From positions 1 to 64,000 of the forward strand of contig NZ_CP121451.1 of NCBI RefSeq assembly GCF_029689945.1: 64,000 nucleotides of DNA, in the 5' to 3' direction. The first letter of the stretch is position 1; each line of letters begins with the position of its first letter. The translations under genes were made by a program, and so were the position numbers. This document shows, in pieces, positions 1 through 64,000 of this stretch. This DNA is from Paenibacillus amylolyticus. GTDB lineage: Bacteria > Bacillota > Bacilli > Paenibacillales > Paenibacillaceae. Under the pieces are notes generated by a model. It searched no databases. It was not told the origin of the DNA and worked only from the letters and a program-made list of their open reading frames with translations.

Positions 1-107
1 CGTCCTACTCTCCCAGGACCCTGCGGTCCAAGTACCATCGGCGCTAGAGGGCTTAACGGTCGTGTTCGGGATGGGTACGTGTGGAACCCCTCCGCCATCG
101 CCACCAA
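1..107 (-). rRNA. rrf: 5S ribosomal RNA (3' end cut by window edge)
   Basis: The reverse complement reads as a bacterial 5S rRNA, beginning near TTGGTGGCGATGGCGG and containing the conserved CCGAACACGACCGTTAAG segment. The last few bases of the 3' acceptor stem lie outside the window. It follows the 23S gene after a spacer of roughly 80 bases with no tRNA visible. Exact ends are approximate. Confidence 0.95.
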
Positions 108-186
108 ACGTGATGCTTACATTTCAGAGATCATTCTCTGAAAACTAGATTCGAAACGAAAGTCTGCGAACTATCACTTGCTATTG

Positions 187-4977
<4,791 letters not shown>

Positions 4978-5172
4978 TATTGAAAAGAGCGATAAGCTCA
5001 TTTTGAATCTGACGAGATTAAAATCTCATTTGTGCTCCAGTCGACTCAAGCCAAGGCTTGTTTCAGACTTTCGCGTTCATTCTGTAAGCAGAATGTTTAC
5101 TCACTCGTTGTTCAGTTTTCAAAGATCAAACTTGTTTCGTTACCGAATGTTTTTCTCATCAGCAACTCTTAT

Positions 5173-5201
5173 ATAATATCATGTCCAAACCAACTTTGCA
5201 A
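5173..5201 (-). promoter_or_regulatory. rRNA operon promoter P2 (proximal)
   Basis: On the minus strand TTGCAA (5196-5201) and TATTAT (5173-5178) are separated by exactly 17 bases, upstream of the 16S gene. This fits a sigma-A promoter. The tandem arrangement with a second promoter about 110 bases further upstream is typical of Bacillales rrn operons. Confidence 0.7.
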
Positions 5202-5282
5202 GCTCTTTTTTCAAGTTTCTTTCGAAGCTTATTTCATTCGCTCACCACACCGTTTGAACCGTGTTTTCTTGGCCGGAATAAT

Positions 5283-5311
5283 AATATATCACGCCAGATT
5301 ATTAATTGCAA
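5283..5311 (-). promoter_or_regulatory. rRNA operon promoter P1 (distal)
   Basis: On the minus strand TTGCAA (5306-5311) and TATATT (5283-5288) are 17 bases apart. The -35 hexamer and spacing are the same as in the proximal promoter. The A/T-rich block upstream could act as an UP element. Confidence 0.7.
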
Positions 5312-5437
5312 CACTTTTTTTAAATAAACTTAACTAGTTGCCGCCCTTCTTGGCTCATCACAACATTTCACTACATTATAAAATATGTATAGGCACATAT
5401 TCATAGAGTATAAAATTTCGTTTCTACTTTAAACATA

Positions 5438-5494
5438 ATACTAGCCCTCATTTATAGTAGACTGTAAGCAGCTATTATAAATGAGGGCTAGTAT
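5438..5494 (-). terminator. Hairpin terminator after agrA
   Basis: A perfect 19-bp inverted repeat (arms 5438-5456 and 5476-5494, core CTAGCCCTCATTTATA) begins 2 bases after the agrA stop codon. The loop itself can pair further. The following T-tract is weak, so it may also act as an mRNA-stabilising hairpin or shield the rRNA promoters from read-through. Confidence 0.75.
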
Positions 5495-5496
5495 AC

Positions 5497-6231
5497 TCAC
5501 TTTTGAACGATATCCTTTAATCCTTTTAAAAACCGACTGGAAGCATAACAGATCTGACCGTTCACCATCTGAATCTCCCTCGTGGCAAAATCAATTTCCG
5601 AAATATTATCTTTATTCACGACATACGAGTTATGACAACGATAAAATCTGCTGTCCATCTCAAGTAAGGTTTTCAATTTTCCATAGAACTCAACTTGACG
5701 ATTTTTAGCATGAAGAATTACTTTATGTAATTGCGGAGAGGTTTCAAAAAATAATATATCGTTGTACTCAATACTGATGACTTTATCGCCAGACTTTGTT
5801 TGAAAAATTTTGCGACTGTTTTGTTTATTTTGAACATATCGCTGATTTGCCGTATTAATACATTCGATAACCCGCTTTTGTATATCAGTGAAATTATCTT
5901 TTGTAATATAATCCATTGCTTCGACTTTATAAGTGAATGTTAGGTAGGTCAGCTCTGAATGTGTCGTCACAAATACGATGGCTCCCTGAGTATCATATTG
6001 ACGAATTTCCGCTCCAAGCGCAATTCCACTCTTTTCTTCCTGAATGTCTACATCCAAAAAATATAGACCTGTTGTATTATTTTGCTGGAGATATTCAATA
6101 ATATCATTAGAATGTGCAGTAGAGATAACAACCTTCATATCTAAGTTCTCTATCATTATATAGTCCTTTACATATTTGGTTAAGCGTTTGCGTTGTTCTT
6201 CATCATCTTCACAAATAAAAATCTCCAACAT
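5497..6231 (-). CDS. agrA: AgrA-like LytTR response regulator
   Basis: This is a 244-residue response regulator. The N-terminal receiver has the acidic pocket (CEDDEE, residues 7-12) and phospho-acceptor Asp60 in YFLDVDI. The C-terminal part (about 140-244) has the LytTR DNA-binding pattern, including a YRCHNSYVVN block. In the AgrA family the phosphorylated regulator binds pairs of 9-bp repeats about 21 bp apart and activates the agr operon and effector genes. The start follows a strong GGGGGGAAAGG site, 22 bases after the kinase stop. It is the last gene of agrBDCA. Matching repeats upstream of agrB and of the biosynthetic operon (8703-8736, 33411-33444) are its proposed targets. Confidence 0.92.
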   Translation of the reverse strand: MLEIFICEDDEEQRKRLTKYVKDYIMIENLDMKVVISTAHSNDIIEYLQQNNTTGLYFLDVDIQEEKSGIALGAEIRQYDTQGAIVFVTTHSELTYLTFTYKVEAMDYITKDNFTDIQKRVIECINTANQRYVQNKQNSRKIFQTKSGDKVISIEYNDILFFETSPQLHKVILHAKNRQVEFYGKLKTLLEMDSRFYRCHNSYVVNKDNISEIDFATREIQMVNGQICYASSRFLKGLKDIVQK

Positions 6232-6253
6232 GCCTTTCCCCCCACTTGCTGAG

Positions 6254-7602
6254 TTATCCTAGTATCACACTGCTCGCAGATCTATTGGCATCACTGTTGA
6301 CCGAGGGCTCGAGCACTTCTAGTATTTGAATAAATGTCTTCTCTTTGCGCTCAGTATCCAATGCAACACCCTTGCACTGTGAAACTATCTCTTTTAAGTT
6401 GCTAAGGCCAAGTCCACGATTGTTGCCTTTGGTTGAAAAGCCCTTTTCAAAAAGTTTATATAATTCAGGAGTTTCCTCTCTGCAACTGTTCATGACCACA
6501 ATTAATATGCCTCTATCGTTACGAATCAGTGCTAAATTCACAATCGGTTCGTCACAATGAATCGCTTCTTCAATAGCATTGTCTAGCAAAATCCCTACAC
6601 ATCGGCATAATTGAATGGAATCCATATTGATGTGCTCAATAGGCTCAATCACCTCAATTACCGCATCAATGTTCAACTCTTGTGCTTTAATCATCTTGGC
6701 AGATATGACACCTTTTAATTCCTGTACTTTCAGATTATGTAACGGCCCTAACTTGTATGTATTAGATTGCATGCCTTGGCTGATTGGCATAATCTTTTTT
6801 TCAAAGTAAATTTGTAACTGTTCCAGATCTTTATTTCGAATAAATTCAGACATACTCAGAAGAATATTGATATAATCGTGTCGGAATTTCTGCATATCTG
6901 TATATAAGTGTTCCAGATTTTCCGTGTAATCCGTCAGCTGTTCATACTGTTCTTGTCTATTCTGAAGTGCCGACTCTTTCATAACTGTTCGAGTTAGTGC
7001 AACAAAAACACCAATTAACAAAATAAAATAGAATATAAAAAGCATACTATTGGCTTGAATGTTCTCATCGGAGAAACCCTGTCGTTGCCCGATCCATATA
7101 TTGATGTAAAAAATCACAACAGTAAAAATGGATAAAATCGATAAATATAAACCGTATCTTTTCAAAAAGATATCACGGCTATTTAGCTTTGTAAAAAGTC
7201 CCTGACTATTGCGCTCATTAGAAATGTTAAAAACATAATTCCCGTCACAGAGAGTAACATATAGAAAGAATTATTTTGAAGAGATACATTAGAACCACCA
7301 ATAACCCTGATATTTATTACACCACATATGTAGTCGCTTATGACCATAAAAATAAGCGTAATCGTAGGAATTAGAATGCTAAGAATAAACTTTCTCAATT
7401 GGTAATACACGCTTAACATTAGAAACAATAAAACTACAAAACTACTTGCTGATCCCATAACTAAAAAAAAGAAATATCCTAGAATGCTTGAAACAATGGC
7501 CATAAAAGCAACATACTTCGGACTAAATTGATTCTTCAACATGATAGGAATAGACAAACTAAAGGTTACCATTTGAATTATAGAACCAAGAATCAGCAAC
7601 AT
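6254..7602 (-). CDS. agrC: AgrC-like sensor histidine kinase (one frameshift)
   Basis: This is a reconstructed kinase of about 449 residues. The first ~145 residues hold about five hydrophobic segments (peptide-sensing domain). Two further membrane segments follow, then a GHKL kinase with H-box FRHDYIN, N-box LLDNAIEEA and G-box RGLGLSN. The frame breaks at a coding T5 run (7193-7197). Adding one T joins the membrane part (ending IVRDF) to FTKLNSRDIFLKRYG in the kinase, giving a normal AgrC length and topology, so I treat the split as an error. The start at 7602 is chosen because GAGAAGG lies 8 bases before that ATG; upstream TTG/ATG codons lack such a site. Family role: it binds the thiolactone autoinducer and phosphorylates AgrA. 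Confidence 0.85.
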
Positions 7603-7737
7603 TATCGATAACCTTCTCTCTATGTAGTAAAGATTAAGCGAGTCTTGCCTATAATGAAAAACCATATTAATCATTAACAAAAATTAGCAAGTGAATATAA
7701 TCATGATTATATAAAATAATGTAAAATTTATCAACAA

Positions 7738-7796
7738 AATAGTCTATTTTACTGTTTCACCAGACCATAGCTGGGTACAAAGTAAGATAGACTATT
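7738..7796 (-). promoter_or_regulatory. Inverted repeat between agrD and agrC
   Basis: Arms 7738-7753 (AATAGTCTATTTTACT) and 7781-7796 (AGTAAGATAGACTATT) pair over 16 bp with one mismatch around a 27-base loop. It lies in the unusually long (about 220 base) agrD-agrC gap. No good T-tract follows. It may be an intra-operon attenuator or processing hairpin setting agrBD against agrCA levels. I see no gene in this gap. Confidence 0.6.
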
Positions 7797-7823
7797 AGGA
7801 TAATATAGGTAAAATTTAACTAC

Positions 7824-7988
7824 TCACTTATTACTCAACAACAATTCGCTCGGAATTTTAGACTCATAATTGAAAAGTGAACAACTCGTTTCCATCGCAA
7901 TCTCTCCACTTTTAATTGCCATTACCTCCATTGATTTCGCTACATTATTCTTCAATCCGTCCAACAGCATCTGTTTCATATTTTTCAT
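7824..7988 (-). CDS. agrD: AgrD-like autoinducing peptide precursor (54 aa)
   Basis: This 54-residue ORF starts at ATG 7986-7988 after AGAGGAG and overlaps the 3' end of agrB by 44 bases, as is usual for agrBD. The N-terminal part (MKNMKQMLLDGLKNN) looks like the amphipathic membrane leader. Then comes TSCSLFNYESKIPSELL: Cys36 plus four residues, followed by an acidic Tyr-Glu-x-x-x-Pro-x-Glu-Leu tail that matches the recognition tail of AgrD peptides. By analogy with Listeria AgrD (Cys followed by four residues, then YEP), the mature signal should be a five-residue thiolactone ring of Cys36-Ser-Leu-Phe-Asn40, possibly with Thr-Ser or Ser as a tail. Tail length is inference. Confidence 0.88.
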   Translation of the reverse strand: MKNMKQMLLDGLKNNVAKSMEVMAIKSGEIAMETSCSLFNYESKIPSELLLSNK

Positions 7989-8640
7989 AATTTCTAACAC
8001 TCCTCTTAAGTATTTTGTATGTTACGGGAAGGATTGAAATGATCTGTAACAACATGCCTGTCATCATTAATGTTTTCACCGTGTGACTTGGACATAACAG
8101 TGCAATCAAAGTGAGAATTACTGCTGTTCGCACAGAAGCTTTTCTCAGTTTCTTTCTTCTCTGCGCTCCAAGGAGTGGGAACTTGTCCGTATCTGCTGGC
8201 GCATAACGATACAGTAGCAATGCAGAGATCAATCCAGTAAGGAAAACCATATCGTTGCCAATCATTATGTATGAGCATATGTAGGGTAAACCAACGAATA
8301 ACATGATGCTGATCATGCTGCATCTGAAGCTTGTACTGGCATGCAATCCAAATGATATGCGACGGACAGCATAATATGTAGCATGTACAATTAACGTTTC
8401 CAGAAGCATATTGAATAGGAGAGCTAGACCATAGACCAAAACACTTTTCATGGCATTAATCAATAACGTTTCAATACCAAGCTTCATCTTTAAGTATCGA
8501 ATGTGTTCTCCATCACGCTCCTTGTTAATCCATAGTGCAATTTTACTAGCCAATGATTCCGTTAAGCTGGTATGTACTGCAACTTGTTCTTTTATGTGGA
8601 TCACCTCTCTGGTACTAATAATAAGGGAATAAAGACCCAT
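7945..8640 (-). CDS. agrB: AgrB-like peptide-processing membrane protease
   Basis: This is a 231-residue membrane protein. The catalytic His100 and Cys107 in GLHASTSFRC are spaced seven residues apart, exactly as in AgrB (His77/Cys84 in Staphylococcus aureus). Several hydrophobic segments follow (about 110-130, 165-185, 190-210). AgrB cleaves the AgrD tail and forms the thiolactone. The start at 8640 follows AGGAAGGG by 9 bases. A second AGAGAGG lies inside, so a start about 12 residues later is possible. The gene opens the agrBDCA operon. The shared regulatory motif lies about 60-95 bases upstream, and the terminator of the biosynthetic operon separates the two transcripts. Confidence 0.92.
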   Translation of the reverse strand: MGLYSLIISTREVIHIKEQVAVHTSLTESLASKIALWINKERDGEHIRYLKMKLGIETLLINAMKSVLVYGLALLFNMLLETLIVHATYYAVRRISFGLHASTSFRCSMISIMLFVGLPYICSYIMIGNDMVFLTGLISALLLYRYAPADTDKFPLLGAQRRKKLRKASVRTAVILTLIALLCPSHTVKTLMMTGMLLQIISILPVTYKILKRSVRNYEKYETDAVGRIEE

Positions 8641-8702
8641 GCATCCGTTCCCTTCCTACTATTGATTCTTTCCGTCACAAACGTACATGATCTGCCTCTC
8701 CC

Positions 8703-8736
8703 CATGTCATAAGCGCTTCATAATGTCACGTAACTG
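8703..8736 (-). promoter_or_regulatory. Predicted AgrA operator of agrBDCA
   Basis: On the minus strand CAGTTA (8731-8736) is followed after 18 bases by TTATGACATG (8703-8712). The same two blocks with the same 18-base gap occur upstream of the biosynthetic operon at 33411-33444. The spacer is otherwise unlike. GTT/CTT cores of the half sites are 21 bp apart, the spacing known for AgrA/LytTR repeats. I see no clear -10 downstream. Confidence 0.65.
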
Positions 8737-8740
8737 CATT

Positions 8741-8800
8741 AAAAGACAAAACCACCACGATTTCGTAGTTTTTACGACTACTAATCATGGCGGCTTTGTC
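8741..8800 (-). terminator. Terminator of the hybrid NRPS-PKS operon
   Basis: Arms 8745-8762 and 8783-8800 (GACAAAGCCGCCATGATT paired with AATCGTGGTGGTTTTGTC, wobble pairs allowed) form an 18-bp stem followed on the minus strand by TTTT. It begins shortly after the PPTase stop and separates that operon from agrBDCA. Confidence 0.85.
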
Positions 8801-8811
8801 TATTTCTTGAT

Positions 8812-9483
8812 TCAGGAAGCAATGAGTAATCTCAGTACCTCCCTTATATCAACTTTTTGTGGTACAACCAAACTACATATTTCTTTATCATCTTTCATAA
8901 AGCTATAACCTGTTAGGAATGGAAATCGTTTGAATTGTATACGAAACACTTCTTGTCCATGTATTAATTCTGACACAACTTCACTTATCTCATAGATTGA
9001 ATAATCAGCTAGAAGTCCCATTTTCAACGCTTTCCCCAGTGCCTCTTTGCAACTGAAGAATATATAGGCAAATTGTAAAGCTGGATAAAGATGTTCTATA
9101 AGTTTTTTCTCGGCCTCACTAAGCATCTCTGCAATCGGGATATCTGAGCGTATGGTCTCTATATCGACTCCGACTACATTATCCTTGCTGTATAGCACAG
9201 AGAGAGCATACGTCTTGGAGTGACTTAATCCCACTTCGAACAGATTGTCATGAATCAGCGGAAAACGCAGGCTCCCATATTCAACAGAGATATTATTCAT
9301 CTCCCCATGATATGAGGGAAATTGATCCTTCAGATTTTTTTTTATAGCATATCGCCCGACCAGAAACTCTTTCCTTCTGCCTTCATTGGTTATGTTATCG
9401 TATATTTCGTGTTCATATGGACTCAAGATGTCGCCAGCCTCAATCTCTTGCTCACTAATTGCAATCAGATTAGGAGTAATCAT
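8812..9483 (-). CDS. Sfp-type 4'-phosphopantetheinyl transferase
   Basis: A protein of about 223 residues with the Sfp/Gsp signature: GVDIE near residue 104 (Mg/CoA binding) and FSCKEALGKALKMG near 142 (the (W/F)xxKEA motif). Such enzymes transfer the phosphopantetheine arm of CoA to the Ser of carrier domains. Here it would activate the PCP and ACP domains encoded upstream. The start at 9483 is preferred over ATG 9489 because GAGGTG lies 7 bases before it, against 0-1 bases for the earlier codon. It is the last gene of the operon, 5-6 bases after the membrane-protein gene, and is followed by a strong terminator. Confidence 0.92.
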   Translation of the reverse strand: MITPNLIAISEQEIEAGDILSPYEHEIYDNITNEGRRKEFLVGRYAIKKNLKDQFPSYHGEMNNISVEYGSLRFPLIHDNLFEVGLSHSKTYALSVLYSKDNVVGVDIETIRSDIPIAEMLSEAEKKLIEHLYPALQFAYIFFSCKEALGKALKMGLLADYSIYEISEVVSELIHGQEVFRIQFKRFPFLTGYSFMKDDKEICSLVVPQKVDIREVLRLLIAS

Positions 9484-9494
9484 ATGCATTCACC

Positions 9495-10151
9495 TCAATG
9501 TGCCAGCATTCTTGATTTGAAATGCAACATATATAGCACTAGCAAATCAAGGATAAAACCTGCATTTACCAACATGATAAATCCAAGATAAATACTCTGT
9601 ACGATTGAATCAATTGGAAATTTAACAAGAATAACTGCTGAGATCAAAAGACTCACACCAGCACACCAAGGTACTACTTTTGAAGATTTATAATGAACTT
9701 TTCGATAGAGCCCCATAGCAATCATCAATATACCTGGGAGAAGCAGTGACTCCTGAATATTGAAAAAGTTAACATCACCATTTCCAAACGTATACACAGG
9801 GAGTTTTATACACAAAAGAATACCTGTAATAATCAATAGATTGTCTATCCATTTACGATGTTTTCCAAGCATGATGGCAAACCAGGCTGTAAAAATATTC
9901 AGGTAGGATAAGGTAATAACGAATAATGAGAACGCAATTCCCCCAATGAACCAATACGTTTCAGATGGAATAAACTGATCCTTTCCTACGTAATGGAGAA
10001 AGAGAGCCAAGTATATACCTACTACAATCAGTTTTAACCCCCAGTACCACTTCATACTTCCCGTAAATGTTTTCCTAAATGAAGGGTCTTGACCTGCATG
10101 ATGCAACTCATACTTTCGGAGCAGAAAATCATAAATTGTACGCTGCATCAT
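9495..10151 (-). CDS. Polytopic membrane protein of unknown function in the NRPS-PKS operon
   Basis: A 218-residue protein I do not recognise. It is almost entirely hydrophobic with about six or seven membrane spans (around residues 33-52, 62-80, 82-95, 103-122, 134-150, 163-180 and 183-210), joined by short basic loops such as GKHRKW and YRKVHYKSSK. It has no signal peptide and no ATPase or transporter motif that I can see. The start lies inside the 3' end of the upstream A-PCP gene (23-base overlap, GGAGAAGAAT before ATG), so translation is probably coupled. Its place between an A-PCP gene and the PPTase suggests a pathway-specific role such as immunity, export or a membrane-bound tailoring step. 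That is inference only. Confidence 0.75.
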   Translation of the reverse strand: MMQRTIYDFLLRKYELHHAGQDPSFRKTFTGSMKWYWGLKLIVVGIYLALFLHYVGKDQFIPSETYWFIGGIAFSLFVITLSYLNIFTAWFAIMLGKHRKWIDNLLIITGILLCIKLPVYTFGNGDVNFFNIQESLLLPGILMIAMGLYRKVHYKSSKVVPWCAGVSLLISAVILVKFPIDSIVQSIYLGFIMLVNAGFILDLLVLYMLHFKSRMLAH

Positions 10152-11722
10152 ATTCTTCTCCTAACATTTTGGTAATCTCGCTGACTGTCGGATTTTCAAT
10201 AATATCAAAGAAACTGAGATCACTGTGGAACGAATGATTAATCTCTCTTGCAATCTCCCAGATCGTAATTGAATCGATGGCGAATTCAAACAAATTGGTC
10301 TGTTCAGTGATGTCCGCATTTAAATACCGCTGTAGAATTCGAATAAGTCTTTTCGTTTTGGTAATAAAATAATGCTCGTACAAGGTTTTCGTGTCGGTCT
10401 TCCCGTTCCCTGTCAAAGGCAATTCGCTAACGTAAGCTATTTTGGACGGAATCATGTAAATAGGAAGCAATCGTTTAAGTTGGCTTGCAATATTCTCTTG
10501 GCGTGTTGTAACAGCAAGGTAGATTTTTTTATCCTGTACAAAAGCATGACAGTTGGAGATACCCAACGACTTTACAGTAGATTCGATTTCCTGAAGATCA
10601 ATGCGGTAACCATTGATTTTAACCTGGGTATCTTTTCTTCCCATATAGATTATTCGGCCGTCTGCATTCAATCTTACAAGGTCACCCGTCTTATACACAG
10701 GAAGGCCATTCCACATAATAAAAGATTCCTTCGTCTTCTCGGGGTTACCCAGATATCCTAAGGCTACTCCCTCTCCCGCTGCGTAAAGTTCCCCTTCATT
10801 ACTCATCTCACCTTGCTCATTAACGATATAGACTTCCGTTCCGAAAATTGGAGTTCCTATTGCGATCTCATCCACAGAGCCTTCCATTACATCAATTGTA
10901 GTGAAAACAGTGTTCTCCGTAGGACCGTATCCGTTAATAACTTTCGTAAACGGCAGGACCTTCTCCACATGTGACAAGCTTAGTTGCTCCCGCCCACAAT
11001 AACATGACTTAATTTCTTGAACATTTCAGGCTTTTTATCTACCCAAAAATTAAACAAGGAACACGTTATCCACATGATATCTATTTCTTGTTGAATTCGT
11101 TTTTCAACCAGATAAATGTTCAGAACCTCTGTTTTGGAAAGCAGTGCAATGGTCATGCCACTCAGCAATCCCCCCCAGATTTCAATAATTGAAGCATCAA
11201 ATTCCAGGGGACTGATATGAGAGATCGTCTTAGCCGCATCCCATCCCAAACGAGCTTCATGCAATAATCGCACCACTCCACGATCAGGAATTCCAACTGC
11301 CTTAGGAAGGGACGTAGTTCCCGATGTGAAAATGACATAACACATTTGATCCTCTGTTCTCGTTACACCTGACCACTCTTCCATCCTTTGATGATCTACT
11401 TCAAAAACAGATTCGATGGTTATCTTAATGTCCAGTGTTTCTCTCATATATTCCTTACGAGTCTCTGGATAGTCTTTATTAATAACCGTATATGCTGCAC
11501 CATGTTTTAATATGGCGATCATTGCCGCAACAGCTTCTATACTTCGCTCCAGTTCAATAGCAACAATATCATTAACAGATACCCCTTTTTCTTTAGCCAG
11601 TCATAGTACTGGTTCGACAATGCATTCAATTCTCCATAAGTAACCGTACGATTCGTTTCGGAAATGGCAATCTTGTTCGTATACATCTCTAGGCTTTGCT
11701 GCAGCATTCCAAGTAAACTCAT
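10129..11722 (-). CDS. Free-standing NRPS adenylation-PCP didomain (two frameshifts)
   Basis: Reconstructed at about 531 residues. The adenylation domain has A3 FTSGTTSLPKAV, A4 FDASIIEIWGG, A5 NGYGPTENT, A8-like KINGYRIDLQEIES and A10 PLTGNGKTD. It is followed by a PCP whose Ser lies in FEFAIDSIT. The binding-pocket code read by alignment is D-A-I-W-I-G-G-V-F-K. This is close to the Val code DAFWIGGTFK, so a branched aliphatic amino acid is my best guess. Breaks: one G missing in a coding GGG at 10989-10991 (restores VGGEQLSLSHVEKV) and one G missing near 11597-11598 (restores YYDWAKEKGVSVND). No condensation domain is attached, so it must donate to another protein in trans. Start follows GAGGAGGGG. 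Confidence 0.88.
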
Positions 11723-11736
11723 ATTCTAACCCCTCC

Positions 11737-12462
11737 TCAGATAATGGTCATATTCGAATTAGTAATAAAATCAATAACATCCAGACTGACTTGATTCTGA
11801 TGATCATATAAGAAGAAATGTCCCGATGGGTAGAAATGATACTGTACATCATTCTCTGAGAGGTCTGTCCAATGATCTTCATCGGCGACAGACAGATCCC
11901 GCTGACCTAGAAAAACAGCAATCTGAACTTTTTCATCAAATGTATAGCTCTGATAGTTGTTGACGACATTGTACGTATTCACTGCATTAATGTCATGGCG
12001 AAGCGCTGGCAGAAAAAGCTTACGCATCTGTGCAGAATCAAACTGCCTCTCTTTAATCAATCCGTAATGTTTGCAGCGTAGAAGAAGTTCCTCATCTCCT
12101 GATAAATCCTCATTTCGAATATCTATCCGATGAGGCGGGGTAGCAGCCATAAAAATCAGTTTGACAATGTTGTATCCTTCCCTGATTAGCATTTGTGCAA
12201 CTTCGTAAGCAACAATTGAACCCATACTGTATCCAAGCAACATGATCTCTTCTTTTTTATTCATTGTTGCTGTAATTCTCATGTACAGATCAGCCGCATT
12301 CTCTTGAATGGACTGATAAGCTGTCTCAGAAAATCGTCTCCCATGCCCTGCATATTCCACAGACATGATCTGCATAAGGGGACACTTGTTTTTGATTTGA
12401 TTTTGTAGTTCAACAAATACATTTACATGAGCTCCAGCATAAGGAAAACATATCAGTTGCAT
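11737..12462 (-). CDS. Type II thioesterase
   Basis: A 241-residue alpha/beta hydrolase of the external NRPS/PKS thioesterase type. N-terminal ICFPYAGAH gives the oxyanion segment, the nucleophile Ser lies in GYSMGS near residue 78, and a late SGHFFLYDH supplies the His. Family members clear misprimed or stalled acyl groups from carrier domains. Since no integrated TE is seen in this operon, it might also release the product. The start follows GAGGAGGAAATAGAC. It lies 14 bases after the ketosynthase-like gene and 14 bases before the A-PCP gene, all on one strand. Confidence 0.9.
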   Translation of the reverse strand: MQLICFPYAGAHVNVFVELQNQIKNKCPLMQIMSVEYAGHGRRFSETAYQSIQENAADLYMRITATMNKKEEIMLLGYSMGSIVAYEVAQMLIREGYNIVKLIFMAATPPHRIDIRNEDLSGDEELLLRCKHYGLIKERQFDSAQMRKLFLPALRHDINAVNTYNVVNNYQSYTFDEKVQIAVFLGQRDLSVADEDHWTDLSENDVQYHFYPSGHFFLYDHQNQVSLDVIDFITNSNMTII

Positions 12463-12476
12463 GTCTATTTCCTCCT

Positions 12477-13693
12477 CTATCCTTCATCAGCACCCGTATG
12501 AATGACTAAGTTATACACGTTGCCATGCATTGAATACATGGGCATTGTAATCCAATGATAGTCATTCACTTGAGTGGTCCATTGATTCGGTTCTATCTTG
12601 CCTATATAGGAGTTGGGCTGAGTAACACCACTTCCCTGTAACTCTGTGTTATTTTTCTTCAATTCCAGCAAACGACATAAACCTATTAATCCATAGTAGC
12701 CAATCATGTATTGAGCATGTTGTTTGAGATATCCTCCCTTTAAGCCAGGGAACACCTTCTGTACATTTTTCAAACTGGAAAACTCAGCAGTATCATCGAT
12801 CTCATTACCTCTACCATACAGATCCATAAATATATCATCTGTAGGAAGTACCCCGGCATCTGCCAAAGATTGAAGCACCAGCTTTTTAACTACATTGCGA
12901 TTAATTACAGGACTTCCCATGGTACCTGCGGTGATGTCTTTAATTTCAGCAAGAATGTGATCTCCATCTGCAAGGGCTTGCTGCCTTTCTTTAATTAGAA
13001 AGGCAACGCCTCCTTCTGAGAAATAGTGCCCCGAAGCACCTTGTTCGAATGGTTGAATGAATCGATCAGAACCGAACCCAAAGTTGGATAACTCATGGGG
13101 AATGGCATCGTACTTGCGCAAGAACCACCGACCAAGGCCGTATTAAACTTCCCCTTTTTAACGGCGTTATATCCGCTATATAGAGCTCCTATACCTGAAG
13201 TTGATGCTTCGCTTACCATTTGAATTGCTGGCGGTCTAGATAAACTCAGCATTTTCAGATAAGCCAACGGGTCAAGCAACTCTATAGCCTTCATGAAATC
13301 AACGCCCTGCATTCCCAAATAGGCCGATTTGGATATCAAGTCTGTTTGTGCACTTCCGTTTGATACCAACACATCGTGTTTCGTTGTCATGACATTGTCA
13401 TTGATGAGCGACTGAAACAACGATAATGTGATTCTTTCACTGGAGAGCAAATATGCTGTTTTTTCTTCATCTATGCCTTCTAAAGCAAATCTTTCTTCAA
13501 CGGATGGATAGAAAATCCCATCGAATGAGCTAGCTTCGTGGAAATCTTGACCAAAGCGCTCGCTCAACTGCTCTATTCTATTTTCCCAGAGCCTGTCCTT
13601 GCTATGGAGAAGCTGCTTCGCTTGCAAATCATCCATCGCCGGCATATCCCAGCGATAGTCTACAATGACGACACGAGAACTGGATTTACTCAT
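12477..13693 (-). CDS. Ketosynthase-like protein without the catalytic triad (one frameshift)
   Basis: About 405 residues with a thiolase-fold ketosynthase layout. By alignment the active-site Cys block (DTACSSS in neighbouring PKSs) reads SEASTSG, Cys to Ser. The AHGTGT block reads LYGRGN, His to Tyr. The KSxxGH block reads KQHAQY, second His replaced. The EGG segment (HYFSEGGVAFLI) is kept. The frame breaks near 13120 (one T missing; joins LVGGS to LRKYDAIPHELSNFGFG). It overlaps the PKS stop as ATGA, so expression is coupled. It cannot be a normal elongating KS. It might be a chain-length-factor-like partner, a scaffold, or act on a carrier-bound chain by different chemistry. PksF-type decarboxylases also have Cys to Ser but keep the histidines. 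Confidence 0.8.
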
Positions 13694-16600
13694 GCTGCAG
13701 CCTCTTCCATCAGCTCTTTCACATATTCACTTAACTGCACAATCGTCGGGTAGATAAAGACATCAGCAACTTCTATATCAATGTTAAACTGCTCTGCAAT
13801 AGGCCCGTAAATGCCGAATGCTTTGAGAGAATCTCCACCCAGATCGGTAAAGCTCTTATGCACATCAATCTCATTAAGATCAAGCACCGAAGCAAACACG
13901 ACGGTAACAAACTTCTCAATATCATCTTGACGATCCGTCCCAATTACAGTTAAAGAACCATAATCCTTGATCTGGTAAGGACGAGCCTCCTCCTCTTCCC
14001 CTTCCACATTAGTTCTAGATTTCCCATCACGGTAACCGCTTGGTAACTGGATATATGCACCTAAATATTCTTCAATCTTGGATGTGTTAAATTCACCTGC
14101 AATAAAACCGGAGTCTCCCGCATGAAGCGAAAGTTTAATATATTCTCTGCCTTCCATGTTAGAAACAGATTTCATTAAGAGATGTTCATCCGCAGCATCC
14201 AGATCTCCGAAATTAAGGGCCATTCCCGTCTCTTTCCATCCCGGCCACTGTATTGCTGTTATTAAAGAATCAGATAGTGCCGTCCCTTCCAAAAATGCGT
14301 TAGCAACGGTATAAGAGAACTGGCCGGCAGAACCTGTAATTGTAGTCATTGAAGAACTCGTAACAAAGAACTGTAACTTGTCTGCATTAACATACTTTTG
14401 GAGCAAAAGTGTACCGGTAACCTTTGGTGCTATAATATTTTTGAATTCATCCTTCGTTTTGGAGAACAACATGCCTTCCTCTGGTACTCCCGCCAAATGA
14501 ACAATTCCAGCTATATTATATTTCGCTTGAATCTTAGTGATAGCTGTCTGTACATCTGGCTCATGTGAAATATCGCAAGGGTAGAATTCCAGGTTAGCCC
14601 CTTTAGATATCAGCTTATTCAATTTATTTAGTTTGCTGTCTTCATATGGTGTTCGTTCTTGTTTGGAAGCGAGTGCCGCTTGGATATCTGTACGTCCCAA
14701 TATCGCTATGTGTACTTCAGCATTCACATCGAGTAGCTGCTCAATATATTCAAGCCCGATGCCCCCGTAACCCCCTGTGACAATAACGCAGTCATCATTC
14801 AACAAGTCTACGGATCTAGGCTTCAAATCTTTATTTTCGATGAGAGATTCTTCGTAGATGATTCCACCGTCAACAATGACTTTTTTACCGTCCAGTTCAC
14901 TGCGAACAGCGACCTTTAACAACTCGGTGATATTAAACTCGGAGATCTGAATCATTTGTGTGGCGAAACCTGTATTCTCCAAACCCACAATCCGACCTGA
15001 ACTCAGCATTGCATATTGGAGCGGGTTAACTTGAAGCTGATCTTTCTCCAAAGCAAGACCCTGATCAGCTGCAAAAATTAATTTACCGCCTCTTTTGAGG
15101 AACTTGTTAGCTGTCTTGGCGAATAGGAAGTACTTCATCATTTCTTCTTCAATTTTCCCGGGTCAGAGATGTCCAATCCAATCCACGGTGCATAAACTAC
15201 CAGATCATATCTAATTCCTGTTGTTATATGATCTAATTGCTCATAATTCACACGAGTTATTGTAGAAGTTTCAGCCGTTGAAACCAGATCATTGCTGATC
15301 AGTAACACTTGTTTGTCAACCCAATGTTCTTCTTCTCCACCTGTAAACTCAACTGTTGACCGTTCCCACCCAATAGTATGAAGATACGGCTTAAATAACA
15401 TATTGGCAAAAGACTTCATAACATATTTATCTACATAAGCAACCAGATCTCCCTGATCATTGTACACATGGATGTGCGCAGTGATTACATCATGATCACC
15501 GGTAATGTCATAAAGAAGTTCGGTGACGGAATACATCTTCTTGGTGAATCTTACTCCTGTATAGGTAAACCGACCGTAAGACAAGGGAAGATATGTCTTC
15601 TGGCGAGCCTGAGCCCTTTCATACACCATAGCCCCCAGAATTCCATCCAACATGGAAGGGTGCAGATGGTAGGCGTCCAGATCTTCAAGGAACTCCTCTT
15701 GCAGATCAAGTGAGAGAAGTAATTTGGAATCGGCCATATGAACCATCCGGAAGTCCTGAGCGATAAAGTTCCAACGTCCCTTGAAGAAGTTATTCTCCTC
15801 TTCTGTACTTCCCATCGTTGTAGGTTTCAATTGATTCTGTACCTCTGAGGCCAAATCAAGCTTATGCTTCTCCATTACTTCCTGAGGTTTAAGTGTAAAG
15901 ACCGCATGAGTCGTATACTGCTCCAGATCATCATTCTCGTATGAGAGAACCTCAATATCCAGTTGCTTGGCAGACAGCTTGTTCACATGAATCAGGAAAC
16001 GTTTATCTGTTTTATCATCCAGCTGAATCAGATTTTTGAAATACAACTTTTCTAACGTGAACGAAGGTTCGTCGAAGTATAAGGAAGCTAACTCAGCAGC
16101 CAATTCGGTATACGTGGTACCCGAGAACGTACGCTTACCTCCAATCCGATGATCATCCACGAACCAATCATCTGGGGATAGGTTGACTTGGTACACATCC
16201 GATTTGGCGGATCTGATCACTTGCTCTTGAATTAATGTCGCTTTCACTGGAAGACTTGGACCTGATTGAACAGGTGGATTATATCGTTTAACTGTCGCCC
16301 ATAGAATATCAGATTTGAATTCGTAACCAGGTAATGTTACAGTTCTAGCCTTCTCATACGGGTATTCGTCAAATGTCGTCTCGTACCCATCCAGTTTGAG
16401 TTGAATAAGCTCATTCAAGTCAAACTGTCTATAGTCTGTTTTTAATTGATAATGGATAAGTTTTTTCATATCCGTTGTTACTTCTCGATCACTCGTCGTA
16501 AAGATTCCGTCTGTTGGCACTAGGCCTTCCAGCGATGTTATCGCTGCTCTTACTTTTTTTACAAATTCTTCCATTGAGTTAGCTTGGAAACCAACTCCTG

Positions 16601-18182
16601 TATTAAACCAGTTTCTTCTATGAATAAGGGTATATGAAATATCCTGTAGTCTATATTCGCTCATGTATTCTTCATGTTTCACATACTTGTACAACATCTT
16701 GATTAATTGATTAGTCGATTGTGCCGTGAAAACAAATGGAAAGTCCATTGGATCATGATCTGATTCTTTTACAGCGTGCTCATATTCCTCAAGAATCACA
16801 TGAGCATTGGTACCGCTGAATCCAAAGGAACTGATTCCTCCCCGACGCGGATATTTCCCTTTGATCCACTTTTCAGCTTGGGTAGGAATGTAGAATGGAC
16901 TGTCCACAAACTTGATATATTCATTCGGAGCTTCAAAAGAATGGTTTGGGAAGATTTCCTGATTGCGGAGAGCCAGCGACATCTTAATCAATCCGCCTAC
17001 CCCTGCTGCTCCTACGGTATGACCGATATTTTCTTTTAAACTTGTCAATGCACAAAAGCCACGTTTGTTCACATATTTTTTGTATGCATCCGTTAGCCCT
17101 CGAACTTCAATCGGATCGCCAAGTTTCGTACCCGTTCCATGTGCATCAATGTAATCCACTGTTTCAGGTGAGATATGGCTGCTTGCATAGGCATCCAGTA
17201 GAAGATCCTTTTGAGCATGGGGATTAGGGGCGGTCAAACCGTTAGATTTGCCATCACTATTAATCATGCTGCCACGAATAATAGAATGAATGTTATCATT
17301 GTCTGCTATCGCATCTTTCAACCTTTTCAGAATAACAATACCTACACCTTCGCCAAAGATCGTCCCTTGTGACTCAGCATCAAATACTTTCAGGAAGGAA
17401 CGCGGTGTCTCCACATTGCTGTATTGATCAAGTACGCTACCTTGACGTGGAAATAGTCCAAGAGCAATACCGCCAACAATTGCTGTATCAATCTCTTTAT
17501 CCCGAAGTGTTTTCAATGCTATATGTGCAGCGACCAACGAGGAGGAACAAGCTGTATCAACGACAAACGAACCTCCAGACAAGTTATATATATAATTGAG
17601 GCGACTTGCCAGTATGCCTTCCCAGTTTCCTGAGTTTATATGATTGGAGTCCTCTTCAATCTCGGAACGATAACTTGCCGTAATGGATTTGTCTTTGCCT
17701 ACATAGATAGCTGTTTTGCTATCCTTAACATCCGATAGGCGAATACCTGCATCCTCCAGAGCAAGATAGGAGTGCTTCATAACCAAACGATGCGTGGGGT
17801 CAATATATCTGGCTTCATCCTGGCTAATCCCAAAAAATTCATAATCAAAGGTATCAATATCATCGAGATAAGATCCCTTTTCTTTACACAATCTCTCCAG
17901 GAATTCCTCTGGTGTGATCTTCAAATGTTTGGCTCCGTTGTGCAGATAAGTGTGATCTTCGGGAATATAACCAATTCGACCTTTGGGAAATTCCTTAAAC
18001 CCCTGCTTTCCGTTTTTAACTGTTTGATAGAACTCAAACGTATCTTTGATATCACTGTACTCGCATGACATGCCTACTATTGCAATATCATCTGGAATAA
18101 TCTCTTCTAATAAGTCTTTGCCTACTGCTGAATCAAGTTGGCCCTTTTGAATCTGACCGAAGATATACTCACTCGCCTTCAT
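13690..18182 (-). CDS. AT-less PKS module, KS-DH-KR-ACP (second; one frameshift)
   Basis: Reconstructed at about 1,497 residues. The KS (about 30-460) has the catalytic Cys in DTACSSS near 210, AHGTGT and NIGHT. The DH-like domain has DDHRIGGKRTFSG near 674 and HPSMLDGILG later. The usual Pro and final Gln/His of the DH motifs are changed, so dehydration is uncertain. A structural KR half is followed by KR with TGGYGGIG near 1134 and SYTVAN near 1290. The ACP Ser is in LGGDSLK near 1449. There is no AT, so malonyl must come from the free AT at 22018-23178. Two reading frames abut at 15141-15143; one missing A in a coding AAA run would join LKKK to MMKYFLFAK, the normal structural-KR sequence. 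A genuine ATGA overlap is possible but less likely. Confidence 0.88.
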
Positions 18183-18205
18183 GTTTAATCGCCTCTTTCA
18201 TGATA

Positions 18206-21200
18206 TTATTTATTGAGAAATGCAAGCATCTCTGCTGCATCATAATGACCATCACTTTGTTCTGTCACTGCCTCCTGGTTGTCCAGCTGATTGATAAGGT
18301 CAACCTGACCCTGTATCGTTGCAATAGAGAACAATGTCGTTACATCGAATTGTCCAGGAAACGCTAGATTCAATTCATCACATAAATGTACGATTGTAAT
18401 CGAGTCCCCACCTTGTTCAAAGAAGCTAACATTATGGTCATAATCATCATCACCAAGAGTTCTCCGCCATGCAGCAACAACATGATCTTTAACACGATCA
18501 GAACCCTTGTATACCTTCTCTACTTGTTCTTTTCTGTGCATTTTTGTAACAGGACTGAAGAGAGAAGAATATTCATCTGCTGTACGTTTTAGCTTAAAGA
18601 GAGCAGCCGACTTGACATTCGATTGAATAAACCGATTTAATAATGGAATGCCTTCTGCACTGGTTAATTTCTCGAAATAATAATCTTCCATTCCTGCTGA
18701 CATACCTACATCCTGCCAACCCGTTAGATTGAGAACTCTTACATTCGTATTCGTTAAGGGCAAGCCCGATTGATATGCATTAGCCATGGAATACTCCGCT
18801 TGTCCCATCGCCCCGATAACACCCGCTAGTGAGGAGAAATGAATGATCTCTTGCACTTCAGGGAAATACATCCCCAACAGATGTGAACCTTCTATTTTCC
18901 CTTTTGTCTTCGAACAAAACTCACTCCTGGACTTATTAACAAACAATCCCTGAGCCGGCTCACCTGCAAAGTTCAGAATATAATCAAGTTTGCCATGATA
19001 CTGAGCAGCGAAAGTAGAAACCTCATCCTCATTAGATATATCCAACTTGAGATAGCTCACATTATCTCTTAATGGCAGACCATCCCACACGGGCCTTCTT
19101 CCCGCAGCTATGATTTGGATATCAGCATATCGATCAGCCAAATCTCTTGTGTATGCCTCACCAATCCCAGAACTAGCTCCAACGACCAGCACAGTCGTAC
19201 CTTCGGAGAATTTGTCCAGGGATGATTCATCAACTTTCAAACTCTTCAAACGCAGGATATAGAACTTGCCTTCCCGGTGAATAATATGTTGCTCCGACCC
19301 ATAGTCAACTCGCCCACATCCGTTGAGTATGTATGGTCTGTATCCACAACAATAACTTCACTGTTCACTTCCAGTCTTAAGGCATAGGCACCCATGGCTA
19401 TGGAACGATTTAAGGCATTCATTTTGGGATACTGACTCTTCTTGCCTGTGTATCCTAAAACTCCTGAATTTACGTAATAGAACTTTTTCATATGCAGGAT
19501 TTTATTTAAATTGATTAGCACTTTTCCAAGGGTATACGTCTCATCCGCAATACGATCTACCTCTGTATAATTCCGGTCCCACAGATATACGTGTTTTATC
19601 ATATCTTTCTCTTGAAGCCTCATCGCCTTCTCGCCGATTTCTGTTAGTTCCTTAAAATAGGCTATTGGACTATCAAGTTGAAGCTGTGAACGCAAGGATT
19701 CATGTACAAAATGGATTGCTTCGGATGAACTATACGAATGTTGTGTAAACGTTACAGGTATCATCTCTTCTTGTTTAAAGTACGGACTCGATTCTTCCTT
19801 GTTAAGAGCATTTTTTACTTTATAATGATCAGCAGATAGAATAAGATTCCACTGTCCATCGAACAAATGAACATTAAGTGAAAGGATGACATTCCCTCGA
19901 TCGTCCACAGTCCGGTCTACTAATTCTATTTCGGAATAGAACTCTTCGCCTACAAGTTCAGACTGCTCGAAACGGATATCACTCCAATACCAAGGAAACA
20001 CAATCTGTTCCGGTTCAGCCATTCGATTTAGAGCATTGAAGGCAGGATCGAGAATGGAGGGATAGAAGCTATACATTGAGAATTCCATTTTGTACTCTGA
20101 AGGAGGTCTCAGCTTAATTACAGCTCTTGTATGTTCTTGATTAGTCCATAAACGATCTACTACATCCCATCTTCGGGATACAGCAATATCTTCCCCTCCT
20201 TCGCCTCCAACTTGGCTTGTTACAGCAACTTCCATAAGTTCTCCTGCTTTTATTCTCTGATCCATCTCTATCGCCGTTCTTGTTACCGGCTTGTGCATTG
20301 AAGATTTATCATGTAATTCGAACTGTAGCCAAGTCTTCGACACGCCTGCAGTCGTATAAGTTACAACCACCTTTAAGGTTTTCTTATCCAGTTTGAGTAG
20401 AAGCGTCAGGGGGCCGTCTTGAACCGCCATCTGATTCATAATGTGAAGACCATTAATGTCATAGTGCTCAAGAGTGTATGGTGTACAACCTAACCCCTGG
20501 GCTATCATCTCAAAAATACTTGTACCCACAAGCAGATGCTTTCCATTGAACTGATGTTCACGAATCTCCCATTGTCTTTTACTGTGTAAAGGAAACTGCA
20601 CGATAAGCCACTCATCCGTTTCCAAGCGCTGAAGATCATCTTGTACGGTGAATGAATTTTCATCCAACGGGAACCAGTAACTCTTTAAATTCAATGGCAA
20701 CTCCTTGACTTTGGACGGCACCGAACAGCTATATTGTTGCAGAATAACGTGAGCATTTGTACCTGTCATGCCGAAGGAGCTAATACCGGCAAGCGCATGT
20801 TCTTCCAGTGGGAAGGAACGATCCGGAATAAAGAAAGACGATGACTCAAAATCAATCTCCTCATTGGGAATCTGAAAATCCGGGTGAGGTAACACTACGC
20901 GGTTACGTAAAGATAAGGCCGACTTAATCAATGAGAACAATCCTGATGTTACATCCAGATGTCCGAAATTGGACTTACATGCGGTCAGAGCAATTTTCTG
21001 TTTTGTTTTAACACGCTCTGTAAAGTAATTACTCAAGCTCTCAAATTCGATCGTGTCTCCGATGGCCGTCCCTGTACCGTGTGCTTCAATAAATGCCAGC
21101 TGCTGCATCTCATCCTGAAGGGGAGCCCATGCCTGTTCTATCAGTCGTTCTTGCGCATCCGGGTTAGGCGAAGACATATTCATCGTTTGACCATCGTTAT

Positions 21201-21981
21201 TCATGGCGTAGCTACGAATCAGACCATAGATAAAGTCACCATCCCGTTCTGCATCCTCCTTCCGTTTGAGAATTACAGAACCTACACCCTCTCCAATGGA
21301 TGTACCTGTGCTTCGATCATCAAAGGTACGTGTCCGAGCATCTGTTGCCAAAATGTCTACCAATGTATCGGACTTGTACCCCGGCTTAACATAAAGATTA
21401 GAACTAACGACTATAGCCTGATCAATAACACCTTGTCTTAGATCATTTGAAGCTTGAATAATGGATACCAGTGAGGATGAACAGGCCGTATCCGTCATTA
21501 TGGAAGCACCGCGTAAGTCATAGATATATTGGATGCGACTTGATATGGTCGAGTTTAACATCCCAAGCAGATCCGGCTTCAACCTGCGCTGCTGCAACAA
21601 TAATTGATATTGATATTGCTGTGTAGAGTTCACACTTGCATATACACTGGTTTGTGTACCGCGGATCTGCTCAAGACAACCCGCATCATTCAGCGCCCGG
21701 GTGGCTGATAACAGGGTCAATCTCTGGTTGGGATCCATAAAATCAGCACTTTTTTGTGCGATGTTGAAATATTTATGATCAAATTGATCAATATGTTCAA
21801 GATATGAACCTGGCATGAATATGTCCTCATTAACCAGTTCACCAATCTGTGCATGTCTGTTAGTCGGAAATTTCCCCACGGAAATTCGCTTGTCACGCAT
21901 GTTATTCCATGCATCATTCATGTTCCCACACCCTGGAAGCGTAAGGTCCATACCGATAATGGCAATATCTCCTATACTCAA
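18206..21981 (-). CDS. AT-less PKS module, KS-DH-KR-ACP (first; one frameshift)
   Basis: Reconstructed at about 1,258 residues. The KS has DTACSSS near 160, AHGTGTAIGD and SNFGHLD, so it is catalytically complete. The DH-like region has REHQFNGK near 473 (His kept, Pro replaced by Gly) and YPSILDPAFN. The KR has VGASSGIG near 934 and EYSMANAY near 1064. The ACP Ser is in QGGDSIT near 1192. The frame shifts near 19307-19315. One missing base joins DTDHTYSTDVG to VDYGSEQHIIHREGKFYILRL, the usual end of a structural KR, so the two frames are one protein. The start is TTG at 21979-21981 after AGGAGAGGAGGAG. It is the module nearest the free AT and would perform the first of two ketide extensions. 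Confidence 0.88.
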
Positions 21982-22017
21982 TGGTTCTCCTCCTCTCCTT
22001 GATCAGCTTCCAGGAAT

Positions 22018-23178
22018 TTATCCCGCTTTCCAGGCTAACTTGTTACGATAATGCATGATTTGTTCCTCTGGAACTTTTTTCGTCCGAAGAATGAGCTCCA
22101 GCAAGGATAACGTTTTTTCTACATCCTCAGCCGTTGCCTCTTTTCCAATCTGTGATTTGATCTGGTTATATCCACTAATCACAATATTCTCATATGCTTC
22201 CGGATCTTCATTATTATTTTTGGTCGAGACAATAATTCCTAGCGCTCGAGAAAAGACACTGTAGTGTTTATTAACTTCGATATCGTCTTTCAGTTCATTA
22301 CTAAGCTTAGTGAGTTGCTCTTCGTTGTGGAGGGCATGGACTTGGACCTGATTTCCAAGCATTTTGACAAACATTCCGTTCGGGGATAAATCAATGAATA
22401 CTTGTATGCCCTGCTTCACGGCATAATCTACAGACTGTGTCCAGCAGACGGGATTTACCATCTGACTGGATATCCCCTTCTGAATATTCAACGGCTGATA
22501 CGGTCTTGCGAATTCATTGCTAATGACTTCAGTACTCCAATATGGGTTAAACGAAAAACTGTTCAACTGATTGTAAACTTCGTCTGCTGCGGCCTGCATG
22601 TAATGAGTATGAAAAGCGCCACTAACTCCTAAAGGAACAGACTCTACCTTGTTTTGTTTGACGAAGTCCTGCAGATCAGCCTTCTTACCCGCAATGACCG
22701 TTTGCTTAGAAGAATTGTAATTGGCTATATAGATATCTTGTCTATCACTCAACCACGCTTCAACCTTCTCCGGGGAAGCAAACACAGCTGTCATGCCCGT
22801 ACTTTCTTGTGTATCAATTGCTTTTTTCATGGCAGTTCCTCGCACATCTACCAGTTTTAGTCCTTCACTATAGCTTATAGCACCTGCAATGGTTAGTGCT
22901 GTAAGCTCACCCAGGCTGTGTCCAAGAACGATGCTAGGATATAAACCCACATGTTCCCGGTACAATTGATACATGCACATGGACCCTACATAGGTTGCCA
23001 ATTGTGCTTTTCGTGTGTCTTGGCTTAGATCAGAACAGAACCACTCTCGGATCGGCTCCTGCAGCTGTGTCTCTGCTTGCTCAATCCATTTTAGTGTTAG
23101 TTTATTCTTCAGCCATGCCTCCTTTACTTCCTCGCTAATTTTAGTTCCTTGTCCTGCCAACATTAATGCAATTTTCAT
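22018..23178 (-). CDS. Free-standing (trans) malonyl-type acyltransferase
   Basis: A 386-residue discrete acyltransferase. GQGTK is near the N terminus, the active Ser lies in GHSLGE near residue 86, and GAFHT near 187 supplies the His and resembles the malonyl-specific GAFHS. Residues beyond about 290 form an extra helical tail (VSTKNNNEDPEAYENIV onward) not present in FabD. It should load malonyl units on the ACPs of the two AT-less modules, which is the definition of trans-AT PKS. The start is an ATG after AAGGAGG. That ribosome site overlaps the reconstructed end of the C-PCP gene upstream. Confidence 0.92.
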   Translation of the reverse strand: MKIALMLAGQGTKISEEVKEAWLKNKLTLKWIEQAETQLQEPIREWFCSDLSQDTRKAQLATYVGSMCMYQLYREHVGLYPSIVLGHSLGELTALTIAGAISYSEGLKLVDVRGTAMKKAIDTQESTGMTAVFASPEKVEAWLSDRQDIYIANYNSSKQTVIAGKKADLQDFVKQNKVESVPLGVSGAFHTHYMQAAADEVYNQLNSFSFNPYWSTEVISNEFARPYQPLNIQKGISSQMVNPVCWTQSVDYAVKQGIQVFIDLSPNGMFVKMLGNQVQVHALHNEEQLTKLSNELKDDIEVNKHYSVFSRALGIIVSTKNNNEDPEAYENIVISGYNQIKSQIGKEATAEDVEKTLSLLELILRTKKVPEEQIMHYRNKLAWKAG

Positions 23179-23193
23179 ATCGAGTTATCCTCC

Positions 23194-24668
23194 TTATAAT
23201 CGTTCAAGAATTTTATGTGTCAGCATTTCGGAAGTATAGTGATTAAAGAAATCACTTATTTTTAAATTCACTTTGAATTGTTCTCGTATTCTTTTTTGAA
23301 CTTTACCAAGAGTGTCGAATCCATACCAAGATCAAAAAAGCTCTCTTCTGCAAGTACAGTCTGCTCATTCAGCAATGTACATACCATCCCGGATACCTCT
23401 TTGTATATAACTTCATAGTTATCTTCTCTTAAGACAATGCTTGGAGAAGCGTTATCTCCATCTGTCTCAGTTTCATCTTTCAAACGCAACATTTGATCCA
23501 GCCTTATTTCCGTATCAGCGTATAATGCATGAACATTACGACCAAAAATAGATAACAGTTGTTCCATGTCTTCCGAACTATATTCACTAGATATCATTGT
23601 TATATGAAGTTCATTCATTTGTTTATATATCGAGAAGTGAAGACCATACTTTTCATCGCGATATGTCTCGATTTCATGGAGTGTTATTTCATGCTCATGA
23701 CTAAGCGTAGTCTCGATCAGACTTCCTGATTTGTAGTCAAATATGATATCCCGAAAAATGTTCATACATTTCATGGACTCCTGATATCTCACAGCATCAT
23801 AATGGCTGCTCGTTGTCAGATCCTTGAATATCTGTTGTTGAACTTCTGCAGTGAGCTGCTCAACGCTTGAATGATTCTGTGTATCAAACCTCTTATGAAA
23901 AGGAACTAACTGAACAAAGTTTCCAAGTGCTCTAAAATTGGTCTGATTTCTACCCAGATACGGATAAGCCACATACACGGAATTATGGTTCAGCCAGGCG
24001 GCCACACTAATTGCAAAAGCAGTCAGACATAAAGAGAAATCCGTGTATTTGTGTTTGACCATACTCCCCAGTTTCACAGTTTCACTTCGATAGTTCACAT
24101 GCTCAATTTGTTTGTTGAGCAATCGAGATTTAAATCCTTCATATTCTCCAAAATCAACTGTATTACGCTGTGAGCTAATAGTAGAATCCGTATGTTCATC
24201 CACCAAACTGCATTGGAAGGTCAATGGCTCATCCGCGAGATATGCTGCAATTACATCTTGCAAAAATAGATTAATACTTAAGCCATCAAGTAACGCATGA
24301 TGTACATTAACAAAAAGGTAATCATTGGTTTCATCAGCCACCTTACATAATACAATTTTGACTAACTCTTTATCTTCCACCGATATCAAGTGAGCATCAA
24401 GCATCGCTTGAGGTTCAAACACAGACTGTGAGCAAATTTCAATTGTAGGTACAGCTGCCGTGATCCATCTCTCAATATCAGAAGCAATTCGATAGGAGGT
24501 CCGGAAAATATCGAATTGTTCAAAGTACAATGTAAGCAAATTATACATTTTGGCAATATTGAGCCCTTTCCCAAACTTCACAATCATGGGAATATTATAA
24601 GCCGTAGGATTCAGTAAACTGCTATTAATAATTCTTTTTTCACTATCACTAGCCGGCTTTAACATCAT
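23194..24668 (-). CDS. NRPS condensation-PCP didomain (one frameshift near its end)
   Basis: Reconstructed at about 491 residues: a condensation domain with HHALLDG near residue 120, then a PCP with Ser in LGMDSTLL near 446. The uncorrected frame stops at 23268, in the middle of the PCP. One missing G near 23283 restores KKEYEEQFKVNLKISDFFNHYTSEMLTHKILERL, a normal PCP second half. The new stop is at 23194-23196, immediately before the ribosome site of the AT gene. There is no adenylation domain, so the PCP must be charged in trans, for example by the A-PCP at 10129-11722, or accept a chain. The start ATGATG overlaps the previous gene by 20 bases after AGGAGAGATCGTGA. Confidence 0.85.
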
Positions 24669-26256
24669 TCACGATCTCTCCTAAGGTGCGTGTAAATAGC
24701 ATATCCAGATCTATCGGATAACCCTCTCCTCCTAGTTTCCAGATGACTTCCATTGCTTTAATAGAGTCACCACCCAGTTCCAAAAAGGTCTTATTCATGA
24801 TTAGCTCACTTTGGAGTACACTTGTCATTACTTCTGCAACCTTGTTTACACTATTGGACTCCTGATCTTTATGCTGGTTCATTGCTTGCATGTCTGTTTT
24901 ACCATTGTTATTCATCGGGATTTTGCCCACCACCTTAACTGTTGGTATCATATAATCTGGTAATATATTGCGAAGATGCTGGCGGAATGGTTCGAGTTCA
25001 ATCATATCCGTAACAAATAGATAAAGCCGTTTACCATCGTAATGAGCCAGACACTCTTTATTTAGGCCATAGTTGTATGCACAACGTTCAATCTCACCAA
25101 GTTCAATCCGATATCCAGAGACTTTAACCTGCCGATCTATGCGCTCGATATAGTTCAATTCTCCATCTGTACCTTCACAAACAACATCGCCTGTCCGATA
25201 ATAGCGTTGCCCCTCCCAGTACGCAAATGCTTTTTGATTCGCTTGATCATTGTCAATGTATCCTCTCATCAATCCGGAGTCAGATAATAATAATTGCCCT
25301 TGTTCTCCGCGGTTCACCGGTATACCACTTTCATCCAGAATGAGATAATTCCCCTGGTCAAACATCTTCCCAATCGGAATCTCTGTTTCATCCCCTTTTA
25401 CTTTGTATCGGGTGGCAAAGACTGTTGTCTCCGTTGGCCCATACATATTGTACACATTACAATATTGGGCCGCTTCATGCAGATGTTTGATGGAAGCACG
25501 TTCACCACCCGTTAAAATGAGTTGTAGTTTACCCAGGTCCTCCACACATTCTTCAACGTATAGATTGAACAATCGTGTTGTCAGGAATACGGTATCAATC
25601 TCTGTCAAAATCTCTGGAATGATATCAAAGTCAAGACTATCGTCCTTACTCACCATTCTAACTGTCATTCCATTTAGTAATCCGCCAAAAATTTCGTAGA
25701 CGGATGCATCGAATTCAAGAGGAGCAAATTGACCAATGACATTGCCTTGATAGAATTCCTTTTGCCTCACAATTTTTTCAATAGATCTATCTTCAATAGC
25801 CACAGCCTTAGGCTCACCAGTTGATCCAGAAGTGAAGATAATGTATAAAAGACTGTTATTTGGGCGAGAAGCATGCTTTACCTCCAATACGTCTTGTACC
25901 ACATTTTCACGAGCACATGCTTGCTTCTCTATTTCATCAAGACTACGAAGTATGACTTTGCCATTCACTTTAGTACGCATTTTATTTTTACGATCGTCAG
26001 GATAGTCTTGTGGGATGACGCAATATGCAGCCCCCGCTCGGACAACTCCAAGTATGAGAATGATCGCCTCGAACTTATCCTCCGCCTCAATAGTCACCAC
26101 ATCTTCATTGGCTATTTTTTGCCACATTAAATGTTCTGCTACCCTGGCTGTTAGCATATCCAATTGACCATACGTAAGCGTCTTTGAGGAATCCTTAATG
26201 GCTATTTTCTCCTTATACGTATTGAAACTCCAATCTAATTCTTCTAATACATTCAA
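24649..26256 (-). CDS. NRPS adenylation-PCP
   Basis: A 535-residue A-PCP protein. Motifs: A3 FTSGSTGEPKAV near 142, A4 FDASVYEIFGG near 182, A5 NMYGPTETT, YRTGD, A8 KVSGYRIELGEIE, A10 NNNGKTD, and PCP Ser in LGGDSIKAME near 497. The pocket code by alignment is D-A-Y-F-L-G-M-V-F-K. I do not recognise it exactly; it resembles Ile/Val-type codes (DAFFLGVTFK), so a bulky aliphatic side chain is likely. The apparent TTG start overlaps the stop of the upstream C gene in a TTGA. Adding one G to the coding G5 run about 12 bases upstream would fuse both into a C-A-PCP module (VQKGGFLLNVLEELDW). Given the error pattern I think fusion is likely but not certain. Confidence 0.9.
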   Translation of the reverse strand: MNVLEELDWSFNTYKEKIAIKDSSKTLTYGQLDMLTARVAEHLMWQKIANEDVVTIEAEDKFEAIILILGVVRAGAAYCVIPQDYPDDRKNKMRTKVNGKVILRSLDEIEKQACARENVVQDVLEVKHASRPNNSLLYIIFTSGSTGEPKAVAIEDRSIEKIVRQKEFYQGNVIGQFAPLEFDASVYEIFGGLLNGMTVRMVSKDDSLDFDIIPEILTEIDTVFLTTRLFNLYVEECVEDLGKLQLILTGGERASIKHLHEAAQYCNVYNMYGPTETTVFATRYKVKGDETEIPIGKMFDQGNYLILDESGIPVNRGEQGQLLLSDSGLMRGYIDNDQANQKAFAYWEGQRYYRTGDVVCEGTDGELNYIERIDRQVKVSGYRIELGEIERCAYNYGLNKECLAHYDGKRLYLFVTDMIELEPFRQHLRNILPDYMIPTVKVVGKIPMNNNGKTDMQAMNQHKDQESNSVNKVAEVMTSVLQSELIMNKTFLELGGDSIKAMEVIWKLGGEGYPIDLDMLFTRTLGEIVNDVKAG

Positions 26257-27410
26257 CAGAAATCCCCCTTTTGGACAAGACAGTTTTCCAGCGTTGTATC
26301 AAATAGATCTAACATAAAACGAGTTTGTTCTTCACTGTATTGGCTTGAATTATATTCGATTTCGATCTGCGCTTTACCATTCACTAGATAAACACGGATG
26401 TATAGTTCAAATTTGTTTAAGTTATCGGCAGGAATATATTGAAAGTATCTGAACATATCTTCTTCATAGGAATAGACAACTGGGTAATCACTGGTACATA
26501 GTGTGTGTGGCTCCTTATCCCGCTTTGCGAACGTACTGAGATTATCCAAGGATATTTGTCTGATGGTTGTTAAAGTGTCACGTCCCCTTGCAATTCTTCG
26601 GGGCTGCATCTGTACGAAACAACCGATCTCATAAAATGCCCCCATACTCATACGCCAGTTACCTATGGTTCCATACACACTGCCTGTACAAGTCTGTTCT
26701 AATACTGATTCCCATAGCCCTTGAAAAACTGAATTCTTCGTTACTTTCAACCATGTTGAGATTTGCTCAATATGTTGTAATTGTTCCGGTTTCAAGTGTT
26801 TTATCAGACGATTTAGATGACTTTTTCTAGTTGTTAGATGCATATTTTGTTCAGATAACTTTAAGAATTCTCCCTTAGTAAACGAAGACTTATTCGTTTG
26901 TAACTCATTAATTCGTTGGTAGAAACGAAAGTCGCTATCTGGAGAATTCCGGGATCGTCCTGCAAGGTGATCCATAAACATAGATTCAAAATTCCGAATT
27001 CCCATTCCGTCAATACAGATATGGTGAAATTCAATCAGCAAATACATCTGTTGTTTATACTCTGCGAATTGAGCCCTCCAGGGGTATTCTTTGGTGAGAT
27101 CGATCATGTCCTTTTTCTGCTTCAAATAGATTTCAGGATGCTCTTCCAAGAAGATATGTGAAATCTTAAATTGATTTGGATCCAGGCGATGATAAAACTG
27201 ATTAAATGTTCTTCGCTCCGCATCATAAGTATACCGGGTCTGCAAGGTCAGGCATTCCTGTAATGTAATTAAAAGGGCAGTGCTTACTTCATGAAGGCTA
27301 ACATGCTCTGGAATTTCATAGATGAATGGCAGACGATACACAGGCAATTTATTACAGATGAACATCTTTCGTTGCATATACGTCAGTTCACTAGATTGAA
27401 GAAGTTCCAT
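26253..27410 (-). CDS. NRPS condensation domain, stand-alone or N-terminal part of C-A-PCP
   Basis: A 385-residue condensation domain. The early ELTYMQRKMFICNKLPVY segment corresponds to the C1 region. HHICIDG near residue 130 is the full HHxxxDG catalytic motif. GTIGNWRMSMGAFYEIGCFVQMQPRR corresponds to the late V-GxxxNxxP-type latch region. It should form the peptide bond onto the amino acid loaded by the following A-PCP. The next reading frame starts within its stop codon and may be the same protein (see 24649-26256). The start ATG is in frame with a TAA three codons upstream, so it is separate from the preceding C-PCP-C gene. GGGGG lies about 10 bases before the ATG. Confidence 0.85.
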   Translation of the reverse strand: MELLQSSELTYMQRKMFICNKLPVYRLPFIYEIPEHVSLHEVSTALLITLQECLTLQTRYTYDAERRTFNQFYHRLDPNQFKISHIFLEEHPEIYLKQKKDMIDLTKEYPWRAQFAEYKQQMYLLIEFHHICIDGMGIRNFESMFMDHLAGRSRNSPDSDFRFYQRINELQTNKSSFTKGEFLKLSEQNMHLTTRKSHLNRLIKHLKPEQLQHIEQISTWLKVTKNSVFQGLWESVLEQTCTGSVYGTIGNWRMSMGAFYEIGCFVQMQPRRIARGRDTLTTIRQISLDNLSTFAKRDKEPHTLCTSDYPVVYSYEEDMFRYFQYIPADNLNKFELYIRVYLVNGKAQIEIEYNSSQYSEEQTRFMLDLFDTTLENCLVQKGDFC

Positions 27411-27416
27411 CTGATA

Positions 27417-30071
27417 TTAACCCCCTTCACCGTCCATAGAAATTCCCTGAAGCTCTCTCAAAACTTGCTCAAATATAACCACTATCCGTCTTTCTTCTTC
27501 CGAGTCATATACGTTACTATCGATATATAGGCTAAGTTCGGAATCTGAACCACCCCTGCGCAGTTGCACGAATATTTGGAACTTGGATAATCCATCAAAC
27601 TCAATCATCTGATCAAATATTGATGAATCCTCAGGCTCCTCCCCTTCTTGCAGTGTTTGAAACACAACACGAGGATAGGAAAGATTAAATCCATGTTCAT
27701 TCAAATCCATTAGAGAAACCGCTTGGTTCATTCTTGCAATATGCAGGCTTTTCTTCAGAATATCCGAATGCGTAGTAGAGAAGAACAAGGGTAACACTCT
27801 GGCAAATGAACCAATAATCTGACTCGTTCGTGCTATAACACGCCCATGATAGACAGCACCAATATATCCCTCTTCGTAATTAAAATATCTGGATAATGAA
27901 TAATGAATTACTTGCAGGATCCTTAATTCTGTCTCTTCGAAATTGGATATGCCTGTATCCAGGTTCCAGTGATGCTTATGAAAGTATCCACTTCCAAGAG
28001 ATGACTTACCCGGATTATAGAATGTTTTGTATGGAAGAAGACTTTCCCACTGCTTGAGGGCTATAAAGGTAGCATTAGTGTACTCCTCTGCCAATGAAGA
28101 ATATTGCGAATATACAGGTTCATTGTAGTTGTAACACTCTGTTATCTGATGTTTAAGGATTTGAATACCCATATGATCAATAAGTAAATGGTGAATATTG
28201 AAATACAGATACATATCTCCTGTTGACTTCAAATGAACAAGTTTAAAGTCCCATAATTTGGAGTGAGGATGTATACGAAGTGCTTCTTGATCTCGCTGTA
28301 GATCGCTTAACTCTTCTACATCCATCTCTTCAATATGTACCTGTCGCTGAGGCGTAACTGAAGCTATAAACTGGCCATCCTGCATTTCAAATGAAGTAAA
28401 AAAAATATCATTTCCTTGAATAACCTGTTCAATAGCTGCCTTAACCCGTTTCATATGGCTGGATGCACGAGATGTCAGACGTAATGCATAACTTACATTG
28501 TACATATCCGTATTAATGAACCGAAAACTATCAATAAAGATTGTTTTCAAAAAATTAGGTAGATGATAACGATTAGGGTTACTCGCTTCTGTTCCGTCCT
28601 CATGTTCTGCAATGGACTTTTTATTGAGTTTCTGTTTCAATTCTCTAATCGTAGAGGAAGTATAAATATCATGATAAGATAACTGAACTTCATAATCCTC
28701 GTAGGCATCCGTAATAATCTGAGCAATCTCGAAAGAGGTGATATCCGTATCCAATAGATGATCTTCTTCGTTATATCGCTCAAACAAAAGTTGGAGTGTT
28801 GAACTCCGCTGAGCTTTACCTGTACTAATAGTGGCGATGTCTCTTTGCTCAACTTCACCTTTTTCGATACCTACTTCTTGCCCAGTAATACTTAACTGCT
28901 CATCGAGATTAATACTGTCCAATTCAAGTACCATCTCTCCCAAACGATCACATACACCCTTTACTAACGTGTTATCGTAATGAAACTCCATATACAGACC
29001 GTCTTCGTATTCATTGAATTGTGTATGGTTATCATATTTATACAAATAATCTCCCAAAACAAAGGTCGAGAACACTTCAGAATGGGCAATTGGATCTGAC
29101 ATTCGTGTATAAGAAACTACCAAGTCAAAACCCTTCGCGCCAATAAGATTCATATATTCCTCATAAGTTAATGTACTTGAAGATTCAATAGCCACAAAGA
29201 AATTCTTGAATAGCACTTTAGCGTTATCCTTGTAACTTAGCTGATCTGACAATTGGAATGAGTAGGGAACAACATCTGTATAGTTACCAATATGATGTTG
29301 CTCTGTCTGATGATTCCGCCGTGATATAACTATCCCGAATCGGGATTGCTTACGCTCTGTTGCGAGAGCTATTGCATATAATATGACACCAAATTTGGTA
29401 ATCCGAAGCTTTTGTGCCAATGATCCAATGGCTTCCCATTCATGTGATGAGAATTTGACTTTCCCATAAACAGGTTTTTCCAATAGCTCATAAGTTGAAA
29501 AATGGGATATCGGCTTAAATGATTCGAAATAATCATGGAGCATCGATGAGTCTTCTTTTCGAAGTGTCAGGGACTTCCCAGGCATATCGTATAATCCGGC
29601 AAGATCAGAGCATTCACCATGAAGCACTGAATATTCCAAAGCGTTCATGAATTCATTCATTGAATCACCATCAAACACCAAATGATGGATAAGAAATTCA
29701 ATTCCGCATTCTGCTTCATCTATATAGTATCTTGCCAGCTCCTCTCCCTCAAAAACATTCAGTTTAACATCCCGTAGAGGAACATGACTTCTAAATGAAT
29801 TAAGCCTGTTTGGCCTAGAACAAAAAACATATTCGGACTCCTGCTGTACAATGGTTAACCCTAAAGCTTTATGGCCTTCCATTACTCGTTCAATAGCATC
29901 AGCTATATAACAAGCCGTCCACTTAGAATCATATTTCACGGTAAAGAATATATCATAGTTCTTGCGATGTTTCTCGGCATACAGAATTTTTTCGTGTAGA
30001 GATGATAGATTGGATAATTCGATGGTTTGCGCAACCTGAATGGCCAAGATAATCCGTCCTCCGATCTCCAT
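27417..30071 (-). CDS. NRPS protein C-PCP-C with atypical carrier domain
   Basis: An 884-residue protein with no adenylation domain. The first condensation domain (about 15-400) begins with LSNLSSLHEKILYAEK and has a complete HHLVFDG near 127. A carrier-like segment (about 425-495) reads LLDTDITSFEIAQI: the Ser is kept near 450 but the GGDS consensus is lost. The second condensation domain has HHLLIDH near 628, Gly to His. It is the first biosynthetic gene after the ABC transporter. It may receive a starter acyl or aminoacyl group in trans and pass it to the C-A-PCP module. The ATG has only a GGGG 7 bases upstream. A hairpin (30080-30112) pairs part of the better AAGGAG site, so translation may be controlled. 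Confidence 0.85.
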   Translation of the reverse strand: MEIGGRIILAIQVAQTIELSNLSSLHEKILYAEKHRKNYDIFFTVKYDSKWTACYIADAIERVMEGHKALGLTIVQQESEYVFCSRPNRLNSFRSHVPLRDVKLNVFEGEELARYYIDEAECGIEFLIHHLVFDGDSMNEFMNALEYSVLHGECSDLAGLYDMPGKSLTLRKEDSSMLHDYFESFKPISHFSTYELLEKPVYGKVKFSSHEWEAIGSLAQKLRITKFGVILYAIALATERKQSRFGIVISRRNHQTEQHHIGNYTDVVPYSFQLSDQLSYKDNAKVLFKNFFVAIESSSTLTYEEYMNLIGAKGFDLVVSYTRMSDPIAHSEVFSTFVLGDYLYKYDNHTQFNEYEDGLYMEFHYDNTLVKGVCDRLGEMVLELDSINLDEQLSITGQEVGIEKGEVEQRDIATISTGKAQRSSTLQLLFERYNEEDHLLDTDITSFEIAQIITDAYEDYEVQLSYHDIYTSSTIRELKQKLNKKSIAEHEDGTEASNPNRYHLPNFLKTIFIDSFRFINTDMYNVSYALRLTSRASSHMKRVKAAIEQVIQGNDIFFTSFEMQDGQFIASVTPQRQVHIEEMDVEELSDLQRDQEALRIHPHSKLWDFKLVHLKSTGDMYLYFNIHHLLIDHMGIQILKHQITECYNYNEPVYSQYSSLAEEYTNATFIALKQWESLLPYKTFYNPGKSSLGSGYFHKHHWNLDTGISNFEETELRILQVIHYSLSRYFNYEEGYIGAVYHGRVIARTSQIIGSFARVLPLFFSTTHSDILKKSLHIARMNQAVSLMDLNEHGFNLSYPRVVFQTLQEGEEPEDSSIFDQMIEFDGLSKFQIFVQLRRGGSDSELSLYIDSNVYDSEEERRIVVIFEQVLRELQGISMDGEGG

Positions 30072-30150
30072 CGTGTATCCCCGGCATCTCCTTCATTCGA
30101 GGATGTACCGGGAAAACGAGGTTCTGCTATTTTTTATACGCTGGAAGGGT

Positions 30151-31257
30151 TTAAATATCTTCCGTTCGCACTCTTGTCAGTAGTACAAAAATAATCGCAG
30201 CACAGACGAACAAGCTGATAATATGCACTGTAATAATGCTGCTGTTACCTCTAAATCCGCTGAACATCTCATTGTTCAACTCTGTAATCCAATGGGTAGG
30301 CAGTACACTTGCAATCTTCTGCATACCTTCAGGCATAATTGAACTTGGCCAGAGTGTCCCGCCCAACATCGCCAGAGGAAGTGATACTACAGTAATAAGC
30401 AATCGCCCCGTAGACATTTTGGTAGTACGACTTACAAGCAGTAACCCAATACCTGCTGCAATCATATTTAGTAATCCATAGGCCAACACGAGCAAGAGAA
30501 GTTCTCCGAACGATAGAGACAGATCAATTTGGAAAACTCCGGTCATAAGAGCAATCATAAGTATAAATTGTCCTACACCGATGACTGCAAACACACTTAC
30601 AGTCTGCACGTAATAGCTTAATTTACTACTCGCTGCCAGTAATAAACGCTGGGTCGTGGTATGCACCTTATCACCAAGGAATAACAGTGTATTGGTCATT
30701 GTAAGGAACATAATGATAAACACAATCATGTTGAATGAACTTGTTAATACCACTGCATTAGGGTTTCCAAGAATCTTCTGTTCCACTTGTATTGGAGCTT
30801 TGGTTGCTGCAGCTTCTTTCATACCTGCGGTTAATGATTCTTCACTTGTGGCATTTTTGGCCAGTGTTTTTAGAACAGAGAATACACTATTCAGTTTAAT
30901 CTCCAACGAGTTTGAATTGAAATTCTGTTCATTCACGTAACTATTCACCTTGAGCAGATCCGGATCATTAAATATGTCCTGCGTACTTGAATTAAATACG
31001 ATTCCCAGATTGGTACTATGATGAATAGCATCATCTGCGGAAGCTGCTTGAGTAATGGTGACATTTTGCTTCTTCAGCATATCAGTGACATAGGAATTCA
31101 CAGCTGGATCTTCTACATACATCGTAAGTGTGACCTTGGTTGCTTCCTCATATTGCGCTACTACAGAATACGTAAACACAACTGGCAACAACAAAATTAA
31201 GATAAAGGTAAGCTTACGCTTGAAAATACGTCTTAAATACAGTTCGAATACCCGCAT
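30151..31257 (-). CDS. ABC-2 family transporter permease
   Basis: About 368 residues. One N-terminal membrane span (ILILLLPVVFTYSVV) is followed by a long extracytoplasmic domain (about 35-165), then five or six spans ending in a charged tail. This is the layout of ABC-2/DrrB-YhaP-type export permeases. It pairs with a second permease directly upstream and with the ATPase before that. The start at 31257 (ATGCGGGTATTC after AGGAGGCGCGATAAG) is preferred to an upstream codon inside the neighbouring gene; it begins one base after that gene's stop. Probable role: export of, or immunity to, the operon's product. Confidence 0.88.
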   Translation of the reverse strand: MRVFELYLRRIFKRKLTFILILLLPVVFTYSVVAQYEEATKVTLTMYVEDPAVNSYVTDMLKKQNVTITQAASADDAIHHSTNLGIVFNSSTQDIFNDPDLLKVNSYVNEQNFNSNSLEIKLNSVFSVLKTLAKNATSEESLTAGMKEAAATKAPIQVEQKILGNPNAVVLTSSFNMIVFIIMFLTMTNTLLFLGDKVHTTTQRLLLAASSKLSYYVQTVSVFAVIGVGQFILMIALMTGVFQIDLSLSFGELLLLVLAYGLLNMIAAGIGLLLVSRTTKMSTGRLLITVVSLPLAMLGGTLWPSSIMPEGMQKIASVLPTHWITELNNEMFSGFRGNSSIITVHIISLFVCAAIIFVLLTRVRTEDI

Positions 31258-31258
31258 C

Positions 31259-32413
31259 TTATCGCGCCTCCTTTCTTGTGAGGGAGTATACTGCAATTAG
31301 AACAAAACCCATTGCAGCAATAAGGGCAGTAAATACAGGCATCAGATCAATTACGCCTTGCCCGATATAATCGAACATTGGACGTTGAAACACTTCATTG
31401 ATGCTTATGGAACTGAGCTCACCCATATCAAGTTTAACGAATCCGCCACCCACAAATGTCATCACCGGAATCAACAATGTCACTACACCATCCACTTGTT
31501 TGATTCGGCGTCCAATAACCCCCAAGAGCAAACCTAGAGCGTTAAAGAAAATTGAACCTGCGATAATGATGAAGAATACAAACATCATGTTGTCTCCATA
31601 GCTGACGTTGAAGAAGAGTTTTGCACAGAATACAATGACTGCGCCTTGAAGAATAGATATCGTGCACCCTGTTAGGAACTGCCCCATAATTAATGCTGTT
31701 TTGGAAATAGGACTAACCAGATATCGATCTCCCAGTGCTTCACTGTACTCTTCCTGTACAAAGTTCATGGTATTAGCCAAACCATAAACAAGAATCAAAA
31801 CTAACATAGTCACGCCATAATAGCTCATCGCTGAAATATTGGAACCACTCTCCGTGGACGCCGCAGTTGCAGTGCCCGGAGCAGCCAACATGTTACTATA
31901 CTCATGTGAATATACGATATTCGGATTGTCGGCACTCGCAACTTCCATTGCCAAGTAGCCATCACCATAGGCTGATAGGGCCAGGTCTGTAATATTAACT
32001 TTCTCAATATTGTTATCCTTGCCATATACGGTGATGTTACCGTTCTTACTATTCTCATACTCACTTGTTAGATCTTTAGGCAGATATATATACTGTTCTA
32101 CCTCCCCAGACTCCAACATCTTAAGCGCTTGTGTGTTACTAGAGCCTACCTTGACATTAAACATCTCTTTATTGTCTTCACTGCTAAGGAATGAAACAAT
32201 ATTTTTCCCTACATCCCCACGATCTTCATTGACCACAACTGTTGAAATCTGAGATACGATGGTAGACTTCGTTTCCTTATCCCCTGTCTGGAACACACCA
32301 GACAATGCATTCCCCAGGATCAGAATCAAAAGAAGCGGCAACAGGATGTAATTGACAAATACGACAGGGTTCTGAAGCTTACGCTTCATACTCGTTGCAA
32401 ATATCGTCCACAT
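31259..32413 (-). CDS. ABC-2 family transporter permease
   Basis: 384 residues with the same topology as its neighbour: a first span (VNYILLPLLLILILGNALSGVF), an external domain to about 190, then six hydrophobic segments (MSYYGVTMLVLILVYGLA onward). The two permeases would form a heterodimer served by the ATPase encoded 4 bases upstream. The start follows TGAGGGATTAGATCT. It is likely co-transcribed with the biosynthetic genes from the predicted AgrA-controlled promoter. Confidence 0.9.
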   Translation of the reverse strand: MWTIFATSMKRKLQNPVVFVNYILLPLLLILILGNALSGVFQTGDKETKSTIVSQISTVVVNEDRGDVGKNIVSFLSSEDNKEMFNVKVGSSNTQALKMLESGEVEQYIYLPKDLTSEYENSKNGNITVYGKDNNIEKVNITDLALSAYGDGYLAMEVASADNPNIVYSHEYSNMLAAPGTATAASTESGSNISAMSYYGVTMLVLILVYGLANTMNFVQEEYSEALGDRYLVSPISKTALIMGQFLTGCTISILQGAVIVFCAKLFFNVSYGDNMMFVFFIIIAGSIFFNALGLLLGVIGRRIKQVDGVVTLLIPVMTFVGGGFVKLDMGELSSISINEVFQRPMFDYIGQGVIDLMPVFTALIAAMGFVLIAVYSLTRKEAR

Positions 32414-32417
32414 AGAT

Positions 32418-33335
32418 CTAATCCCTCAGATTCTTTCTTGTTAATTTGAAAAACACTTGTTCCAGATTAGGGGTAATATATTGAAAGCTTTTCACATCTT
32501 CGCCAAAAGACTCTTTGATCTGACTTATCGCATTCACGTCATTTTTAGGGACTCCCAACTCGATATTGTTCCCTTCTGCCAGTAATACAACGTAATCCTC
32601 AAGCTCCTTGCTGTACGCCGTACTTTTTCGCTGTAGCTCCAGACGGATAATAGCCTGGTCTGTATGTTCCTGAATAACATCATTGAGCTTACCTTGGCAG
32701 AGCAATTGTCCATCATCGATAATTCCGACATGAGAGCAGATCCGTTCGACCTCCTCCATGTAGTGAGAAATATAGATAACGGTTGTTCCAAGTTGATTCA
32801 GCTCTATAATGGCATCCAAAATTCGATTACGGGATTGTGGGTCAACCCCCACCGTTGGCTCATCCAGTATGATGACATCCGGGTTGTGGACAATACCACA
32901 AGCGATATTGAGCCTTCTTTTCATGCCACCCGAGAACTTTTTAGGTTTTTGTTTGCGCTCTTCCCACAATCCAACAAATTCAAGGGCGAAACGAACCTGT
33001 TTCTTTAGACGCTCTCCCTTCAATCCGTACAGTTTACCGAAAAACAATACATTCTCATAAGCAGATAGGTCATAAATCAAGGCCAAATCCTGTGGAACAT
33101 AACCTACTCGTTTATTTGTGCTTGAATTCAGATGTTCGTTAAACCACTGAATTTTACCATTTTGAGGTTTATCCAGCCCAAGCATAACTCTGGTTAAAGT
33201 AGATTTTCCTGCCCCATTGGGACCAAGTAAGCCGTAAATCTGACGATCCCCAACCGATAAGGATAATTGTTTTAGTACTGGTTTCTTTTTGTTATAACTG
33301 AATTGAATATTCTCTCCAGTAAATACCGTTTGCAT
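32418..33335 (-). CDS. ABC transporter ATP-binding protein
   Basis: 305 residues. Walker A GPNGAGKST (near 38), Q-loop YVPQDLA, signature FSGGMKRRLN, Walker B VIILDEPTVGVDP and H-loop YISHYMEE are all present, so the ATPase should be active. The C-terminal 80 residues are the variable tail common in DrrA-type drug exporters. The gene is the first of the operon. Its ATG follows GGGAGGTAAACGAAT, and the promoter with the agr-type motif lies 75-110 bases upstream. Confidence 0.95.
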   Translation of the reverse strand: MQTVFTGENIQFSYNKKKPVLKQLSLSVGDRQIYGLLGPNGAGKSTLTRVMLGLDKPQNGKIQWFNEHLNSSTNKRVGYVPQDLALIYDLSAYENVLFFGKLYGLKGERLKKQVRFALEFVGLWEERKQKPKKFSGGMKRRLNIACGIVHNPDVIILDEPTVGVDPQSRNRILDAIIELNQLGTTVIYISHYMEEVERICSHVGIIDDGQLLCQGKLNDVIQEHTDQAIIRLELQRKSTAYSKELEDYVVLLAEGNNIELGVPKNDVNAISQIKESFGEDVKSFQYITPNLEQVFFKLTRKNLRD

Positions 33336-33410
33336 ATTCGTTTACCTCCCAGATTTGTTGTGCCTTTTATGTAAACTTAGTGTAGCACTCAATCTCATCA
33401 CTTAAACTTT

Positions 33411-33444
33411 CATGTCATAACAGGCAGGTATGAAGTACTAACTG
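33411..33444 (-). promoter_or_regulatory. Predicted AgrA operator and promoter of the NRPS-PKS operon
   Basis: On the minus strand CAGTTA (33439-33444), 18 bases, then TTATGACATG (33411-33420), identical in sequence and spacing to the site upstream of agrB. ACAGTTAGT (33437-33445) fits the LytTR repeat consensus fully, and the second GTT core lies 21 bases downstream. A weak -10, TACACT (33379-33384), would put transcription start near 33372. That places the proximal half site around -44 to -52, where an activator would sit. Confidence 0.7.
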
Positions 33445-33510
33445 TACTTTCTGAGACAGATATTGGCTTCGTAACCGTTAAAACATGACCTCTGATGATC
33501 AGGTTTAACA

Positions 33511-33560
33511 ACAAAAACAACGGTCCTGAAGATACGATATTTCATATCTTCAGAACCGTT
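33511..33560 (-). terminator. Terminator after the YhgE/Pip-like gene
   Basis: Arms 33519-33534 and 33545-33560 (AACGGTTCTGAAGATA paired with one mismatch) are followed on the minus strand by GTTTTTGTTG. It isolates the upstream gene from the NRPS-PKS promoter. Confidence 0.85.
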
Positions 33561-33579
33561 GCTGCACATCAGATCTTTC

Positions 33580-34749
33580 CTATTCTGTTAGTACTCTAAC
33601 CGTTGCGACAGTGGATTGGGAGGACTTATTCTTTTGCATGCCAACTCGCAGCAGCGTAATCCCCCACGTTATAACCGCGATTAATAGAAGATGAACCATG
33701 AATCCACCTACGGCTTCCCCACTATAGATCAATCGCATAAATCCCTGTACACCATTAGATGCGGGCAGAAAGTTCCCGATATAACGGTAGAATGGCGCCA
33801 GCATCTCGGCTGGAATGATATTTCCTGCTGTCATCAACTGGAGCGGAACCATCGCTACATTAAATAGAGGGCCTGCATTGCCAAACAGGGCAAAACTCAT
33901 TTGTGTAAAGCAGATACAAGCCAGACTTACCAGCACATGATACAGATATAAAGCGCCGAAGGAGCTCGCAACATCCGTGAACTGAAGAGCTACCATATCT
34001 ACAATTAGAGGAACAATCACAGCTATACACAATAATAGCATTTGCCGTCCCCAGAAGATCTCCCATTTACTATGGCTACGCTTCATCATATTCGACGTAA
34101 TATTGAACTGAATGTTCATAGTCATCGAAGCAATGTAGGTGATAAAACCCAAAATCATGGGCAGCATCGATGTAGCAAAATCACTTACACTGTTTGTTTT
34201 ATTAATCTCAGCCTTCACAGGTCCTTCATTCATCTTGGCCATCGCTTGTCCAATAGCTGCACTCAGCTCGTCATTGGTAGGACTACCCTGGTTAAGTGTC
34301 ACTTGAACCTTGGACTCCAGAATGCCTTCACCCATCTGTGCAGTCATCCCCGTCGCCGCGTGTTCCACGATGGATTTGGCTACATCCGCATTTCCCTGAT
34401 TAATATAGAACGACAAACTTGCCTCTGTACCGCCTTCAATCTGGTCAGCGAATCCTTCCGGAATGACAATAACCATCGCATAATTGCCCGCATTCATCTG
34501 TTTCTCGGCTTCCTGGGCGGAATCCAGTATATTGATATGAAAAGGCGCGAGTGTTTCAATCTGCTTCTGCACCTCTGTTCCTTGCGTCCCATCTTCGTTC
34601 ACCAGAGCAACTTGAAGTTGATCTACTCTCTCCGTGGCCTGATGATAACCCGTCATCCAGATCACTACAAATAACAGTGGCACAATTAATGCAAAAACCA
34701 ATCCTATTTTGGTCTGTGGTACTTTAAGAAAATCTTTGAAGCTTTTCAT
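33580..34749 (-). CDS. YhgE/Pip-type ABC-2 membrane protein
   Basis: About 389 residues. An N-terminal membrane span (IGLVFALIVPLLFVVIWMTGY) is followed by a roughly 170-residue extracytoplasmic domain (VALVNEDGTQGTEVQ, FYINQGNADVAKSIVEH) and then six spans, typical of the YhgE/Pip and ABC-2 membrane family. The start at 34749 (ATGAAAAGC) has GGGAG 10 bases before it and is preferred over an upstream in-frame codon. The MarR regulator lies 80 bases upstream on the same strand and probably controls it. Substrate unknown; such proteins are linked to export or cell-envelope stress. Confidence 0.8.
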   Translation of the reverse strand: MKSFKDFLKVPQTKIGLVFALIVPLLFVVIWMTGYHQATERVDQLQVALVNEDGTQGTEVQKQIETLAPFHINILDSAQEAEKQMNAGNYAMVIVIPEGFADQIEGGTEASLSFYINQGNADVAKSIVEHAATGMTAQMGEGILESKVQVTLNQGSPTNDELSAAIGQAMAKMNEGPVKAEINKTNSVSDFATSMLPMILGFITYIASMTMNIQFNITSNMMKRSHSKWEIFWGRQMLLLCIAVIVPLIVDMVALQFTDVASSFGALYLYHVLVSLACICFTQMSFALFGNAGPLFNVAMVPLQLMTAGNIIPAEMLAPFYRYIGNFLPASNGVQGFMRLIYSGEAVGGFMVHLLLIAVITWGITLLRVGMQKNKSSQSTVATVRVLTE

Positions 34750-34829
34750 TCGTTCACGACTCCCATTAGTTAAAATCAAAATAATTGCACTACATATATA
34801 TGCACATGCATATATTAGGTCAAAAAAAA

Positions 34830-35261
34830 TTATTTCATCTTTTCATAAATGCGATTCATCACATTCCTAAATGCTTCAAGCTCTGCAGGTGAACATTCGG
34901 CGAGTGCCTCTTGCTCTTGCTGTTTTGCCTTTGGTGTCAGAACGTTGTTCATTTCCAGTCCTTCCGCCGTCAAACAAAGCAAAACCGCTCTGCGGTCCTG
35001 TGGATCCTCTTCTCTTGTCACCAGACCTTTGCGTATCAACTTGTCTATAATTTTGCCTACCGTTGTCTGATCCCGGACGGTTAATTCAGCCAGTTTTTTC
35101 TGTGAGATATGGCTTCCAGCCTTGCTCAATTCATTCAGAACTGCATATTGTTCCGGAGTAATATCCTGTTCACTCAGATTTCTGGTCGTTGTTTTTTTGT
35201 ATGCCAGATACGTACGTGACAGAATCAGTCCAAGTGGGTTTTCATCCATATTTACAGACAT
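34830..35261 (-). CDS. MarR family transcriptional regulator
   Basis: About 143 residues with the MarR winged-helix layout: ITPEQYAVLNELSKAGSHISQKKLAELTVRDQTTVGKIIDKLIRKGLVTREEDPQDRRA, where the recognition helix and the basic DxRR wing tip are clear. Start at 35261 (ATGTCTGTA) after AAAGGAG; the upstream in-frame codon lacks a site. It most likely represses itself and the adjacent membrane protein gene in response to a small ligand. Confidence 0.92.
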   Translation of the reverse strand: MSVNMDENPLGLILSRTYLAYKKTTTRNLSEQDITPEQYAVLNELSKAGSHISQKKLAELTVRDQTTVGKIIDKLIRKGLVTREEDPQDRRAVLLCLTAEGLEMNNVLTPKAKQQEQEALAECSPAELEAFRNVMNRIYEKMK

Positions 35262-35363
35262 GCTGTTGCTCCTTTCTCCATATAGTAGCACTACCATCTA
35301 ATTTGCGTAAGCTCTATATTATTACCAGATCTACACTACTGTCAATTTATTTTTATACTTCCA

Positions 35364-35403
35364 AACAAAAGAGACCCACCCGTTAGTCAGGCAGCTCTCT
35401 CCT
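35364..35403 (-). terminator. Possible terminator after the small basic protein gene
   Basis: On the minus strand AGAGAGCTGCC...GGGTCTCTTTTGTTTG gives an imperfect hairpin with outer AGAGA/TCTCT pairing and a T-tract. Weak stem, so low confidence. Confidence 0.4.
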
Positions 35404-35423
35404 CTGTTATCTTCAAGCCACAG

Positions 35424-35591
35424 TTACTCGGGCTTGCCAGTTGAAGTTTCGGTATCATCCTTCTTCTTCGTACCTTTGCTTTTATAAGGCTTCGGGGCAC
35501 TTTTCGCCCGGTTAGCAGCGGCTTGCCAACGATTCCAACCTTTTTTCCCCGTTCCACGGCCGGTGCCGCCTTTTCCTTTTGCTTTGCTCAT
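35424..35591 (-). CDS. Small basic Gly/Lys-rich protein (55 aa)
   Basis: A 55-residue ORF starting MSKAKGKGGTGRGTGKKGWN and continuing RWQAAANRAK. ATG at 35589-35591 follows TTGGAGTGATAAC; stop at 35424-35426. It is strongly basic with a central Trp-Asn-Arg-Trp. I believe short proteins of this pattern recur in Bacillales as a family of unknown function (perhaps DUF3934), but I could not check. Too short for most gene tracks; the good ribosome site and composition support it. Confidence 0.75.
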   Translation of the reverse strand: MSKAKGKGGTGRGTGKKGWNRWQAAANRAKSAPKPYKSKGTKKKDDTETSTGKPE

Positions 35592-35729
35592 GTTATCACT
35601 CCAATAATCCTATATATGCTTAAAAATGACCGTCCTCGGTAACTTAATATGCAACCCAGCTCATCCAATTCACTTCCAGCATTTCTTATTATACCAAAAA
35701 TCGATGCTCCTACGTCTTTCCAAAGATAA

Positions 35730-36973
35730 TTACATCTCTGTCTTCGGTTGTTTCACCGTTTTGACCTCTCTGAGTACCCGCAGGGATAACAGGAAACAGA
35801 TCGCCAGAACGGCTGCTGCTGAAACGTAAGGATAGTTAATATTCACATCGAACAGTGCTCCAGCTACGATTGGACCCGCGATATTCCCCAAACTGGTATA
35901 CGCCGAGTTCAATCCGGCCACAAAGCCCTGTTGTTCTTCTGCCAATTTGGACATCTGTGTACTGATCGCCGGACGTAAAATGTCCATACCCAGAAAGACG
36001 ATAAACGTTACGACAAGAATGAGCCAGTACGTATGCACGAACAAGGTCAACAGTACAAATACGGCTACAAATAACAGACAGACCGAAATGACCATCTTTT
36101 CACCGAACCGATTGAGCAACCAGCCAATTAGCGATACTTGCACAACCGCACCTGCGATGGAACCAAATGTAATGATAAATGCAATGTCTTTGGTCGTGAA
36201 GCCAAACTTGTGATCCACAAACAGTGAAAATACCGTCTCATAGTTCGCCAGACCAAATGCCATAACAAACACAATAATCAAGCTGAAAAAGTAGGGTTCA
36301 CGATACGAATTCAACAATTGGGATACCATGCCCGGAGCTTTGACCTTCTCTGCGCCAGCCAAAGGTTTCGTTTGCTCTCCTGTAATCCGCGTCGATTCCG
36401 GCAAAATAATCAATGAAATGATCGCTGCCAGCAACCCGGCAACCCCAGCAGCGTAGAACGGAATCCGAATGCCAAAGTCTGCGATGTATCCACCAATCCC
36501 GGACCAATGATAAACCCGGTTGTTATCGCGGCATTAATCAAGCCCATCCCTTTGCCACGTTCTTCTTCGGTTGTAATATCTGCAGTGTAAGCCATAACCG
36601 CCGGGAAGATCATCGCCGCACCAATACCACCAAGCATCCGGGCCGCGAAGAGCAAGACTGGTGCATTGACCGCACCAAACATAAACTCCGATACAGCAAA
36701 GATCAGCATACCGCCAACGATAATTTTTTTACGTCCCCACGTATCCGACCATCGACCCGCAAGCGGGGAGAACAGAAACTGGGTAAAGGAAAATGCTGCT
36801 ACCAGCAAACCAACCGTGAATCCGGTGATGTGCAGTAGATCCATATACGCAGGCATGATCGGAACAACCAGACCAATACCCGTGAAAACGAGAAAAATAT
36901 TAAACATCAACAGCAGCAATGCGCCCCTGTTCCGTGTTAGTAATGCCATGATTCCATCCTCCGTAGTTGTCAA
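35730..36973 (-). CDS. MFS transporter, DHA1-like drug efflux family (one frameshift)
   Basis: Reconstructed at about 414 residues with 12 hydrophobic segments. The motif-A loop GRWSDTWGRKK (near residue 75) and FIIGPGIGGYIADFG in span 5 (motif C-like) mark the DHA1 drug:H+ antiporter type. The frame breaks at a coding GGG (36498-36500). Adding one G changes GPGLVDTSQ to GPGIGGYIADFGIRIPFYAAG and joins both halves. The gene lies directly downstream of a TetR regulator (8-base gap), a classic drug-responsive efflux pair. Substrate cannot be read from sequence. Confidence 0.88.
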
Positions 36974-36981
36974 AATGTTGC

Positions 36982-37587
36982 TTAGGCTTTATCTTTTGCA
37001 ATCCCATGTAAGAATACACTGGCGGCCTGGCGATATAACGCAAGAGCCTGTTCAGGTTCCATCCCTCGTGACATCTGACTAAGACCAATAATGGTGCTTT
37101 CCAAGATCAGTGCGAGATTGTCTACGTTGCCCGCTTCGAACTCTCCGCTCTGTATGCCCTCTTCCACCAATTGTTTGTTGAATTGGATGTGACGTTCAAA
37201 CATCACGGAGATCCGTTCCTCAATATCATTCTCTTTCTTTTCCCCCGTGAAGAACTCATCGGCTGCTTTGGTTAAAGGGTGATTCATATCATCCAGTACC
37301 AATTGCTCTGCCAAGCCATAAATCTTCTCGGTGGAGGTGCGGTAGAGATGTTCTTTGGCTGCCCAGCTCGCTTCCCATTCCCGGTCCCACTCATCGATGA
37401 GATAGAGGAACAGACCTTCCTTACTTTTAAAATGGTAATAGATATTGCCTTTACTGCTGCCTGTCGCAGCTACAATATCTTCAATGGACGTTGCTTTATA
37501 GCCTTTTTGTACAAAAAGGGCTTTGGAAGCATCCGCAAGTTTCTTCTTGGTCTGCTCGGTTTGAAGTTGCTTTTTATTCATGTTCAT
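36982..37587 (-). CDS. TetR/AcrR family transcriptional regulator
   Basis: 201 residues. The N-terminal helix-turn-helix (ATSIEDIVAATGSSKGNIYYHFKSKEGLF, about 35-62) is the standard TetR DNA-binding region. The rest is a helical ligand-binding and dimer domain. Start after GGAGTGAAATGGA. It is followed by the MFS gene and probably represses it. A terminator at 37662-37696 shields it from the small genes upstream. Confidence 0.93.
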   Translation of the reverse strand: MNMNKKQLQTEQTKKKLADASKALFVQKGYKATSIEDIVAATGSSKGNIYYHFKSKEGLFLYLIDEWDREWEASWAAKEHLYRTSTEKIYGLAEQLVLDDMNHPLTKAADEFFTGEKKENDIEERISVMFERHIQFNKQLVEEGIQSGEFEAGNVDNLALILESTIIGLSQMSRGMEPEQALALYRQAASVFLHGIAKDKA

Positions 37588-37661
37588 TCCATTTCACTCC
37601 GTCCCATGCATACTGAACATTCGTTCTGTATTTTAACAGATGCTTTGAATATAAGCAATCA

Positions 37662-37696
37662 AAAAAGGAGAGTGGCACATCGGCCAGCTCTCCTTA
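37662..37696 (-). terminator. Terminator after the two small-protein genes
   Basis: On the minus strand AAGGAGAGCTGG and CCACTCTCCTT pair with one bulge and are followed by TTTTTTG. It ends the transcript of the small genes at 37771-38162. Confidence 0.85.
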
Positions 37697-37770
37697 GCAC
37701 ATTTTTAATCTTTCCATAAACGAAAAAGGAGATACCTACACGCCGTATCTCCTGCGGTATCTCCTTCTGT

Positions 37771-37947
37771 TCAGCCCTGCTGCCCTGCGCGCACCCGGAT
37801 GTTGCCCAGTTCGTTGGCATTAATCGCAAAGGCGTTACCGCCCTGTCCAACTGATGCTTTGGCTGACTGTCGTGCCTGGAATTTCAAACGGCTTTTGTCC
37901 ACGTCCACCCGGTTAACCTGTTTTGCTTTCTTTCTGTTTGTACTCAT
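37771..37947 (-). CDS. Small hypothetical protein (58 aa)
   Basis: A 58-residue ORF starting MSTNRKKAKQVNRVDVDK and ending RVRAGQQG. ATG at 37945-37947 lies behind GGAGGGAGGGGGATAAGTA, a very strong site; stop at 37771-37773. Charged and basic in the first half, with a central GQGGNAFAINANELG. No family recognised. It is in an operon with the next small gene upstream (38-base gap). A short soluble conserved protein, possibly spore-related by size and composition, which is only a guess. Confidence 0.7.
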   Translation of the reverse strand: MSTNRKKAKQVNRVDVDKSRLKFQARQSAKASVGQGGNAFAINANELGNIRVRAGQQG

Positions 37948-37985
37948 TACTTATCCCCCTCCCTCCTTCTCTTTCTGCTGCCAGA

Positions 37986-38162
37986 CTAACGTTTGCGAGA
38001 AGAACGGCGACCTTTCTGTTTCATGATCTGCACGTTAACTGCATTACTTGCAAGTACGTTCCCTGAGTCAGCATAACCCTTCGCCGTCTGGTGAATCTGA
38101 ATTACGATATATTGATTTTTTCCAATACGATAGCGATAACTTTTCACGTTGGAACGAGTCAT
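37986..38162 (-). CDS. Small basic hypothetical protein (58 aa)
   Basis: A 58-residue ORF starting MTRSNVKSYRYRIGKNQYIVIQI and ending KQKGRRSSRKR. The second ATG (38162) is chosen because GGGAG lies 7 bases before it; the first ATG is only two codons earlier. It shares an ASNAVNVQ / NAFAINAN-like stretch with the small protein downstream, hinting that the two are related or act together. Function unknown. Confidence 0.65.
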   Translation of the reverse strand: MTRSNVKSYRYRIGKNQYIVIQIHQTAKGYADSGNVLASNAVNVQIMKQKGRRSSRKR

Positions 38163-38275
38163 GGTCATCTCCCTGTGATCGTTTTTAACAAGCTCGGGTT
38201 ATCCTATTCACGTCCATGTACATGGGGATGTTTGAATGCATACTTCCAACAATAAATGGATGCAGAAAAGATGCA

Positions 38276-38326
38276 AAAAGAGGATGTCCCATAAGTCATG
38301 AATATGACGGAAAGACATCCTCTTTT
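38276..38326. terminator. Bidirectional-looking hairpin upstream of the small genes
   Basis: AAAAAGAGGATGTC (38275-38288) and GACATCCTCTTTT (38314-38326) are complementary, giving A/T tracts on both sides, so termination in either direction is possible. The remainder of 38163-38518 holds nothing else I can recognise. Confidence 0.7.
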
Positions 38327-38531
38327 AGCATTATTATGTTTTAATGAACCTGACACACGCTATTCGCTCTCATTTGCCCAGTTCTGAGATCCAAGGAATC
38401 ACAGAGACGTTATTTCGTCGATTCACTTGAGTTTTGAGATTTAGAAGCCCTTTTATGATGGAATAGCGTTACTGAGATTCGTTAAATCTTGAAATCGTTG
38501 ATGATCTGGACCTATGTCAAAAAAGTAGACA

Positions 38532-39368
38532 CTACGCTGCGGATTTGTCCGTAAAATTCATCGCAAAACGAGCAGGGGAAAGATAACCTAGTGAGCTATG
38601 CATTCGCTTACGGTTGTAGTAGAACTCAATGTATTGGTAGATAGCGGTATAGGCCTCTTCCATCGTCTTAAACCGAGGGTTACAGTAAATGAGTTCCTTC
38701 TTTAAAATACTGTGCCATGACTCAATACAGGCGTTATCGTAACAGTTTCCTCGGCGGCTCATACTGGATTCCATACCGTATAATTTCAGTTGCTCCACGT
38801 ATTCTTTTGACGTGTACTGAGAGCCGCGATCCGAGTGATGGAGTAATCCCGGAGCGGGGCGTTTGGCCTTATAAGCTTCCTCCAATGCACCCATCACCAA
38901 ACTGGTTTCCATATGGTTATATAGACGCCAGCCTACAATTTCCCGTGTGCACAAATCCAGAACGCTGGCGAGGTAAAGACGACCTCCTCGGCAAGGAATG
39001 TAAGTGATGTCGGTAACCCATACGGTATTCGGTTTGGATGTTTTGAATTGCTGATTCAGCGTATTCGGCGCAAGGGGATGGTCGTGTTTGGAATCCGTCG
39101 TCTGAACGCGATATTTGGGCATGACCACGGAACGTAGATTCATTTGACGCATGTATATACTGACGGTACGTGAAGAGATTCGCAACCCTTCTAAATGGAG
39201 CAGATACGTAATTTTGGGGCTTCCACACCGCATCTGGTGGTCGTAAAAATGATAACGAATACGCTTCATAACCTCGTCTTTGCGGTTCTGCCGCTTGCCG
39301 GTTCGGTCCATTCGCCATTTGTAATATCCGCTCCGTGATACTTGAAAGGTTCTGCACATCTTCTCCAA
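38532..39368 (-). CDS. IS3-family transposase OrfB (DDE integrase)
   Basis: A frame of at least 278 residues. The HTH_21-type region (MCRTFQVSRSGYYKW, YLLHLEGLRISSRTVSIYMRQMNL) is followed by the rve integrase core. Catalytic residues: WVTDITY (Asp), HHSDRGSQY (Asp) and the SWHSILKKEL block (Glu). The frame extends upstream without a start (ELRFQFVEDHRSEFPLEKM) into the OrfA overlap. It is normally made as an OrfAB fusion by -1 frameshifting at the A7G run in orfA, not from the internal ATG at 39368. Confidence 0.93.
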   Translation of the reverse strand: MEKMCRTFQVSRSGYYKWRMDRTGKRQNRKDEVMKRIRYHFYDHQMRCGSPKITYLLHLEGLRISSRTVSIYMRQMNLRSVVMPKYRVQTTDSKHDHPLAPNTLNQQFKTSKPNTVWVTDITYIPCRGGRLYLASVLDLCTREIVGWRLYNHMETSLVMGALEEAYKAKRPAPGLLHHSDRGSQYTSKEYVEQLKLYGMESSMSRRGNCYDNACIESWHSILKKELIYCNPRFKTMEEAYTAIYQYIEFYYNRKRMHSSLGYLSPARFAMNFTDKSAA

Positions 39369-39406
39369 AGGAAACTCGGAGCGATGGTCTTCTACAAACT
39401 GAAATC

Positions 39407-39724
39407 TTAGCTCTTTGGTTTGCTGAAGATGTGCACTGCTTTTTTTACAATCGCCAGTTCTTCTTGTGTATCCGCAAGCGTGTGCTCTTTCTCTTGAAGC
39501 AACCGACGCATCTCTTGAAGCTCTGCTTCCAGTTCCTTCACTCGATCTACGCTAGCAACAGGCTCATGTTTTAGTTCGCGGTACTTACTCATCCATTGGT
39601 GTAACGTACTTTTTGGAATGTTGAGTTCTTCTGCCAAATCTCCAAGTGTCTTTGTCTGCTCTTGAATGAATTTGACCGTTTGTTTCTTGAATTCTTCGTT
39701 ATATCGTTGCCGCTGTTCACCCAT
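39407..39724 (-). CDS. IS3-family transposase OrfA
   Basis: 105 residues. An N-terminal helix-turn-helix (YNEEFKKQTVKFIQEQ...LGDLAEELNIPKSTLHQWMSKY) binds the IS ends. A leucine-zipper-like coiled coil (VKELEAELQEMRRLLQEKE) follows. Near its end GTAAAAAAAGC provides the slippery site for production of the OrfAB transposase in the -1 frame. The OrfA frame stops 38 residue-coding bases before OrfB's listed ATG. Confidence 0.92.
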   Translation of the reverse strand: MGEQRQRYNEEFKKQTVKFIQEQTKTLGDLAEELNIPKSTLHQWMSKYRELKHEPVASVDRVKELEAELQEMRRLLQEKEHTLADTQEELAIVKKAVHIFSKPKS

Positions 39725-39846
39725 GTGGACACCTCCGTTAATCTTATTATCCTTCCGTCCGTTAACGGGTGTCCACTTTTTATTCTAGCTCCAATCTGCC
39801 CTTTAAGGTGCGGTAGGTTCATTAGCGCTTCTTATTCTTCATTTTG

Positions 39847-40266
39847 TCACGCCGAAGGAAAAGCGCTTAGATCCATATAAGAGACTTCCCACAGATGATC
39901 ATCCAGATCCTGAAAACTCCATCCGTACATGAATCCGTGATCCTGCGGTTCGTTGGATGGCTTCGCTCCTGCATCAAGGGCAGCTTGTACAATCGCATCT
40001 ACCTGCTCACGGCTATCTACAGACAAGGCAACGATGACTTCGGTTGTATCGGCGGCATTGGAGATTTTTTTCGAGATAAAAGATTGGAAACGTTCCTCCA
40101 CCAGAAGCATGGCATAAATGTTGTCTCCGATGATCATACAAGTTGCAGACTCGTCCGTAAAATTGGCGTCAAACTCAAATCCCACCTTGGTAAAAAATTC
40201 AACGGATTTCTTCAAATCTTGAACAGGTAAGTTGACAAAAATCTGCTTGGCACGAATAGCCACCAT
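39847..40266 (-). CDS. VOC (glyoxalase/bleomycin resistance) family protein
   Basis: 139 residues with the paired beta-alpha-beta-beta-beta units of the vicinal oxygen chelate fold: IFVNLPVQDLKKSVEFFTKVGFEF, then DPDDHLWEVSYM-like WSFQDLDDHLWEVSYMDL at the C end. Such proteins are often annotated as lactoylglutathione lyase or extradiol dioxygenase relatives. The substrate cannot be told. Start after GAGGTGATCC. It is divergent from the methyltransferase gene. Confidence 0.88.
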   Translation of the reverse strand: MVAIRAKQIFVNLPVQDLKKSVEFFTKVGFEFDANFTDESATCMIIGDNIYAMLLVEERFQSFISKKISNAADTTEVIVALSVDSREQVDAIVQAALDAGAKPSNEPQDHGFMYGWSFQDLDDHLWEVSYMDLSAFPSA

Positions 40267-40371
40267 GGATCACCTCGAACTCATAGAATAGATTTCACCT
40301 CAAAATAACACCTCGCGAATACGCTGTCAATTGAATATAATGGAGACATTCCAACTTGTGAGGTGACACGG

Positions 40372-40401
40372 ATGTTGCTCCGAATGGTTCGAAGTAAGTA
40401 G
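40372..40401 (+). CDS. Possible 9-codon leader peptide before the methyltransferase gene
   Basis: ATG TTG CTC CGA ATG GTT CGA AGT AAG TAG encodes MLLRMVRSK, with GTGAGGTGACACGG just upstream and a TATAAT at about 40336-40341. It lies 130 bases before the methyltransferase ribosome site. A translated leader with a regulatory role is possible, but chance is not excluded. Confidence 0.3.
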   Translation: MLLRMVRSK

Positions 40402-40539
40402 TCGTCGGGCTGGGTCAAAACGCGTACCAGCTATCCAGGGATACGTCTGTCCATTTGATCCTATTCGACCATTACAATAGACCAATCTGGCGCAATTTCT
40501 TGTCCTGTCCAAACAAACTCACATTGGAGGAATATGAAA

Positions 40540-41295
40540 ATGAAAAACAACATAGATTACGCTCTCTTTTATGAACGCGTAGGCCGGACGAATGGCTGGA
40601 ATTTCAGCTCCATGAACGTTATCTCGGAGAAAATCGGATGGAACTTCTATGAGGAAGTTGTTCGCCATACTCAGCCGTCCGATCTGTTGCTGGATATCGG
40701 AACAGGTGGTGGAGAAGCGATTCTGTCCATTGCGGAAGAAGCCTTATTACTGGTGGGAATTGATCTTGCTCAAGGAATGATTGAAACCGCACAGCAGAAT
40801 CTTCTGGCTGCAGGAGTTCATCCCAATGTACGCTTTCTTCATATGGACGCAGAGAACCTAGCATTCCCAAATCACTTCTTCAATGTGGTATCCTCCAGAC
40901 ACTCCGGGTTCTCTGCATCAGAAGTATTCAGGGTTCTTGCTGAGGGCGGGATATTTCTAACCCAGCAGGTCAGCGAACACGATAAATCCAACATTGCAGA
41001 AGCTTTTGGCCGTGGGCAGAGCCTTGGCATTCAACCTGGCACCTTGATGGAACGATACAAGCATGAACTTCAAACAGCAGGTTTTCATGACATTCAGGTC
41101 CGTGAATATAACGTGGTGGAGCATTACGCTACACCCGAAGATTTGATGTTTCTCCTAACCCATGCACCCATCATTCCTGATTTCGGAAAGGTAGAAACAG
41201 ACGTTGAACGATTCCAGCAATTTGTGAATGAACATCACAATGAGGAGGGCATTCGTACCAACTCGGCACGTTTCATGATCACTGCAAGGAAATAA
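40540..41295 (+). CDS. Class I SAM-dependent methyltransferase
   Basis: About 251 residues. Motif I LLDIGTGGGE (near 52-61) binds S-adenosylmethionine, motif II VGIDLAQGM follows, and VRFLHMDAENLAFPNHFFNVVSSRHSGFSASEVFRVLAEGG is the UbiE/Methyltransf_11 type post-I/III region. The substrate is unknown. Of two in-frame ATGs, 40540 lies 9 bases from GGAGG while 40534 lies only 3 bases away, so the second is preferred. Convergent with the PBP gene and separated from it by a strong terminator. Confidence 0.9.
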   Translation: MKNNIDYALFYERVGRTNGWNFSSMNVISEKIGWNFYEEVVRHTQPSDLLLDIGTGGGEAILSIAEEALLLVGIDLAQGMIETAQQNLLAAGVHPNVRFLHMDAENLAFPNHFFNVVSSRHSGFSASEVFRVLAEGGIFLTQQVSEHDKSNIAEAFGRGQSLGIQPGTLMERYKHELQTAGFHDIQVREYNVVEHYATPEDLMFLLTHAPIIPDFGKVETDVERFQQFVNEHHNEEGIRTNSARFMITARK

Positions 41296-41332
41296 ATGAT
41301 TCCATATTTTAATAAAATGAAATAAAAAAGGT

Positions 41333-41377
41333 CCCGGTCACATGTAAAAATCATAACATGACGACCGGGCTATTTTT
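41333..41377. terminator. Bidirectional terminator between methyltransferase and PBP genes
   Basis: CCCGGTCaCATGT (41333-41345) pairs with ACATGacGACCGGG (41356-41369), preceded by AAAAAAG and followed by TATTTTTG, so it can serve both convergent genes. Confidence 0.85.
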
Positions 41378-41405
41378 GAATTGCACAGCTATATATTAAT
41401 CGGAG

Positions 41406-43493
41406 TTACTGCGAAATCTCGAGCTTTTCCAAAAAAGGCTTTAATTTATCCACAACATAATGGCTTCCACCCCTGCCGTTCACCTCTTCAATTACAGCGG
41501 TTAACAGGTAGGTCGGAGAGTCGGTATCAAACACGACGAAAAATCCGTTCTCCTGCCCCTTCTCTCCCTTTTTCGCTTTCAGTTCGGCTGTTCCCGTCTT
41601 GCCTGCGAGCCCTCCAGGAATTGAATTCAAGGTGTGGGCGGTGCCTCCCTGCCGGGAAACCACTTCTTTCAAAGCATTCTTAACCGTATTTGCGACTTCT
41701 GGAGTAATAATCACCTCAGAGTCCGTGCTTTCTTTTCCCTCGATCAGGACAGGCTTCACCAGTTTCCCCTCATTAATAAAAGGTGTAAAGGACGATGCCA
41801 GATGAATCGGGGACATTAACATCTCCCCTTGTCCATACGACGTATCTGCAAGCAATACCTCAGACGACAGATCCAGATGCGCTTCGTTGGCATATTGGCT
41901 TGGCTTCAGATACAGTTCATCCAGTCCAAAGTTATCGCCAAAACCGAACTTCTGGATCCCATCAATAAACTTGGCGCTCCCCATCTCGATCGCTTCCATG
42001 GCAAAGTAAATGTTGTCCGAGTACACCAGCGCATCGACCATGTTCACCGGGGATAAACTCTTCACACGCTTGACATAATAACCGCCCCAGCTATCGTCTT
42101 TACGCCACTGCAAGCCAGAGATATCATGGGTTTTGTCCGCTGTGGTCACCTTCTCCATCAGTCCAGCTGCAGCTGTAATCGCTTTGAAGGTTGATCCTGG
42201 TGCATATCGGGTCGTGACTCTGTTAATAAAAGGAAGCTTCTCATTCGCCGAATACGCATCCCACTCTGCCTGTGTAAGTCCTGTAACCATCTTGTTCGGG
42301 TTATAGGAAGGCGCACTGACCAATGCCAGCAGGTTGCCGTCCGTCGGATTCATCAGAACCATCGCACCGGCGTCTCCGCCGCTGGATAATGTCTGATACA
42401 ATTTCTTTTGCTGCTTGGAGCTAATCGTCAGTTGAATATTCTGTCCATCTACAGCATCCATGCGAATAAGCTCAGAACGGGAATTACCGGATTCATCGGT
42501 GATTTCAATCAGACCACCACGTTCACCGCGCAGCTCTTTCTCCATCGACTGCTCCAAACCCGCTTTACCGATCCAATCCTCTGCGCGATAATACCCTTCC
42601 GTATCCTTGTCCAGATCTTCCTTCGTGGCTTTGCGCACGTAACCAATCAGGTGCGCAGCCGCTTCGCCGAGTGGATAATAACGGATTTCCTTACTTTGCA
42701 TCGTAACTCCGCTTAAAGATTCAGGCACGTCAAACTCCTCCGTGGAACCAATCGGGACAAAATACTCCGGCTTCACCCATGTCTGCGCAAGCGCTTTGTG
42801 AATGGCATCTTCCGAAACCTGATAATGACTTGCGATTCGGGTAATCATCTGGTCCGGGTTATCACCAAGTTTCTCCGGTACAATGCCCCATTCATTCATC
42901 GTGCCCTTGGTAGCAAGCGGCAAACCATCACGATCCACAATGTCTCCCCGATCCGGGAACAATGTCCTCACTCGTACTTTACTTCCCTTAACCATGTCAT
43001 TCAGGATCAGCGAAGGCTGCCAGTTAATTTTCCAGTTTTTGCTGCCGTCCTCAAGCTCCTGCCGGACCAGTTTTAATGTATGCGTCTCATTGACTTCTCC
43101 CAGAAAAGTTGTCAGCTGCAAATTGTAATCGACCTCATACGTATCCGGGTTTGGTTTCTCTGTATCGGTCTTACTGCCATCCGAAGCCGTTTCGGCAGCT
43201 TCCACAGGCTTGACCTCAGCCTTGACGTTGGACACTTCCATCCCCGAATAGATTGCATTGTATTTCTCGACAAATTGTTCCCTGGTCATACCCGACTCTT
43301 CCAGCGAAGCAGGCGTCATTAAGGTATACAGTTGGTCAAACTCTTTTTTTTGCAGATGCTCTATGTACTGATTTACGGTAGTCTGGGGCTTGGCTTCTGC
43401 TTCTTTGTTATTTTGCATGTATAGATACATTCCGATTCCACCTGCAAATAAGATGGGCAGCAGTCCGTACATTAATTTGCGTTTGGATTTCAT
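41406..43493 (-). CDS. Class B penicillin-binding protein (PBP3/MecA-N type transpeptidase)
   Basis: About 695 residues. An N-terminal membrane anchor (LMYGLLPILFAGGIGMYLYM) is followed by an NTF2-like MecA_N domain (about 40-165), the PBP dimerisation domain (RGDIVDRDGLPLA) and a transpeptidase domain. Active-site motifs: STFK (near 430), SDN (near 488) and KTG (near 630). It cross-links peptidoglycan outside the membrane. The MecA_N extension is also found in PbpC of Bacillus subtilis and PBP2a, which have low beta-lactam affinity. Whether that holds here is unknown. Start at 43493 (ATGAAATCC) after GAGGTGATGTAACC; the upstream in-frame ATG lacks a site. Confidence 0.93.
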   Translation of the reverse strand: MKSKRKLMYGLLPILFAGGIGMYLYMQNNKEAEAKPQTTVNQYIEHLQKKEFDQLYTLMTPASLEESGMTREQFVEKYNAIYSGMEVSNVKAEVKPVEAAETASDGSKTDTEKPNPDTYEVDYNLQLTTFLGEVNETHTLKLVRQELEDGSKNWKINWQPSLILNDMVKGSKVRVRTLFPDRGDIVDRDGLPLATKGTMNEWGIVPEKLGDNPDQMITRIASHYQVSEDAIHKALAQTWVKPEYFVPIGSTEEFDVPESLSGVTMQSKEIRYYPLGEAAAHLIGYVRKATKEDLDKDTEGYYRAEDWIGKAGLEQSMEKELRGERGGLIEITDESGNSRSELIRMDAVDGQNIQLTISSKQQKKLYQTLSSGGDAGAMVLMNPTDGNLLALVSAPSYNPNKMVTGLTQAEWDAYSANEKLPFINRVTTRYAPGSTFKAITAAAGLMEKVTTADKTHDISGLQWRKDDSWGGYYVKRVKSLSPVNMVDALVYSDNIYFAMEAIEMGSAKFIDGIQKFGFGDNFGLDELYLKPSQYANEAHLDLSSEVLLADTSYGQGEMLMSPIHLASSFTPFINEGKLVKPVLIEGKESTDSEVIITPEVANTVKNALKEVVSRQGGTAHTLNSIPGGLAGKTGTAELKAKKGEKGQENGFFVVFDTDSPTYLLTAVIEEVNGRGGSHYVVDKLKPFLEKLEISQ

Positions 43494-43667
43494 GGTTACA
43501 TCACCTCTAATATACACTATAGATTTCCAGAGCCATTTAAACAATGAAACAAATCTGACGAATTTATCATTAAAAATAGCCGAAAGCTCACATAATATGT
43601 TTAAATAAGAAGAGTGGAATTACATACTAAAGCTTTTTTGCTATGCAAAAGGCTGAAAAGGAGCCCG

Positions 43668-44075
43668 ATGATGGAAATCAGCTATTTTTTACTCCCCAAA
43701 GCCGAAGTGGCCTATATCAAGTCTACCGCTTCCATGAAAGATGCTATTGAGCAATTGGAATCGCAACACTACACCGCCATTCCCGTGATTGACCAGGATG
43801 GAAAATATGTTGCTACCCTGTCCGAAGGCGATTTGTTATGGAAAATGCGAAATACACCCGGTTTGACTTTTGATACGATGGATCAGGTTCAAGTCCATGA
43901 GATTAACAATCGGGTATATAATGAATGTGTATTCATCGAGGCTGAAATGGAGGATATGCTGACACTTGCAGCTGACCAAAATTTTGTGCCCGTGGTGGAT
44001 GTCGATCGTGTCTTCCTCGGTATTATCCGTCGCAAGGATATTATTGAATACTATACGCGCAACATTTCGGACTAG
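43668..44075 (+). CDS. CBS-domain pair protein
   Basis: 135 residues made of two CBS motifs (about 8-65 and 70-130): YIKSTASMKDAIEQLESQHYTAIPVIDQDGKYVATLSEGDLLW, and CVFIEAEMEDMLTLAADQNFVPVVDVDRVFLGIIRRKDII. Such stand-alone pairs bind adenine nucleotides or c-di-AMP and sense energy or second-messenger state. Start at 43668 after AAAAGGAGCCCG; the second ATG is adjacent and equally possible. Divergent from the PBP gene. Confidence 0.9.
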   Translation: MMEISYFLLPKAEVAYIKSTASMKDAIEQLESQHYTAIPVIDQDGKYVATLSEGDLLWKMRNTPGLTFDTMDQVQVHEINNRVYNECVFIEAEMEDMLTLAADQNFVPVVDVDRVFLGIIRRKDIIEYYTRNISD

Positions 44076-44104
44076 ATGAAGTCGAACGTCCCCGTAATAA
44101 ACGA

Positions 44105-44152
44105 AAGGGTACTCCGTGGTCAGGTTTGGCCAAAGTGAGTACCCTTCTCTTT
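44105..44152. terminator. Bidirectional terminator between convergent genes
   Basis: AAGGGTACTC (44105-44114) and GAGTACCCTT (44137-44146) form a stem extended by an inner TGGtCA/GCCA pairing, with T-rich sequence on the right (CTCTTTTGG) and A-rich on the left. Confidence 0.8.
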
Positions 44153-44163
44153 TGGGAATCACG

Positions 44164-44604
44164 CTACGTACGCTTGGCACGTTCTTTCTTATAATGACTC
44201 AACACGTCCTTCGGGCTGCCCTGGAATGCACGCTCTTTGCCGAACTCATACGCCTGATGCAGATACGAATACGCCTCGTCATGCTGTTCAAGTCTCATGC
44301 AGATCATGCCGAGATCGATCAATGGACTTGTATTGCTATCCGTACTCCGCATCTGCAACGATATCTCAGCCCACGGCTTCGCCAGTTCATATTGCTTCAG
44401 ATCCATATGTGCGTTCGCGTGGCAGGACGCAATCCAGCTTGCGATCTCCCATTCCATCTTTGGCTCCGGCAACATGCCCCATGCCTGATCATAATAGATA
44501 AGTGCTTGTTCATGCTGCTGTGTCTCTTCCAGCACATTGCCGGCTTCTACCGTTTCTATAATTTGTTGCTCCAGCTCGGCATGTTCCGGTGTCAGATCTT
44601 TCAT
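44164..44604 (-). CDS. TPR-like protein
   Basis: 146 residues, helical throughout, with two to three tetratricopeptide-like units (GNVLEETQQHEQALIYYDQAWGMLPEP; ANAHMDLKQYELAKPWAEISLQM; GMICMRLEQHDEAYSYLHQAYEFG). Likely a protein-interaction module. The start at 44604 overlaps the stop of the SUKH gene (ATGA) and follows GGAGGAGGAGACGG, so both are translated together; an upstream in-frame codon lies inside the neighbour. Confidence 0.85.
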   Translation of the reverse strand: MKDLTPEHAELEQQIIETVEAGNVLEETQQHEQALIYYDQAWGMLPEPKMEWEIASWIASCHANAHMDLKQYELAKPWAEISLQMRSTDSNTSPLIDLGMICMRLEQHDEAYSYLHQAYEFGKERAFQGSPKDVLSHYKKERAKRT

Positions 44605-45050
44605 TGCACCGTCTCCTCCTCCAGAACAAAATACCACTCCAGAAAAGCGTTGAAATCAGCCCACTGCGGTGTACTCTCGCCATTAAGAAAGCGTTCGATG
44701 GACTCTCCCAGTTCCACCAGCACCACTTCTCCCGTCCGACGGTTGTAGAAAAATCCACCTTCCCCTTCAAAACTATCCATTGGAATATACGCCTCGGGAA
44801 GTCCCAGAGTAAGCTGTGCTACATTCATGTCTTCCATATATACGGTGTTCTCCATAAACCAGCAGATCTGATACAACTCCTGATGCCTGCTGTAAAGAGT
44901 CGGCCCATCCTCTGCATGTAAATAAAATTGTGCAAAATCCGACTGAAGATCAATCTCAAGCTTCCGTAAAGCTTCTTCGTAGGCCGCTGGAACATCTTCA
45001 TGCCACCAGCCTTGCTCCTGGCAATGATCAATCACTTTATTGGATAACAT
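44601..45050 (-). CDS. SMI1/KNR4 (SUKH) family protein
   Basis: 149 residues. The C-terminal half (GFFYNRRTGEVVLVELGESIERFLNGESTPQWADFNAFLEWYF) fits the SUKH fold. SUKH proteins often act as immunity proteins for contact-dependent toxins, but many are orphan housekeeping genes. No toxin gene is visible nearby. It starts 25 bases after the GyrI-domain gene stop and is coupled to the TPR gene. Family assignment is by eye. Confidence 0.7.
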   Translation of the reverse strand: MLSNKVIDHCQEQGWWHEDVPAAYEEALRKLEIDLQSDFAQFYLHAEDGPTLYSRHQELYQICWFMENTVYMEDMNVAQLTLGLPEAYIPMDSFEGEGGFFYNRRTGEVVLVELGESIERFLNGESTPQWADFNAFLEWYFVLEEETVQ

Positions 45051-45075
45051 CGTAGACCTCCTAGTTCGATTTTGC

Positions 45076-46212
45076 TCACACAGATTTTACAGGTATCCAG
45101 ATTTGGGGAGGTGTGCCATGACCTTTATACACTTCAAGTTCAGGAATACCTGCATGCTGATATGAAGTGGAGGGAAACCACTCTGTCATAATATGGTGCC
45201 ACAACCGTTGTATCGCCTCGGGCTCTAATTCATCGGCCTCAAATACAGCCCAATGAGACGCGGGAAGTTCGATCGACACCAGACCTTCAGGCACTTCCCC
45301 TGTGTGGGAGGTGGCAATCCAGTACTCCATTTGATTGTCCTGCAGCTCCCTCTGATCGACACAGATGCCCACCAGACCGGGAATAGCTCCGTTATTAAAC
45401 CTGTTTAAACGTTCCTCAATTCCCTCCGCCAAAGCATCCTGCCACATCTTGGGAATTTCTCTTAAATTCTCACCATCCACACAAGAAAATGTTCGTTTGA
45501 TTCCCACAAAGGTAAGCGGCTGTTGTTCGATTACATGTTCATTCACATTCATTCGATGGACTCCTCTCCGAGAGCGATACGGGGCACGGTTCTCCATGAC
45601 CCATTCGTGAAAACATTGGTAGGCGCTGCTGGCATCGGGGGCCGTAAAAAGATACGTTCCTTCCACCTCTCGGCGACTCATCCTGGAATCTGCAAGATCC
45701 CGATCCTCTTCTTCATTCAAAACAATTCGATACGCCCCATCTTCCTCTCTGAAGCCAAGGGCATGTACATTCGTATGTTGTTTATAGTAGCCCAGTTGCA
45801 GAAGGGCTGGTTGCTCTTCTGCCATTATGCCTGTGTAGGCTGGATTGGGGAACTCCTCATCGAAACTGGCTTCATCGGGTGCGATACCTTGATAGAAACC
45901 GTTAACTACATGGCCTAACAGATTCACAATCTGATGTGCGTAGACATATGGAAACTGTTCAATCTCATATACATCACGATCCAACTGGTGCCATTGCAGA
46001 TGCTCCATGATTTTGGAATAGGTAAAGCTGACGGCACTGGAAAGTTCTCGATCCAACGGCTGATTGGCTGTAAGACGAGTCAGTTCCACAATACTGTTCA
46101 CGTATTCCCAGAATAGTTCCTGATCGAAACGTGCCTCCTCATGCAGCATATACAACAAGGTATTCTCTTCTGCTCGTGCATTTTGCATTAGGATCTGAAG
46201 TGCTTGTTCCAT
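45076..46212 (-). CDS. Protein with C-terminal GyrI/AraC effector-binding-like domain
   Basis: 378 residues in two parts. The first 150 are helical and unassigned (MLHEEARFDQELFWEYVNSIVELTRLT). The C-terminal domain (about 220-378) begins QQPLTFVGIKRTFSC and ends with ELEVYKGHGTPPQIWIPVK, the beta-rich GyrI-like small-molecule-binding fold seen at the C end of AraC-type regulators. No helix-turn-helix is evident at the N terminus, so it may be a ligand-binding adaptor and not a transcription factor. First gene of a three-gene operon with the SUKH and TPR genes. Confidence 0.75.
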   Translation of the reverse strand: MEQALQILMQNARAEENTLLYMLHEEARFDQELFWEYVNSIVELTRLTANQPLDRELSSAVSFTYSKIMEHLQWHQLDRDVYEIEQFPYVYAHQIVNLLGHVVNGFYQGIAPDEASFDEEFPNPAYTGIMAEEQPALLQLGYYKQHTNVHALGFREEDGAYRIVLNEEEDRDLADSRMSRREVEGTYLFTAPDASSAYQCFHEWVMENRAPYRSRRGVHRMNVNEHVIEQQPLTFVGIKRTFSCVDGENLREIPKMWQDALAEGIEERLNRFNNGAIPGLVGICVDQRELQDNQMEYWIATSHTGEVPEGLVSIELPASHWAVFEADELEPEAIQRLWHHIMTEWFPSTSYQHAGIPELEVYKGHGTPPQIWIPVKSV

Positions 46213-46398
46213 ATATGATATATACCTCCGATATGAACTATAGTTACTGTATCAAAAGAGCAAGCAGATTGGAAATCGCGCCCGTACTCCTATTCACACG
46301 AAACATATCAAATCCACCCATCCCTCATTTCCTTATTCTGGTGCAACTTTCTTCTTACTCGTTCGTCTAACTACTGACCAACAATGAAGGAGATGACT

Positions 46399-47001
46399 AT
46401 GCGAATAACTTGCAGCCCCGGTTTTCCTGGAAGCATGATTGGATCGATTGATCTTCAGCCATCGAAGCATTACAGCCCACCTTCCATGAACAGTAAGATT
46501 ACAGATTATGTTGATGCCGAACTCGTAACCATTCCCTATGTGGAGGATCCAGCATTCGGATCACACTTTGACGCCATGAAGGTCATGAACGGAACGTATA
46601 AAGATGAAATGCATGTGAGTTATGATGTGGAATTTACAATTGATGTGGACAAAAAAGGCTACATTACGCAATTTGAGCACACGTTCCCGCTTGAACGTTA
46701 TCTGGATCTGATTCGCACCCAGTCCTATAAAGTAATAAAGACGAGCTGGCGTGGACAAACCTTTCATGTGATGACATACAGTTACCTAGAGGAAGTCATT
46801 CATCCGAATAATGTCCTTTTTAAATGTAATCATGCAGAAGATGTGTTTGTGGTCGCTGAACTTGTCTCCAATCACCCCAATGGAAGCGCATCTGAGCACA
46901 GTATCAAGGATCTGCATTTCCGTGCATTAATCTCGGCACGAGATGATCTGTACCCATTAGATTATATGTGTGAGCCTGATTTCGACCTGAGTGTTGACTA
47001 A
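46399..47001 (+). CDS. Hypothetical protein (200 aa)
   Basis: A soluble protein I do not recognise. Start at 46399 (ATGCGAATAACT) after AAGGAGATGACT, better than the upstream ATG at 46384. The sequence is mixed alpha/beta with no signal peptide or membrane segment; notable stretches are YDVEFTIDVDKKGYITQFEHTFPLERYLDLIRTQ and LHFRALISARDDLYPLDYMCEPDFDLS. It is flanked by divergent upstream genes and a strong downstream terminator, so it is a single-gene transcript. Confidence 0.8.
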   Translation: MRITCSPGFPGSMIGSIDLQPSKHYSPPSMNSKITDYVDAELVTIPYVEDPAFGSHFDAMKVMNGTYKDEMHVSYDVEFTIDVDKKGYITQFEHTFPLERYLDLIRTQSYKVIKTSWRGQTFHVMTYSYLEEVIHPNNVLFKCNHAEDVFVVAELVSNHPNGSASEHSIKDLHFRALISARDDLYPLDYMCEPDFDLSVD

Positions 47002-47023
47002 AAAGTAGATACATATCTAGAAG

Positions 47024-47069
47024 GAGCATAAGCTGTCCCGAATCAACGGGCAGCCTGTGCTTTTTTTTT
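47024..47069 (+). terminator. Rho-independent terminator
   Basis: AGCATAAGCTGTCCCG and CGGGCAGCCTGTGCT form a hairpin with small bulges, followed by a run of nine T. It ends the transcript of the 46399-47001 gene. Confidence 0.9.
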
Positions 47070-47239
47070 CACCAAATGAACCATCCGTTTCACTCCTATA
47101 ACTCCCCTCCTTCATACGCTCGGCACTATGCTCCCCACGCCTGTCTCTAAGCAAAGTCAGCTGTAATGTCGATGAATATACCATGATGCTGTACATGCAT
47201 ATGTTCTTCGTACGCTCAACATGGAGAGGGGTTGGAAAC

Positions 47240-49481
47240 ATGGTTTACCGGAAAGATAAAATGCATTCGCTGTTCGCACTGCCTTTGGCGGGCCTGCTGT
47301 TTCTGTTATGGGGTACTCAAGCAGCACATGCTGAACAGGTCGACAGTTTGTTGCCTGAGCGAAGTCAGCAGGAGATTGTACAGAAGTGGAATCAATGGAT
47401 GAGTGGTAAGGATACATCTCCCATGTATACGGAGACGCCTTCGACCATTGCTCCCTACTCTGCCGGTGTGGTAAGTGATGCCTATCTGGAGCAGGGGCTG
47501 AACGCAGCCAACTTTTATCGATTTATTGCGGGTCTACAAGGCGATCTTGTCCTTGATCCTACCTTGAATCGTCAAGCCCAGCACGGGGCTGTTGTGGTCT
47601 CCACGGGTGGATACCTGTCCCATTATCCAGAACAGCCAAGAGATATGGCAAAAGATTTCTTTGAAACAGGTTCGAAGTCTGCCAGCAGCTTCCAATCTGT
47701 ACGTTACCAGCAGTGCCAAGAATAACGTCCTGACCAAAAGCATTCAGGCCTATATGAATGACTCGGATGCCTCCAATATCGATCGACTGGGTCATCGGCG
47801 CTGGATTTTGAGTCCACAACTGCAACGAATCGGATTCGGACTCGCCACTCGCAGTGAAGCAGGCAAGTCATACGATCAGTACTATAGTGCCATGCAGGTA
47901 TTTGACAAAAGCAGAACTGGAGGAACGTCGTTCAACTACAGTCTATTTCCGAATCAGGGCCCTTTTCCAATCGAAGCCTTTGGCAGTACACAGGCCTGGT
48001 CCGTTCAACTGAATACCGATGTATTCGCAAAACCATCACGTTCTGAGGTACAGATCGAGATGATACGGACTTCCGATCAGCGTACATGGACCTTCAATGC
48101 CAAGAATCAGAATAGTGGCTTTCCAACCGGTTATTACAACGTGGACCCTGCGGATAAACAATGGTTTGATCAAGCCTATTTCAATGTAGAGACAGGTGGA
48201 TATGGATATGGTTACGCCATCATCTTCCGTCCTGACGATGTGCAGTTGTTGAAGAACGGCGATATGTTCAACATCCGAATTACAGGTCTTCAAAAGAAAA
48301 ACGGTACAGCAGCGGAGATCTCATATTCCACACGTTTCTTCCATGTTGACGGTGTTCAAGATGCAACACTTACCCGTATAACGCCAAGTCAACAGAATCT
48401 GAACGTTCGAACAGGAGAACAGATTGATCTGCCTTCCATCACTGCCGTGAATGATAACGGAACATCCTATGTTCCGCAGTCCAACGTCTCCTTCACCACG
48501 ACGTCAGATCGCATCGCCATCAAGGATGGCAAAATCCTTGGACTTCAGGCTGGTAAAGCTGAAATTCGGATTCGTTTTGAAGGAGCAGAAGCGGTTGTCT
48601 CTGTTACGGTAACGGGAACTCCCCAATTAAGTGACATCCGTACACATTGGGCGAAGGATGCCATTCAATGGGCAGTTCAACAGGAGATGGTCAGTGGATA
48701 CGAGGATGGAACGTTCAAACCCAACCATCAGGTGAGTGAAGCCGAATTCCTCTCCATGTTGTTCAAGCTGTATGCGGATTCCCATATTATTCAGAGCATT
48801 GATGCTGCGGAGGGACAAGCTGCCAAAGGAAACATCTGGAGTGATCGTTATTATACCTATGCTTCCGCGTTGAATCTGAATCTGGATGCCAGCCAGCAGA
48901 ATCCGAAGCTGCGTAATCATGCCTTGAATCGGACAGAAGTAGCTGTGATCGTATCAGGTCTCGGCGGTAAACATTATACCCAGGATGAAGATGCTATCCG
49001 TTATCTGCTGAACATGGGATACTCTTCAGGCAAAACTGCAGCTACGGTGCAAGGTTACGCGGGACAAGAATCCTTGACCCGGGCAGAGGCGGTTGTTTTT
49101 CTCCAGAACCTGAAGGAAAAAGGCTTTGAGCTATGGAGCAGACCGAAGAATGCTACTGAAGCTACCGAGAATGAGAAGAACGGCGGGCTGCCGGATCAGA
49201 CCATGAAAGCAGTATACTCTGCTGATCACACGCTGGTCCTTCAAGGTACGTTCCCGGCGTATGCCAACCAGACGATACCGATCAAAATCCATGGTCCTTC
49301 GCCTGCTGTAGAGCACATCCAAACGCAGCAGGTTACAACAGATGCCTATGGTAATTTTAAGCTAACGGTAAGTAACCTTGATGCAAAGGAACTTAACCTC
49401 TACGTGGACGTACGCGAAGATTATTCCTACTGGATCAGTGTAGAGGCAGGACGAACTGCGGTAAGTGATTATACGGAGTAA
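47240..49481 (+). CDS. Secreted CAP-domain protein with Big2 and SLH domains (one frameshift)
   Basis: Reconstructed at about 746 residues. Signal peptide (MHSLFALPLAGLLFLLWGTQAAHAEQ), then a CAP/SCP domain (NAANFYRFIAGL, RQAQHGAVVVSTGGYLSHYP, RLGHRRWILSPQ), a Big2-like Ig domain (VTVTG ending near 465), an SLH-type segment (IRTHWAKDAIQWAVQQEMVSGYEDGTFKPNHQVSEAEF) with a weaker repeat after it, and a C-terminal Ig-like domain. SLH domains bind pyruvylated wall polymer, so it should sit on the cell surface. The frame shifts between about 47655 and 47692; one extra base (or two missing) separates KSASS from SNLYVTSSAKNN. Start at 47240 after GGAGAGGGGTTGGAAAC. Confidence 0.87.
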
Positions 49482-49540
49482 AAACAATGAACGTGCAATG
49501 CCCTCTGAGGCAGCGTTTGACTTAGATGAAACCTGAACAA

Positions 49541-49600
49541 GCACCTCACAGAACAGGCACGGAATAACCATTCGTTATCCTCATGCCTTTCTGGAGGTGC
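49541..49600. terminator. Large nested hairpin between convergent genes
   Basis: GCACCTC (49541-49547) pairs with GAGGTGC (49594-49600), enclosing AGGCA/TGCCT and ATAAC/GTTAT pairings. No strong T-tract on either side, so termination efficiency is uncertain. It lies between the SLH-protein and MFS genes. Confidence 0.6.
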
Positions 49601-49634
49601 CTATAAACGACGGGCTCATTATGCCACGTCAGCG

Positions 49635-50978
49635 TTAAGCCCCCATCTCTGTATTCGAACGAGCTGTGCCACCGCGTGGTGTGAAATTGAAATGCCCTTC
49701 ATCCAGTTGCTCGGTCTTGGGCAGGCTGCGGGATACGCGATCAAGCATCCAATATACGCCTACCAGAACAACGGTAATTCCACTTAAGGTGATGACTGTA
49801 GAACTGTGCAACCAGACTCCCAGCGTACCACCGATCAGACTGCCAATTGGCATGGCTATGCCGCTTAATGCCATCGTCGCAGAGAACACCAAACCCAAAT
49901 ATTGCTGCGGTACCCCCTTTTGAACAACGGTATTAATGATAACGTTAACGGCTCCGCCAGGAACCCAGGCCAGTCCATATACCAGAATGCTCAGCCAGCT
50001 CCACGGGGTAAATATGCACCCGATCCAGGCAATTCCTGATATGATGTATGCCACAGAATACAATAGACCCAAACGTACACGTTCCAGTCTGAGATATGGT
50101 GCACATGTTGCACCGATGACACTGCCAAGCGCCTGTGCCATCAGCATTAACCCGTAGATATTGGCTCCGCCGATCTGATCACTATATAGGGGAAGTACAC
50201 TAAATGTCGCTCCTCCTGCAGCATTAATTACCATAATGCCAAAGAGTAATTTGGCCAATGCCGTCTGTGTAAGCAGCCTGATTCCACTCACCATATCATC
50301 GGTATAATTCCTTATAAACAAACGAATTCCTGACGGTGTACTGCCTTTCACCTGTTCAGTAGTTTCATCATATGTATCCTGTTCCTTCTTCATTTTCGAC
50401 TCCATGATATAAGGAGCAATCCGCAATTGGGAGAATAATAACGCACCGATGAAGAAACCGATCGCATTCCAAAAATACAAAGACACCGCACCCAGCGCAA
50501 CAATGAGTATCCCCGAGATGGCATTACAAGCCACATCAATCCCCTGATAAGCGATGGAGAACAGGGAATTACCCTGTGTGAGCTGGTGTTTCTCCAACAC
50601 TCTTGGCAGAGCTGACATCTGCACCGGATACACCCAGGTATTGCAGATGTTCAGAATAGGGGTGATCACCAATACCAGGCCAACACTCAGGAAATCATAG
50701 TACGCAGCAATGGGCACAATTAATAGCAATACGGCCTGAATCAACTGAGTATAGACGAGAATCCCCCGGATCGGAATCCGATCTATCATTGGTCCGGATA
50801 ACAGTTGAATGATTTTCGGCAAAATGGATAAAAACCCCGCGAGTCCTGTGTAAAATGAGGAGCCTCCCAGATTGTAAATCAGCCACATGGCGGATACCGC
50901 ATATAAGCTATCTCCAATGTTGGTTAAGATTCTGCCAAAAAACATCAAACTGAAGTTCTTGTTTTTGAAAATCTCCAT
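49635..50978 (-). CDS. MFS transporter at the end of the second NRPS cluster
   Basis: 447 residues with 12 predicted spans. It starts MEIFKNKNFSLMFFGRILTNIGDSLYAVSAMWLIYNLGGS, the pattern of the enterobactin-exporter/macrolide-efflux-like MFS group. The C-terminal tail is polar. Start after GGAGGTGGGCC. It is the last gene on the same strand as the NRPS, thioesterase and aminotransferase genes (124-base gap after the latter), so export of, or resistance to, that cluster's peptide is the likely role. Confidence 0.88.
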   Translation of the reverse strand: MEIFKNKNFSLMFFGRILTNIGDSLYAVSAMWLIYNLGGSSFYTGLAGFLSILPKIIQLLSGPMIDRIPIRGILVYTQLIQAVLLLIVPIAAYYDFLSVGLVLVITPILNICNTWVYPVQMSALPRVLEKHQLTQGNSLFSIAYQGIDVACNAISGILIVALGAVSLYFWNAIGFFIGALLFSQLRIAPYIMESKMKKEQDTYDETTEQVKGSTPSGIRLFIRNYTDDMVSGIRLLTQTALAKLLFGIMVINAAGGATFSVLPLYSDQIGGANIYGLMLMAQALGSVIGATCAPYLRLERVRLGLLYSVAYIISGIAWIGCIFTPWSWLSILVYGLAWVPGGAVNVIINTVVQKGVPQQYLGLVFSATMALSGIAMPIGSLIGGTLGVWLHSSTVITLSGITVVLVGVYWMLDRVSRSLPKTEQLDEGHFNFTPRGGTARSNTEMGA

Positions 50979-51102
50979 GGCCCACCTCCGCCTACGTCGA
51001 TCCTAAGTCTCATTCCACATCTCTTTCATGCAGCTATGAAGAATGAAGACAAGCGAAGTCATTCCTGCTCCGCTTGGTTCAATCCGTTATTCTGTTAGAA
51101 CG

Positions 51103-52380
51103 TTAAATCTGTTGTACAACCTTCTCCTCTTGCAACGTCAACACCGAAGCCATGCTTTCCTTCAGAATGTCGATTCCTTTTCGCAGATTGTGATTGGAGA
51201 TGTTCAATGGCGGCATGACCTTAATCACACTATCATGTCTGCCTACTCGCTCAACAATAAGTCCACGCTCGTAGCAAGCCTTCTGTACCTCTGCCGCTAT
51301 ATCCGGTTCAAATTTGGAGAAGTCGAGCCCCCAGATCAGACCGATTCCCCGAATATCAATGTTGGGGTGCTGCTTGGTTATTTCCTCATTCCATACCTGC
51401 TTCAACAAGCTCTCTTTCGCATACACCTGCTCCTCCAGAGACACCTGTTCCCTGTATTCCAGTGCTGCCTTGGCAGCGATAAAGGCCAACTGGTTCCCGC
51501 GAAAGGTTCCATTATGTTCGCCCGGTTTCCAGATATCGAGATGAGGTTTCATCAACAACAAGGACATCGGCAATCCATACCCGCTAATGGATTTGGAGAG
51601 AACCACCAGATCAGGTTGTATTTCCGCTCGCTCATAGGAGAAAAACGGACCTGTTCTGCCACATCCTACTTGTACGTCATCGCATATTAACAAAATATCG
51701 TATCGATCACAGATGTCCCTGATTTTCTTCAACCACGAGGAATCCGCAACATAAATGCCGCCTTCTGCCTGTACCGTCTCGAAGATGATGGCAGCCGGCT
51801 TCTCAATACCCGAGTGGGTATCTTCCAATATATATTCGATGTAGGCGGCACTATCAAAATAATGATTATGTTCATTCGGATACGGAATAAAGGTTACACC
51901 GTCCAACGATCTGCCCGCACCCTGTCGGCTGTCCCGATTACTGGTCACGGCCAGACTCCCCAGAGACATGCCATGATAACCACCCATGAAAGAAAACACA
52001 CCCGTACGACCCGTATATTTGCGCGCCAGCTTCAACGCAGCTTCTACCGCATTGGTCCCGGTAGGGCCGCAGAATTGAAGCTTGTATTCCATCCCTTTTT
52101 TCTTCAGTACCGATTCAGAGAAATATTCAATAAAATCAAGCTTCGCTTGTGTGTACATATCGAGTCCGTGCATAATTCGGTCCGATCCGATGTAAGCCAT
52201 AATTTCGTTTTTGATATATTCATTGTTATGTCCATAGTTAAGCGCACCAGCACCTGCAAAAAAATCAATATATGCACGACCGTCCACGGTATAGAGCTGA
52301 TCATCCTTGGCTTTATCAAATATGGCCGGGAAATGTCTGCAATAACTTCTCACATTCGATTCCATCGTTTCAAAAGTCAT
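51103..52380 (-). CDS. Class III aminotransferase, diaminobutyrate-2-oxoglutarate type
   Basis: About 425 residues. Fold-type I PLP enzyme resembling EctB/Dat: LQFCGPTGTNAVEAALKLARKYTGR, FMGGYHGMSLGSLA, an ICDDVQVGCGRTG block with the PLP-binding Asp, and the Schiff-base Lys in VVLSKSISGYGLP. These enzymes convert L-aspartate 4-semialdehyde and glutamate to L-2,4-diaminobutyrate, a frequent building block of Paenibacillus lipopeptides. The start at 52380 forms an ATGA overlap with the NRPS stop, so it is coupled; an ATG three codons upstream abuts the ribosome site. It implies that one module of this cluster loads Dab. Confidence 0.88.
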   Translation of the reverse strand: MTFETMESNVRSYCRHFPAIFDKAKDDQLYTVDGRAYIDFFAGAGALNYGHNNEYIKNEIMAYIGSDRIMHGLDMYTQAKLDFIEYFSESVLKKKGMEYKLQFCGPTGTNAVEAALKLARKYTGRTGVFSFMGGYHGMSLGSLAVTSNRDSRQGAGRSLDGVTFIPYPNEHNHYFDSAAYIEYILEDTHSGIEKPAAIIFETVQAEGGIYVADSSWLKKIRDICDRYDILLICDDVQVGCGRTGPFFSYERAEIQPDLVVLSKSISGYGLPMSLLLMKPHLDIWKPGEHNGTFRGNQLAFIAAKAALEYREQVSLEEQVYAKESLLKQVWNEEITKQHPNIDIRGIGLIWGLDFSKFEPDIAAEVQKACYERGLIVERVGRHDSVIKVMPPLNISNHNLRKGIDILKESMASVLTLQEEKVVQQI

Positions 52381-55300
52381 CTGATCCATCCCTTCACCAT
52401 TCGATTCACATATTGGGCCACATTCACAGCATGATTGTAGTCAATCAGATTCTCATGATGCCCTGGAATAGGAGTTGAAGTGCATGTGCCTGTCGTCTTG
52501 GCGTGCCAAGCTTGTGCATCCGTTAACGGAACTGGACTTCGTTCATCCTGAGCGGTTGCGTACAATAGATGGATATCAGACTGAATTGGTTTTGCCGAAT
52601 AGTAGTTATCAAAGGCCACCTCATTGGCCAAACGCACTTTGAGATGTCTAAGCGTGTTTTCACCTGGGAATTGATTCATCGCTTCTTTTAACTGGTCCTC
52701 GTAGTCTGTATTGCGCTTGAACTCATATCCGTTATTGCGTGCTAATTCGGCAAGAGCCTCCATCTTGTTTATTGCACGAACATCCCGCTCATGGCTTCGG
52801 GCAGGTGCGTCCAGAATGATCAGCCACTCCAGCTGTTGTCCCGCATCTTCGATGATCCGAGCCATCTCAAATGCCACATTGCCACCAAAGGACCAACCTA
52901 ATAATCGGTACGGGCCTATCGGATTGAATTGCGTAAGAACACCGTAATAATACTGAGCCAGTTCCTGAACGGTATAAAGCGGTTCTTCGTCGTTTTCATA
53001 TCCTTTTGGCACAAATCCGTAGATATTCAGACCTTCCAGTTGGCTAACCAACTCATAATAATTGATCAGGTTGCCTCCACCCGTTGGAATGAGGAACAGC
53101 GGGATTTCATCTGAACGGCCGCCTTCTTTCAACACAACAAACGATTGGTTTTGAGGAAGATTCCCTCCCGAATGATATGTGCAATCTCGGTCACGGTGGA
53201 GTAATCAAACAGGGTGATCACGGATAGCTCGGTATGAAATGTCCTGTTCAAGACATCCATTAAACGGACGGCTTTGATTGAATGTCCACCCTGATCGAAA
53301 AAGCTTTCATGAAGATGGACAGTATCCACACCAAGGATATCCATGAAGATCTGCATGACCTTTTCCTCCAGCTCATCCTGCGGAGCAGCGATATAATCCT
53401 TCAAAGTGCCACGGTCCAGCTGCTTCAGCGCTGCCTTGTCCAACTTACCGTTACTGTTCAGCGGAATACAATCAATCGTAATGAAACGTGAGGGAATCAT
53501 GTGACTTGGCAGCAGGGTTCGGCAGAAGTTGCGAAGGTCCGTACTGAGAATCTTAGAAGATGGAGTCAGCTGTATGTAGGCACTCAGTGACAGTTCTTCA
53601 TCATCTCCCCATCGCTCAGCCAGCATCGCACACTCCTGAATATCAGCGTGTCTGGAGATTACATCGGTGATTTCCCCAGCTCTACACGCATGCCCCTGAT
53701 CTTCAATTGGTTGTCTATCCGACCAACAATATATAATTTGCCAGTGGCGTCGTAATAAGCAATGTCGCCCGTCCTGTATATCCTTCCATCCGTAAACGGG
53801 TTTGCATAGAAAGCCTGTCCGGTCTTCACGGGATCTCCATAGCAACCCCTCGCCAGTCCAACACCACCAATGTACAAATGGCCGTGAACTCCGATGGGCA
53901 CCGGATTCTGCATTTCATCCAGAACGTAGATGAAATTGTTCCCGATCGGCCGACCAATGGATATATTTCTTCGAGCACGGGGATCTTCTACTTGCACATT
54001 CATATGAATGGTCGAATCAATGGAAACTTCCGTTACCCCGTAACTGTTATGCAGATTACGCTGGGGAAGATGCTTGTGAAACGCTGCAACCATCTCGGGT
54101 TTCAATGCCTCTCCACTAGAAAATACTTCCCGTAATGACGCTAGCTGCTCCAGATCAGCCCCACCAATTCGCTCCAAAATCATCTTCAACATACTCGGAA
54201 CAAAAAGACGATGGCCACTTCATATTGCTTCAAAGCTTGAATAATCGCATACGGGTCACGATGGAATCCTGGCTCCAGCAGGGCAACCCTTGCCCCTGCC
54301 ATCCATGTCCAGAAGTATTCCAGACCAACATCGTCAAAGGTGAGGGTTGTTTTTTGAAGTACCGTTTCATGGGATTCCAGCTTGAATTGATGCTGCATCC
54401 AGCAGATCCGGTTCACCCAGCCCTGGTGCCGCACAGATACCCCCTTCGGTTTCCCTGTAGTGCCTGACGTATAATAAATAGCGACCAAATGATCAGGCCC
54501 CACTTGTGACTGTGGCACTGTCATCGGCTTGTCCGTATATATTTCAGGCTGAGTTACATCGATCAGAAGGGCTACATCCTCGGGAATCGGCAATGCATTC
54601 GTATTGATAAGACAGATCGACGCTCCCGAATCCGTTAACATGTGACGATTGCGCTCCACAGGTGCATCCAGATCCAGAGGCACGATCGCTCCTCCCGCTT
54701 TTAACACGGCTAGAAGGGCAATGGGCAAATGCAGCGAACGTTCTATGCCAATGGCTACCGCCTTGTCAGGTCCAATGCCCTTTTCGATCAGAAGATGAGC
54801 CAATTGATTCGCTTGGCGGTCCAGATCGCCATAAGTTAATTGTTCTTCTCCATATACCACCGCCACTTGATCCGGCGCTCGGGCTACAGATGCTTCGAAC
54901 AGGTGATGTACACAGAGATGATCAGGGTAATCCATTACAGTATCGTTCCATTCATATAGAACTTTCTGTCGTTCTTCATCACTAACGGCTCCAACCTCTG
55001 CGATTGACTTCTCTGGATGATCCACAATATGTTCAAGCAACGCGATAAAATTGTTGGCCCAGCGTTCGATTGTACTCACGTGGAACAGATCCCGACTACA
55101 TTCAAACGTACCCTTAATGACATCCCGATCTTCCGTCAAATCCAGGGACATGTCGAATTTGGATGTGTTGGTCTGCTCCAGCTTGATCTCGCTGAACACA
55201 GCCTGCTGACCTGTCTGTTCTGAATGTCCCGCTTTCTCCAGACTGAACATGACCTGAAACAATGGGGAATATCCCGTATTTCTGGATTGGATCAGATCAT

Positions 55301-56399
55301 CGAACAACAGATCAATCGGCACATCCTGATGGTCAAATGCATCAAGGATCGTATTTTTGGAAGCGTCCAGGTGCTCCAGAAATGATTGTTGATCATGGAT
55401 ACGGCTTCGCAGTACCAGTGTATTAACAAAGAAACCTACAATCTTCTCCAAATCGGACTGTGGCCGATTGGAGACAGGTGTGCCAATCATCAGATCCGTT
55501 TCACCCGAATATTTACGTAACAAAATCGCAAAACAGGTGTACATCACCATAAATAACGTGGAATGACGCTTCTTCGAAATCTCTCTTAATCTGCTGGTAA
55601 GCGGTGCCGGAATCGTGAAGTTTACGGAAATTCCCTCTTCACTCGTTTTCTGCGGTCGCTCATAATCATATGGCAAAGTGAGCGTGTAGGAGTGTGCCTT
55701 TAGTTGTTCGATCCAGTACCTCTTCTGAACAGCAAACTCCTTACTTTCCAGCAATTGATTCTGCCATACGGAGTAATCTATATATTGGGTCGCGGATGGG
55801 TTATATGCCGGCAATGGGCCCACTCCGCGGAAATGTTCATAATAAGATAACAGATCTCTTCGTATGATCTCGATCGACTGACCATCCGAGATGATATGAT
55901 GCATCATCAGAACAAAAATATGGCGATGATCGTTCAGCTTAAACACTTTGAATCTGCACAATCTATCCCGGGTAAAATCAAAAGGGCCATTGGCCCTTTC
56001 AATTCTATCCACAATCTGCCTTTCAGCCTGATCGCACGGATACATCGATAGATCAACCCATTCATAATCCGGTTGGTCTTTCTGAATATATTGATACGGT
56101 GTGCCTTCCTCAGCATCCATCCGAACTTGTAGTGCCTCTTGCCTCTCCACTAGCAGTCCGATGGCTTGTTCAAAAGCAGACCTATCGAACTCTCCTATAA
56201 TCTCATTGGCAAAAACCATATTATACGCCGTACTTGCGGGCTCAATCTGCTGCTGAAGCCACAACCTTCTCTGAGCAAAAGATAGCGGAAAGCGATTGAT
56301 TTCACGGGAGGTGCGCTGCACTGTATTGGTCACATTCATCTGACTTAAGATTCGATCAATCAATTCGCTTTTGTTGATTACGGCACCGGATTTTTTCAC
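52377..56399 (-). CDS. NRPS terminal module C-A-PCP-TE (three frameshifts)
   Basis: Reconstructed at about 1,341 residues. C domain with HHIISDG near 170; A domain with YYTSGTTGKPKG and FDDVGLEYFW; PCP Ser in QGGHSIK near 1040; terminal thioesterase with GWSFGG near 1168 and PGHHEN. Breaks: one T missing at 54202-54206 (restores VFFVPSMLKM), one G missing at 53674-53677 (restores ELGEITDVISR), one A missing at 53149-53152 (fuses PCP to TE: NQSFVVLKEGGRSDEIPLF). Pocket code D-D-L-F-F-S-S-I-D-K: unrecognised as a whole, but its second half (S-S-I-D-K) matches Dab codes such as DVGEISSIDK, fitting the adjacent Dab aminotransferase. GTG start after GGAGGGCAATTAA. Releases the finished peptide. 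Confidence 0.9.
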
Positions 56400-59300
56400 T
56401 TAATTGCCCTCCGTAGAATAACCATTCGCTTCCAATAACAGATTCTCAATCACTTCGGACAATTCACGAATGGTAGGCGCATCAAATATTTTACGTAGCG
56501 GCAGATTAACACCTACCTGTTGTCTGATTCCAGAGATGACCTGCGTTGCAATAAGCGAATGCCCTCCGAGGGCAAAGAAATTCTCATCAATACTAATCTG
56601 CTCACGCTTCAATACCGCTCTCCAGATCTGGGCAACAATCTGCTCAACGCTTGTCGTTGGTGCGGCATATTCCACCCCGGAACTCACATCCACGTCTGGC
56701 AGGGCTTGATAATCCATTTTCCCATTGCTCAGCAGCGGTAAATGCTCCAGTACCTGGATCACGTTCGGAATCATATATTCCGGAAGTGCGGATGAAATCC
56801 ACTCTTTAACATCCTGAATCTCTCCATCAGTATCCAGTTCTACATAAGCAACCAGCAATGGTTCTGTTTTCTCTTGCAACTTCGCTGCTGCAAGGCGTAC
56901 ATGAGGGTGTTCATTCAGAACCTTCTCGATCTCGCCGAGTTCGATCCGATACCCTCTTAACTTCACCTGCCGGTCAACCCTGCCAATGTATTCGATATGA
57001 CCATCCGGGAAATAACGAACCCTGTCACCGGTTTTGTACATCACCTTGTCCGGCGTATAAGCATGTGTCAGGAAAGCCAGATCATTAAGATGTTCATCCA
57101 CATATCCATCGGCCAGGCCCTTTCCACTGATATATAACTCTCCGGCGACACCTGGCGGGACAAGATTCAGGTTCGCGTCGAGCACGAGCAGATTCGTATT
57201 ATGAATGGGTCTGCCGATCGTTTCGTATACGTTATCTTGGTCACAGATATGATACGTCGTATCAATACTCGCCTCAGTTGGGCCGTACAAGTTAATCAAC
57301 TGAGCGTTGGATCTAGCAAAGAAAGCCTTCTGGAGCGGAATTCCCAATCTCTCTCCACCACTGAACACCCTTTTTAACGGGGCTGAAGAGAGGGTATCTT
57401 TTTCCACCAGAGCCTGAAGCATGGTAGGTACAACCTGTAATGTCGTAATTCGTTCCTTATGAATCATATCGAGCAGATAGTCGGGATCAGCGTGCTTGTC
57501 CGGCTCAGCAAGGACCAGCCTTGCGCCCGTAGTGAGCGGTGCATAGAATTCCCATACCGATGCATCGAAATTAATTGATGTTTTCTGCAATACGGCGTCT
57601 TCCCCGCTCAGTGGAAATTCATGGTTCATCCAATGCATATGGTTGCTGATGGCCTGATGTGACACTTTGACCCCTTTGGGTCTGCCTGTGGAACCGGAAG
57701 TATAGAGGATATAGGCGATATCTCTGGCATCGACTCCAATTGCCGGTGCGTCCGTCGGCTCTGTCGCAATGGCCTCACCTTCTTCTTCAAGGAATACAGG
57801 ATTGGCAAACAGGGAATTGAGCCCTTCATCGTTTTTATTCAATAACAGCACTGTTTCAATACGGGCATTCTCACGGATATAGGACAATCGCTCATTCGGA
57901 TAATCCGGATCAAGGGGTACGTATGCTGCACCTGCTCGAAGCACCGATAAAAGGGCTATGACCAGCTCAGGAGATCTCTCCACACTCACCCGACTGCATC
58001 TCCATGCCCGACATGTCTTGTCCGATGCAGATAATGGGCAAGCTGGTTGGACTTCTGCTGGATTTCCCGGAACGTAAGCAGCGTGTTACCAGATACAATC
58101 GCAATCTGATCTGGTGTCTTCGAGGCTTGTTCGTCCAGCATCTCCACCAATGTAGAGGTCGCATAGTCCCGAACCTCTCCTTGAAGAATCGATTGCAATG
58201 TAAATGTCAGATGATCCGGGATGATATTGAACGATACGGGTTCATCCAGATTCGTATATGCCTTGTTGCAAATATGTGTGAATATATCTGCTACGTAGCC
58301 AATCTCTGTCGGAGTATACGTCTCCTGGTTATATCGAAGAATGATATCTGTACGTCCAGGATATTGCTGGATATTGAGTCCAAGGTGCACCGGTTCGATC
58401 TGTTCCGACTGATACACAACCCGGAATGTGTGACCATCCGATTCCACCACGGATGATGCATCCCGACTCTCGAATCCATAGGAGAACACAGATTGACTCG
58501 AATTCGATGTGCTAAACATTTTGAAGTCAAAATAATCTGCATATTCTGCACTATCTTTCGCTTCACTCGTCGTTCTTTGGAAAAACTGAGTCAGCGTGTC
58601 GCCCTCTTTCAAGCCCGAATACAGAGGTACGTATCGATTCAATGCACCGACAACCTTCTCCAAATCCTCATCTTGTCGGCCACGCGTATGTACGCCAACC
58701 GTTAGGTCCTTATCCTCGCCCAGCAGATGCAAAGTCAGATTCCAGCAGGCGAGCGCAACGTTATCTATTGTACTTCCAGTCTTCTCTGCTACCTTCTCAA
58801 GTTCAGCCCACAATTCTGGTGACCCTTCCACAGGGAAACTTGCCATCGCAATACTCGTGGTTCCACTACCGGACACCATGGACAATTGTTTATCAACATG
58901 ATCGAACCGTTTATTGTTCCAAAAACTTCTTTCCTCCGCGTGCTCATCACTGGTCAACAGGTCATTCAACCACTCGGATACCGCATAATACGGTACCTCT
59001 TCTTCCAGAAGTTCAGGGTCTACCTCGGCCGTAATGAATTGAGACAAGTCTTCAAGAATAACCGCAGGTTCAATATCCGAGAACTGTGGATCAAAAGCAA
59101 GAATTAACACTTTGGAGCGTTCGGACAGATCCACGTTAATGGCTTCCAGCGAATAATCACCTGTCCAGGTGTCCAACTCCTGTCGGATCAGCCCCTGTAG
59201 ATCCTGCTGCTGAATCGGCTCATCGGAATATGCAGTACGGAATCGGCTTCTGGTCTCCGCATCCACTTTCTGAAGATAGACCCCATAATTGGGATCGGCT

Positions 59301-59494
59301 TCTATGGAAGTGCGGAGTGTGCTGTATTTCTCGGCTATTCTCTTCACGGCCAATTCAATCTGATCATTCGAGCACTCACCTTCGATATTAACAGCAATTA
59401 CACTTGGAACCCGTGATGATAATCCATTATTATTCAGTTCATGCAGTCGTTTCTGTTGTGGTGAAAGGGGATAACCCAGCATTACATTTTCCAT
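56400..59494 (-). CDS. NRPS module, degenerate C-A(Gln)-PCP (one frameshift)
   Basis: Reconstructed at about 1,031 residues. The first ~450 residues have condensation-domain length and start (YPLSPQQKRLHEL), but the HHxxxDG position reads FDPQFSDIE near 131, so both His are lost. The A domain has YTSGSTGRPKG and FDASVWEFY. Its pocket code D-A-W-Q-F-G-L-I-D-K is the glutamine code known from tyrocidine synthetase. PCP Ser in LGGHSLIATQ near 980. The break is at 57989-57991 (one G missing; joins GDAVG to VSVERSPEL). Start at 59494 after GGAGGATTGAAC. With a C domain at the end of the upstream NRPS, the bond to Gln can be made there, leaving the degenerate domain free for another role such as docking the neighbouring hydroxylase. 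Confidence 0.9.
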
Positions 59495-59544
59495 GTTCAA
59501 TCCTCCTGCATTTCTAATGTATTTTTAGTTCGAATGTAATAACC

Positions 59545-60566
59545 TTACGACGAAATTGAGGCTTCACGGCTCACCGGTTCTCCCATGGCTACGAGTACTT
59601 TTCGATCTCCCTGATACGGGTTTCGTGCGTGCGCCACCAGCATATTGTCCAGCATAAGAATATCTCCCGCTTGCCATGGAAAGGCGATCGTCGCATCGGC
59701 ATAAGCCTGACGTACATGTGCAGCCACATCAGCATCAATTGAAGTGCCGTCTCCATAATACGTCTGGTATGGCAAGCCGCTCTCTCCAAATTCTTCGAGC
59801 ATCAAGTTGCGAACTTCCTCGTTCAGGCTGCTGCTATGCCAGAAGGCAATATGATTGAACCACAGGTTCTCATTAGTATCCGGGTGAATCGTAATAGCCG
59901 GTCTCACCTGCTTCGTTGTCAGGGTACCATCTTCATTCCAGTGGAAAGACATGTTGTTGTCCAGGCAATACTGCTCGACTTCTTCCTTGGACTCCGTGTG
60001 GAAAACATATTGCCAGGTCTGTCCGAATCCGGTTCCGTAGTTTCGAACCAACATCCAGCCTTTCTCTGCAAAAACATCCCGAATGTCCGGATCAATGAGG
60101 TTATATACTTTCCGTACATCCACAATAGGTGTTTCTCCTCCTTCATCCGCAACCACGATACTGGAAAACCAGATCTTTTTGGGCCATGTCATGACGTAGG
60201 ACAATTCGTTATGCGGTGCAATTGTCTCCTCGTTCGGAAATTCCGTTGACGTATACACCTTGCCCTGTACTTGCGTTCTCGGTGTTGCTCCTTCTTTATA
60301 ACTGAGCGGCTCGGGCAGCTTACATCGATGAATCCATAAAAACTCTCTGGTGTAGTCGTATCAAAACCTCTGAACAGGACGCCACCATATTCCAAAATTT
60401 TCTCTTCTACCATATCCTTATTGTTGAGATACCATTGATTCAGATCCAGACCGGCTACATTGGGTTTGATCACCAACGGCAGTCCTTGGCCTTCCTCCAG
60501 AAACGATAGCTTCACAATTTCTTTCTGAATGACCTTCTGCGCACCTTTATCAAATTTCTTTTTCAT
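59545..60566 (-). CDS. TauD/SyrP-like Fe(II)/2-oxoglutarate hydroxylase (one frameshift)
   Basis: Reconstructed at about 340 residues. The metal site is His-x-Glu in PHNELSY (near 118) with the distal His in NMLVAHARNPYQGDRKVLVAM (near 310), where the Arg should bind 2-oxoglutarate. His-x-Glu in place of His-x-Asp is seen in AsnO-type amino-acid beta-hydroxylases. The frame breaks at a GGG (60313-60315); one missing C on the coding strand restores CPEPLSYKEGATPRTQVQGKVYTSTEF. Start after AGGAGGTTTAACC. It is placed between the Asn and Gln NRPS genes, so it probably hydroxylates a carrier-bound or free Asn or Gln. Confidence 0.88.
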
Positions 60567-60577
60567 GGTTAAACCTC

Positions 60578-63500
60578 CTAAGATTTGATTTTGTTAAATT
60601 TCTTTTTGCTCTTACTGCTATTCAGCAACACCATCTTGTACTCGTGGGCCATCACCTCCCAATCATGACGTACAGCTTGAAGACTCCGCGAGGAATCAGC
60701 TGCAATCAGCTCTACTACAGCCATATAATCATGCAGGAATCTCTTCATGGTGGATTTGCCGAACAACTCTGTTTTGTATTCCACCACTGCATTCATTACA
60801 TGATCAGCTTCGATTAGATTTAATGTCAGATCCCACTTGCTCTTGCCGCTGTGTCCCCACAGAATTTCATTCTGAGCAATGCTTAGCCCTTCGATGCTGT
60901 ACGTATTTTTGACATCCAGTACAAACCACGTCTGGAAGAACGGGGTCAGCCCCGAAGCACGATCCGGGTTCAGCAGTTCAATCAGCTTGCCGAAAGGCAT
61001 CTCCTGATGATCAAACGCTTCAAATACCGTATTTCTGACCGAAATGATCTGGGCATCTACGGACTGTTCCGGGTCCATGACCGTCTTCAAGGCAAGACTG
61101 TTGGAGAAATATCCGATCAACTTCTGCACTTCTGCACGATTCCGGTTGGCTACGGGTGTTCCCACGACGATCTCGATTTCACCCGAGTAAAAATACAGCA
61201 ACATTTTATAGGCGGTGAGCATGGTGATGTACAGACTGGCATTGTTTTTCATACCGGCCTTTTTGATCATTTCTATGGTTTGTATCGGAATTTCTGCGAG
61301 CAGTATATCTCCGGTATCCACGTTGTTCAGCGAAGGCTCCCGGTCATAGGGCAATACTTTGACCGATCGGTTGACGGTGCTTCCCAACTGGTTGCGCCAG
61401 TAATCCAAAACTGTCGGAAATTCTTCAGTCATCCATCTTCCTTTTTGCCAATGTGAATAGTCGGAATATTGAATACTCAAATGATCTATTGCCGCGTTTT
61501 CTCCCCTCAGATAAGCACTATAGTATGACCCCAGTTCAGCCATCAGGATATCCTGAGACCAGCCATCGAAGATAATGTGATGAAAGTTAAAATAGGCAAA
61601 ATATTGTTGTGCATGGATCTGATACAATCCAAAATAATACATCGGCCCGGTTTCCAGGTTGAACTGGTGTCTGGACTCTTCTTCAATCACACGCTTCAGA
61701 CTGGCTTGGGAGTTATCCCTCAGCGTATACCGGACCTCTATGTCGAAAGGCTCGTAAGGTCTGATTCGCTGCACAGGTGTATTGTTCTCCACAACAAAAT
61801 ACGTTCTTAATACATCATGCCGCTGTACGATCTGATTCAATGCATAGACGTATGCCTCTTCCGAGAATGCGCCTTCGAAAATGACATGTCCGGGAATGTT
61901 GTATTTGGTGCTCTTTCCTTCGAACTGTTCAACCAGCCACAGCGATTCCTGATTGAATGACATTACACCTTTGAGCGCCGGATCAACACTCGGAATATCT
62001 GTTGAAAGGAAGATCGGCTTGTCCATAATTCCGTTCAATACATCCACTTTGGATCTCTTTATTGTCTTGTGTTCCATGCTCATCATGCCTTCCTTTCCTT
62101 CCATGACCTGATCCAGATGTGAACTCAAGGCTTGGATTGTAGGGAAATTAAACATATCGTTAATTGAAAACTCAAAACCTATCTCGGAAAGTCGGGTAAA
62201 GATCTGAATCAATTTCAGTGAATCACCACCCCGTTCGTAGAAATGGTCCGTCACACCCACCTCATCCAAGCCAAGAATCTCAGACCAGATATCAGCTATC
62301 GTCTGTTCCATGCTGGAACTCGGCGCCACATATACATTATCTTCATCCGATTGCGGCTTTTCTGTCGATAACGCCAAGTGATCAATCTTGCCATTAATCG
62401 TAAGTGGAATGGAAGAGACCTTGATCAGATGCGTGGGTACCATATACTCCGGTAACAGAGATACCAAGGTATCCCGAATCATTCTCCGGGTTACATGTGC
62501 ATCGCTGACGTAATGAGTACATATCTGACGGGATTGCTGATCCGTCTTGACGCTTACAACCGCATCCCGAACTCCTTTGATTTTCAAAAAGCTGCCTTGA
62601 CCTCCCCAGTTCAATTCGATATCCGCGAATCTTCACTTGGTCGTCCATTCTTCCGAGATATTCCATCTGACCGTCTTCTCTTAAGCGGCATAGATCCCCA
62701 GTCCGGTACAAGCGCTCGCCTGGACGATCCGGGTGTTCAATGTATTTTCTGCCCGTCAACTCGGGTTGGTTCAGGTAACCTCTGGTCACACCGTCTCCCC
62801 CAACCAATAATTCACCCTGAACACCGACAGGAACGTATTGCAGTGATTGATCAAACACATATATGGATGTGTTCTGAATAGGCTTGCCGATAGGCACATA
62901 CTCCGTCTGGTCCACGTGAGGATCGTAGGCATGGATCATACAGCCCACCACCGTCTCTGTCGGTCCATATTCATTGAAAATGGTAACCTCATGCTTGCTT
63001 TGCCGGGTAATATTTGCAGCCAGCGAAGTATTCAGATTATCGCCACCTACAATAAATGTTCGGACATTGGATCTGTCCATAATGTTCATGTCCTGAATCA
63101 ATTGCAGGTGCGCCGGAGTCAGCTTGACCAGATCCACTCGCGGATCGAGTACGACATCTGCAATCAACGCCTTGTTATGAGACGAGTTGTAGATAATCAT
63201 CGTGTTACCCGTAATTAACGGTGTAAAGATGGACGTGATGGTCAGATCAAAAGCGATGGATGAATATAGGGAAAACGTCGTTTTACGGTCAGTAACATAG
63301 GTCTGACTCGCCCACCATATGTAGTTCGTCAATCCCTTATGCTCCACCAATACACCCTTCGGTGCTCCAGTTGACCCTGATGTGTAGATGACATAAGCCA
63401 GATCATTCATATCTATGGTCAAGTTCAGATTACCTGTTGGGATATACTCATCCTGAGTTTCAAGGATATGGATGACTTGTAGACTGTCCGACAGCTCGAT

Positions 63501-64000
63501 ACGCTGATTAACCAGGACAAACCTTACCTGAGAATCTTTCAAAATATGCTGAATTCGTTCATCCGGATACTCGGGGTCAATCGGAATATAAGCGCACCCG
63601 GCTTTCATCACAGCCAGAATCGCAATAACCATCTCCATACTGTGGGTTGCAATAATGCCTACCAGTTCTCGCTGTTTTATTCCTTTGCTGATCAATGTCG
63701 TAGCCAAGTCGTTAGCTCTGGCATTCAATTGTTCATAGCTCATCTCCTTATCCCCCAGGATAAGTGCTGTATGTTGAGGGGTAGCCGCTGCCTGTGCTTC
63801 AAATAACTGAATGACCGTTTTGTCCCTTGGATAAGACGCCTCGGTATCATTAAACTCGGTTAACATCGATTGTTTATCCGCTTCGCTTACAATGCTGATC
63901 TGTTCAATGCTTAGCTCGGAATGTTCCAGTATAGCTTCCGTAACTGTAAGAAATTGATCGAGCAGCTTGTCCATGAACGTTTCACTGAACAACTGGGTCC
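60578..64000 (-). CDS. NRPS, (C)-A(Asn)-PCP-C, truncated by window edge (two frameshifts)
   Basis: The 5' part lies beyond 64000. Visible are the tail of a C domain, an A domain (YTSGSTGAPKG, FDLTITSIF, FNEYGPTET, YRTGD), a PCP with Ser in RGGDSLK and a C-terminal condensation domain with HHIIFDG. Pocket code D-L-T-K-I-G-E-V-G-K is one conservative change from the Asn code DLTKLGEVGK of tyrocidine synthetase. Two bases are missing within 20 bases, one G at 62604-62607 and one T at 62586-62590; with both restored the frame reads RIELGEVKAAFLKIKGVRD. The C-terminal C domain should link Asn to Gln on the next protein. Stop is 11 bases before the hydroxylase start. Confidence 0.92.

Follow-up and report, generated by a model that had tools for sequence, protein, structure and literature searches.

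Two promoters within the window, by which we mean the whole analyzed stretch of 64,000 nucleotides from Paenibacillus amylolyticus, share a rare tandem motif. One precedes the agrBDCA genes of a peptide-signal system, the other an operon for an ABC transporter and a dissociated NRPS-PKS pathway (Table 1). Very probably, the AgrA protein encoded at this locus directly co-activates both operons through the shared tandem site. We favor one AgrA site in both promoters because the geometry of the motif, its uniqueness at zero to one mismatch, its conservation in relatives with the cluster and agrA, and the nearby agrA gene all agree. A preliminary description of this DNA had proposed such a link between an Agr signal and a metabolite operon, and given the geometry, the presence of agrA in the locus, the rarity of the motif and the conservation of both sites, it is well supported at the sequence level.

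The shared motif is the predicted binding site of the locus-encoded AgrA, with two half-sites lying 21 bp, or two helical turns, apart. A cyclic peptide derived from AgrD would build up, upon which AgrC would phosphorylate AgrA. Bound to the agrBDCA box, AgrA would presumably exert positive feedback, and at the ABC-NRPS-PKS box it would switch on product synthesis and the transporter together, the latter possibly providing self-protection.

Table 1. Features of the agr/NRPS-PKS locus (window coordinates)
Feature	Position	Strand	Family or remark
Candidate AgrA-type box, ABC/NRPS/PKS operon promoter	33411..33444	-	half-site 1 ~33444-33436, half-site 2 ~33423-33412
-10 element TACACT of the extended -10 (TGCTACACT)	33379..33384	-	27 bp past the 33-bp ABC-promoter box
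ABC transporter ATPase	32418..33335	-	first gene of the operon; retained in three reduced loci
ABC-2 permease 1	31259..32413	-	
ABC-2 permease 2	30151..31296	-	
884-aa condensation-domain protein	27417..30071	-	cluster marker
Stand-alone condensation domain protein	26253..27410	-	
Adenylation + carrier domain protein	24649..26256	-	
Stand-alone condensation domain protein	23268..24668	-	
Stand-alone acyltransferase	22018..23178	-	
Ketosynthase-dehydratase protein	19246..21981	-	
Ketoreductase + carrier domain protein	18206..19249	-	
Ketosynthase-dehydratase protein	15138..18182	-	
Ketoreductase + carrier domain protein	13690..15141	-	
Two small overlapping ORFs	12477..13693	-	second weakly ketosynthase-like
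Thioesterase	11737..12462	-	
Adenylation + carrier domain protein	10129..11722	-	in pieces in the window
218-aa protein	9495..10151	-	no family match above threshold
Phosphopantetheinyl transferase	8812..9489	-	last gene ahead of agr
Candidate AgrA-type box, agrBDCA promoter	8703..8736	-	half-site 1 ~8736-8728, half-site 2 ~8715-8704
agrB	7945..8640	-	PF04647
agrD	7824..8000	-	TIGR04223, 27.1 bits vs cut-off 19
agrC, split	6254..7680	-	GHKL kinase; sensor ORF 7183-7680, kinase ORF 6254-7165
agrA, response regulator with LytTR domain	5497..6231	-	PF00072 + PF04397

The pattern CAGTTA-N18-TTATGACATG, as claimed in the preliminary description, is present at both boxes without a single mismatch. 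That description would have taken many random matches in the genome as a refutation. They were not found: the 6,832,320 bases of the genome contain two exact matches, none with one mismatch, two with two and 46 with three, and since the reversed pattern yields 60 matches in total at up to three mismatches, everything beyond the exact pair is at background level. Sixteen fixed bases had been proposed, and both copies in the window indeed share them, but the final G is replaced by A in the agr promoters of two relatives (G052 and G002) and is not conserved, which leaves a common core of 15 bases. In the alignment both sites lie inside conserved blocks. Among 75 genomes of the genus this core has six exact matches, two each in the window's genome (G000), G002 and G052, all of them at the agr and ABC promoters, and its reversed control has one match in the same 75 genomes. 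The three genomes that bear the core are those with a close agrB (88-100% identity); two further genomes of the genus have agrB relatives of 31-32% identity only. A search of the agr region against plasmids returned no match. As to a wider regulon, a stricter pattern with at most one mismatch gave four matches outside the cluster in 17 genomes, one each in G002, G184, G215 and G365. The control gave ten, so that none of the four has support.

The bipartite nature of the motif stood up as well, while its layout had to be corrected to two tandem half-sites, the downstream one reaching through GACAT. In the set of 33 sites, taken from 17 genomes, the most pronounced columns make up CAGTTA plus weaker positions, followed by C[A/T]GTTATGACAT, with starts 21 bp apart. 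In the window the half-site pairs at this distance read CAGTTA.../CTGTTA... and CAGTTA.../CGCTTA..., in direct repeat. That half-site cores 21 bp apart correspond to LytTR/AgrA geometry had been proposed beforehand and agrees with the direct-repeat spacing of LytTR regulators. An extended -10 element (TGC, then mostly TACACT or TAAACT) follows the box after 26-27 bp in all 17 ABC promoters, ties having been assigned to 26 bp by the spacing script. For the agr promoters, 26 bp was the best -10 spacing in 7 of 16 and other distances were preferred in the remaining 9, and no -10 at the ABC-like spacing was found in any of the three agr promoters of the window's clade. No good -35 was seen at the ABC promoter, which fits a promoter that depends on an activator. 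In G365 (L077) and G037 (L240), the ABC promoter has a scoring site in each of two registers offset by 21 bp, which amounts to three consecutive half-sites. In the window, the gap between the box and the upstream ABC-2 permease gene contains an inverted repeat with a T-rich stretch (~33508-33562), which is conserved in two relatives and by eye looks like a terminator.

The genes agrB, agrD, agrC and agrA are adjacent in the window, in the gene order of an agr system. Their box directly follows the phosphopantetheinyl transferase gene, with agrA about 2.5 kb downstream of it. Compared against the PDB, the window's AgrA matches ComE (4cbv) across residues 3-244 (9e-28) and S. aureus AgrA (3bs1) across the LytTR domain (6.4e-27). 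R198, N201 and S202 as well as C199/C228 have the same numbering as in S. aureus, and the former three, which are DNA contacts of AgrA according to the excerpted text of PMC4227749, are invariant in five aligned sequences. A second, weak AgrB-family match of 30 bits is found far from the locus, outside the window (G000:C1:4128112-4128396, L260).

The box at the other end precedes an operon of about 25 kb, which comprises the ABC transporter (one ATPase, two permeases) and the dissociated NRPS-PKS. The top model of the ATPase is the daunorubicin-resistance protein DrrA, though below the curated cut-off (213 vs 312 bits). The two overlapping ORFs within the operon are matched, also overlapping, in 14 other clusters whose fetched stretch covers that part. 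agrC, the last adenylation gene and an MFS gene at 35730-36973 each consist of at least two ORFs in the window; agrC is a single frame in G052. The window's genome is 95.84% complete, compared with 99-100% in most relatives listed, and because of this low value sequencing indels are as likely as real gene breaks. Given the split agrC and adenylation gene, the strain may be impaired, or the assembly may contain indels.

Relatives of the 884-aa condensation protein occur in 17 of 394 family genomes, distributed over four genera. In 14 of the 17 fetched regions the operon starts with the ABC genes, ends with the phosphopantetheinyl transferase and is followed by agrB. The remaining three are G245, in which one contig ends inside a ketosynthase and agr follows the same final genes on a separate contig; G365, with its agr genes in reversed orientation; and G215 (L093-L094), a producer-type locus that lacks most biosynthetic genes and retains agrBDCA, the ABC genes and both boxes. 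As further departures, the 218-aa gene is missing from G180, and in G190 an additional adenylation gene lies between agrD and agrC. Across the 394 genomes, AgrA of at least 70% identity is encoded in 21, AgrB (E <=1e-35) in 18, and an orthologue of the ABC ATPase (E <=1e-110) in 20, all 20 being among the 21 with AgrA.

Outside the window's clade, at most 3 of 300 shuffles matched the best motif window in 13 of 14 ABC promoters (6 in G180) and in 10 of 13 agr promoters (30 in G190, 16 in G230 and 72 in G300). A weight matrix was built from the 33 sites of 17 genomes and applied to regions of 17 to 45 kb, with the clade of the tested genome excluded each time. In 16 of 17 regions no position outscored the ABC-promoter site (in G180 it came fifth), and the agr site came first or second in all 16. 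Thirty-one of the 33 sites are lowest-mismatch windows; those at the G365 ABC and G190 agr promoters were picked by eye, and the picked G190 site has five mismatches, the 30/300 figure referring to a different window with four. Scores of the agr sites are weak in G190, G230 and G300 (11.6, 11.1 and 12.6, vs 11.0, 9.2 and 9.7 for the next regional match), and some other regional matches, such as those of 17.3 in G002 and in G033, outscore them.

Beyond the matrix set, a search of genome contigs with the AgrA alignment kept 80 of 144 loci; gene content was read in 25 of these, and the matrix was applied to 10, then 9 (partly the same). In P. radicibacter, which is another producer, as well as in Virgibacillus sp. 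MSJ-26 and Ruminiclostridium hungatei, the top-scoring site is found upstream of agrB. Neither of two Saccharibacillus loci nor Bacillus sp. B1-b2 gave a convincing match. In P. montaniterrae and P. camelliae, matches precede both a divergent ABC gene and agrB, the one at agrB of P. montaniterrae being weak (9.4). Their loci (L130; L131 4242-8491) comprise a smaller cluster, a divergent ABC pair with one condensation-like gene, before agrBD, possibly the same switch with another payload. A contig search with AgrB confirmed no relative.

Could the motif be a chance coincidence of 6+10 bases, picked post hoc from many promoter pairs? Among dinucleotide-shuffled promoter pairs of 300-350 bp, 3 of 1000 share two exact blocks summing to at least 16 bases (each block at least 5 bases, gap 5-30), and the pair by itself is only moderately unlikely by chance. 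However, the motif is conserved across genera and was recovered by the clade-excluded matrix, and it is this conservation in relatives, rather than pairwise rarity, that makes it certain. A chance origin has a negligible probability and is ruled out by the genus-wide distribution of the core together with the clade-excluded ranks. More substantial is the objection that the site is real yet bound by some other regulator, either another LytTR protein or a repressor, with agrA as a mere neighbor. Two further LytTR proteins are indeed encoded elsewhere in the genome, and the Saccharibacillus and Bacillus sp. B1-b2 loci without a convincing match would fit as well. However, the 15-base core is absent from all 70 genus genomes without this agrA and present in three of the five that have it, the remaining two carrying a variant box. 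Furthermore, the box is retained in three loci that are reduced to ABC, agrC and agrA genes, and the three loci with a best match upstream of agrB were independent of the matrix. We consider control by another regulator improbable and retain direct co-activation by AgrA as the preferred reading.

The three reduced loci belong to G033, G037 and G296 and occur in two genera. They contain the ABC ATPase, two permeases, two agrC genes and agrA. Neither the 884-aa protein, searched for genome-wide, nor an agrB of the window kind was found in these genomes. A Pfam search for AgrB (PF04647) returned nothing in the genomes of G033 and G037 and one divergent copy on another contig of G296, so that in the latter the absence holds for the locus only. 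In each case the box is the top matrix match of the ABC promoter and the -10 is present at the 26-27 bp spacing; the box is a variant without an exact match to the 15-base core. The preliminary description had not foreseen that such a variant persists where the biosynthetic genes are missing. Both flanks of the locus in G033 and G037 can be aligned with G052 and G002; the alignment with the window covers the ABC side and extends up to agrA, skipping about 22.5 kb of the window between the ABC genes and agrC. Because of the flank alignments, the reduced loci of G033 and G037 represent the same chromosomal locus as that of the producers. The 5.5 kb of the window that lie past agrA are unaligned with G033 and G037, as is the stretch beside agrA in G052 and G002.

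The receptors at these loci were compared with those of the producers. Between the window and G002 the AgrC sensors are 25% identical, compared with 89% for the kinase half and 97% for AgrA. The AgrD rings, whose limits we take by analogy with S. aureus, would be CSLFN in the window and CGFLL in G002. G052 has the same ring as the window, and its sensor is 88% identical. The window's agr system combines a signal and sensor that vary between specificity groups with a conserved kinase and AgrA. This is the pattern of the S. aureus agr types, in which the hypervariable region extends from the 3' part of agrB through agrD into the 5' part of agrC (PMC3673130, excerpts). One sensor of G033 and G037 clusters with those of the window and G052, at 67-72% identity and a support of 100/99. 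The other groups with the G002 type (49-50% identity), at a support of 90/89 in the full tree, which carries a long-branch warning, and of 100/99 after removal of three long rows. Within G033, the kinase halves of the two receptors share 91% identity. The two sensors of G296 pair with the two receptors of producer G300 (85% and 54%). At the sequence level, the receptors of G033, G037 and G296 resemble those of producers of differing signal type. The AgrC tree comprised 27 of 36 matches, nine being omitted (the window's split gene, overlap duplicates, cut or broken pieces), and in the reduced sensor tree the window's sensor was added and the three long rows were removed. More than one agrC, or a piece of agrC, was also seen beside the agr genes of P. 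terricola (L120), Paenibacillus sp. GSMTC-2017 (L124) and P. macquariensis (L118), and extra agrC genes in producers are possibly receptors for foreign signals.

One might speculate that G033, G037 and G296 carry eavesdropping, immunity-only alleles, which would sense the peptides of producers and turn on the transporter as immunity; from the gene content and the sensors we give this an even chance. The locus would then exist in two forms, a proposal about which we are equally divided. The producer allele would have a cyclic peptide and one AgrA box each for the signal operon and for the NRPS-PKS weapon and the accompanying immunity transporter. The listener allele, located at the same chromosomal site, would be without weapon and signal genes and would have retained the AgrA-controlled transporter along with two receptors. 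That the transporter of the reduced alleles serves immunity rather than export, and that these non-producers sense two pherotypes, might be true or false with similar probability. With near-identical kinase halves and sensors of two producer pherotypes, either enemy signal would raise immunity ahead of attack.

The loci without agrB might instead be decaying remnants of a producer locus. A frame break in permease 1 of G037 leaves two pieces of 245 and 159 codons, and over 241 codons, including an out-of-frame tail, its dN/dS between G033 and G037 is 0.33. However, the dN/dS values between these two genomes are otherwise low. The ATPase has 0.04, agrA 0.05, the two agrC genes 0.14 and 0.10, permease 2 0.10 over 310 codons, and permease 1 0.20 if restricted to its first 225 codons (negative dS values were regarded as saturated and excluded). 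In G033 and G296 the ABC genes, agrC and agrA have uninterrupted frames, and the persistence of box and -10, the reduction in two genera and the retention of two receptors with differing sensors speak against decay as well, which we consider rather unlikely. It is to a similar degree doubtful that the transporter exports the product or another compound and that its presence in non-producers is unrelated to immunity. ABC-2 transporters in such clusters often export. Nevertheless, this one and its box were retained in three genomes without biosynthetic genes at the locus, and the best model of its ATPase is a resistance protein, albeit under the cut-off.

What these loci offer is a peptide signal tied to an uncharacterised natural-product cluster in 17 of the 394 family genomes. 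Owing to this link, a synthetic cyclic peptide might serve to elicit the product. Should the three reduced loci indeed be listeners, they would represent a natural instance in which eavesdropping on a signal feeds into immunity, and in which the receptors, the regulator site and the transporter can all be read from the DNA. It would then become directly testable which producer peptide activates which listener receptor. Precedents for cheating and eavesdropping in quorum-controlled antimicrobials are described in the excerpts of PMC9532987 and PMC5964356. Among the open PMC papers listed by our searches, we found neither agr control of a Paenibacillus NRPS-PKS cluster nor listener alleles of such kind described.

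The proposed arrangement resembles known systems in several aspects. At P2/P3 of S. aureus agr, an AgrA dimer sits on two direct repeats upstream of the promoters of the peptide-signal operon (PMC4227749, in part), and two direct repeats likewise stand in front of the signal operon here. However, the second target of S. aureus is P3/RNAIII and virulence, whereas that of the Paenibacillus locus would be a biosynthetic operon. According to passages of PMC6193735, direct repeats of LytTR regulators are mostly separated by 12 bp and located just upstream of the -35. The same source describes HdrR and BrsR of Streptococcus mutans, which use 9-bp direct repeats 12 bp apart for autoregulation and control of antimicrobial genes, in some cases with an extended -10. 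The Paenibacillus locus shares the 9-bp repeats 12 bp apart and, at its ABC promoter, the extended -10, and autoregulation together with an antimicrobial-type target is proposed for it. In contrast, HdrR and BrsR are systems of a regulator and a membrane protein that control bacteriocins, while the Paenibacillus locus has a four-gene agr and a non-ribosomal/polyketide product.

In C. acetobutylicum, Agr controls the neighboring lanthipeptide-synthetase-like gene CA_C0082, and related agr systems sit in lanthipeptide clusters, e.g., that of C. hungatei (PMC10301443, excerpts). Since such clostridial cases are known, an agr system beside a biosynthetic cluster is not new in itself. However, the clostridial clusters encode ribosomal-peptide enzymes and the Paenibacillus locus an NRPS-PKS, and a shared AgrA box and listener alleles, as proposed for Paenibacillus-type loci, are absent from the part of the clostridial account that we cite (PMC10301443). 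The closest parallel to the proposed listeners might be pneumococcal blp, for which a quorum-controlled antimicrobial with immunity, several pherotypes and non-producers are described (PMC9532987, in part; Son 2011 and Miller 2018 cited there). If the reduced loci are listeners, Paenibacillus-type loci would likewise comprise producers, non-producers, immunity and several pherotypes. Unlike blp, the loci of G033, G037 and G296 are without signal genes and have two receptors of differing pherotype beside one regulator. Besides, the chemistry of both signal and product differs between blp and the Paenibacillus-type system.
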